Made by a program: the position numbers and the translations under genes | Shown here: positions 1 through 42,263 of the stretch, piece by piece | Layout: the number at the start of each line of letters is the position of its first letter | How positions within the stretch are numbered: position 1 is the first letter of the stretch | The notes under the pieces: model-generated | Databases searched by the model: none | What the model was told of the DNA's origin: nothing | The model's input: the letters and a program-made list of their open reading frames with translations, nothing else | Assembly (NCBI GenBank): GCA_020060775.1 | Contig: JAGUZN010000171.1 | Span: 1-42,263 of the forward strand | Source: Armatimonadota bacterium | GTDB taxonomy: Bacteria; Armatimonadota; Hebobacteria; CAIYQO01 | Length of the DNA: 42,263 bases | Reading direction: 5' to 3'

Positions 1-1382
1 GGATCGAGGTAGACCACCAGATACGGCTGATCGGTGTTGAGCGCCTCGCGCAGTTCGGCGACGCTGGTCGCCCGCATGGCGGTGAAGCCGAGAAGCCCGG
101 GCATGACGGCGCTGTTGCCGGAGGCGACGCCGGTTTGCGGGTGCAGCACGATGCCCTGCACGCCGGCGTGTTGGGCCAGGGCCGATACATCATCGGTCGA
201 TAAGCGTTCCACCCCGGTCAATGTCATCAGCGCGATGTCCAATTGCTGTGCCCACCGCGCGGTGCGGCGCAGCGAGAATTCGTCCAGACGCGGAGCCCCT
301 GCCCACCCCTCGCCGTTGGGGGCGGCGATAAATTCCGCCGGCGTAAACCGTTCGCGCGCCAGCAGCACCTGGTACAACCCCGGGGCATACTGCGCCAGCG
401 GCAACGGCAGCGCGATGCCCACCGGCAGCGCGGCCAGCGCCGGGTCCTCCAGCAGGGGCAGCAGATGATTCGCCGCGTGGTCGAACGATTGGCTGCCGTC
501 CAGGCGCGCGCTGCCGCCGTCATAAATCAGTGTGACGGATAGGCGGTCAGCCGGCAGTTCCGCCTCATCCAGCGCCTGCACCATGGGCTGATCCACGCGC
601 AGCGCCCAGCAGGAGAGATTGGCCGCATCGCGCGCGGGCGTCAGCGATTTTCCACACCGCCCCACTAGGGTCGCCAACGCCTCCAGCGCAGCTTCTCGGT
701 CACCAGCGCGAACATCCGGCATGCCGATGACCTGGCTGCCTTGCGGCAGCGCGGCGATGCGCGCGGCCAGCAACTCGGCTTCCGCCGGCTCGGTCGGCGA
801 TAGGTCGAGGGCCAGCGCGCGTCGACTGACAATGACATCCGCCAGCAGGTGCCCTGTCTCCGGCGCCAGCACCAGCAGCGACGAATCAGTCCTGGCGGCG
901 TACTGCTCAATGGCCCAGCGATAGGCGGAGAGGCGATCCGTCCAGCGGTCGCGCAGGTCGAGCACGGTGGGCAGACCGAGGTCGGTGTGGCTGACGATCA
1001 CCCGGCCCTCGGCCACCGCCGCCGCGGTGAGGGCGATATTGCGCGTCCATGGTTGTGCCGGGCTGTACAGCACCTGCCCGGTGAGCTGCGGCTGTTCCTG
1101 CGCCAGCAGGGCGCCCGGCGTCAAGATCTCCTTGCGCGCGTCGCCCAGGCGGCAGAGCGCGTCCGCCAGGCGGGCATCGGTGTCGTTGCGCACCAGGAAG
1201 ACGGCGCTGTCGAGGCTTGGCCGGCGGTTGAGCGTCCCCTGCAGCGATCCGAGCCAGGTTTCCAGTTCCGGTTGCCCGGTGATCCAGCGCAGATCCACCA
1301 CGCGCACGGTGGGGGGCAGGATAACCGCCGAGGCCGTCACTCCGGCCAGGAGCAGGCAGACGAGCAGAGCACAGTACCGCAT
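1..1382 (-). CDS. Partial secreted GxGYxYP-like protein (C-terminus beyond window)
   Basis: An open minus-strand frame of 460 codons runs from an ATG at 1382 to the left edge without a stop; it is missing from the ORF track because it is unclosed. A CAGGAG Shine-Dalgarno lies 9 bases upstream. The N-terminus (MRYCALLVCLLLAGVTASA) is a signal peptide, so the product is exported. After it comes VVDLRW, then LQGTLNRRPSLDSAVFLV, which resembles the 'LQGxxNR..P..yl' start of the GxGYxYP N-terminal domain. Later, an APETGHLLADVIVSRRAL segment, a PQGSQVIGMPD segment and an NLSCWAL segment fall in the order known for that family. The name motif itself is degenerate (APNGEGWAGAP). The family is a putative glycoside-hydrolase-like group of unproven activity. 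The strand is opposite to the pilin-like operon, so it is a separate unit. Family assignment is by remembered motifs only. Confidence 0.6.
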   Translation of the reverse strand, partial: MRYCALLVCLLLAGVTASAVILPPTVRVVDLRWITGQPELETWLGSLQGTLNRRPSLDSAVFLVRNDTDARLADALCRLGDARKEILTPGALLAQEQPQLTGQVLYSPAQPWTRNIALTAAAVAEGRVIVSHTDLGLPTVLDLRDRWTDRLSAYRWAIEQYAARTDSSLLVLAPETGHLLADVIVSRRALALDLSPTEPAEAELLAARIAALPQGSQVIGMPDVRAGDREAALEALATLVGRCGKSLTPARDAANLSCWALRVDQPMVQALDEAELPADRLSVTLIYDGGSARLDGSQSFDHAANHLLPLLEDPALAALPVGIALPLPLAQYAPGLYQVLLARERFTPAEFIAAPNGEGWAGAPRLDEFSLRRTARWAQQLDIALMTLTGVERLSTDDVSALAQHAGVQGIVLHPQTGVASGNSAVMPGLLGFTAMRATSVAELREALNTDQPYLVVYLD

Positions 1383-1911
1383 GGGTGATGACTCCTGATA
1401 TTGGGCGCCCGCGGCAGATGTCAGCGACGTGAAGAGGAACTGGCGGTGCTGAGCGCGAATCTGAGCACTATGTCACCGTGATGCGACATCGCAATGGGCC
1501 GTGGGCGCGCGATAGAGTACCATATCGCCGCTGCCGGCGTACACCGGGAGGCATTGGTCCCCCGGCAGGCGGAATCGGGGCGGCACGCATGGTGCTGAAC
1601 GCCCCACCGGGTGGCGTGTGCATCGCGGGGCGACCCTCCGCCCAGACACCGGAAAGCGGTTGTCCTTGTTATCCCCCATTCCCAACCGCGTAAACCTGCC
1701 GGACACGTAGCCGGTTGTGTGTGCACGCATGCCGACGTATGTGACAAATACCTGGCCATTCGTCGGGAGTTTTGACCTGAAAGCGGTTAGATTGCATGGG
1801 AAGAGGATATGATAACGAAGGTGGCGTGCCGTACCGCCTCCTCCTATCGTACGCGGGGGAGAGTTGCGGGCGCACCGGCGGTGGCGAGTGAACGAGGGCG
1901 GCAGTCGACAG
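1383..1911. other. Divergent intergenic region
   Basis: This is the 529-base spacer between the minus-strand GxGYxYP-like gene and the plus-strand pilin-like operon. It should hold promoters for both, but none is clear. A TATGAT at 1808-1813 could be a -10 box on the plus strand, with no good -35 at 16-18 bases. A TTGACC at 1772-1777 lies too far upstream to pair with it. The short ORFs called here in several frames look like GC-rich chance frames. Confidence 0.4.
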
Positions 1912-3483
1912 ATGCTGGTTGCGAAACACCAGGACCGAGGTGAATATCACGGGTCGCGCATCCCCGCGCCGGTTTTCCAGCGCGGCATTGTTGTATTCAC
2001 GCGCGCGCGAGGCTTCTCACTCGCGGAAATTCTCGTCGTCACCATGCTCATCGTGCTCATTGTCGGCATCACGTTGCCGGTGTATTTCAACATAAGCCGC
2101 CGCCAAAAACGTGACACCTGCATCAACCAGTTGTATCAACTCGGAGTCGCCCTGGCCCAGTACCGCGAAGACTACGGCGAATATCCCGCCGCCCCCATGC
2201 CCAGCTTCCTCGAAGCCCCGCGTGCGGTCTGGGCCGGCGATTGGGTGGACGGCGCCGCCTATAAACTCGGCGAGGCCGTGAAAGCCCCCAGCGGCTGGGT
2301 CTTCCGCTGCATTGCCAACCATACCGCCTCCACCGCCAATGAGCCGGGCGTCGGCGCGAACTGGAAGGATGTCTGGGCCTTCTATCCGGAAACGCCCTTT
2401 GTGCATTCGCCGCCGGAAGGCGTCGCCTTCTTTCAGGGCGCCGGCAAAGAGCAGCAACTGATCGTCGAAGATCTATATACCGGCATCACCCCGGTGGAGT
2501 TCACCATCGAGATTATCGCACAGGGCACCCCGGATAAGTTTCAGTGGAAGAAAGACAACGGCACGTTCAGCACGCCCATTGACATTACCGGCAACTTCCA
2601 GGACCTGAGCGATGGTGTGAGGATCAAGTTCCCCGTGACTACCGGATATCAGGTGTTGGATCCCGATCCGGTGAACGGACATCCGGCAGACGCGTGGACA
2701 ATCGCGGTAGGGCTGATTCCGCAGTACTGGCGGCAGTGGGAATTGAATACCACCACGGGGCTGTACGAGTTAGTCGATTTCGAGGGGGTCAACATGCCTG
2801 ACCGTGTGCAGGCTGTCGGTAATAACTCCATGAATCGCAGCGGCCATGGCAACCTGGGGTTGGCTACGCTGTTCTACGAGTATCTGACGGACCGGCGGGA
2901 TTACCTGAAGAGCCGGCGCACGTTTCACTGCCCGACCATGCTCTCGACGGAGAAGCGCGACACCACCGCCGTGCTGGACATCCTGAGCAACATCCCGCAC
3001 TACGATAAGATGGAGCGCTCGTTTGACCCGTTGTGGAATGAATACAACACCTACGATTTCACCTACAACTATGACCAATTTTATAATGGAATCAAGAAGT
3101 TCGACGAGGCGATGGGATTCGGGGAGTTGAACACGCCGCGGCAGTTGCGTAACAAAGACTGCCCGGGCGATACGGTGGTGGCCTGGTGTTACGCCCATGA
3201 CGGCGAACTGCGCACTTTTGCCACGCCCGATCCCGCGAATCCTGATCCGCCTGACGCCTGGGCGCCGGCGAACAATGCCGAACGCACGGTGCAGGAGTTT
3301 GAACGGAGCCGCCGTCGAGAGACCTCACTGGTTCTCTGGGTGGATGGCACCGTGGGGATGATGCGGCCGACGCTGGAGCGGCGTAAAGACAATTACACGG
3401 ATCCGCTCAACCCCTCCGAGACGAATTACGCCTATTACTGGGTACCGCCCTGTCTGTACTCACCGGGAGATTGGCGCAAGTGA
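1912..3483 (+). CDS. Large prepilin-like protein, GspG/FimT/DUF1559 type, with inserted modules
   Basis: This is the first gene of the operon. The class III signal is ARG|FSLAEILVV, with Glu at +5, followed by a hydrophobic helix to about residue 60; a prepilin peptidase should cut after Gly34. The stretch CINQLYQLGVALAQYREDYGEYP matches the C-x-NLkxLGxAlxxYxxDyxxyP helix of GspG/DUF1559-like pseudopilins. Beyond this the protein is far longer than usual (523 aa against 130-300). Residues about 109-157 look like a CBM5/12-type module (aromatic residues with a GVGANWKDVW end). Residues about 189-268 are a beta module with GTPDKFQW that recurs in two other operon proteins (module B). The C-terminal half has FHCPTM and LVLWVDGTVGMM, reminiscent of DUF1559 ends. 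The start is uncertain: the track uses TTG 1864, GTG 1888 is possible, and ATG 1912 gives a 34-residue leader with only a weak Shine-Dalgarno. Confidence 0.8.
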   Translation: MLVAKHQDRGEYHGSRIPAPVFQRGIVVFTRARGFSLAEILVVTMLIVLIVGITLPVYFNISRRQKRDTCINQLYQLGVALAQYREDYGEYPAAPMPSFLEAPRAVWAGDWVDGAAYKLGEAVKAPSGWVFRCIANHTASTANEPGVGANWKDVWAFYPETPFVHSPPEGVAFFQGAGKEQQLIVEDLYTGITPVEFTIEIIAQGTPDKFQWKKDNGTFSTPIDITGNFQDLSDGVRIKFPVTTGYQVLDPDPVNGHPADAWTIAVGLIPQYWRQWELNTTTGLYELVDFEGVNMPDRVQAVGNNSMNRSGHGNLGLATLFYEYLTDRRDYLKSRRTFHCPTMLSTEKRDTTAVLDILSNIPHYDKMERSFDPLWNEYNTYDFTYNYDQFYNGIKKFDEAMGFGELNTPRQLRNKDCPGDTVVAWCYAHDGELRTFATPDPANPDPPDAWAPANNAERTVQEFERSRRRETSLVLWVDGTVGMMRPTLERRKDNYTDPLNPSETNYAYYWVPPCLYSPGDWRK

Positions 3484-6467
3484 CGACATGCATGGCAACA
3501 CGCCGGCGCACGCCGCACCACCAGGGGTTCACCCTGGTGGAGGTGCTGGTTGCCATCCTTATCTTATTGGTGGGGGTAATTGCCGCACTGCGCATCTTTC
3601 CGCCGGGCTTCAATGCCATGAGCGAGACGCAGCGCAGCTACACCGGCCTGCGCCTGCTGGATAAAACGGTGAGCGCGTTCGAGCAGGATCCCGATACCGT
3701 GCCCGAGGGCATCTTCCCGCTGGATGACAGCATGATGCCCGCGCAGATTACCGAGGCTCCGGTGAACTTCTTCGACGACCTGCGCTCCGTCGACTTCCAG
3801 GCCATGGACAATGACTGGAACTGGTTCGCCAAGCATTTCTATCCGCTGGGCGCTTCCGCCACCGTGCCCACCTCGCCCTGGCCGCTCTGGCAGCCGGTCA
3901 GCACGCGCGCCATGCGCCGGGTGCAGGGCGAACGCTGCGTGATCCCGTCGGAGCTGTCATTCGGCCTGCTCGCCGTGGTCACCGGCGACAACGGCGGATC
4001 AACGCAGATCGATGTCGATGACTCCAGCCAGTTGGCGCCCGGCATGCGCATTCGCATCCGCCATTACAACAGCGGGTCGGGGACGTACGTCATCAATACC
4101 TGCACCATCGACACCGTGCCGTCTTCGACGCGCATCACCGTGCTGGAGAGCGTGACAGTAGCGGCCGGCGCGGCTATCACGCCCGCCGATGCGCTGGGGT
4201 ACTCGCCCAAGCACTTCCCGCGCTTCGGGCCGATTCTGCCCGACGGAACGGTCGAGTATGTCAGTGGTCGCCGCCTGTACACTCTCCGTGAAAGTAATAG
4301 TGAGTTAACGCCGGTGAGCGTGTATGACCTGCGTTATCGCCGGGTAAGCCAGTCGGAACTGGATTATCTGGTGCAGACGAAAGCCAAAAATGCGCTGGTC
4401 GGATCGATCACGTTCGACGGCCAGGGGCTGAACGATCTGACGGTAAGCGGCACCTTCACCGGCTCGGAAGCCACTACCTACCGCGTGGAGATCGATGGCG
4501 CCGGCGCACCAGACACCTTCCGCTGGTCGGACGGCGTGGGCGCCGGATGGGACGAAGAGCTTGTGCCCATCCCCGCCCCGGGCACGGGATACGCGTTAAA
4601 CAACGGCGTCGTGGTCAGTTTCGAGCATGACGCCGGCCACACGCTGCTGGCCAACACCGGATGGTCCTTCACCGTCGAGAATCCATCGGACAAGCTGTAC
4701 TACGCCTGCGATTATCAGCAGAATAGAATCTACCTGTTGCCCGCGCCGGCGAAACGCGCGGTCCGCATCGCCTACTACACCTACAATGCGACGAACGGCT
4801 CGATTGCCAGCCGCACGGAAACTGTGACGATCAACGCCTCCACCTCGCAGGCCTTGGACACGGTGTCCGTGCCGGTGAATGCGAGTGAGCGCGTGATCCC
4901 GGGCAGCGAGCAGGTCAATCGCGCCTATCACTTCAACCCGCAGGCGGCGCTCGATGCCTCGCAGTTGGCCAGCGGCCAGTACTATATGGATATCGTGGGG
5001 GTGCTCACCGCTCCTGCCGCCAACGGCACAGCCATCCTGCAGGTGAATAAGCCGGAGCTCTTCTCAGTGGGGCAGGATGTGCAGATCCGCACGGCAGACG
5101 GCAGCGCCACCCAGACCCTGGGGAGCGTGCAGAGCATCGATGTCGCTGCGGATACGATTACCGTCGAAACCGCGCTGGCCCAGAGCTATCCAATCGGGGC
5201 GTTAGTCATCCCCAACACGCTGGCCGACAACCTCATCCTCGGGGCGATCTACTTCTCGCGCGAGGATGCCGGGCGCAAGGTGAAGATCGACTACACCATC
5301 GCCGACTGGAATATCCTGCACGAGGACCTCGCGGTGGATGGCGAGGGGTTCTTTACCCTGTCCGTCGAGGACCCCAAAGTGCGCAACACCGGGCGGTCGG
5401 CGCGCGAGCGCAATACCTGGGGACTCTATGGGCCGATGCAGCCTGACGGGGCGAGTGCCGACAACATCGTGATGGGGCTGCTCGATCTGCGCACCGGCTA
5501 CACCTATTACGTGGTCACCAACACCGCCACCAAACGCCGGCCCGACTATCGCGTCGTGTCGCTCTCGCCGTCGGCCCCCGCGCTGGCCATCGACCTCACG
5601 CGCGCGCAGTACGGACGCATACGCCTGGGCAAAGTGGGCAGCGGCGGCACCGAGTGGGAAGCGTTGAACGGGACGACCTATCGCGTCTTCTACCGCGCCG
5701 AGCGCAACTGGATGCTGCAAGTCTACCGCCCGCCCGCGCAGTTCCTTTTCACCAGCGATCAGACGACCGTCATGTGGAAAGAGTTCTCGGTGGAGAATCA
5801 AACGATCAACTCGCAGGTGATCTACGGTAAAACGGTGTACGTGCCCGCGGTGTATGCCGGCCAGACGGTTGCCGTCGATTATCAATACGACGAACCGCTG
5901 TGCACGGTCACGCAGAATGCGACCGCCGGCGATACCACGCTGACGGTGAACAACACCGGTCAGCTTGCCGTTGATATGAAACTGCTGCTGATGGTGTTCA
6001 ATAAGCAAACCGGTGAACTGGGTGCGGTGGAACGCTACACCGTCACCGGAATCACCTCGACCACTGACTTCACGCTGGACAGCACCACAGCGCCAGGCAC
6101 GGGGTTGGCCAGTGACATTGACCTGACGAACCAGCGTGTGCAACTGGTGCCCGACCGCACGACGAGCAGTAATGCCCAGTGGCCTCCCAAGCGGGTGAGC
6201 GGCGAGACGCACACCATTCCCGCCTGGCAACAGGGAGAGAGCACGCGCACGTTCCGCCTGCGGCATATCCCCGCAGCGGGCACCCTCATCACCCTGCGCG
6301 GGGTGTCGGTGACGGTGCGCGCGCTCTGGCTGCAGCCGCGCAGCGGCGAAGTGGTGCAGTTCAGCCGCAGCGCCATTGATGCGAATAACAAGCTGCCCAT
6401 CGTCACCCGCATTCCCGACCGCTGGCAATCGCGTGCGGTGACGATCACACTGCCGTTTACCAAGTAA
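3480..6467 (+). CDS. Giant minor-pilin-like protein, GspI/PilV type
   Basis: I chose GTG 3480 because it overlaps the preceding TGA as GTGA and sits 9 bases after GGGAGA; the track start (TTG 3471) and ATG 3492 are alternatives. The leader ends at HHQG|FTLVEVLVAILILLVG, a canonical prepilin site with Glu+5; VEVLVAxLxLxxG is the PilV/GspI flavour. At about 995 aa it is several times the size of normal PilV/GspI proteins. The passenger region is beta-rich. It holds module A at about 3964-4200, 4999-5215 and 5896-6130 (pattern GxxxLxVxxxxxFxVGQxVxI...IxxIDxxxxTITV), and module B at about 4404-4690 (GAPDTFRWSDG ... GHTLLANTGWSFTV). The protein should be anchored by its N-terminal helix and expose the passenger outside. 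The partner pilins are encoded next to it, and translation is probably coupled to the upstream gene. Confidence 0.8.
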   Translation: MTTCMATRRRTPHHQGFTLVEVLVAILILLVGVIAALRIFPPGFNAMSETQRSYTGLRLLDKTVSAFEQDPDTVPEGIFPLDDSMMPAQITEAPVNFFDDLRSVDFQAMDNDWNWFAKHFYPLGASATVPTSPWPLWQPVSTRAMRRVQGERCVIPSELSFGLLAVVTGDNGGSTQIDVDDSSQLAPGMRIRIRHYNSGSGTYVINTCTIDTVPSSTRITVLESVTVAAGAAITPADALGYSPKHFPRFGPILPDGTVEYVSGRRLYTLRESNSELTPVSVYDLRYRRVSQSELDYLVQTKAKNALVGSITFDGQGLNDLTVSGTFTGSEATTYRVEIDGAGAPDTFRWSDGVGAGWDEELVPIPAPGTGYALNNGVVVSFEHDAGHTLLANTGWSFTVENPSDKLYYACDYQQNRIYLLPAPAKRAVRIAYYTYNATNGSIASRTETVTINASTSQALDTVSVPVNASERVIPGSEQVNRAYHFNPQAALDASQLASGQYYMDIVGVLTAPAANGTAILQVNKPELFSVGQDVQIRTADGSATQTLGSVQSIDVAADTITVETALAQSYPIGALVIPNTLADNLILGAIYFSREDAGRKVKIDYTIADWNILHEDLAVDGEGFFTLSVEDPKVRNTGRSARERNTWGLYGPMQPDGASADNIVMGLLDLRTGYTYYVVTNTATKRRPDYRVVSLSPSAPALAIDLTRAQYGRIRLGKVGSGGTEWEALNGTTYRVFYRAERNWMLQVYRPPAQFLFTSDQTTVMWKEFSVENQTINSQVIYGKTVYVPAVYAGQTVAVDYQYDEPLCTVTQNATAGDTTLTVNNTGQLAVDMKLLLMVFNKQTGELGAVERYTVTGITSTTDFTLDSTTAPGTGLASDIDLTNQRVQLVPDRTTSSNAQWPPKRVSGETHTIPAWQQGESTRTFRLRHIPAAGTLITLRGVSVTVRALWLQPRSGEVVQFSRSAIDANNKLPIVTRIPDRWQSRAVTITLPFTK

Positions 6468-6525
6468 GGGCCGGAAGTGGGTATATAGATAACGAGAGAG
6501 CGCCCGGAGCGATAGGCGTAAAAGC

Positions 6526-8283
6526 ATGATGAAGCGCTATCACGGCATAACGCTGGTTGAATTATTGGTGGCCATCGGCATCACGCTGGTGGTGGTGACG
6601 CTGCTCGGCTACCCCATCATCATGGCCTTTGGCTACATCCAGAAGGCGCGCGCGCGCGCCGATGCCCTGCGCGCCGGCCAGCAGGCGGTGCAGCAACTGC
6701 AGCGCGAACTCAATACCGCCTCCTACATCTACGACCTGCCGCCCGACGGCAGCTTTGTCACCTTCCTGAAGGATGACGGCACTGATGATGATGCCACGGC
6801 TCTCGGCATGCCCATGACCATGGAGGGAGAGGCGACCCTGGTGCGCTATGCCCAGGTGCTGGACTTCCCCTGGTACGAAAACAGCGGGAACTGGGTGGCC
6901 CTCAAGCCGAACTACGCGCGCAAACTCGATACGAACCTCAACCCTGGCGATGTGTACGACGGGCACTATTCGCCCTTCCATGATCCCAAGCGACAGGGCT
7001 ATTTGCAGAATCCGTTCATCCTGGGGCGGTACGCGGAAACACTCGCTTGGGCGAGCTGCGATGTCTGGAGTATTTTGCCCACTGGCAGCGTTCCGGCGGC
7101 TCCGCTGAAAGGTGAATACCTGACGGAAACTGCGGCCCAAGAGATCGGCAATACCACGCGCTTTGAGCCACTCTGGCGCTGGTTCCGCAACAACGTGCAG
7201 TCCATCACCCCCTACGGCGACGACTGGGATGTGCCGCGCTTCCAGGCCACGCCGCTGCGCCAGCAGACCGAGACGCTGACGCCGGTCAAGGACATGGCAG
7301 GCCGCCGGCTGCACACTGTGTTCATGGCGCGCTACCCGCTGTGGGGCGGGCGCAACAGCGACCTCGACCTGATGGATGACGTCGCGTTGAACACGATTTT
7401 CGATTGTACCGAGGCCGATATACGGCAGTGGTATCCGCTCTATCCGCTGGGCGTCAATCCCTATGGCTACCAGATCAAGATCTTCGACAAGCACGGCACC
7501 CTGGTCTACGGCCCGAGCAGCAGCGGCGGCCTGCGCGCCCAACGGCACGTGATGGAGTGGCCCCCGGTGCGGCGCGCAGAGGTATCGCTATCGGATACCG
7601 ATTGGTATGACGCCTGGTATGCCGCCGTGATGCGCCAGCGCCACGAGGGCAGGGTGGTGGCCGCCCAGCCGCTGCGCATCACCCAGTTGTATCGGGTGGC
7701 CGCGGAAGATGTGAACGGCCTGTTCGCTTATCGCCTGCCCACGCCCGAGGATGGGCAATCACTCTCCGCCGACCCGGCAGTGCGCGCGCTGCAGGACCAA
7801 ATCGTCTGGGATCCCAACCTGACCTATCGCGTCACCCTGCCGGAACAGATGGAAGTCGGAAATACGGTGTATCGATTGGTCGATAAGAACCCCGTCTCCA
7901 CCGATCCCGATGATTTGCCCGGGCCCGGCGAGTATTGCCTGAAATACAAGGTGGCGGGGCTGGATGATGCGCGCAAGTATGGCATCCCCTGCAGCCGCTT
8001 TGAGCCGGACTGGGGGCTCTGCTCGCGCCTCCTGCTGTTCGGCGAAAATCCGACCTCCGCATCGATTACCAGTACCGTGTTCCCGACGTTCGATATTTGT
8101 GATTTACAGCCGGGCGACGTGGTGGTGGCCACCTATACCACCAAAGCCGTGCTGGACATCGCCCTGACGGTGAGCCGCCGCGACGGTGCGGCGAAAGAAC
8201 CCGAGCAATCGCGGCAGGATGCCACGACGGTCATGCGCGTGGAAGCGCGTAATGCCCTGAAGCGCATGCGGGAGAATCCGTAA
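6526..8283 (+). CDS. Large minor-pilin-like protein, GspJ/PilW type
   Basis: The short leader MMKRYHG is followed by ITLVELLVAIGITLVVVTLL, a prepilin cleavage site (Gly|Ile) with Glu+5 and a long hydrophobic helix. The sequence then continues as an amphipathic helix with QQAVQQLQRELNTAS, which is typical of GspJ/PilW, where the residues after the membrane helix form a long alpha-1. At 585 aa it is about twice the family's usual length, and no known domain is evident in the remaining passenger. The C-terminus ends in a charged helix (VEARNALKRMRENP). It is third in the operon, 58 bases after the PilV-like gene; the Shine-Dalgarno is weak. Placement between PilV-like and PilX-like genes supports the assignment. 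Confidence 0.8.
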   Translation: MMKRYHGITLVELLVAIGITLVVVTLLGYPIIMAFGYIQKARARADALRAGQQAVQQLQRELNTASYIYDLPPDGSFVTFLKDDGTDDDATALGMPMTMEGEATLVRYAQVLDFPWYENSGNWVALKPNYARKLDTNLNPGDVYDGHYSPFHDPKRQGYLQNPFILGRYAETLAWASCDVWSILPTGSVPAAPLKGEYLTETAAQEIGNTTRFEPLWRWFRNNVQSITPYGDDWDVPRFQATPLRQQTETLTPVKDMAGRRLHTVFMARYPLWGGRNSDLDLMDDVALNTIFDCTEADIRQWYPLYPLGVNPYGYQIKIFDKHGTLVYGPSSSGGLRAQRHVMEWPPVRRAEVSLSDTDWYDAWYAAVMRQRHEGRVVAAQPLRITQLYRVAAEDVNGLFAYRLPTPEDGQSLSADPAVRALQDQIVWDPNLTYRVTLPEQMEVGNTVYRLVDKNPVSTDPDDLPGPGEYCLKYKVAGLDDARKYGIPCSRFEPDWGLCSRLLLFGENPTSASITSTVFPTFDICDLQPGDVVVATYTTKAVLDIALTVSRRDGAAKEPEQSRQDATTVMRVEARNALKRMRENP

Positions 8284-8358
8284 GCGCGTGGGCCGTGTAA
8301 TCGAATAATAGTGATAATTACCATGCGTTCATCGGTACACGACATTATGAGGACAGGA

Positions 8359-11247
8359 ATGGCAGGGCGCCCGGGGCGCTTGCGATACGCGCAGCGCGGG
8401 CAGGCGCTGATCATGGCCGTGCTGGTCATGTTCATCCTCGCGGGGTTGGCCGGCGTGTTCATCGCCATGATCAACGAGGCGATGGTAGAGTCGGTGCGCG
8501 CGGTCGAGCGCGCCACGCTGGAGAAGGTGCTGCAGGCCGGGCTGCACAAGGCGCAAACCGAGCTGCTCTACAGCGCAGAAGGGGCCGACTGGCGGCCTGA
8601 TCAGGGTCCTGATGGCGAGAACCCCGGCTGGGTCGCCTACAGCGGCGCGTTCTACAACGTCAATATCAGCTACGGTGGCACCGATGAGATCACCGTGCTC
8701 CAGCAGAACAGCCCGCTGGACCGCCTGCTGCGCATCGAAGTGGAGGCGCGTTTCACGCTGGACAACCCGCCTGACCCCGATCTCCAATTTTCCGATGACG
8801 CCACCTATGTGCAATACCGCCGGGGATTCCTCAGCGGGAAACGCTTCCTCACGCGCCATCTCGTAGCCTACATGCCCATCGGGCTCACCGATCACCTGCT
8901 GTGGATCACCAATCTCGACGGCAGCACCGAGCCGGCGGTGCTCGGCTCCGACCTGCTGCTGCGCGATCCGCTGGATCCCACGAAAGGCATCACCACCGTT
9001 GACCTTGACTATCTCAACGGCAATCCCACTGATGAGCAACTGAACGACCCGAACAATCAGATCCAGCTCCCGCCGGAGCTCGCCTACCTGCCAGTGTGGG
9101 AAGGCCCCATCCGTAGCGAGGTGGATTTGAAGCTGGGCAATGTGCGCATCGACCTGCGGCAAGATAGTCAGACTTCAGGCCCCAGTAACTACTGGGATAA
9201 GTACCGGGTTTTTCGCCGTGACATCATGCAGGTCGCCGGCGTGGTTTCCGGGTACGACGTGGCATCAGCCTCCTGCCGGGTGTTGTTGATTAACAACCAT
9301 GACGAGACGATTCTCACTCCCGAATTGGTTGAGCGCTCATTAGATCCCTGCGATCCCACGGGAACCGAGCCGAACAGCAATCTGATACTGACCTACCTGC
9401 AATCGCGCGACAACAACCCGCTCATCCGACCAATGCGCGCGCCGCGCATCGATGCCCGCCATCCGGTGACCGGGCTGGATCGCTATCGGGCGCTCACGCG
9501 CGACTCCGGCTTCTGGGTGGAGGCGTATAACACCGGGCACCTCGGCTGGGGCGCCGGCATCTACATCGATAATCCGGAACACCGCCAGCATAACGGCGAC
9601 CTCGACGCCCTGCGCGCGGAATGGTTGAACACTTCTGCCGAGAACTGGGAGATGGGCGTCTACCGTCCCGAGCGGCGGCATGCCGTCGAGATCATCCTGC
9701 ATGACTGGGGGTATGCGAATAACAGCGCCTCCAGCCTCACCTTGCCCTACATCGAACTGCGCCGTCCGGCGGGCGAAAACTTTTACGATGCCGAGAACCA
9801 GCCGGTGGGCGATACGATGCGCATGCCGTATCCGCGCAATGGGGTGATTTACGCCGAGGGCAACGTGATCGTGAAGGGGACGCTGCCCGCCTCGCTGGCC
9901 TACGAGCGCGATGATAGCGGCGAGCTTATGCCGCTATACGACCCGGGCTATGATAACGCCCTGTCGCAACGACCGGGCGGCTATGTGGGCTGGGCGACGG
10001 CGGATGATGAATCCGGCCATCATATCGAGTACTACGTGTCCCCGGAGAACCGCCGCTACGACCTCACCATCGTCAGCGGGGGCACAGTGTATCTGGAAGG
10101 AAATCTCTTAAGTCCCGCCTCGCGAAAGAACCATTACGTATCCAATAGGCAAACAGGGGAGACGACGGCCATCGACTCCGGCTCGGTTTACGACAGCAAG
10201 CTGGCGTTAATGGCGATGGATTGCGTGTGTCTGAACCCGACCAAGTTTTTCGACACCGAAGTGCCGCCCGATACCAACACCGCGCAGAGCGATTCCTATT
10301 ACCGCTCGAACGGCAGCCAGCAGATCCGCCTGACCTTCTCGCTGGCCGGCGAGGTGGATCAAAACACGCGCATCCTGTTGCGCCATGCCGGCGAGGCGGG
10401 GCTGTTCAATCCGCTGTATTGCACAGTGCGCATGCGCGTCAACGGCGAGTTGTACCCGTGGGATCCGACCTCCATCAATCCCTACGATTTCTACTTCTGC
10501 GATCCGACTTTCTACGCCACGTTGACGGGCATTACCAACAATCAGTGGAGCCCGGCCTTCTTCGACCCGAACTGGCTGCTGCAGCTCTGGGGCGTCGGCT
10601 CCGGACGGCCGAATTTGCTGGGGAACGGCGCGCAGAACGTCATCGAACTCGAATGGGTGGGTGGCAACACCGATTACCTGCTGAGCGCGGGCGGCCCGCA
10701 GTTCGGCGGCGGCTTCCTGGTGACCCCGGCCGATGTGCAGATCGATGCCCTGCTCTATGCCCAGCGCGGCAACTGGTTCATCATCCCCGGCCGCTTCTAC
10801 AACGAGAGCACCGACCCCCAATTGCAGAATATCGACTGGCCGTTGCCGAAATATAAGGAACCGCTGGACATCCGCATTATCGTCAACGGGGCGATTGTGG
10901 AAAATCGCCCGGCGCCGCCCGATGCCCAACGGCAGTGGATGGAGCGCTGGCGCGGCTCCAACCTGAACTACTTCCATCATACGATCACCAAGGATGGCGC
11001 TGATTGGTCAGACATGTGGGATCCTGGAGAAGCAGACCCACCCCACGAGTGGAATGCTGCTGCCTGGCGATGGCCGAAGCGGCGCATGGGCATCCAGTAC
11101 CATTACGATGCCACGTTGATGCGCCCGGCCTGTTTCACGGTGAACAGTGTGAATGTCGACCAACTGCGTTACGATTATCGCCCACGACTGCCGAAACTCC
11201 CGGTGAGCCCGGACGTACTATCCTTTGGCAAGGTGACAAATCTGTAA
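8359..11247 (+). CDS. Giant minor-pilin-like protein, GspK/PilX type
   Basis: ATG 8359 is preferred over the track's GTG 8311 because GAGG lies 6 bases upstream. The N-terminus has AQRG|QALIMAVLVMFILAGLAG, then NEAMVESVRAVERATLEKVLQAGLHKAQTEL. This is the RGxALIxxLxxLxxLxxLG pattern of PilX/GspK proteins, which lack the Glu+5 of other pilins. A helix of similar type follows the membrane segment in those families. The passenger of about 900 residues includes two short similar strands, NGVIYAEGNVIVKG and IVSGGTVYLEGNL, a pattern I associate with DUF4900/PilX-like proteins and beta-helical folds. Normal GspK proteins have about 330 residues. GspK is known to cap the pseudopilus tip, so this one may sit at the apex and contact the giant proteins encoded next. 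Confidence 0.75.
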   Translation: MAGRPGRLRYAQRGQALIMAVLVMFILAGLAGVFIAMINEAMVESVRAVERATLEKVLQAGLHKAQTELLYSAEGADWRPDQGPDGENPGWVAYSGAFYNVNISYGGTDEITVLQQNSPLDRLLRIEVEARFTLDNPPDPDLQFSDDATYVQYRRGFLSGKRFLTRHLVAYMPIGLTDHLLWITNLDGSTEPAVLGSDLLLRDPLDPTKGITTVDLDYLNGNPTDEQLNDPNNQIQLPPELAYLPVWEGPIRSEVDLKLGNVRIDLRQDSQTSGPSNYWDKYRVFRRDIMQVAGVVSGYDVASASCRVLLINNHDETILTPELVERSLDPCDPTGTEPNSNLILTYLQSRDNNPLIRPMRAPRIDARHPVTGLDRYRALTRDSGFWVEAYNTGHLGWGAGIYIDNPEHRQHNGDLDALRAEWLNTSAENWEMGVYRPERRHAVEIILHDWGYANNSASSLTLPYIELRRPAGENFYDAENQPVGDTMRMPYPRNGVIYAEGNVIVKGTLPASLAYERDDSGELMPLYDPGYDNALSQRPGGYVGWATADDESGHHIEYYVSPENRRYDLTIVSGGTVYLEGNLLSPASRKNHYVSNRQTGETTAIDSGSVYDSKLALMAMDCVCLNPTKFFDTEVPPDTNTAQSDSYYRSNGSQQIRLTFSLAGEVDQNTRILLRHAGEAGLFNPLYCTVRMRVNGELYPWDPTSINPYDFYFCDPTFYATLTGITNNQWSPAFFDPNWLLQLWGVGSGRPNLLGNGAQNVIELEWVGGNTDYLLSAGGPQFGGGFLVTPADVQIDALLYAQRGNWFIIPGRFYNESTDPQLQNIDWPLPKYKEPLDIRIIVNGAIVENRPAPPDAQRQWMERWRGSNLNYFHHTITKDGADWSDMWDPGEADPPHEWNAAAWRWPKRRMGIQYHYDATLMRPACFTVNSVNVDQLRYDYRPRLPKLPVSPDVLSFGKVTNL

Positions 11248-11340
11248 GTTCGGCCTGGCGCAACGAGACCGGATTCGCAGTAGTGCGCTTTCCGGCCCGG
11301 AGCTTGCCTGGATGGCAGGGAGAGGGCTGTGCGGAGCGCC

Positions 11341-14300
11341 ATGTGTTCACGCAGAAAGCGGATATCCATGCGGAACGTTATGAGAAACCGAACATTCCTC
11401 ATCATCACGTTGCTGGCATGCCTGGCGTGTCTGCTGCCTTCCTGCGCCTGGGCCTTGCCCATTGTGACCACGGATAACATGACGGCCGAGCGCAAATTCC
11501 GCGTGTGCATGTTGCTCATGGAGAGCCAGAAGAATACAGTTGGCGGCACGAGTTATTCGTATTGGAACCATGACCCCTGGTTCTTGCCCGTATTGATACA
11601 TAGTCCACTGCTGCCCGCCGGCTGGGAACTGTACAACCCGATGGCCCCATCCTATCTGCCGGCCAACCCCACGCCCACCGCAACTCCCGGCTCGGAGTAT
11701 CTCGACCAGGATCTCTGGAGCAGTGGCGATGGCTACGCGAAAGACAGCAAGGGCCAGGTGAACAGGAATAATTGGTACACCAACAGTCGCCATTGGGGCA
11801 CAGCACCCAATAACCAGTTACTGCCCGGGGTGAGCCCGGTCACCAAAGATGATCCCGCCTACTGGGCCGTGAAGCTGAACGAGAATAGCCTGGATGCGCT
11901 GGTGCACTTCGATCTGCTCATTATCAACGGCATGGGCGCCAGCACGCTGTCCAACCGCGAACGCGACATGCTGCGCTTCCTGTTGGAGCGCGGCGCCACC
12001 ATCTGGATCAACAACTCGCAGCGCGATGGCCTGCAAGTGTACAATTTCTTCCTCGACCCCGAGGTCGAGTTCAACTCCGGGCCGTATGGTGCGAACCCCA
12101 CGGCGCGGTTGAAAAAAACCGACCAGGACCACTGGTTGATGACCGCCGTCTACCGCCTTTCGGATAACGAAGTGCAGTTCCTGCGCGATAAGTTCACCGA
12201 TGGGAACTACATCAAGGAAGGGGTGGCGGACAGCGCGACCTCCACCTCCCTCATCCGCGAGGTCGTGCGCCTGCAGCAGTCGACCGGGGGGCTCGAGCCG
12301 GCGATTGCCGCTGGCCGCGTGGGCAATGGCCAGCTTATTCTCACTGCGACCGACATCATGGGCGGGGTCTCCGACTGGTGGGAATACCAGCACAACGGCA
12401 ATCGCTTCAATACCGGCGCCAGCTTGACCGATCCGACTGATCCCGACAGCATGCCGGACCCGCTCACCCCCACGCATCCCAATGCGCATACCATGCTGAA
12501 TACCTGGCCGTACCAGCGCGGCATGGACCCGCATGCCAATTTAGGCGGTGGGTTACCGGACAAGCATGATGTCTACCCGGCGTGCTGTAAACTCGTCTTC
12601 AACCTGCTGGCGCGCCCGGCGAACTGGCACATGGTGGGTGGCAACGTCACCGCCACGCGCGCCTACGATAACACCTTTGCCGCGTCTCTGGGGCGCGGGT
12701 GGACGGATACCTTCAACGCGCTCGGCGATCCGGTGTCCTACGGCGATTACGTGGCGGTCACCGGCAACACCCTCACCGATACCACGGCTAATGCGGCGCA
12801 ATTTGCCACCGAACTCCGCGTGTACCGCACACGCCGAGTGAGCGATGAACACGGCTCGCCCCTCGACTATCCGTACGGGCTCTACGATGAGGACGGCGCG
12901 TTGCTGTCGCCGGCAACGTCATCAGCCGTGCGCCCGGCCTGGTGGCGCAGTGCCTACCGGGGCACGCTGACCCCCTGGTACACGGAAGACGTGACCGCGG
13001 GTAGCGAGATGGACCTCTGCTTCGTGCGCACGAGCAGCCACTGGGTAGGCTCGCCGGTGTTCGGCACGCAAACCGTGAGCGTCGACGGCAAGGTGGTCAC
13101 GCGCACGGTGCTGTACGCACTGAAGTCGTCCTACGACAGCGTGAACGATAAGTGGAATTATTACCCGGTCTGCATCCCGCTCGACCCCTACATCACCACG
13201 CCGACGGCCGACGCGCCGCAGGTGGGCGATGACAAGTGGCGGAATCTGAGTTTTGCCGACTTCAACAACCATATCGGCCTCCCGCGGGCATCGATGACCC
13301 TGTCCAACAACCGGTTGGTCGTCACCACGTTTGGCAAGACGACCGATGACTCGCCCTGGCGCATCGATATCATCGATACGCGCAGCGGTGATGTGCGCGC
13401 CGGCGTGGGCGGCAGCCCGGCGTGGAATGCGCACTTCCGCCCCAGCGGGCCGGCCACATTGGTGACCGCGCAGGTCGAGTTTGAAGCCTCGGACATGGAG
13501 ACCGGCGCCAAGCACACGGCCATCACCACATCGAATTACAACCCCTATTCTCCACAGTTGCGCCGGGATACCGTGGAGGTGCTGGCGGTCGCCGGCGAGT
13601 ATTACAGCGCCACCGCGCCGACCGCCGCCCAGCCCGCGGTCTTCCTCATTCCGCCGACGTTCAGCGTGAAGTTGACGCCGCCGCGCGAAGTGCTCTCGCG
13701 CGTGCCCGGCGATATGCGGCTGATCGAAGGTACGACTCCCGAGGAGACCGATAAAAATCCCCAGCCGCACCTGGTGCATGTGATCGGCAATCCGGGCAGC
13801 GAGTTCCGGCAGAAACAGTTGCTCATGCTGAAGGCGGGGGGCGGCATGCTCAAGCTCACCTTCCGCAACTGGGACGTCTTCCTGCCGCAGGATCCGAATA
13901 ATCCGCAGTGGAATCAGGACACGAATTCCCTCACCTGGCCGTTGACCGTGGCATATACGCCCGAACGCAGCTCCACCAACGTGACGCCCGGCGTGCCGCA
14001 GGGGCCGGTATATCTGAAGAATCTGTACCTCGACATGGGCTATCCGCTGCTGTTGCAGGGCACACAGCGCGTCGATCTGGGCGCGCGACCCACCCTGCGC
14101 CTGATCGATGGCACGGACCCCTCGAACTACGGCCATCTGGTGGATGCGCCGCCGCTCGTTTTCCGCGATCAGATGGTGGTGGGCACGAGCACGGCGACCG
14201 ATACGGCGTATCCAGCCCTGACAAACAGCGCCGCGGTGCCCCGTGCGATCAGTCAATACCGCGGTGGGATGTTGGGCGGTGTACGCCTGAAACATTACAG

Positions 14301-17300
14301 TCTGTCCGAATTACGCTCGCCCGGCACCAATCCGCTGCAGGCGGAACACGCCTGGCAGTTCCACGGCGACACGCATGGGCCGTCCGATCTGGCCGAGCAG
14401 CAGTACTACTGGCGCAGTAACTTCCCCTATCCCCCGGCAGTGAGCGGGGATACGATCTTTACCACCGCCGCCTACCATGGGCGGGGCGATGCCCTCGGCA
14501 CCCCCGAGAGCTATCGTCCGTTGAGCATGACTGATTTCAGCAATCCGTTCACGCGCTATCGCGGTACGCTCTATGCCGTCGACCCTGACACCTCACGCTA
14601 TCTGTGCCAAACGGTCACCGTCGGCAACGTGCAGGATGCCGGCATGTTCGGCTACCTCGACCCGGGGCAGCGCGTGCGCTTCCGCATCACCCAGCAAGCG
14701 CCCCCGCCGGACGCCGGATATACGAGCCAGGAGTATCGCTACGAGGTGCGCATCGCCGAGAATCCCGGCGAATTCGAGTGGCGGGCGGAGCGACGGCAAT
14801 ACAATGCCACCGCGGGATGGACGGCCTGGCAGGAGGCGCAGGCCTGGACCGCTCCACAAGTGATCACGTTCGGCGAACAGTTGCTGATGAACGGCGTATA
14901 TGTGCGTTTCGCCAATACCACGTTCAGCACCGGGGAACTGTGGTCCACCGATCAGGCGCAGTATCAGCTCTGCATCAGGGCGACCGAGGTAGGTCGCGAG
15001 GGCGCACTGCGCGTTGGCGGGCGCGCCCTGTTGAAAGTCAACTATCCCCTGGATGCCCTGCAAAGTTATACCTGGGATCTGGGGACGATCACCGGCATCC
15101 GCCAGGACCTGGACTTCGCGGCCAATGGGTGTTACTGGCTCACCTTCAGTCGCCCGCGCCGCGAGGATGCGCAGTTGCTGCAAGACTTCGTGAGTGCCGA
15201 GAACATGGCGGTGCTCGTCGCCACCAGCGTGCCGCATGTGAGCCATGTGCAGGGCTGGGCGGCCATCACCGGCGCGGAACCGATCCGCACGTATAATAAT
15301 GGGAGCGCCATCCGCCTGAGCGAAGGCTTCTGTGGAGCGGTGAGCAGCGACGAGGCGGTAAACCCTGACCGACGGCTGAAATCGCTGCCGCAGGAAGTAA
15401 TGATCGGCTTCGACCCGACAACGGACCTGCCGTACACCTGCCACGAGAGCACGACGCTGGATGCCGCACGCCCAGGATCGGACCCGATCGCCATCGTGGA
15501 CCAGCCGAACTTCCTGCCCACTGCCTGGGCGAACCTCGACCACTACTATATCCCGCGCGCGTCAACCACGCAGTTTACCAATGAAGCTTCCCGCATCATC
15601 GATTTCAATTTCGTGGTCGATTATCGTCTGGGCCGCATTGAATTGAATCCACAGTATGCGGGTGAGTTTGCCGACCGTTTCGTGGTCGTGCACTATCGCA
15701 CCCACGAGCGCGTGGGCGCTACCGCGCCGCAGAACGTGCACCATGCCGAGATCATGTACGTGCCCTCGCAGATCAAATGGGCCTATCACTTCCCGGATGC
15801 CATCCCCGACAGCGGTCCCGTGGTGGCGGGCAACCTCGTGTACGTATCCGCCTGGCAGTTGACAGCCGGCAATTATTGGCAACCGGTGCTCTACGCCTTC
15901 GACGCCCAGCCGCAGAGTCCGCTTGACGTGCAACCCTTATGGGTGCAACGCCTTGACACGCGCATCGACGGCGCGGCGCCGCTGCCCTATCGCGGCGTCA
16001 CTTCGCCCATCCCGACCGCCGCGGGGTTGCTGCTCGGCGCGGCGTTGAAAGGCAGTTCGACCAACCAACTGGCGCTGTTCACGGATCGCGGCACGCTCAT
16101 TGCCGACGGACATCGCCTGCTGCGCATCGATGCGGATGGCCAGGTCACCTGGCAGGCGACCGCTACCCGCAATTATGATCCCGCTGCCCTGCGGTCGAGC
16201 AATGCGCTGTCGCGCAGCATCGGCATCACGCAGCAGGACTTCACGCTGATCAACCGCCTGCATCGCCTGAACAACGGCAATCTGCTGCTCTGCGACACCG
16301 GCGGCAACCGCGTGCTGGAGATGGCGCGCGATGGCCAGGTGGTGTGGCAATATCCCGATGGCGACCTGACCTACATCGACCCGGACTTCACGGTGACCGG
16401 GACGCCGCTGCGCGACCAGGATACCTTGAATACGGTGATTCGTAAGCCGACCGAAAAAGCGTACCGTCTGAACGGACCGCGCGATGTCCGCCGTTACTAT
16501 GCCCCGGATGTGACCGTCTCTTCGATCTATTGGAGCGGCATCGACTTTGGAGCAGCCACTATCCGCTGGGAGACGACGCTCATCGCCGACACCGGCAACA
16601 ATCGCATCATCGAAGTGTACCGCCCACTGGTACGGCTGGATACGCTCGACGACCCCGCCTCGCCGTTGAATGCGAACTACACGCTGGCGCGCGGTTTCCA
16701 CTACCGGCCGGATATGACCTGGTATCTCGACGGCCCGGCCCTGCGCGAATCGGTGCGCATCCTTGCCGACTCGCGCGTGCTCCTTGACAATCAACCGCTG
16801 ACACAGCCGCTGCAATACGTTGCCGCCGCCCGCTATCCGGGGCCGGATAACCGCATCATCGCCACCCAGCCGGAGTTGGACCCGGTGTGGAAGGATGTGC
16901 AGACGCGCGAACTGCTGGTTGCCGTGGGCAACCCCGCCGTCGATCCGTATAACCCCGGCAGCTACTTGCGCACGCTGCGCTTGAGTGTGCCGCGATTGGT
17001 CGCCCCCGCGGATATCCGCAACTACGCCAGCCTCACCGCGGCTGCTGCGGGCGGCGCCACGGTCGTCACGGTCGACGATACGTCGGAATTTTCCATTGGC
17101 CAGGCAGTCTATATCGTCGCGGCGGGCAACCCGAATGACTGGCAGGAGCTTGGCACGATCACCTGGATTGACGCCGCCAACAGCCGCATCATGGTGGAAA
17201 AGGCGCTGAAGGCCGGAGGCTTCGCGGCGAACAGCCGCCTCTTCTCCTCCTCCGTGCGCCAGCGCATTCCTTCCGAGGGGTCGCGCGTCATCACCCAGCG

Positions 17301-18882
17301 GCTGGTAACCTTGATGGCCGATGTTGTGCTGGCCGATCAGGTGCTGTCGGTCGACAGCATTGCCGACTTGCAGGTCGGGCAACGGGTCGAGATCAATAAC
17401 GTGCGTCTGAACCGCAAGGAATCGTTGGGGTACATCACGGCGATCGATCCGGTGAATCGGCGCATCACCGTCAGCGCGCCGGTGCAGGCGACCGCGGGGT
17501 ATCCGGCTGATTCGACCATCACCGCTTCCACGGTGCCATCGATCGTGCGCAACTACGTCGGCCTCATCCAGGATGCCCCGTTGGGCGCGCAGACCTTCGC
17601 GGTCGAGTATACGCGCACCTTGCAGGTCGGGCAGGACGTGTTCATCCGCAATCCGCTCGATGATTCGATTCAGGAACTCGGAGCTATCACCGCCATCGAT
17701 CCGATTCTGCGCACCGTCACTGTCGCCCGTCCGCTGCTGAAGGCGTTCCCCGCCGCCAGCCTGCTGGTACGAAAAGAGGCCAATGCCCTGGCTATCCGGC
17801 CCAAGCATGCGGCGCTGGCGTCAGATGGGGCGCTCAATGCGACCATCCTGTCCTTGCTCGATGCGGCGCCGTTCAAAGTCGGCGATGCGGTGTACATCCG
17901 CAACATCGCCACCGGCGCGCGCCAGGACCTCGGCGCGGTGACGGCGGTGGTAGGGAACCAGGTAACGGTGACGAATCCGCTGACCGCGGTGTATGGCGCA
18001 GAGGTGAGCACGCTCTTCATTGTCGGCACGGTGAGCGATGACTATGCCCACGTGCATCAGCTTGACATGGTGGTGCAACCGGTCAGTGCGTTTGCCTGGT
18101 TGGATAACGTGGCGGGCAATGGCAGCGCCGGCAGCCTCTCCATCCAGGTGGCCGATGCCTCGGGATTCCGTGCCGGGTATGAAGCCATGCTGGTCGATAT
18201 GGACGATGAAGAGTACGAGACGGTGATCATTGCCGGCATCGCCGGCAATACCATCACCCTGCAGACGCCATTGCAGAGTAACTATACGCTCGGCTGGAGC
18301 TACCTGACCGGCATACGGGAAGAGGTACGCGCCCTGGTCGTCGACGACGCCGGCGTGCGCGAAGTTCCGCTCGACCCGACGCGGCAGGATGCGCCGGTCT
18401 TTGAAATGGACCAGGCCCAGTACCGCATCGCGCTCAACGATGTCAACTGGGACTACCTCGTCGACTGGCGGTATCCGCAGTTGTCAACCTACGAGAGCCA
18501 GCAGCGTAAAGACACCTTAACGGCATGGCGGGCGGATTCGCGCTTTGCGCCGGTTTCCGTACTGCGCGTCAGTCCGGGGACAGGGGCGGAAGATGGCACG
18601 CCGGCCACCTCGCGCCGTGTGCGCTACCTGATCGCGAACATGAACACGGTGCCCTCAACGCAGTTGGAAGCGCGCATCAACGGGACCGCGCAGCGCCGTG
18701 TGCACCTGTTCGAGGCACAGTGGGTGGATAACCGCGTGACCGGTGTGCCGCCGCTCGGGTGGGGCATCGTGAGTGCCGACCTGCAGTACTACCTGTATCC
18801 CGACCCGTTGTGGTCGACCTTCCCCAACCTGCCCGGATGGACCTATCCGTTGGAGCAGCCGTTGGGCCTGGCAGTGGATTAA
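11341..18882 (+). CDS. Giant secreted protein: DUF4159-like domain, propeller repeats, five module A copies
   Basis: This is a single uninterrupted frame of about 2513 codons. The signal peptide contains FLIITLLACLACLLPSCAWA; the start could be ATG 11341 (GGAG 4 bases upstream), ATG 11368 or GTG 11329. The first 400 residues contain LDALVHFDLLIINGMG, then LSNRERDMLRFLLERGATIWI, resembling DUF4159-type Rossmann-like domains. A module B copy lies at about 14675-14980. Propeller-like strands follow: IKWAYHFPDAIPDSGPVVAGNLVYVSAW (PQQ type), and NHL-type LLLCDTGGNRVLEMARDGQVVWQYP and LIADTGNNRIIEVYRP. Five consecutive module A copies fill about 17020-18330. The C-terminus shows no anchor or sorting signal. 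It lies between the PilX-like gene and the still larger propeller protein, so a role as pilus-associated or surface-exposed protein is inferred; no enzyme activity can be assigned. Confidence 0.75.
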   Translation: MCSRRKRISMRNVMRNRTFLIITLLACLACLLPSCAWALPIVTTDNMTAERKFRVCMLLMESQKNTVGGTSYSYWNHDPWFLPVLIHSPLLPAGWELYNPMAPSYLPANPTPTATPGSEYLDQDLWSSGDGYAKDSKGQVNRNNWYTNSRHWGTAPNNQLLPGVSPVTKDDPAYWAVKLNENSLDALVHFDLLIINGMGASTLSNRERDMLRFLLERGATIWINNSQRDGLQVYNFFLDPEVEFNSGPYGANPTARLKKTDQDHWLMTAVYRLSDNEVQFLRDKFTDGNYIKEGVADSATSTSLIREVVRLQQSTGGLEPAIAAGRVGNGQLILTATDIMGGVSDWWEYQHNGNRFNTGASLTDPTDPDSMPDPLTPTHPNAHTMLNTWPYQRGMDPHANLGGGLPDKHDVYPACCKLVFNLLARPANWHMVGGNVTATRAYDNTFAASLGRGWTDTFNALGDPVSYGDYVAVTGNTLTDTTANAAQFATELRVYRTRRVSDEHGSPLDYPYGLYDEDGALLSPATSSAVRPAWWRSAYRGTLTPWYTEDVTAGSEMDLCFVRTSSHWVGSPVFGTQTVSVDGKVVTRTVLYALKSSYDSVNDKWNYYPVCIPLDPYITTPTADAPQVGDDKWRNLSFADFNNHIGLPRASMTLSNNRLVVTTFGKTTDDSPWRIDIIDTRSGDVRAGVGGSPAWNAHFRPSGPATLVTAQVEFEASDMETGAKHTAITTSNYNPYSPQLRRDTVEVLAVAGEYYSATAPTAAQPAVFLIPPTFSVKLTPPREVLSRVPGDMRLIEGTTPEETDKNPQPHLVHVIGNPGSEFRQKQLLMLKAGGGMLKLTFRNWDVFLPQDPNNPQWNQDTNSLTWPLTVAYTPERSSTNVTPGVPQGPVYLKNLYLDMGYPLLLQGTQRVDLGARPTLRLIDGTDPSNYGHLVDAPPLVFRDQMVVGTSTATDTAYPALTNSAAVPRAISQYRGGMLGGVRLKHYSLSELRSPGTNPLQAEHAWQFHGDTHGPSDLAEQQYYWRSNFPYPPAVSGDTIFTTAAYHGRGDALGTPESYRPLSMTDFSNPFTRYRGTLYAVDPDTSRYLCQTVTVGNVQDAGMFGYLDPGQRVRFRITQQAPPPDAGYTSQEYRYEVRIAENPGEFEWRAERRQYNATAGWTAWQEAQAWTAPQVITFGEQLLMNGVYVRFANTTFSTGELWSTDQAQYQLCIRATEVGREGALRVGGRALLKVNYPLDALQSYTWDLGTITGIRQDLDFAANGCYWLTFSRPRREDAQLLQDFVSAENMAVLVATSVPHVSHVQGWAAITGAEPIRTYNNGSAIRLSEGFCGAVSSDEAVNPDRRLKSLPQEVMIGFDPTTDLPYTCHESTTLDAARPGSDPIAIVDQPNFLPTAWANLDHYYIPRASTTQFTNEASRIIDFNFVVDYRLGRIELNPQYAGEFADRFVVVHYRTHERVGATAPQNVHHAEIMYVPSQIKWAYHFPDAIPDSGPVVAGNLVYVSAWQLTAGNYWQPVLYAFDAQPQSPLDVQPLWVQRLDTRIDGAAPLPYRGVTSPIPTAAGLLLGAALKGSSTNQLALFTDRGTLIADGHRLLRIDADGQVTWQATATRNYDPAALRSSNALSRSIGITQQDFTLINRLHRLNNGNLLLCDTGGNRVLEMARDGQVVWQYPDGDLTYIDPDFTVTGTPLRDQDTLNTVIRKPTEKAYRLNGPRDVRRYYAPDVTVSSIYWSGIDFGAATIRWETTLIADTGNNRIIEVYRPLVRLDTLDDPASPLNANYTLARGFHYRPDMTWYLDGPALRESVRILADSRVLLDNQPLTQPLQYVAAARYPGPDNRIIATQPELDPVWKDVQTRELLVAVGNPAVDPYNPGSYLRTLRLSVPRLVAPADIRNYASLTAAAAGGATVVTVDDTSEFSIGQAVYIVAAGNPNDWQELGTITWIDAANSRIMVEKALKAGGFAANSRLFSSSVRQRIPSEGSRVITQRLVTLMADVVLADQVLSVDSIADLQVGQRVEINNVRLNRKESLGYITAIDPVNRRITVSAPVQATAGYPADSTITASTVPSIVRNYVGLIQDAPLGAQTFAVEYTRTLQVGQDVFIRNPLDDSIQELGAITAIDPILRTVTVARPLLKAFPAASLLVRKEANALAIRPKHAALASDGALNATILSLLDAAPFKVGDAVYIRNIATGARQDLGAVTAVVGNQVTVTNPLTAVYGAEVSTLFIVGTVSDDYAHVHQLDMVVQPVSAFAWLDNVAGNGSAGSLSIQVADASGFRAGYEAMLVDMDDEEYETVIIAGIAGNTITLQTPLQSNYTLGWSYLTGIREEVRALVVDDAGVREVPLDPTRQDAPVFEMDQAQYRIALNDVNWDYLVDWRYPQLSTYESQQRKDTLTAWRADSRFAPVSVLRVSPGTGAEDGTPATSRRVRYLIANMNTVPSTQLEARINGTAQRRVHLFEAQWVDNRVTGVPPLGWGIVSADLQYYLYPDPLWSTFPNLPGWTYPLEQPLGLAVD
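17020..18330 (+). repeat. Five tandem copies of beta module A
   Basis: Within the 2513-aa protein, five successive units of about 70-85 residues share the pattern (hydrophobic) GxxxhxVxxxxxFxVGQxVxIxNxxxxxxQELGxITAIDxxxRxITVxxPL. Approximate unit starts are 17020, 17300, 17550, 17808 and 18097. The clearest matching cores are LQVGQRVEI, LQVGQDVFI and FKVGDAVYI, each followed by TAIDP or TAVVG. The copies differ at both protein and DNA level, so the duplication is old and not a recent slippage array. Confidence 0.7.
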
Positions 18883-18979
18883 TGCGAAAGTGCAAGACTA
18901 TCATGGGCGTGATCGTCCGGCGAGTACGTGCGGGCAAGCGGTGTGCCGCACGTGGGCGATCGAACATGGGAGAGCGATA

Positions 18980-21900
18980 ATGGACGCGAGACAATCAGCA
19001 ATCAGGGAAACCCTCTCTCCGCCGGGCTGGCAGCAAGTCGACCCGGGCAGGTGCGCATGGCTCATGCTGGCCCTGGCGTGCCTCCTCGCTGCTGCACTCC
19101 CGGCCGCTGCCGCGCCCGCAAACTCCCATTGGCCCATGATGGGAGGCAATGTCGCGCACACCGCCACCGCGCACAGCACGCTTCCCGTCGCACAGCCGCA
19201 AGTGAAATGGACCGCGCAACTCGGCGGATCACTGCAGTCCACCCCGGCAATGGCGCCGGGCGACACTGCCGCCATCATCGGCACGGACGATGGGCGGCTC
19301 GTTTGGCTGGATATGACCAGCGGCGCCGTATTGCGCACGATGCGCGCCTCTGCGGGCATCGCCTTCAGCGCCACCCCGCTGGTGGCAGCCGACGGCACGG
19401 TGTACGCCGCCAATGAAGACGGCCGGCTCTATTGCCGGCAGGCCGATGGTGCTGAATGGCACGTGCCGGCCAATAGCGCCTGGGGACCGCTGCTCGCTTC
19501 GCCCGTCTTCCTCGACATGGGCGGCGTCGAGTACGTGCTGGTCGCCTCAACCGATGGCCATCTATATCTGGTGAATCCCGCCACGCGCAGTGTCACGGAC
19601 TGGTTCACCGCCGGCGGCGGCATTGAGTCGACCCCGGTCATTGTAGGGAGCACGGTGGCGGCTACAGCACCGGCGAGCGCACCGATCACTACCGGCGATG
19701 CCTCGGTCACCGTCGCCCTGGCGGATCTCGCCAAATTCGCCGTGGGCGATGAACTGTTCGTCGACGGCAACCCCCTCGGCTTCATCACCGCCATCGACTC
19801 CGCCACCGGCGTCATAACAGTCAGCGGCACATCGCCGGCGGATTATCCGGTAGGCACCAATGTGACATCCGTGCCCCACCGCACCGCGTATTTCGGCTGC
19901 ACTGATGGCCATGTCTATGCGGTGAACGCCGATGCCCCCGCCCCGACGACCGCGCGCTGGGTGTATCCCTCCACCGGACAGCGTGTGGAAGGTTTCACCG
20001 CCGCGCCGGTGGTCGTCGGCAACCGGCTGTTCATCGGCGATCGCGCCGGGAAATTCTATGCCTTTGACCTGTACAGCGGGACATTGGTGAATGATCCCTC
20101 GGTGCATCCCGCCCAGATCACCGGCGAGTACACTGCCGCAGCACTGGCGGGGGGCAATACCCTGTACGCCGGCATCGGCGGCGACGGGTTGGCCAGGATC
20201 GATGTGGCCAATCCCAATAACATCACCTGGGTCAGCGATGTCATCGTGCCCACCGCCGTGCCCGCCCAGCCGGTCGGCGATGCCAGTGGCTCGGTGCTCG
20301 TCGGCGGCCGCGATGGTGCGCTGTACTGCATCAATAATGCGGGCGCGCTCGCCTGGACGTGGCCGGCGACTCCGCGCGGCCCCGCCCTGCTCGGCAGCGC
20401 CATTGTCGCCAATAATGTGAGCGAAATCGTCCTCACCACGGCGGACGGCCATGTCTTTTGCCTGGATGCTGCCGGCGTCGCGCCCGTTCCCGCTCCCGGC
20501 AGGACGGCCGCCGGCCCGTGGCCGCAGTTCCAGCGCAATAGCACGCACAACGGCGTCGCGGGTAGTGCTGCCGATGAGTTTGCGGCCATTCCCTCGCTGA
20601 CCAGCACGGCGACCACATACTTTGCGCCCAATAAACTGCGCTGGTCGCTGAACACCACTGGATCGGTGGTCTCATCCGCCGCGGTGGTGCGCACCACCGA
20701 TACGGTGCGCAAAACCGTCCTCACCGCCGCGATGGCGATTGGCGACACGACACTCAGCGTCTTCAGCACCGATGACCTGTGCGTGGGTGAGATCCTCATT
20801 GTCGGCGCCGACTACCTCGGGCCGATCCGTGAGATCGACACCACCGCAAAAAGCGTCACCATCACCTATCCGGCCACCCAGGCGCATGCCGTCAATGACG
20901 AAGTGCAGGTGAGCCTCTATCGCCGCGATACGCTTGTCGGCGCGCGCGATGCGCTCGACGGCGCGGTGCTGGCGGGCGCGATACAGATCACGGTGAAGCA
21001 TGGCGGCTGGTTTACCCCCGGCATGCGCGTACGGTTGAGCGATCGCACCAGCCCGGGCACGCAAACCGAAGTCGTCAGCATTACCAATGTCGCCGGCAAT
21101 GTGCTCACCGTAGAATCCGAAGCCACCACCACGCAGCAGCTCAAGTATAGCTACGGCGATAACTCCTACGTCTTTGCCAATGTGGATGATACCCCGTCCC
21201 GCCTTCATGTGGATCACTACGAACGCTTCCTGGTGGGCGATCGGGTTGCCATCGGGGACGAGAAGGTGCACATTACCGCCATCAATGGCGCGGCCATCGA
21301 CATCACCCCGAGCCTGGAAGGCGAATACGCTAATGCCACGGTGCTGTGGGTGGGCGAGCCGGGACGGTGGGCCGGGTACATCGGCTCGGATGACGGCATA
21401 CTGCGCTCGTTTGACCCGGATACCGGGGTGACCTTCTGGACGAATTCCGTCGCCTCGGCATTGGGCCCGGTGCGCGGCACGCCGGTGATGGATACCCGGT
21501 TGGGCCGTCTCTACGTCACCAGTCTCTCCGGCCGAGTGCTCGCCTTCGCGCAACACGGGCAACTGCTCTGGGCGTATCCGGACATCACTGCAGAAGGCTT
21601 GAGCCCCATCAGCGGCTCGCCGGTGCTCGATGAGGCCGGCAATGTGTACTTCGCCACGCAGGGCGGCTACATCTATAAATTGCTGCCCGACGGTTCGCTC
21701 GCCCGGAAATCGACTGACCCCACGGTCGTCTGCATCTACCCGCAATCGCCCGACCCAGCACTCGCGCCGATTGAGGGCGGGCTGGCGCTGTACCAGCCGA
21801 CCACCACGCTGCAGCGCGTGGTCTTCGGCACGCGTGACGGTAAACTGCTGATCCTGGACAGCGATCTGAATCGCGTCTGGACGTATCCTGACGACATCAC

Positions 21901-24900
21901 CGTCAACACGCCCACCGTGGGCGCCATCACAGCCGCCCCGGTGATCGGGCCCGACGGCACCATTTATATTAGTGATCACACCGGCAAGGTCCATGCGATC
22001 TACGAAGTTCTGAATCCCACGCCGCCTCCCGCGATTCTGCAAATCACCAGCCGCTGGATTGATGATGGCACTGGAGCGCCGTATCAGTTCCAGGCGGACG
22101 GCGCTGTCACCGCGGCGGCGGCGGTCGCCAATGGCGTGCTCTATGTCGGCGATGACACCGGCCGCATCTATGCCGTGACCGGGACGACGAAATCGGTAAT
22201 CGAGGCCAATATCAAATCACTCCCGCTCGACGGCGGGGTCACCGGATCGTTGACGCTGGATGCGGCGGGCAACCTGTTGGTCGGCACGGCGCGCGGCAAT
22301 GTCTGCTGCCTGGGCAATGTCGACGAATGGGGGGCGCCGAAACGCTACGGCGCCGGCAGCAGTACGGCCGCCGCCGGGGCGACCCTGGGTACGCCCTGGG
22401 AAGATGCGACAACCACCTACGACCCGAACACCCAGACGGTGACGCTGGTCGGGCGCATCAAACCAACATTCACGCAGGACGACGGCTCTCCGCTCATCGC
22501 CTACCGTGCGGTGTGGGGAGGACAGGCGGCGCTGTTCGGCTTCCGCAAGGCTGATTTGCCGGTCAATCCCGCCAGCCCCGGCTACATCTACGTAGCGCTC
22601 AATGATGCCGGTCAGATGGCTATTGCACAGGGGGTGAACACGGTGGCGGCGGTGCCGTTGCCGGTGGATACCCTGCCGCAATACGGTGTCGATGTCATCC
22701 TCACCGTAACCGCGCTGGGCGGCGGCGCGGCGCGGGCGACCGCCTACTATCGCGCGCCGGATGATGCCGGTAATTTCGTCGGCGCGTTCACCCCCATCGG
22801 CACGGTCGTGTTGCCGACCGGCGTGGGCGATGATCTGGTGCTGCCCACCCAACTCTATCCCTTCGTGCTGGCGACCGATTTCGTGAATCCCGCGCCGGGA
22901 TTCTCGGTGACGGTCGATCCGATCACGCTCTACCAGGGCAACCCGCCCTCCAGTTGGTCCAACCCGCAGGGCTATGGCACGGCGACGTCGACAGTGGCCG
23001 CCGGCGCTTCGCTCGGCGAGGTCTGGTCGGACATGTCGCAGGCGTATGATCCGAACACGCAGACCATCACCCTGCAGGGTAAAATCGTCCCGCAGTTCAC
23101 CGATGATGTCGGCAATCCGCTGACAGCGTACCATGCGTTCTGGCATGGCCAGTCGGCGCTGCTGGGGCTGGGCACCGGCTCGCCGATCGACCCCAATACG
23201 CCCGGGTATGTCTATGCCGCGCTGAATGATGCCGGTCAGGTCGCCATTGCCTGCGGCGTCTCCAAGGTGACTGCCATCAGTCTCCCCGCCGGGAAGAACC
23301 CCGCATTCGGCGTGGAAATCAAGTTAACGATCGAGCCCACCACGCCGGGCAAGGCCCGCGCCACCGCCTACTATCGCGCGCCGGATGCCGGCGGAACCTT
23401 CTCCGGCAACTTTGTGCAAATCGGCCAGTACGATCTGCCGACCATGGAGGGGCTTGATACCACGCTGCCCACCGCGCTCTATCCCTTCATGCAAGCGCGC
23501 GATGCCGTGCCGCCGCAGCCGGGATTCACGGCGCGAGTGGAACAGGTCACCGTCAGCGCCGATGCGACGTTGATTGAAGGCATGGTCTCCAATAGCCCGG
23601 GCATCCGCTGGGTGTGGAACGCCCACCGCCATGGCGGTTCACCCGCCATGCTCCCCTTCCGCACCGCTCCCACCACCTGGATGGGCGGGCTGGTCATTGC
23701 CGGCTGTGATAACGGCACGATCTATGCCATCGGCCCCAAAGGCTCTGCGTGGGATGACGTAGCACAACCCGGTGACAAAGTCCCGCAGACCGCGGGAAGC
23801 TGGCCCTTCTTCCATCGCGACGCGCGCCGGCAGGGCAGTATGCAACAGGCCGCCATGGGCGAGGTGGGGGCACTGCAGCCTTCCTTGCGCTGGTTCAAAT
23901 CACATGACAAGCGCCTGTTAAGCTCACCGGTCATATCGTCATATACGGCCAATCATACGCCGATCGTATGGCAAGGCAGTGATGACGGCTACCTCTATGG
24001 GCGTGATGCCTCCACCGGTGAACTGATCACGCAATATCCGACGGCGGATAACGAGCCGATCGCCCCCATCCGCGCGACGCCTGCCGTCCACACTGGCGGC
24101 GGTTCGGATACGCTGGGCAGTGTGGCCGTGGCCGGCATGGGCGGGCGCCTCTACCTGCTGGATCACAACGCCACCATGCTGGCGGATACCGGCAGCGCCA
24201 CCACCGGCCTGGGTAAGCTGCTTGGCAGCTTCTACGCCTCCCCGGTCGTACGGCAGGATCGCGATGGCGCGCAGGAGGCGGTTACCGTCTACGCTGCCAC
24301 GGTGGACAGCCTGCACACGACTGGCAACTACACGTTCACCAGTGGCGCTGGTACGAATACCGCGATGACCGACGGCAACACCACCACGCAGGCCACCGGC
24401 GATAACGCGCTCAAAATCAACTACCAGATGCCGCACACAGCGCTGGTCACCCGCGTGCGCATCCGGACGGCGAACGCTGGCGAGTTATGGTGCCACCGCG
24501 GCACCGATGCCTCGCTGGTCGGCGTCTACGATGGCAACACTGCGCCGCGCTACCTGCACGTTGACCTGAATCGCTATGCCGACAGGGTGGAGTGGCGCAA
24601 CCTGAGCACCGATGGGACCATTGCCGTGCAGGCGATGGAGGTGTACACTGCCGGCGCGGAACAAGCCGCGCCCCCTGCCGTCACCTATCGCGACGGCGAT
24701 GATCCCGCGGAGCCGGCATTGACCCCGCCCTTCTCCTATACCGGGAGGGTGCTCATCGCCGAGCTGGATACCCAGCCGACCTATGTCTACCGCGCTACCA
24801 TCACCACCCAGGACGCCGGCATCCTGCGCGTCGTCGGGGCGAATGGGCAGCAGTACGATTGGTGGAAGTTTACCAGTAAAACTGCGCCGGAGCCGGTCGA

Positions 24901-27900
24901 CATCGTCATCGACCGGTACGTGACGCGCCTGGTCTGGGAAGTCACCGAGGCCGTTCCCACCGCGCGTACGGCGGGTGATTTCCAACTGTCAGAAAAAGAT
25001 CTTGCGTCGGGCGGCGGCCGCGTCTACGCCTTCCAGTTCAAACAGAATGCCGGCGTATGGACGACGACGCTGCTCTGGCAATACCCCGTTGCCGGCGATC
25101 CGGCGCTGGCGCCGATCTCCAGCTCGCCGGCCGTGGTCACCGGCGCGGAGCGGGCGAACGATATTCTGTATGTCGCCACCGAAGGCGGCCAGATGCTTGC
25201 GCTCAGCGGTGATGGCGCCAAGCTGGCGGAAGCTCAACTCTTCAACAAAGTGCTGGCTTCGCCGGTGCTGGTGGATACCGTCAGTGGTGCGTCCGTCTTT
25301 GTCGCCGATATGGGCGGGGTTGCCCACCTCTTCGATGCGAATCTGCACGAGATGAGCGGTTGGCCGGCGCCATTAGCCGGCGCCTGCCCGAACGCCGCCG
25401 CGCTCACCGCCGAACGCCAGGCCGTGCTCACCACCGATAACGGCGTCGTCTACTACATAAATCTCGGTGCGCGCGACTACGGCACGAACACCGCACCCGT
25501 ATCAGCCGGTCAGCCCATGGGCGCAGCCTGGCCGCCGCAGGCGCCGACATACGATGCCGATCCGAGCGAAAACACGCTGGCGCTCATCGGCCGCATCAAG
25601 CCCAATTTCACGCTGGACGACGGCACGCCGCTCACCGCCTACCGCACAACCTGGGGCGGGCAGAATCTGCTCTTCGGCTTCCGCAAGCGCGATGACGGCA
25701 CCGCCAGCCCCGCTTCGCCAGGCTACGTCTACGCCTTTGTCAATGACATCGGCCAGTTAGGCATCGGCAGCGGCATGAGCACCGCCACCGTCGGCAAACT
25801 GCCCGCCGGCAGCCGGCCCGACCTGGGCCTGGAACTGGCGCTGGTGCTGCGCCCCATCAGTGCGAGCAGCGCAGCCGCCACGGTCTACTACCGGCTGCCG
25901 AATGCCGATGGCAATTATGCCGGCGTGTTTACCCAGGCCGGGTCGCTCAGTCTGCCGACCGGCGCTGCCGGCAACACCGAGCTGCCCACCGGCGTCTATC
26001 CCTTCATGCTGGGCACGGACATGGCGCCGGCACAGCCAGGCTATACACCGGCCGGCGAACAAATCACCCTGTACACCGGCAGTAACACCACGCTTCCGCG
26101 CGATGGCGCCATTGTCGGACCGCTGGTGACCGGCCTCGAACAGGTGCCGACCAACGTCTACTCATCGCCGGTCATTGATTCGCTGGGGCGCGTCTTCGTC
26201 GGCAGCGAGGCCGGTGAACTGTACTGTCTCAAAGCGGATGGCGAGTGGACCGCAGATGCGAGCATTGTGCAGTGGCGCTACCGCCCTGATCGTTCCACGG
26301 TCGCGACGGCCTTACACAGCGATGTCGATCCGGGAACGAGCAACTTGCCGGTCGTTTCCACCGAAGGCTTCCGCTCGGGTGATGTGGTACAGATCACGCG
26401 GCGGGACGGGAGCCTGCCTGAAGATCTGGGCACGGTGCTCTCCGTTGTGCCGCCCCCTGATCCCATTGGAACCAAGTTGACAGTGGCTGCGCCCGAGGCC
26501 GATCCCACCATTATCCACGTCGCCTCCACGGCCGGCATGGCTGTCGGCGCCACCGTTTCCATCCTGGCGCTGTACGACATCACCGACCCTACGCATATCC
26601 CGCAACCCTTGCGCGTGGTGGGCAAGATCGTCCGCGTGGTCGATGCCACCACGCTGCAGCTGGATACGGCCGTGGAGCACATCAAGCTGGATACGGTGCT
26701 GCCGGATACCGATCAATACGCGGTCAATTCACTCGTGTTCGTTTCTCAGGGCTACGGCTACATCACCGTTTCGAAAAAGACCAGTACCCAGCGACTCGCC
26801 GGCGACATGCTGCGGGTAGTTCGCGGCAACGCGCTGCCCATGCGCACCTCGCCGTCCATTGGCCCGGCCTCCACCGTCTATGTCGGCGCCAGCGATGGCA
26901 TCCTCTATGCCGTGGGTCCCGTCGGCCCGGCCGGGTTCCCCGAGCCGATCCCCACGGAACAGGGCAAGCAGACGGTGTCGATCTGGTGGACCTTCCATCA
27001 CGATAACCAGCGCACCGGCTTCGCCGAACGCCCCGCCGCGCCGACGAAAGACCTGCGTTGGTACCGCGACACCGGCAGCACGCTGGAGAGCTCGCCCGCC
27101 ATCGGCTATGCCGATGACACCGCCACCATGGGCATCCTCTATGTCGGCACCTCCGATGAGCCGGATAAGCGCGGCTTCCCGCAGCAGCGCGGATCGTTGA
27201 TGGCCTGGGATGCCTCCGATGGCCGGCTCTTCTGGCGCTTTGATGATGGCGGCAATATGGGCAAGGTGCTCACCTCGCCGGCGGTATTTGTCCACGAGTA
27301 TAGCGATCAGTATGCCCAGGAGCAGCGAGACGAGATCGTCGTGTTTGGGACGATGGAGATGCCGGTGAGTGTGCGCGACGGCCTGCTCGCCGTGGAACTC
27401 GCCTCCGGCCTGGTGAAGGATCACATCGCGGTGGGAGACGAGGTGGTGGCCATCCAGGTCGTCGATGCCTCGAGATTCCGCGCCGACCTTGAAGTCTTCA
27501 TCACCGATGCGGCGACCAGCGCTAACTTTGAGTCCTACGGCATCATCGCCGCCATCGATGGCGATTGGCTCGTGCTCAGCCGTTCGCGCGTCGCCGTGCG
27601 CGCCCACGCCTTTGGTTCGGCCGTGCGCACGCAGACCAGCCAGCAGGGGCGCGTCTACGCGGTTGACCGCTTCGGGCAACTGCGTTGGAAGTTCCCGGCC
27701 GAAGGGGCGACCGCCTCCGAGCGCATCGGGCCGGTGCGCTCCTCCCCGGTCATCGATATGGACGGCAACACCTACTTCGGCACCGATGACGGCGTCATCT
27801 ACGCGCTGGATAGCGAAGGGAGCCTGAAATGGTCCTACTTCGTCCCGCGCGTGAGCAGTGCCGAGTCGACCATGCAGGTCGTCTCCCCGCCCACGCTGGA

Positions 27901-30900
27901 TATCACCGGCAAGCGGCTGTTCATCGGCATCAGCGTGCCGCCTGATGGCTCCGAGCCACTGCCCGCCGGCCAGAACGTCGGCTACCTGCTCGCGCTCGAT
28001 ACCCTGACGTCGGACAGCAGCCGGAGATTGCTCTGGAAAGTCCAACTCGACGGCCCAATCACCGCCGCTCCGCTGTTTACCTCGGTGAACGGCTATGAAC
28101 GCCTTTTCGTCGGATCGGATGATCTGTATCCCACCGACGGCTTGACGGGCGTATTCTATTACATCGATGCCGCCGATGGCACGGTCATCGACTGGATCAA
28201 TAACATCGGGCCTATCACCGGCACGGCCGCCGCGATTCCGGAAACCAATACCGCCGTCTTCACCCGGCCGGATGCCAACTGGATTGATGCCACGCGCACC
28301 GTCGTCACCCTGGCCAGCAACGATGGACTGCTGGCCGGACATCGCGTGCTCTTCCGCGCGCAAAATGGGGCGGAAGTCGAAAGCGTCATTCGCGAGGTGA
28401 ACGCCGACGGGCAGCATATCACCCTGGAAACCGCCCTGCCGGATAATATCTACCTGCACATGCGCACGAACGAACACACCGTGTTCGTTGGAGATCTCAC
28501 CGGCAAGCTCTATGCGCTGGCCATCGACCTGAATACCGATAAATTCTGGCGTGATGCCACCAATACTATCGTCCCACTGGGCATGTGGAACGTGGGCGGG
28601 CCCATCCGCACGTCGCCGGCGATCAGCCTGGAGGAGAACTACCTCAATAGTGGAAAGCGGGCGTACGGCGTCTACTTCGGATCGAATGACCGCTTCATTT
28701 ATGCCTTGCGCGCCTTCCCTATCGTACAGTTAGGTGTCGCCGGGCAGGAAGCCACATTGGCCTACCGCTGGGAGAAGAATGTGCGCGACCGCGTCTACGG
28801 TTCTCCGGTGATCGGCCTGAAGACCGCGGATGCCGATTTCAGCAAGGCGATCGTCTATCAGGTGTCTCGCGATCAATATATCTACGCCTTTGGCGACCAG
28901 GTGGGCTATGAAGGAGATCCCGTTGATCCCGACGGGCCCGATGACGACTACGTGCCGCCCGATGACGATCCGGCCAATGCCTTTATCCCCTCGAACATCG
29001 CGGTGGATAAAACGATCAGCATCGCCGAGAATGATCCAACTTCTGGGGCGCCCAACGCCGATAAGTCATGGCTGAAGCTGGTGGTGACGGTGAAGAACGT
29101 CGGCCGCGGCGTCGTGAAGAAAGTGAGCGTCGTTGATAGCCTGCCGGAAAATCTGGTGCTGGCCGCGCCGCCCTACTACGATCCGGCATCGCTGAAGATC
29201 GATGAACAGATCGCCGTCTCACCAGCCGCACCCTGGGAGATCACCTATTCCTCGAAGGACGCGGATGGGTTTGTCTTACTGCCCAACATCGGCGATCCGA
29301 CTCAGCCGATATCCCAGCACACACGCAGCTTCACCTTTTATATCAAGGTGGCGCCGTCGGGGCGCGGCTATGTGGACGGCGAAACTTTCTTCCGCGTCTC
29401 GAATAATGCGGCGGTCTACACGAATCCTGCGTTGAACGATCCCAGTTGGAATGCGGTGAAGACGCGTGTTGGCGATAGAATCTACCTGCAGCTCCGCAAG
29501 CACCCGATGCCGCTGGGCGAGGATGTGAGCGCCGGGCAGAACCATTTGCTCGCCGACGCCGAAACGTACGAGGGTAGCCTGGACCGCCCGCTGCCCATCC
29601 AGACGCGCAAGGATACCTCACTGCAGAACGACTGGACGGATGTCTTCAAAGTGCGCCTCTACTACAACGGTCGGCGCGATCCGGTCACCGGTCGGCTCTC
29701 ACAGGATGGCGAGGACCTGCGCACCTTCTCGCCGTGGAATCAGATCGACGTGCGCACTGGCCGGCCGCTGATGTTCAAGGTGGAAACGCCGGAGATGCGC
29801 GGCAATGGTGGACAAATTACCGGCGGTTGGGAGATGAAGACCTACGCCATGGTCAAAAGCGACCCGCAATACGCTGATGGATACGGCGTCTCCGGCGTCC
29901 GCTATCGGCTGCTGCCCAGCGCAGTGAAACGCTTTGACCGCTCCGGCCTGCCGGATGGCGTTGTCGATTCCGCGATAACCCCGTACGGATGGCGCGTCAC
30001 CATCCAGCAAGGCCGCATGCAGATCAACAAAGAAATCGCCGAGTGGGGCCCGGAACTGGGCGTCGAAGAGCGGGTGAAAGTCGCACAGATCACCAGCGCA
30101 GCCGGCAGTATCCCGGCAGGCGGCACACGCAGCTTTACCTTCGCCGTTGAGCCGAGTTCTGCTCCGCAGCGCCTGAAGGCTGATCAGATCGTGGTCATCA
30201 TCAATCCCGACCAATCGGACTTTGAGGCTCGGGTGCACAGTGTGGATGGGGCTACCGGCGCCGTCGTACTGGCGAATACCGGAGCGAGCGCGTACACCGT
30301 CCAGCAAAACGCCGTGATCTACGCCGAGTGGTCGCCGGACTACATCATGCAAAGCCCGGTGGTCGCGACATTTGATGGGAATCCTGTGAAGACGCTGCAG
30401 CTTGGCAGTCACACCGCGCCAAGTCATCTCGCCGCCTCCGGCACCATGTCGGTGACGAACTTTGCCAACTGGGGCGTGACGCCGTACTACCCATGGTATC
30501 GCTATCTCACCACGCCGGTAGACCTGCGTACGACAGCCGTGAAAGACTGGAACGCTAGCCTCGGTGTTGCGCTTGGGAAAGCACCGACAATCGGCACGGA
30601 ATGGGATGGCTTCCGTTACGATCCGTACCGGGAACATTACCTCGGCATGACCCAGGACGTGCTCGACCTGCCTGTTGGCTCCGGGTTGCGGGCGAATCAG
30701 GGCATTGATCTGCATCTGACACGGCGCGTGCCGCCGCACCAGCCGCAGTCCGGCGACGGCGAATACCGCACGCGCACCGAGTTTGCCCTCTCGGATGATG
30801 GGGGAACGTGGTACGTTGAAACGAATGCGACTCCAGGATACCAGGCCGGCGTTGAGCCCGTACTGGATAACCGGAACCCCAATATCAATCGTAACGATCC

Positions 30901-33900
30901 GCAATACCAGGGTAAGGTGCTCTTTGGCGATCGGCTGTATCTCGACGTGAATGTCGATGGACGTTACGATGCGCCGGAACCCTTCTCGGACCGTAACGGC
31001 AATGGCGTGTACGATAACGGCGAGGTCTTTGCTGATCGCAACGGCAATATGACCTACGATGCTGGTGACCCGCTGGTCGTCGCCGGGGTATTCGACACGC
31101 GCATCTTCATGGACGCCAATGGCAATCGCCAGTGGGACCCGGGTGAATCGCTCTATAATTATTTTGATTATTCGGCGAAACCTGATCCTGACTATGCCTC
31201 GCTCCATGCCGATAACTGGCCGGAATACTTTGCCACCACACTCGGAGTATCCGCGTCTGCCGATACCCAGTTGTCAACAAAAGTCGTCGAGCTGGGGCGG
31301 TCGAGCGGCGCATCTCCCACACGCACACCAGCAGAAGAACCCATATTGCGCAATCGCGGCAATGTGACCTTGACGCGAGGAGGCCTGAGCGTCTACTCGG
31401 ACCTGTATACCTCGGCGAGTCCCACGGCGGTCTGGAACAATACGCTCATGCGCACCGGCGCATCGGCGGTGAAATACCAGACGGACACGGTCAGCCTGCG
31501 ACCATGGGAAGAGGTGCAGCATTACCCGTACGGTGGAACCGATATCCTCAACGAGTTCCCGCTCTATAAGAGCCCGGCCGGCGAGGAACGCCACTTCGGC
31601 GTGGCATTGTCGCTGCCCTACCAGATCGGCTATCGCCAACCCACCGGCACCTACACCGGCTCGCTGGTGGTCACCGCGGATGATAATGCGGATGCCTTCA
31701 CCGTCAAGGCCGGCATGGCCAGCCTGCGCGTGGGCGAACGTCGCTTAGCGCAGGTCGTCGAGAGTGCCGGCACGCTGCCCGAGTTTGACAACGCCTACGA
31801 GGATGCACGCGTGGCTGCCACTACCGGGTGGACGAATTACCTCACCGGCGTGGAAAGCTGGCCGGCGGCGGTGGTGCTGCCCGGCATGCCCAATACAAAC
31901 CGCGACGACCTCGCCGTCTTCGTGGCGAGTAACACCCCGCTGATCGCCGCCGACGTGCGTGAACGCCCGGCGAACACCCCGGTCGGCGATATTTTCGGAC
32001 CGGACCTGTGGCCGAACGGCGAACCATATGTCGATGCCAATGGCAATCAGCAATATGATACGGGTGAAAGCTACACCGACATCAATGGCAACGGTCGCCG
32101 CGATGCCGAAACGGACACGGTCATCTGGTTCAGGCGCGCTAAGCATCTGGTGGCAAGTCCAAGCAACATCGTCGATAACGGCGACGGAACCTACACTGTC
32201 ACGGTTTCCGGTAATTTTGTCGATCAGATCAGAGCAACGGGCACCCACACCAGTGATCTCGTTGTGCTCCGTCCACGCCCGCAACTGGGCGAGGTCGATA
32301 CGTCCATCTGGTATGGCCAGGCGCAGAGTATCAATGTCGCTGCCGACACGGTTACTGTCCGGGCGCTGTCTTCATGGAACTGGACGCTCACGGCCAGTGA
32401 AACGACGGTGGAGGTGACCGCCCATCCGTGGGTGCCGGTGCTGCCGCAATCCGATATCGAAACGTTGCGTGCGCTGCTGGCTGATCCGGCCGATGCCGCC
32501 CATGCCGGTCCCGCGCCCGTCCGCTGCGATCAGCTCAGCGCCACCATGGACCATCAAACCGGCAAGACCTGGCTGGTGTGGACGGTCTCCGCGGCGCGCC
32601 GCCTGACCGTGAAGGGACAGGTGCAGTACCGCCCGGTCTCCATGCTCGCGTATAAGGAAGTCGATCAGGCCAACCCGCAGGCGAATCGTCTGTATTGGAT
32701 GGCGCCGCCGGATACCCCGGTGGCCGAGGGAGGCTACTCCCCGCTGGAGGTGCGTGAGAAGCCCGTGCTGCTCCCGCGAGTGCAAAATCGTACGATCATC
32801 ATGTACGAGGGATTGAAGTCAGGCACGACCGGGCTGTACTACGCCAATACGCATACCGACTATTCCGATATCAAACGCCTGGCGCTGATCACCCAGGCGG
32901 TCGCCAACAGCACAACCATTCGGGTGAACAACACCGATGCGATGGCCATCGGCATGAACGTCTACATCGACGGCTGGGGACCGGTGACGATCCTCGCCGT
33001 GGACCCGGCCGCCAGGACCATCACCGTCGATATCCCGGTCACCGTGGCGGGTGGCACGCAGATCTGGCCGCTCTGGACGCCGGATATCGCCCTTGACGTG
33101 ATCAACTGGTCGTTCAGCAGCGCCGGACGCCCACAGGTCTTTGCCGATTCCATCAACGGCATGCCGCCCAATAACTGGGAAAATGTGAATCTCGTCTTCC
33201 AGGCGAAAGATGCGATCAGCGGCAATACCGACCTGTACTATGCCCGCCTGAATGCCGGCAACGCGTTGAAGTCGCTCACCTGCCAGTCGCTGGTGTTGCC
33301 GGAATCGAATCAGACGACACGACTGCTGACGGAAACGCTCGCGCCCAACACGGAGAACACGCTCTTCACCAGCCGCCATCGCGCCTGGGGGAATGGCGAT
33401 GTGGATCCGCTCGATAACCTGCCCAAGCTCTGGGTGAAGATCAATCACGGGGAAAACTATCACCCCGTGCTGATCGATGATACGAAAACCGAGTACGAAG
33501 TCACGATCGTCCAGAACGATCAGCAGTATCGGCTGCGCATCGATCCGTATCGCGGCGTTATTCGCGTGTCGCGCGGCAATGTGACCAGCCTGATTATACG
33601 CGGCATGCCGCGCGTGCAGCGGCTGACGACTAATGCGGCGGCCGACGTAAATCCGATGGTCTCGGTCGAGCGCTGGCGCTATGTGCGGGATAATGGCACT
33701 GCCGACTACGGTCAGAATGATTACCTGGCGACCACGCCGCGGCTGTGGCTGTACTGGTCGCGACGGCATGAGGACGGCCTGGGCACGCGCGCCTACTACC
33801 GCACCTTCCGGCTGCATAACATCGGTACAACAGCCGCGCCAGTCGTGACCGGGCTGGATGCCGAAGTGCGCGATGAGCACACGCCATTCAACCTCAACGA

Positions 33901-34171
33901 TCCGGAGCTGAACGTGAACATGCCCGAGCGCATGCTGCCCATCGAAGTGTTGAGCCAGGACGGAGCTTCGCTCTTCGTTACGCGCATGTCGGCATCGGTC
34001 AACTCGCCAGAGGCCGGATTGTGGGTGCTCTCCACCGCGTCGCGCAACCGTGAGTGGCTGTATCCAGGACAGGAAGGTACGTCGTCCCAGCCCAGGCAGC
34101 GTCCCACCCTGCACGACCTCTTCCTGCAGGTCATCAATGTGCCGGTGCCCGACAACGCCCCGGTGCCGTAG
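18980..34171 (+). CDS. 5063-aa secreted multi-propeller protein, PilY1-like by context
   Basis: The track extends this frame to 18773, but that overlaps the previous gene; ATG 18980 has GGGAGAG 6 bases upstream and gives a signal peptide (WLMLALACLLAAALPAAAA). Four similar motifs open PQQ-type beta-propeller blocks: WPMMGGNVAHT (about 19130), WPQFQRNSTHNG (20518), WPFFHRDARRQG (23802) and WWTFHHDNQRTG (26986). Blades read GxVYxGxxDGxxYALDxxTG. Inserted are about ten module A units, three module C domains and two discoidin-like beta segments (about 24300-24990). After an acidic linker (DPDGPDDDYVPPDDD) comes a DUF11-like domain at about 29000-29420, then DxNxNGxxD calcium-type loops at about 30943-31149 and 32033-32113. 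No C-terminal anchor is seen. The place after PilV/W/X-like genes, propellers and calcium loops recall PilY1, a calcium-binding tip adhesin; there is no clear vWA domain. The role is inference. Confidence 0.75.
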   Translation: MDARQSAIRETLSPPGWQQVDPGRCAWLMLALACLLAAALPAAAAPANSHWPMMGGNVAHTATAHSTLPVAQPQVKWTAQLGGSLQSTPAMAPGDTAAIIGTDDGRLVWLDMTSGAVLRTMRASAGIAFSATPLVAADGTVYAANEDGRLYCRQADGAEWHVPANSAWGPLLASPVFLDMGGVEYVLVASTDGHLYLVNPATRSVTDWFTAGGGIESTPVIVGSTVAATAPASAPITTGDASVTVALADLAKFAVGDELFVDGNPLGFITAIDSATGVITVSGTSPADYPVGTNVTSVPHRTAYFGCTDGHVYAVNADAPAPTTARWVYPSTGQRVEGFTAAPVVVGNRLFIGDRAGKFYAFDLYSGTLVNDPSVHPAQITGEYTAAALAGGNTLYAGIGGDGLARIDVANPNNITWVSDVIVPTAVPAQPVGDASGSVLVGGRDGALYCINNAGALAWTWPATPRGPALLGSAIVANNVSEIVLTTADGHVFCLDAAGVAPVPAPGRTAAGPWPQFQRNSTHNGVAGSAADEFAAIPSLTSTATTYFAPNKLRWSLNTTGSVVSSAAVVRTTDTVRKTVLTAAMAIGDTTLSVFSTDDLCVGEILIVGADYLGPIREIDTTAKSVTITYPATQAHAVNDEVQVSLYRRDTLVGARDALDGAVLAGAIQITVKHGGWFTPGMRVRLSDRTSPGTQTEVVSITNVAGNVLTVESEATTTQQLKYSYGDNSYVFANVDDTPSRLHVDHYERFLVGDRVAIGDEKVHITAINGAAIDITPSLEGEYANATVLWVGEPGRWAGYIGSDDGILRSFDPDTGVTFWTNSVASALGPVRGTPVMDTRLGRLYVTSLSGRVLAFAQHGQLLWAYPDITAEGLSPISGSPVLDEAGNVYFATQGGYIYKLLPDGSLARKSTDPTVVCIYPQSPDPALAPIEGGLALYQPTTTLQRVVFGTRDGKLLILDSDLNRVWTYPDDITVNTPTVGAITAAPVIGPDGTIYISDHTGKVHAIYEVLNPTPPPAILQITSRWIDDGTGAPYQFQADGAVTAAAAVANGVLYVGDDTGRIYAVTGTTKSVIEANIKSLPLDGGVTGSLTLDAAGNLLVGTARGNVCCLGNVDEWGAPKRYGAGSSTAAAGATLGTPWEDATTTYDPNTQTVTLVGRIKPTFTQDDGSPLIAYRAVWGGQAALFGFRKADLPVNPASPGYIYVALNDAGQMAIAQGVNTVAAVPLPVDTLPQYGVDVILTVTALGGGAARATAYYRAPDDAGNFVGAFTPIGTVVLPTGVGDDLVLPTQLYPFVLATDFVNPAPGFSVTVDPITLYQGNPPSSWSNPQGYGTATSTVAAGASLGEVWSDMSQAYDPNTQTITLQGKIVPQFTDDVGNPLTAYHAFWHGQSALLGLGTGSPIDPNTPGYVYAALNDAGQVAIACGVSKVTAISLPAGKNPAFGVEIKLTIEPTTPGKARATAYYRAPDAGGTFSGNFVQIGQYDLPTMEGLDTTLPTALYPFMQARDAVPPQPGFTARVEQVTVSADATLIEGMVSNSPGIRWVWNAHRHGGSPAMLPFRTAPTTWMGGLVIAGCDNGTIYAIGPKGSAWDDVAQPGDKVPQTAGSWPFFHRDARRQGSMQQAAMGEVGALQPSLRWFKSHDKRLLSSPVISSYTANHTPIVWQGSDDGYLYGRDASTGELITQYPTADNEPIAPIRATPAVHTGGGSDTLGSVAVAGMGGRLYLLDHNATMLADTGSATTGLGKLLGSFYASPVVRQDRDGAQEAVTVYAATVDSLHTTGNYTFTSGAGTNTAMTDGNTTTQATGDNALKINYQMPHTALVTRVRIRTANAGELWCHRGTDASLVGVYDGNTAPRYLHVDLNRYADRVEWRNLSTDGTIAVQAMEVYTAGAEQAAPPAVTYRDGDDPAEPALTPPFSYTGRVLIAELDTQPTYVYRATITTQDAGILRVVGANGQQYDWWKFTSKTAPEPVDIVIDRYVTRLVWEVTEAVPTARTAGDFQLSEKDLASGGGRVYAFQFKQNAGVWTTTLLWQYPVAGDPALAPISSSPAVVTGAERANDILYVATEGGQMLALSGDGAKLAEAQLFNKVLASPVLVDTVSGASVFVADMGGVAHLFDANLHEMSGWPAPLAGACPNAAALTAERQAVLTTDNGVVYYINLGARDYGTNTAPVSAGQPMGAAWPPQAPTYDADPSENTLALIGRIKPNFTLDDGTPLTAYRTTWGGQNLLFGFRKRDDGTASPASPGYVYAFVNDIGQLGIGSGMSTATVGKLPAGSRPDLGLELALVLRPISASSAAATVYYRLPNADGNYAGVFTQAGSLSLPTGAAGNTELPTGVYPFMLGTDMAPAQPGYTPAGEQITLYTGSNTTLPRDGAIVGPLVTGLEQVPTNVYSSPVIDSLGRVFVGSEAGELYCLKADGEWTADASIVQWRYRPDRSTVATALHSDVDPGTSNLPVVSTEGFRSGDVVQITRRDGSLPEDLGTVLSVVPPPDPIGTKLTVAAPEADPTIIHVASTAGMAVGATVSILALYDITDPTHIPQPLRVVGKIVRVVDATTLQLDTAVEHIKLDTVLPDTDQYAVNSLVFVSQGYGYITVSKKTSTQRLAGDMLRVVRGNALPMRTSPSIGPASTVYVGASDGILYAVGPVGPAGFPEPIPTEQGKQTVSIWWTFHHDNQRTGFAERPAAPTKDLRWYRDTGSTLESSPAIGYADDTATMGILYVGTSDEPDKRGFPQQRGSLMAWDASDGRLFWRFDDGGNMGKVLTSPAVFVHEYSDQYAQEQRDEIVVFGTMEMPVSVRDGLLAVELASGLVKDHIAVGDEVVAIQVVDASRFRADLEVFITDAATSANFESYGIIAAIDGDWLVLSRSRVAVRAHAFGSAVRTQTSQQGRVYAVDRFGQLRWKFPAEGATASERIGPVRSSPVIDMDGNTYFGTDDGVIYALDSEGSLKWSYFVPRVSSAESTMQVVSPPTLDITGKRLFIGISVPPDGSEPLPAGQNVGYLLALDTLTSDSSRRLLWKVQLDGPITAAPLFTSVNGYERLFVGSDDLYPTDGLTGVFYYIDAADGTVIDWINNIGPITGTAAAIPETNTAVFTRPDANWIDATRTVVTLASNDGLLAGHRVLFRAQNGAEVESVIREVNADGQHITLETALPDNIYLHMRTNEHTVFVGDLTGKLYALAIDLNTDKFWRDATNTIVPLGMWNVGGPIRTSPAISLEENYLNSGKRAYGVYFGSNDRFIYALRAFPIVQLGVAGQEATLAYRWEKNVRDRVYGSPVIGLKTADADFSKAIVYQVSRDQYIYAFGDQVGYEGDPVDPDGPDDDYVPPDDDPANAFIPSNIAVDKTISIAENDPTSGAPNADKSWLKLVVTVKNVGRGVVKKVSVVDSLPENLVLAAPPYYDPASLKIDEQIAVSPAAPWEITYSSKDADGFVLLPNIGDPTQPISQHTRSFTFYIKVAPSGRGYVDGETFFRVSNNAAVYTNPALNDPSWNAVKTRVGDRIYLQLRKHPMPLGEDVSAGQNHLLADAETYEGSLDRPLPIQTRKDTSLQNDWTDVFKVRLYYNGRRDPVTGRLSQDGEDLRTFSPWNQIDVRTGRPLMFKVETPEMRGNGGQITGGWEMKTYAMVKSDPQYADGYGVSGVRYRLLPSAVKRFDRSGLPDGVVDSAITPYGWRVTIQQGRMQINKEIAEWGPELGVEERVKVAQITSAAGSIPAGGTRSFTFAVEPSSAPQRLKADQIVVIINPDQSDFEARVHSVDGATGAVVLANTGASAYTVQQNAVIYAEWSPDYIMQSPVVATFDGNPVKTLQLGSHTAPSHLAASGTMSVTNFANWGVTPYYPWYRYLTTPVDLRTTAVKDWNASLGVALGKAPTIGTEWDGFRYDPYREHYLGMTQDVLDLPVGSGLRANQGIDLHLTRRVPPHQPQSGDGEYRTRTEFALSDDGGTWYVETNATPGYQAGVEPVLDNRNPNINRNDPQYQGKVLFGDRLYLDVNVDGRYDAPEPFSDRNGNGVYDNGEVFADRNGNMTYDAGDPLVVAGVFDTRIFMDANGNRQWDPGESLYNYFDYSAKPDPDYASLHADNWPEYFATTLGVSASADTQLSTKVVELGRSSGASPTRTPAEEPILRNRGNVTLTRGGLSVYSDLYTSASPTAVWNNTLMRTGASAVKYQTDTVSLRPWEEVQHYPYGGTDILNEFPLYKSPAGEERHFGVALSLPYQIGYRQPTGTYTGSLVVTADDNADAFTVKAGMASLRVGERRLAQVVESAGTLPEFDNAYEDARVAATTGWTNYLTGVESWPAAVVLPGMPNTNRDDLAVFVASNTPLIAADVRERPANTPVGDIFGPDLWPNGEPYVDANGNQQYDTGESYTDINGNGRRDAETDTVIWFRRAKHLVASPSNIVDNGDGTYTVTVSGNFVDQIRATGTHTSDLVVLRPRPQLGEVDTSIWYGQAQSINVAADTVTVRALSSWNWTLTASETTVEVTAHPWVPVLPQSDIETLRALLADPADAAHAGPAPVRCDQLSATMDHQTGKTWLVWTVSAARRLTVKGQVQYRPVSMLAYKEVDQANPQANRLYWMAPPDTPVAEGGYSPLEVREKPVLLPRVQNRTIIMYEGLKSGTTGLYYANTHTDYSDIKRLALITQAVANSTTIRVNNTDAMAIGMNVYIDGWGPVTILAVDPAARTITVDIPVTVAGGTQIWPLWTPDIALDVINWSFSSAGRPQVFADSINGMPPNNWENVNLVFQAKDAISGNTDLYYARLNAGNALKSLTCQSLVLPESNQTTRLLTETLAPNTENTLFTSRHRAWGNGDVDPLDNLPKLWVKINHGENYHPVLIDDTKTEYEVTIVQNDQQYRLRIDPYRGVIRVSRGNVTSLIIRGMPRVQRLTTNAAADVNPMVSVERWRYVRDNGTADYGQNDYLATTPRLWLYWSRRHEDGLGTRAYYRTFRLHNIGTTAAPVVTGLDAEVRDEHTPFNLNDPELNVNMPERMLPIEVLSQDGASLFVTRMSASVNSPEAGLWVLSTASRNREWLYPGQEGTSSQPRQRPTLHDLFLQVINVPVPDNAPVP
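22346..22938 (+). repeat. Module C, copy 1 (about 200 aa)
   Basis: First of three homologous domains in the 5063-aa protein. Shared landmarks in order are a YG start, YDPNTQTVTL, a GGQAALFGFRK segment, PGYIYVALNDAGQMAI, ATAYYRAPD and LPTQLYPFV. It interrupts a propeller block and is followed directly by copy 2. The fold is not recognised; a jelly-roll or concanavalin-like sandwich is possible. Confidence 0.8.
22971..23560 (+). repeat. Module C, copy 2 (about 200 aa)
   Basis: Direct neighbour of copy 1. Matching landmarks are YDPNTQTITL, HGQSALLGLG, PGYVYAALNDAGQVAIACG, ATAYYRAPD and LPTALYPFM. A DNA stretch encoding TAYYRAPD is nearly identical in copies 1 and 2, suggesting these two split most recently. 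Confidence 0.8.
25478..26080 (+). repeat. Module C, copy 3 (about 200 aa)
   Basis: A remote copy in the next propeller block. Matching landmarks are GGQNLLFGFRK, PGYVYAFVNDIGQLGIGSG, ATVYYRLPN and LPTGVYPFM. It differs more from copies 1 and 2 than they do from each other. Confidence 0.75.
30943..31149 (+). other. Calcium-loop-like repeats (DxNxNGxxDxGE), cluster 1
   Basis: Four loops lie in close sequence in the C-terminal part of the giant protein: DVNVDGRYDAPE, DRNGNGVYDNGE, DRNGNMTYDAGD and DANGNRQWDPGE. The spacing of acidic and Asn/Gly residues matches EF-hand or dockerin-like calcium loops. A structural calcium role is inferred from the residues. Confidence 0.65.
32033..32113 (+). other. 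Calcium-loop-like repeats, cluster 2
   Basis: Two further loops, DANGNQQYDTGE and DINGNGRRDAET, sit about 300 residues after cluster 1, in the same protein and with the same loop pattern. Confidence 0.65.
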
Positions 34172-34264
34172 GGGAGGATCACGTTGCACCTTGCCTGGCG
34201 AGGTTATCGTGTGTGTTCTCTGTGCAGGTCATGAAGCTCGGCGACGATGCACAAATTTCCTCCC

Positions 34265-34281
34265 CCTGTGCGCGACAGGGA
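34265..34281. repeat. Short intergenic palindrome CCCTGT-gcgcg-ACAGGG
   Basis: Six-base perfect arms around a 5-base loop, embedded in C-rich then G-rich DNA (CCTCCCCC ... GGGGGCAGG). It resembles the CT-rich palindromes at 39318 and 39367. Confidence 0.45.
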
Positions 34282-34336
34282 AACGGGGGCAGGGAGGTCG
34301 AACAGAGGGGGGCTTCCGTGAAGAGGAAGATTTCTT

Positions 34337-34359
34337 CCCCTCTCCCGCTGGGAGAGGGG
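34337..34359. repeat. Intergenic palindrome CCCCTCTCCC-gct-GGGAGAGGGG
   Basis: A perfect 10-bp stem with a 3-base loop, followed by GGGGTGAGGG. CT-rich palindromes of this style are common dispersed intergenic elements in GC-rich genomes. It could also help to end transcription. Confidence 0.55.
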
Positions 34360-34391
34360 ATACAGGGGTGAGGGAAGAGCACCAAACAACA

Positions 34392-34425
34392 ACTGGCAGA
34401 GGTCTACGATAAGACCTCTGCCAGT
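34392..34425 (-). terminator. Perfect 14-bp hairpin, probable terminator
   Basis: ACTGGCAGAGGTCT, a 6-base loop (acgata) and AGACCTCTGCCAGT form an uninterrupted 14-bp stem. On the minus strand it is followed by TTGTTGTTT, a modest T-rich tail, so it best serves the small minus-strand gene about 145 bases upstream. It could act on the plus-strand operon too, where no T tract follows. Confidence 0.6.
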
Positions 34426-34568
34426 AATGCTGTATTCAAGTGTGTCAGTTGGCGCTGTTACCGGGTGTGCAGAGCGATCGTGGTGTGTAGATGAAACAGC
34501 TGTGACAATGCACGGGCCAGGGAGTTGCGACTCCCAAACCCTGAACTCCGGTTCCCGAGCCCAAAAAA

Positions 34569-34766
34569 TCAGGCCATGCTCGCGGCGCGCTGGCGCTTGC
34601 GCTTGGCTTTCTTCTCGCGCGTCATGCGGGCCTGGACCTTCTTTTCTTTGCGCCCTTCGATCTCGCGCGTGATCCCGCCGATTACTTCGCGTTCGAACAC
34701 GCGAAACTTATCCATATTCTCGGTGCTTAAGGCGCGTACGGTATCAATGTCAACTTGGCTACCCAT
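34569..34766 (-). CDS. Small, very basic protein (65 aa), possibly S21-like
   Basis: The track starts at 34892, but that would include the promoter; ATG 34766 has AAGGAG 11 bases upstream and lies downstream of a good promoter. The sequence has a short acidic N-terminus (VDIDTVRALSTENMDKF), then a helix and a strongly basic tail (REKKAKRKRQRAAS). Length and basic C-terminus fit bacterial ribosomal protein S21, whose helices are followed by an Arg/Lys-rich end, but the usual S21 signature is weak (ENMDKFRVFEREV may correspond to ENxxxALxxFKR). It may instead be another small RNA- or DNA-binding protein. It is transcribed divergently from the 616-aa gene. Confidence 0.6.
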   Translation of the reverse strand: MGSQVDIDTVRALSTENMDKFRVFEREVIGGITREIEGRKEKKVQARMTREKKAKRKRQRAASMA

Positions 34767-34813
34767 TCGCAGGTTCAGCTCCTTAGTAGTTTCACATCCG
34801 AAGACGGGTGTGA

Positions 34814-34842
34814 TTGTAGCAAGCCGGTGCAACCTCGTCAAG
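34814..34842 (-). promoter_or_regulatory. Sigma70-type promoter for the small basic gene
   Basis: Read on the minus strand: TTGACG, a 17-base spacer, then TACAAT. It is a near-consensus pair with optimal spacing, and the -10 box lies about 48 bases before the proposed ATG. Confidence 0.75.
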
Positions 34843-34873
34843 CCGCCCCGTCGCCTCGAGGGAATCCGGGGAT

Positions 34874-34902
34874 TTGACGCATTGTGGTGCATTGTCTAGA
34901 AT
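34874..34902 (+). promoter_or_regulatory. Sigma70-type promoter for the 616-aa gene
   Basis: TTGACG at 34874-34879 and TAGAAT at 34897-34902 are separated by 17 bases, upstream of the GTG start at 34990. The -35 box uses the same TTGACG as the divergent promoter; the two -35 boxes are 31 bases apart, back to back. Confidence 0.75.
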
Positions 34903-34989
34903 AGAAGGCTGTGTGAGTCTCCCACGATATCACGCATGCTGGGAGATGATGTCGGCCGAGGGATCGGCCCCACGAGGAGGACATGCGCG

Positions 34990-36840
34990 GTGACCACCGA
35001 GCACTTTGAAGAGCAGTTGCGCGCCCATGGGTCGGCAGTGCATTTGTTGAGCGATACGGTCGCGGATTTTCTGCTGAACCGTGGCCACGCCGCCAAGATC
35101 GGCGAAATCGCCAGCCAGGCCGGCAAGCGCATTGGCGCCGGCGCCAAGCTGATTCGCCAGGCGCTGGCCGACAACCCGCAGTTCGTCGGCGAAGAGCGGC
35201 GCTGGAATCTCGCCCTGCGCACGCTGTTTCACCGCCCGATCGAAGGGGCGTTGCGCGACACCCTGCGCCTCTATGGCCGCCCACTGCACATCAAGGCGTT
35301 AAGCAATGAGATGGCCGTGTTGAGCGCCCGGGCGCCGGAGTACTTTCAGGGCTTCCTGCCGCCGTTTATGGCCAATCGCCCTGAACTCTATTTCGAACTG
35401 CCTGACGGGCGATGGGCGCTGACCGAATGGCTGCTGGATACCGACGTAATTGATGAGGATGAACTCATCATGAAGAATTTCTTCTTCACGCGTGAGGAGG
35501 TACAGCCCATACTCGAGAAGGCAGCGCAAGCGAAGGTGTCTTCCGGCATGTCCGCCGGCGATGCCGCCCTCGCCGTCTTGCAGACGGTCGGCGAACCGGT
35601 ACCGACCAAAGTGCTGTCCTACGCGCTCTGGCGGGTGCGCGGCGCGGACTTCGACGCCAAACAGTTCTACATCGACCTTGTTGAGGATGACCGCGTGCAC
35701 ATGCTTTCCGGCGCGCAGTGGATGCCCGCCGATCAACTGCCGGTGCTCACAGCTTCCCTGCAGCAACTCTCCGCCATCGCCGATCAGGCGCTGGAGGAAG
35801 AGGAAACCTGGGAAGGGCCGTACATGGCTTCGCCGGAAGACCTCAACGAGATCTTCGACTACATGGTGGAACACGACCGCCCGCAGAAACTCACCGAGCT
35901 CATCGAGGCGGTGCTGGAGTATGGCAAGGCATCCCCGCGCTTCATGATGATCTACGACGGGTTGATGGATGCGTTGCGCGAAGACCCGCGCTTCCAACTC
36001 GTCGGCGCGCAAACCTGGACGCTGCCGGCATTGATCCCGCAGGAAGTGATGCAGGTGCCGGAGTCGCTGCTGCCGGAAACGGTCGACCCCTCCTTCTTCA
36101 GCGATCCAGAAGCCGATGCGGAACTGGAAGACGAAGGGCTGGAAGATCAACTCCCGCTCTGGGTGCACGACCCGCGTTACGAGGACTTCGGCGGCGAGCA
36201 CGAAGTCGAACTCTCCGCCGAATTCATGGAGGGTGCCTCGACGGTCGGGGAAACCCGCATCCCGTTGCTCTACAACCACCATCGCATGGGTACGCTGAAA
36301 CTGCGCCAGGCCGACATGTCCTTCTTCCCCACGGACACGCCGATGGCCTGCGTCACCGTGCACGGCGAAAATGCCGGTCCGTTCCAGATGTGGATCAATA
36401 ACGAAGAGTTGCTGATCCATGGACTGGCGGACTGGTATCGTGCGCGCGAAGTGCCGGTGGGTGCCATGCTTACCTTCCGGCGCGGTGAAGAGGCTGACGA
36501 GTTCGCCCTCTCCTGGGAAGGCGAGTCCGACGAGTTGATCGCCCTCTCATCCGAGCGCATTGCCACACTGTTGACCCTGCGCGAATCGGCCGAGCAGGAA
36601 CACTGGTCGATTTATGAGATCATGGTCAAAGTGCTCGCCGATCATCCCGAAGGACTGCACTTCCTCTCGCTCTGGGCGGAAGTGAACGTCGCGCGCCGCA
36701 CCCCCAAGCGTGTTGTCGCCTCCAACCTGAGCAGCTACCACTGCTTTGCCATGATCTCCGGCACCGAACGCTGGCGGCTGGATGAACGCAAAGTCGAACA
36801 AGGGCGCAAAAAGACGAAGAAGAAGTTCATCATCGAGTAA
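34990..36840 (+). CDS. Protein with several winged-helix-like segments, function unknown
   Basis: GTG 34990 is preferred (GGAGGA 8 bases upstream and within a sensible leader of the promoter); the track start at 34936 has no such site. The 616-aa product is soluble with no signal peptide. I see several units that read like winged-helix domains of the HARE-HTH type: a first around AAKIGEIASQAGKRIGAGAKLIRQALADNPQF, a second from RPLHIKALSNEM to LPDGRWALTEWLL, a third from EPVPTKVLSYALWRV to MLSGAQWMPADQLPVL, and a last near the C-terminus (LADHPEGLHFLSLWAEV ... RWRLDERKVE). Such units usually bind nucleic acid. The end is basic (GRKKTKKKF). A central acidic region (residues about 360-410) is rich in Glu/Asp. 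No family name is recognised; it may be a transcription-associated factor. Confidence 0.7.
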   Translation: MTTEHFEEQLRAHGSAVHLLSDTVADFLLNRGHAAKIGEIASQAGKRIGAGAKLIRQALADNPQFVGEERRWNLALRTLFHRPIEGALRDTLRLYGRPLHIKALSNEMAVLSARAPEYFQGFLPPFMANRPELYFELPDGRWALTEWLLDTDVIDEDELIMKNFFFTREEVQPILEKAAQAKVSSGMSAGDAALAVLQTVGEPVPTKVLSYALWRVRGADFDAKQFYIDLVEDDRVHMLSGAQWMPADQLPVLTASLQQLSAIADQALEEEETWEGPYMASPEDLNEIFDYMVEHDRPQKLTELIEAVLEYGKASPRFMMIYDGLMDALREDPRFQLVGAQTWTLPALIPQEVMQVPESLLPETVDPSFFSDPEADAELEDEGLEDQLPLWVHDPRYEDFGGEHEVELSAEFMEGASTVGETRIPLLYNHHRMGTLKLRQADMSFFPTDTPMACVTVHGENAGPFQMWINNEELLIHGLADWYRAREVPVGAMLTFRRGEEADEFALSWEGESDELIALSSERIATLLTLRESAEQEHWSIYEIMVKVLADHPEGLHFLSLWAEVNVARRTPKRVVASNLSSYHCFAMISGTERWRLDERKVEQGRKKTKKKFIIE

Positions 36841-36865
36841 GGCGCGCCGGACGACGGATCTGACC

Positions 36866-36900
36866 ATTGGGTCACTCTCCCTCGCGGAGGGTGGCCCAAT
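36866..36900 (+). terminator. 15-bp hairpin after the winged-helix gene
   Basis: ATTGGGTCACTCTCC, loop ctcgc, GGAGGGTGGCCCAAT: a 15-bp stem with two G-U pairs in RNA, starting 25 bases after the stop codon. There is no T tract, so either it ends transcription in another way or it protects the 3' end. Confidence 0.5.
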
Positions 36901-37010
36901 GGCACATCTTCAGCAGGCGCGCAGCGGCGATCCGCCGTTTAACCCGCGCTGATATCGCCAATACTGGTGATGGAGGCGCATGATGTTCGCGCGGATGGTG
37001 AGGTAATTAC

Positions 37011-38084
37011 ATGGATTTCGGTCTACCACTGCTGTACAGCATTATTGGAACAATCATCATTTTTGGGGCAATAGTCACCATTCATGAGTTTGGTCACTTC
37101 ATCGTGGCCAAGCTCAGTGGTATGGGTGTGCATGAATTCTCTATCGGTTTCGGGCCTCCATTGGTGCAGAAAAAGTTCCGTGACACCGTGTACGCGCTGC
37201 GCATCATTCCGTTGGGCGGTTACGTGCGGATTGCCGGTATGGAACCTGGCGACGAGCAGGCGGAGAACAGCTTCAGCGCCAAGCCCTTCTTTGCACGCTT
37301 CGCCACCATTTTTGCCGGTTCTGCGATGAACTTCGTTCTCGCATTCGTGTTACTGGTGGTGCTTGGCGTATCCATCGGCTTCCCTTCTGGGAAAACCATG
37401 TTTGGTAAGATCACTCCGAACTCCCCTGCGGCTGAAGCCGGCATACAACAGGGCGATGTAGTTCTCAAGATCAACGATGTTGAGTACCCGACGCCCGAAC
37501 GTTTTGTCTGGGAAGTCGGCCGTCGTGATGGCCCGGTAGGACTGGTGCTGAAACGTGATGGCGAACCGGTCACCGTCGCCGTCACCCCACGGAAGATTGC
37601 TGGATCGAAGAAGCCCGTATTGGGAGTCCAGGTTGGTGTGACAGACGTGGTCTACCAGCGTCACGGGATTTTTGGCGCCATTTCTGAAGGTAGTCGGAAA
37701 ATCGTTGAGTCGACCGGTATGGTGTTCGAATTCTTTGGGCGCATCTTTGCCGGACGAGGTTCGTTGGATGGCGTTGCCGGACCACCAGGTATTATTAAGC
37801 TCACTTCCGAGGTCTCACGGGCGGCAATCACCTCGCCGGAGGGCATGGCGGCCTTCCTTTGGGTCTTTGCTCTCCTCTCGCTGAACATTGGCCTCTTCAA
37901 CCTGTTGCCCATCCCCGCGCTGGATGGCAGCCGCCTGGTATTTCTAGTGATTGAAAAGTTGCGCGGAAAGCCCTTCGACCCCGATAAAGAGGCGATGGTC
38001 CATATGGTCGGACTGGTGCTGCTGCTGGGGCTGGTATTGCTCATCAGCGTGAAGGACGTCTTTACAATCTTTGGAGGCAAATAG
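37011..38084 (+). CDS. rseP: RseP family site-2 metalloprotease
   Basis: A membrane zinc protease that cuts transmembrane segments, for example anti-sigma factors or leftover signal peptides. The HEFGH zinc motif is at residues 25-29 within the first membrane helix. A second helix follows around FARFATIFAGSAMNFVLAFVLLVVLG. A PDZ domain spans about residues 128-195 (ITPNSPAAEAGIQQGDVVLKIND). The third motif NLLPIPALDG supplies the conserved Asp305, and the C-terminal helix is LVLLLGLVLLISV. Length (357 aa) is normal for one-PDZ members. GAGGT lies about 7 bases before the ATG. It lies 3 bases before ispG, the frequent rseP-ispG pairing; dxr, which often precedes, is absent here. Its codon third positions look less GC-rich than those of its neighbours. 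Confidence 0.95.
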   Translation: MDFGLPLLYSIIGTIIIFGAIVTIHEFGHFIVAKLSGMGVHEFSIGFGPPLVQKKFRDTVYALRIIPLGGYVRIAGMEPGDEQAENSFSAKPFFARFATIFAGSAMNFVLAFVLLVVLGVSIGFPSGKTMFGKITPNSPAAEAGIQQGDVVLKINDVEYPTPERFVWEVGRRDGPVGLVLKRDGEPVTVAVTPRKIAGSKKPVLGVQVGVTDVVYQRHGIFGAISEGSRKIVESTGMVFEFFGRIFAGRGSLDGVAGPPGIIKLTSEVSRAAITSPEGMAAFLWVFALLSLNIGLFNLLPIPALDGSRLVFLVIEKLRGKPFDPDKEAMVHMVGLVLLLGLVLLISVKDVFTIFGGK

Positions 38085-38087
38085 TTC

Positions 38088-39191
38088 ATGGTCGCGTACC
38101 CCCTGCCGCGGCGACGGAGCAGAACCGTACAGGTTGGGGGGCTCGCCATCGGTGGCGAGTCCCCTATCTCTGTGCAGTCCATGACGAAAATCCCCACCGC
38201 CGACATGGAGGCTACGGTGGCGCAGATCCATGCCCTGCAGGAGGCGGGGTGCCATCTCGTGCGCGTGGCCGTGCCCGATATGCGTGCCGCCGAGGCGCTC
38301 GGCGCCATCAAGCGCCGCATCCGCATCCCGCTGGTGGCCGACATCCACTTCGACTATCGCCTGGCGCTCGTCGCGCTGGAGCAGGGCGTCGACAAGCTGC
38401 GGCTCAACCCCGGCAACCTCCGCAATCCCGAGTACATCCAATTGGTGGTGAAGGCCGCGCGCGACCGCCGCATCCCCATCCGCATCGGCGCCAACAGCGG
38501 CTCCACCGACCCTGCGGTGCGCGAGAAGTATCCCTTCACCCCCGCGGGCAACGCCCGCGCGCTGGTCGAGAGCGCCCTCGGGCATATCCGCATCCTCGAA
38601 GACTTCGGCTTCACCGAGATCATCGTCTCGTTGAAAGCCTCTGATGTCATCACCACCGTGCTGGCCTATCGCCTGATGGCCGCCGAACGCGACTACCCGC
38701 TGCACCTCGGCGTCACCGAGGCGGGGTTGCCGCCCGAGGGGCTGGTGAAATCCTCCATCGGCATCGGGCAGTTGCTGGCCGAGGGCATCGGCGACACCCT
38801 CCGCGTCTCCCTCACCGCCGACCCGGTCGAGGAAGTGGAGGCCGGCTGGCATATCCTGCGCGCGCTTGATCTGCGCCAGGGCGGCATCACCCTCACCTCC
38901 TGCCCGACCTGCGCGCGCTGCGATGTCGATTTCGATCCTATCATACGCGCGGTGAAGGCGCGGCTGGCCCCGCTCGACCGTCGTCTGCGCGCCGAGGGAC
39001 GTTCCCTGCGCGTGGCGGTGATGGGGTGCGAGGTGAATGGGCCCGGCGAGGCGCGCGACGCCGATGTCGGCATCGCCTCAGGCGTGCATAAGGGCATCCT
39101 CTTTCGCCACGGGGAAGTCATCGCGCGCGTGCCCGAGGAGCGCATGGTGGACGCCCTGGTTGCCGAAGTGGAAGCACTGGCCTCAGAGTAG
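38088..39191 (+). CDS. ispG: 4-hydroxy-3-methylbut-2-enyl diphosphate synthase (IspG/GcpE)
   Basis: Catalyses the penultimate step of the MEP isoprenoid pathway, reductive ring opening of MEcPP to HMBPP, using a [4Fe-4S] cluster. The TIM-barrel half starts with VQSMTKIPTADMEATVAQI, and continues through VADIHFDYRLAL and LRLNPGNL. The cluster ligands are visible: CPTC (Cys272, Cys275), then GCEVNGPGEA with Cys314 and Glu321 seven residues later, as in E. coli IspG (Cys270, Cys273, Cys305, Glu312). The length of 367 aa matches the short bacterial type without an inserted domain. The start ATG 38088 lies three bases after the rseP stop, with GGAGG just inside the rseP end, so translation is probably coupled. 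It is the last gene of that unit; hairpin-rich DNA follows. Confidence 0.95.
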   Translation: MVAYPLPRRRSRTVQVGGLAIGGESPISVQSMTKIPTADMEATVAQIHALQEAGCHLVRVAVPDMRAAEALGAIKRRIRIPLVADIHFDYRLALVALEQGVDKLRLNPGNLRNPEYIQLVVKAARDRRIPIRIGANSGSTDPAVREKYPFTPAGNARALVESALGHIRILEDFGFTEIIVSLKASDVITTVLAYRLMAAERDYPLHLGVTEAGLPPEGLVKSSIGIGQLLAEGIGDTLRVSLTADPVEEVEAGWHILRALDLRQGGITLTSCPTCARCDVDFDPIIRAVKARLAPLDRRLRAEGRSLRVAVMGCEVNGPGEARDADVGIASGVHKGILFRHGEVIARVPEERMVDALVAEVEALASE

Positions 39192-39317
39192 AAGCTCCAT
39201 CTGGTCGGAGCGCCCGCGCCTGCCGTGAGCCGCGTCGAACGGTCCAGCCGGCCCCCAACGGATCAGCGTATATGGTTGCTGCCGGCGGTTCATCCGAAAA
39301 GCCTGCTGGCCCATATT

Positions 39318-39344
39318 CCCCTCCCCTGTCGCAACGGGGGAGGG
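39318..39344. repeat. CT-rich palindrome, copy 1
   Basis: CCCCTCCCCTGTCGCAACGGGGGAGGG: arms of C-rich and G-rich sequence around TGTCGCAAC. Part of a two-unit set with the copy starting at 39367. Confidence 0.6.
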
Positions 39345-39366
39345 TAGGGTGGGGGTCTTCCGCATT

Positions 39367-39393
39367 CCCTCCCCCTGTCGCAACGGGGGGAGG
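39367..39393. repeat. CT-rich palindrome, copy 2
   Basis: CCCTCCCCCTGTCGCAACGGGGGGAGG: the same core TGTCGCAAC as copy 1 and nearly the same arms, 22 bases downstream. Likely a dispersed intergenic repeat or a terminator pair for ispG and the GH2 gene. Confidence 0.6.
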
Positions 39394-39530
39394 CAGGCTT
39401 GTCCTCCGTAGCCTTGGCGAAGGGGGATGTGGGGGGTACTCCGCTACGGGCATCCCACAGGGATACACACCAACCACTATCCATCTGACAGGTTCCGGTA
39501 AGCCGGCGATCGCCGCAACACCAACGGAAG

Positions 39531-42119
39531 CTACACCAACGCACCCCAGCGTGCGAGCACCGGCAGCATGTACCACGCTGACACGGCAATCTCCGGTTCC
39601 TCCGCGGTGTGCCACAATCCCATGTCAAACCCCTCGCGGGCGGCGATGGTATACTGCGCCGTCCACACCTCGCCCGGCAACAGGTGCCGGTAATTGTCAA
39701 TGCCGTACAGCCAGTGCCCATCGGGGCGGGAAACCGTGACGCCGAACGCCGCCGCTGTGCCGGTGTTCTCGATGCGAACAGTCAGGTGCGATCCCTTAGG
39801 ATGCGCCTGCACGGCCAGGCTTGCGGGCGCGTGCGCCGACAGGGGGGCGAACATGGGCGGCGGCGCACAGGAGAACAGATAATCGTTGTGATGGATCGTC
39901 CGCCCGTGGTTGCTGACGGTGGCGCGCAGGAGGAACGGGTGCGTAAAATCCTTGGGGATCATCCAGCGCACGGTGCCCACGCGTGATGCCGCATTCGGGT
40001 GGGAGAGCGTTTCCGCGCACCAGCCCGCCAGCGCATTGCCCGCCAGGTCATACAGCGTCCAGCTCCACTCCAGTGCGCGCGCCGTCTCCCGGCTGTTGAT
40101 CAGGTACAGCTCAGCCAGGAACATATCCCCCGGTTGCCAGGCGATCTTCTCAAAACGCGCGCAGATCGCCTCCGGGCGGAAGGCATTGGCGGCAGCGTAA
40201 TATGCCGGCTTGGCATGGCCGAAATAATCGATGAGCGCCGGGCAAATGAGGTTGGGCCACGGCTCGTTCAGATGCCAGAGGATCATGCCCGAGCTTCGCC
40301 ACTTGCGGCGGCGGCTTGCCTCGATGGCGTAGCGCACCGCCTCCGCCTGCAGAAACTGGCTGGCCTGCGCGTAGGAGTCGAGATCGGGGAGCTCCCCGAA
40401 TAGCATCTCCAGCCGCGGCAGATCGCTCCAGCACAGGCCGCCGCGATGTGCCCAGAGCGGGTTATCCGTCGTGGGCGGCCACAGCCGCTCCTCGTCAGCG
40501 AGCTGGCGCATCGTCGACGGATGCGTCGCACCGCCGCAGCCATACGCCCCGTAGAGCATGGCGTTCAGCCCGTCGTGATACTGGTAATGGCGCTCGGGAC
40601 CGAGGTATCCCCATGGTCCGTGCACATCGCCCTGCTCGGCAGAGGTCTTGTACACGGCGCGGGGATCCACCATGAAGACGGCGCCGGAGGGCGAGGTGGG
40701 CAGAAACAGCCGGTCAGGGTCGTGCTCCCGCACCAGGCGCTGCAGCAGGGCGAGGGTGGGGTGCTGACAGGTGGCGGGATGCCCCTGGCCATCGGTCAGT
40801 TCATGCCCGCCGCACCAGATAGCCAGTGCGGGATGGTTGCGCCGGCTGGCTAACAGGGCAGGACCTAATATTTCCCACTGTGCCAGCGTCTGCGTATCGC
40901 CCGCCGGCGTGCTGCCGCCCTGCGAGCCGCACAGCGGGAAGTCCTGCCAGATCAATAACCCCAATGCGTCGCACTGACGATACACCGTTTCGTCTTCCCA
41001 CGGGCCGCCGGCAAATGCGTGAAGGCAGTTCACCCCTGCATCGCGCGCCATGCGCAGCAGGCGAACCACCTTCCCCTCGTTCGGCATGGCATACAGGTGA
41101 TCGCGCGGCAGCAGGTACCCTCCCTTCAGGAAAATGGGCGTATCATTCACCAACACCGTGTAGGGAAACGCCGTGGGGGCGGCGCCATCGTTACGGACGA
41201 AGCGTAAATCGCGAATACCGAAGGTGACCCGCTGTTGGTCGCAGAGATCCCCACGCGCGTCGAACAGTTCGGTCACCATCTCGTACAGCGGCTGCTCGCC
41301 ATACCCGTTGGGCCACCACAGGCGCGGCTGCGCGATGAAGTGCTCATGCCGCACCTCCTGCACGGCTTTTCCCGCACTCACCAATGCATGCTCAGTGCTG
41401 AGCAATGCCTCGCCGCATTTCAGGGAAGTGCGCACCTCACACCCTCCCTCCTTCAGCGCGTGGAACGCGATTGTGGTGCTCACGACCGCCTCCCCGTCAT
41501 GCAGATGCACCTGCGGCCGCACCCAGACATTGACCAGGCGGAAACGCCCCAGCGCCAGCAGCCGTACCGGGCGGCCGAGGCCGATGGGCGGGTAGCGGGT
41601 GGCGAAGTCCCACTGGTACGTAAAGCGGGGGCGGGTGACGAGGGCGCGGTCCAGCGCGCCAAACTGATTGGGCTGTGGCGGCGCTTCGTGCAGGCGGATG
41701 CGCAGTTCATTCTCGCGATCAAAGGTGAGCAGGGCGGTGACATCCGTTTCCAGCGAGAGAGGTCCGCCCGGATGCTCCACCAGCACCTCGCCATTTACGA
41801 TGATGGTGCCGCCGGGGTCCAGGCCATCAAGGGCGAGGAAGAGTGACTTGCCCTGCAGCGGCATCGGCGGTGTGAAGGTGGTGGCATACTCCCATTCCCG
41901 TGCGGCCACCCACTCTGAGAGGCGACTCTGCTCTTCCCGGTACGGGTTGGGAATAAGCCCGGCAGCCAGCAGGTCGGCCTGCACCGCGCCCGGTACGGTG
42001 GCAGGCAAGGGGCCAACTGCACACCCCCCGCGTCGGGACGATGCGGCCTGCCACTGGCCGGGGTAATACCCGCGCAGCGTCCAGGCGTGTTCATCCAGCA
42101 CATGCTCGATCAGGGCCAT
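39531..42119 (-). CDS. GH2 beta-mannosidase-like protein with altered active site
   Basis: 862 aa, no signal peptide, so probably cytoplasmic. The layout follows GH2 beta-mannosidases: an N-terminal sugar-binding jelly roll (WEYATTFTPP, LFLALDGLDPGGTIIVNGE), an Ig-like domain, then a TIM barrel starting near VLVNDTPIFLKGGYLLPRDH. The barrel shows AGVNCLHAFAGGPWEDE, GLLIWQDFPLCGS, and the acid/base motif as WCGGHEL (Glu440). Typical enzymes have LRVWGGG, and NE before the acid/base Glu. The nucleophile motif, normally S/GEFG, reads YGAYGCGGA, so the usual Glu is Ala525 (GCG, + strand 40545-40547). It may therefore be inactive, or a divergent family with another nucleophile. GGGAG lies upstream of ATG 42119. 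It is alone on its strand here. Confidence 0.85.
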   Translation of the reverse strand: MALIEHVLDEHAWTLRGYYPGQWQAASSRRGGCAVGPLPATVPGAVQADLLAAGLIPNPYREEQSRLSEWVAAREWEYATTFTPPMPLQGKSLFLALDGLDPGGTIIVNGEVLVEHPGGPLSLETDVTALLTFDRENELRIRLHEAPPQPNQFGALDRALVTRPRFTYQWDFATRYPPIGLGRPVRLLALGRFRLVNVWVRPQVHLHDGEAVVSTTIAFHALKEGGCEVRTSLKCGEALLSTEHALVSAGKAVQEVRHEHFIAQPRLWWPNGYGEQPLYEMVTELFDARGDLCDQQRVTFGIRDLRFVRNDGAAPTAFPYTVLVNDTPIFLKGGYLLPRDHLYAMPNEGKVVRLLRMARDAGVNCLHAFAGGPWEDETVYRQCDALGLLIWQDFPLCGSQGGSTPAGDTQTLAQWEILGPALLASRRNHPALAIWCGGHELTDGQGHPATCQHPTLALLQRLVREHDPDRLFLPTSPSGAVFMVDPRAVYKTSAEQGDVHGPWGYLGPERHYQYHDGLNAMLYGAYGCGGATHPSTMRQLADEERLWPPTTDNPLWAHRGGLCWSDLPRLEMLFGELPDLDSYAQASQFLQAEAVRYAIEASRRRKWRSSGMILWHLNEPWPNLICPALIDYFGHAKPAYYAAANAFRPEAICARFEKIAWQPGDMFLAELYLINSRETARALEWSWTLYDLAGNALAGWCAETLSHPNAASRVGTVRWMIPKDFTHPFLLRATVSNHGRTIHHNDYLFSCAPPPMFAPLSAHAPASLAVQAHPKGSHLTVRIENTGTAAAFGVTVSRPDGHWLYGIDNYRHLLPGEVWTAQYTIAAREGFDMGLWHTAEEPEIAVSAWYMLPVLARWGALV

Positions 42120-42203
42120 GGCTCGCTCCCGTCAACACTCGACGTCTCAGAAGCTGTATTCAAAGGATCTGTTCGTGGATCGCACCGTAGATTTTCGCGG
42201 CGA

Positions 42204-42263
42204 TCCCTGCCGGGACGACGAGGGACTATCCCGGACCGATAGGGCGAGGAGGCCCGGCAGGGA
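42204..42263. repeat. 11-bp perfect inverted repeat upstream of the GH2 gene
   Basis: TCCCTGCCGGG (42204-42214) is repeated inverted as CCCGGCAGGGA (42253-42263), with 38 bases between. The inner part has a smaller CTATC/GATAG pair, so a nested hairpin is possible. It lies about 85 bases upstream of the GH2 start and ends at the window edge. An operator, leader RNA or repeat element are all possible. Confidence 0.5.

Follow-up and report, generated by a model that had tools for sequence, protein, structure and literature searches.

The locus

The window, the whole 42,263-nucleotide stretch that was analysed (contig JAGUZN010000171.1 of the Armatimonadota assembly GCA_020060775.1, forward strand), contains a minor-pilin operon that consists of three pilins, a PilX-like pilin, an exported partner protein of 2517 residues and, as its last gene, a giant exported protein of 5063 residues (Table 1). 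The 15.2-kb frame without a stop that the preliminary description of this DNA reported is real, and runs uninterrupted from an ATG at 18980 to the stop at 34171. The open frame extends upstream as far as a GTG at 18773. The ATG is the likely start, with GGGAGAG directly 5' of it and a signal peptide directly 3'. This signal peptide is the only strong hydrophobic segment near either terminus, and a hydropathy scan gave no indication of a C-terminal membrane anchor.

Genes upstream of the giant have prepilin N-termini, detected with N_methyl for pilins 2 and 3 and through GspG/ComGE models for pilin 1. The PilX-like protein begins GQALIMAVLVM, which by eye lacks Glu5 and resembles GspK. The partner belongs to a phylum-wide family with no named role; in its relatives, a DUF4159 stretch close to the N-terminus is followed by NHL/PQQ-like stretches. 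A complete pilMNO-pilQ-pilB set is present in the source genome on a contig other than that of the giant operon (contig C7: PilM, 7e-61; PilN; PilO; secretin, 1.2e-40; pilus ATPase). The preliminary description recognised the propeller blocks of the giant and missed its position at the end of a minor-pilin operon with a phylum-wide conserved gene order. Further downstream (37011-42119) the window encodes an M50 site-2-type protease with a PDZ domain and GcpE (IspG), with a family-2 glycoside hydrolase on the opposite strand.

Table 1. Positions of the operon genes and of features within the giant protein, in window coordinates
Feature	Position (nt)	Residues (aa)	Strand	Basis or remark
Pilin 1	1864..3483		+	best family matches GspG/ComGE-type prepilin
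Pilin 2, PilV-like prepilin	3471..6467		+	N_methyl 4.1e-07; TIGR02523 PilV 1.4e-05, below cut-off
Pilin 3, PilW/GspJ/HpsC-like prepilin	6526..8283		+	N_methyl 4e-05; HpsC 7.3e-06, below cut-off
PilX/GspK-like large pilin, 978 aa	8311..11247		+	phylum-wide operon marker
Exported partner, 2517 aa	11329..18882		+	holds five 'VGD' modules
Giant four-propeller exported protein	18980..34171		+	open frame; sister-genus orthologue (G001) intact, 4878 aa
Signal peptide	18980..19117	1-46	+	hydropathy scan
Propeller block 1	19130..20515	51-512	+	opening WPMMGGNVAHT; Pfam, blade HMM, PDB sequence matches
'VGD' beta module 1 of 8 (~65 aa)	19640..19864		+	
Propeller block 2	20519..23779	514-1600	+	opening WPQFQRNSTHN; blade HMM
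'VGD' modules 2-4, tandem	20708..21349	577-640, 652-723, 731-790	+	
Module A copy 1	22340..23014	1121-1345	+	windowed self-comparison
Module A copy 2	23015..23623	1346-1548	+	~55% identical to copy 1
Propeller block 3	23801..26944	1608-2655	+	opening WPFFHRDARRQ; blade HMM
Module A copy 3	25517..26155	2180-2392	+	windowed self-comparison
'VGD' module 5	26303..26497	2442-2506	+	
Propeller block 4	26984..28909	2669-3310	+	opening WWTFHHDNQRT; blade HMM, AlphaFold2, Foldseek
'VGD' module 6, weak	27446..27562	2823-2861	+	
'VGD' module 7, weak	28286..28438	3103-3153	+	
Calcium-loop-like motif DRNGNGVYDNGE	30989..31018	4004	+	regex
Calcium-loop-like motif, second copy	32078	4367	+	regex
'VGD' module 8	32873..33067	4632-4696	+	sole well-modelled part of C-terminal region
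C-terminal signature	34019..34153	5014-5058	+	alignment of 22 giants

Propeller blocks

The first ~3300 of the 5063 residues make up the propeller part of the giant, and the ~1750 residues beyond differ in kind. Four copies of the opening motif W-x5-[ND]-x2-[HR]-[TNQ] occur, at residues 51, 514, 1608 and 2669, against a mean of 0.124 and a maximum of two in 1000 shuffled versions of the sequence. All four openings had been noticed previously, in a pattern (W-x4-[NRD]-x3-...) that fits just two of them. The accompanying proposal that each opens a PQQ-like propeller block is upheld by Pfam, sequence matches in the PDB, a blade HMM and a structure model of block 4. Pfam assigns Beta-prop_ACSF4 (1.4e-56) and PQQ_2 (6.4e-25) to the first half of the protein and the same families, more weakly, to the second. 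Among solved structures, the closest in sequence are 3HXJ, a PQQ-like propeller, together with designed propellers of the same repeat type. The iterated blade HMM, which was seeded from the giant and its sister and is not independent of the proteins it describes, assigns about eight blades to every block, with weak scores for some.

Structure prediction, which had been suggested as a check, was run on block 4 alone among the four blocks and yielded a propeller. The AlphaFold2 model, built with two orthologues, has a pTM of 0.65 and a pLDDT of 70-90 over much of the blade region. Foldseek matches it to PQQ-like and BamB propellers with E-values down to 6.8e-16; among full-size eight-bladed matches the best target-normalised TM-score is 0.73, to v31Bagel8, with a poor global superposition. 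The giant is thus a member of the PQQ/BamB-like beta-propeller superfamily. Identity with BamB itself was considered and rejected, as TIGR03300 scores 85.4 bits against a cut-off of 285.2.

Inserted modules

The blocks had been described as each decorated with different inserts. This does not hold: the inserts are mostly of two recurring types, one of ~200 residues present three times (module A) and one of ~65 residues present eight times (the 'VGD' beta module). The repeats are masked when the whole protein is compared with itself by BLAST and are revealed by windowed self-comparison. The three copies of module A share about 46-55% identity. Two of them lie upstream of the final blade of block 2 (residues 1559-1591), and the third is found inside block 3 together with a discoidin-like stretch recognised by eye (about residues 1780-1890). 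Each of two sister genomes has a single copy, which in G001 sits elsewhere in block 2, and the module was not found in the 58 other relatives in which it was sought. In addition to the eight 'VGD' modules of the giant, five more occur in the 2517-residue partner. Modules have thus been copied inside these adjacent genes as well as from one to the other.

C-terminal region

The ~1750 residues after the propellers comprise a DUF11-like stretch (assigned by eye), two calcium-loop-like motifs whose sites are 48.6% identical over 35 residues, and a C-terminal domain. The last ~50 residues can be aligned across 22 giants of the phylum as [VIL]W[LVM][FL]W[ST]STR...D[LVI][YF]..[TA][LFIV].P, which reads LWVLSTASR...HDLFLQVINVP in the window. 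This signature is also kept in giants with no detectable propeller blade. The N-terminal part of the giants is variable, and four of the sampled families have no detectable propeller; many single-propeller members show the N-terminal opening motif (e.g. WPTFRHDANRTG and FPMFRRDPQRTG). Motifs of the form D-x-[ND]-[GN]-N-G, candidate calcium loops, are found in many but not all giants, and in that of the window they lie outside the propellers. One 1776-residue member with no detectable propeller (L034:8446-13776, genome G028) contains ten or more motifs resembling calcium loops (D-x-NGNG-x-x-D), most of which fall within the first 650 residues. A search for PDB relatives with the profile of the C-terminal domain found none, and a search of genome contigs with the C-terminal alignment found nothing beyond the two family members already known. 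The structure model of this domain has a pLDDT of 33.7, so a docking surface is not visible in it.

Orthologues and age of the four-block array

A genome of the same family and another genus (G001) encodes an intact, collinear orthologue of 4878 residues in a single frame, with 36-45% identity and with all four opening motifs conserved (WPMMGGTAGHTG, WPQFQGDATHPG, WPLAHRDPRRTG and WYSFHRDNQRTG). When the propeller blocks are placed in a tree, each of the four pairs with its own counterpart in the other genus with 100% bootstrap support, which indicates that the four-propeller state predates the split of these genera. The deep branching order of the blocks has a support of just 76 and is not resolved. 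In the neighbouring family f3, the proteins of G006 (2399 residues) and G004 (1957 residues) each contain a single eight-bladed propeller. A third orthologue (L036 of G002, JAKIYB010000007.1) is broken into two frames, of 1779 and 706 residues, on a contig with a coverage of about 2, and this split is probably a sequencing frameshift.

The broken frame in that low-coverage contig, and the fact that the source genome is a draft of 440 contigs, could be taken to mean that the long frame is an artefact in which several smaller genes have been fused. This is extremely improbable given that an independent genome has one frame with four blocks in the same order and that the block-by-block pairing in the tree has full support. 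Long tandem DNA repeats were also sought within the frame and none were found. Collapse of the frame during assembly is ruled out by the intact collinear orthologue, and by sequence comparison the four-block array is an old one.

Conservation across Armatimonadota

The PilX-like gene was found in 272 of 291 Armatimonadota genomes. Gene order was counted, with mechanically called ORFs, in about 40 chosen loci spread over the families rather than in all 272 genomes: of 36 informative loci, 33 have the partner directly after the PilX-like gene, 20 of 23 then have a large protein (1786 to at least 3358 residues) after the partner, and nine, from eight families, go on to PilM. The member in the giant's slot in G025 has ~3600 residues. 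At the G230 locus the run extends to PilM (PilM_2, 1.7e-55), PilN/PilO-like proteins and a secretin (1.6e-38). The giant of the window appears to be an enlarged version of a protein family that adjoins pilus genes across the phylum.

The arrangement is not universal. The giant is missing at this place in L067, L078 and L080. At L070, L074 and L075, which belong to families f2 and f4 (same class), the PilX-like gene is immediately followed by PilM and neither large gene is present at this place, a case in which the putative tip was lost naturally or moved elsewhere. Since these families keep PilX and PilM with neither large protein at this site, the large proteins do not seem to be essential to every pilus of the phylum.

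Relation to known systems

In the known operon order fimU-pilV-pilW-pilX-pilY1 (PMC13190605), the last gene encodes a protein with a conserved C-terminus and a variable N-terminus (PMC13190605). In Myxococcus, PilY1 and four minor pilins form the priming complex and tip, with the C-terminal domain of PilY1 near the pilins, predicted strand complementation to PilX, and the N-terminal part at the extreme tip (PMC7541494, PMC13190605). The giant shares several features with these PilY1/PilC type IVa tip adhesins. It is exported and propeller-bearing, follows a PilX-like pilin in a minor-pilin operon (with the large partner gene in between), and has a conserved C-terminal end and a variable N-terminal part; its calcium-loop-like motifs may be a further similarity. 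In contrast, its propellers are N-terminal and PQQ/BamB-like, whereas the single propeller that defines PilY1 is C-terminal; it has four of them in 5063 residues, an additional large exported partner and no match to PF05567. PF05567 was not matched by hmmscan in the giant, the partner or the relatives scanned. The same search of the source genome and 291 genomes of the phylum was also empty, but control genomes were likewise unmatched, and absence of PilY1 from the whole phylum is not claimed. By sequence, the giant is not a PilY1 (PF05567) homologue. The hint of PilY1 in the preliminary description thus pointed to the right role and fails as a statement of sequence membership.

The blades resemble BamB and other PQQ-like propellers in sequence and fold (PF13360, PF13570, PDB 3HXJ), but the giant differs from BamB in having four tandem propellers with inserts and ~1750 further residues. 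A large tip-located pilin with an inserted beta-solenoid, ComZ, is known from Thermus (PMC6561018). What the two have in common, if the tip reading holds, is that a minor-pilin locus gained its tip function through the addition of a large beta domain; however, ComZ is itself a pilin, while the giant has a signal peptide and no pilin N-terminus. Searches of the literature for Armatimonadota together with PilY1, the Verru_Chthon cassette or giant propeller adhesins on pili returned nothing on this system.

Possible function

Gene position, the export signal and the combination of a conserved C-terminal end with a variable N-terminal part suggest that the giant does the same job as PilY1 with an unrelated sequence. 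The order of pilin, PilV-like, PilW-like and PilX-like proteins, partner and giant matches that of fimU-pilV-pilW-pilX-pilY1. Counting against a place at the tip are the separation of the operon from pilM in the window's family, the failure of PF05567 to match, and families f2 and f4, with neither large protein at this place. On balance it is rather probable that the giant corresponds, in Armatimonadota, to the type IV pilus tip/priming protein, occupying the slot of PilY1 and enlarged in one family.

The chief competing reading is a secreted scaffold: the pilins would form a short type II-like pseudopilus with the partner and the giant as its secreted substrates, the giant serving in a matrix or surface layer. 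The pilins do also match models of GspG, GspI and GspJ as well as HpsC, a secretion pseudopilin, each of the two large proteins carries a signal peptide and lacks a C-terminal anchor, and the absence of linkage to pilM in the window's family fits here as well. This explanation is nonetheless unlikely, because in many families PilM, PilN/O-like proteins and a secretin, the assembly set of type IV pili, come next, the set in the source genome is of the PilM/N/O/Q type, and a conserved C-terminal end better fits an assembled component than a free substrate. Given their PQQ-type fold, the propellers could also act as quinoprotein enzymes, using bound PQQ to oxidise substrates on the cell surface. 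However, PF01011, the model for catalytic PQQ dehydrogenases, is unmatched in the giant, the best matches in sequence and fold are non-enzymatic PQQ-like propellers, designed derivatives and BamB, and large inserts between blades interrupt the blocks. PQQ enzyme activity is accordingly unlikely, and a quinoprotein role for the propellers very improbable.

The best reading remains an Armatimonadota-specific tip/priming protein, putatively located at the tip, in which one propeller was expanded to four in the window's family. The signal peptide would export the giant, and its conserved C-terminal end, with the conserved C-terminal hairpin as the candidate docking element, may attach to the PilX-like minor pilin as well as to the 2517-residue partner. 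The complex of these three proteins would then prime and cap the pilus. The four tandem eight-bladed propellers and their beta modules would project past the tip as a non-enzymatic binding surface, a reach-and-bind extension that is quadrupled in the window's family and might mediate adhesion. Its size also counts against the tip reading: at ~540 kDa, such a protein would be well above known tip proteins and would have to traverse or occupy the secretin. A broader proposal, possible though more doubtful, is that in Armatimonadota two very large exported proteins, specific to the phylum, form the tip in place of PilY1, with a business end that evolves by copying of propellers and by shuttling of small modules within and between both genes.

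As far as the literature searched shows, the type IV pilus tip of this entire, mostly uncultured phylum is undescribed. If the tip reading is true, PilY1 has been replaced in Armatimonadota by an unrelated large protein in the same operon position, whose conserved C-terminal end may dock, and the giant of the window is among the largest known pilus-tip proteins. Growth of the tip would have proceeded from one propeller to four before the genera split, with the inserted modules multiplying afterwards. Similar arrangements may extend further, as pilin 3 (6526-8283) has sub-threshold matches to cyanobacterial HpsC and to protein C of the Verru_Chthon cassette, which suggests related pilin cassettes in other phyla.
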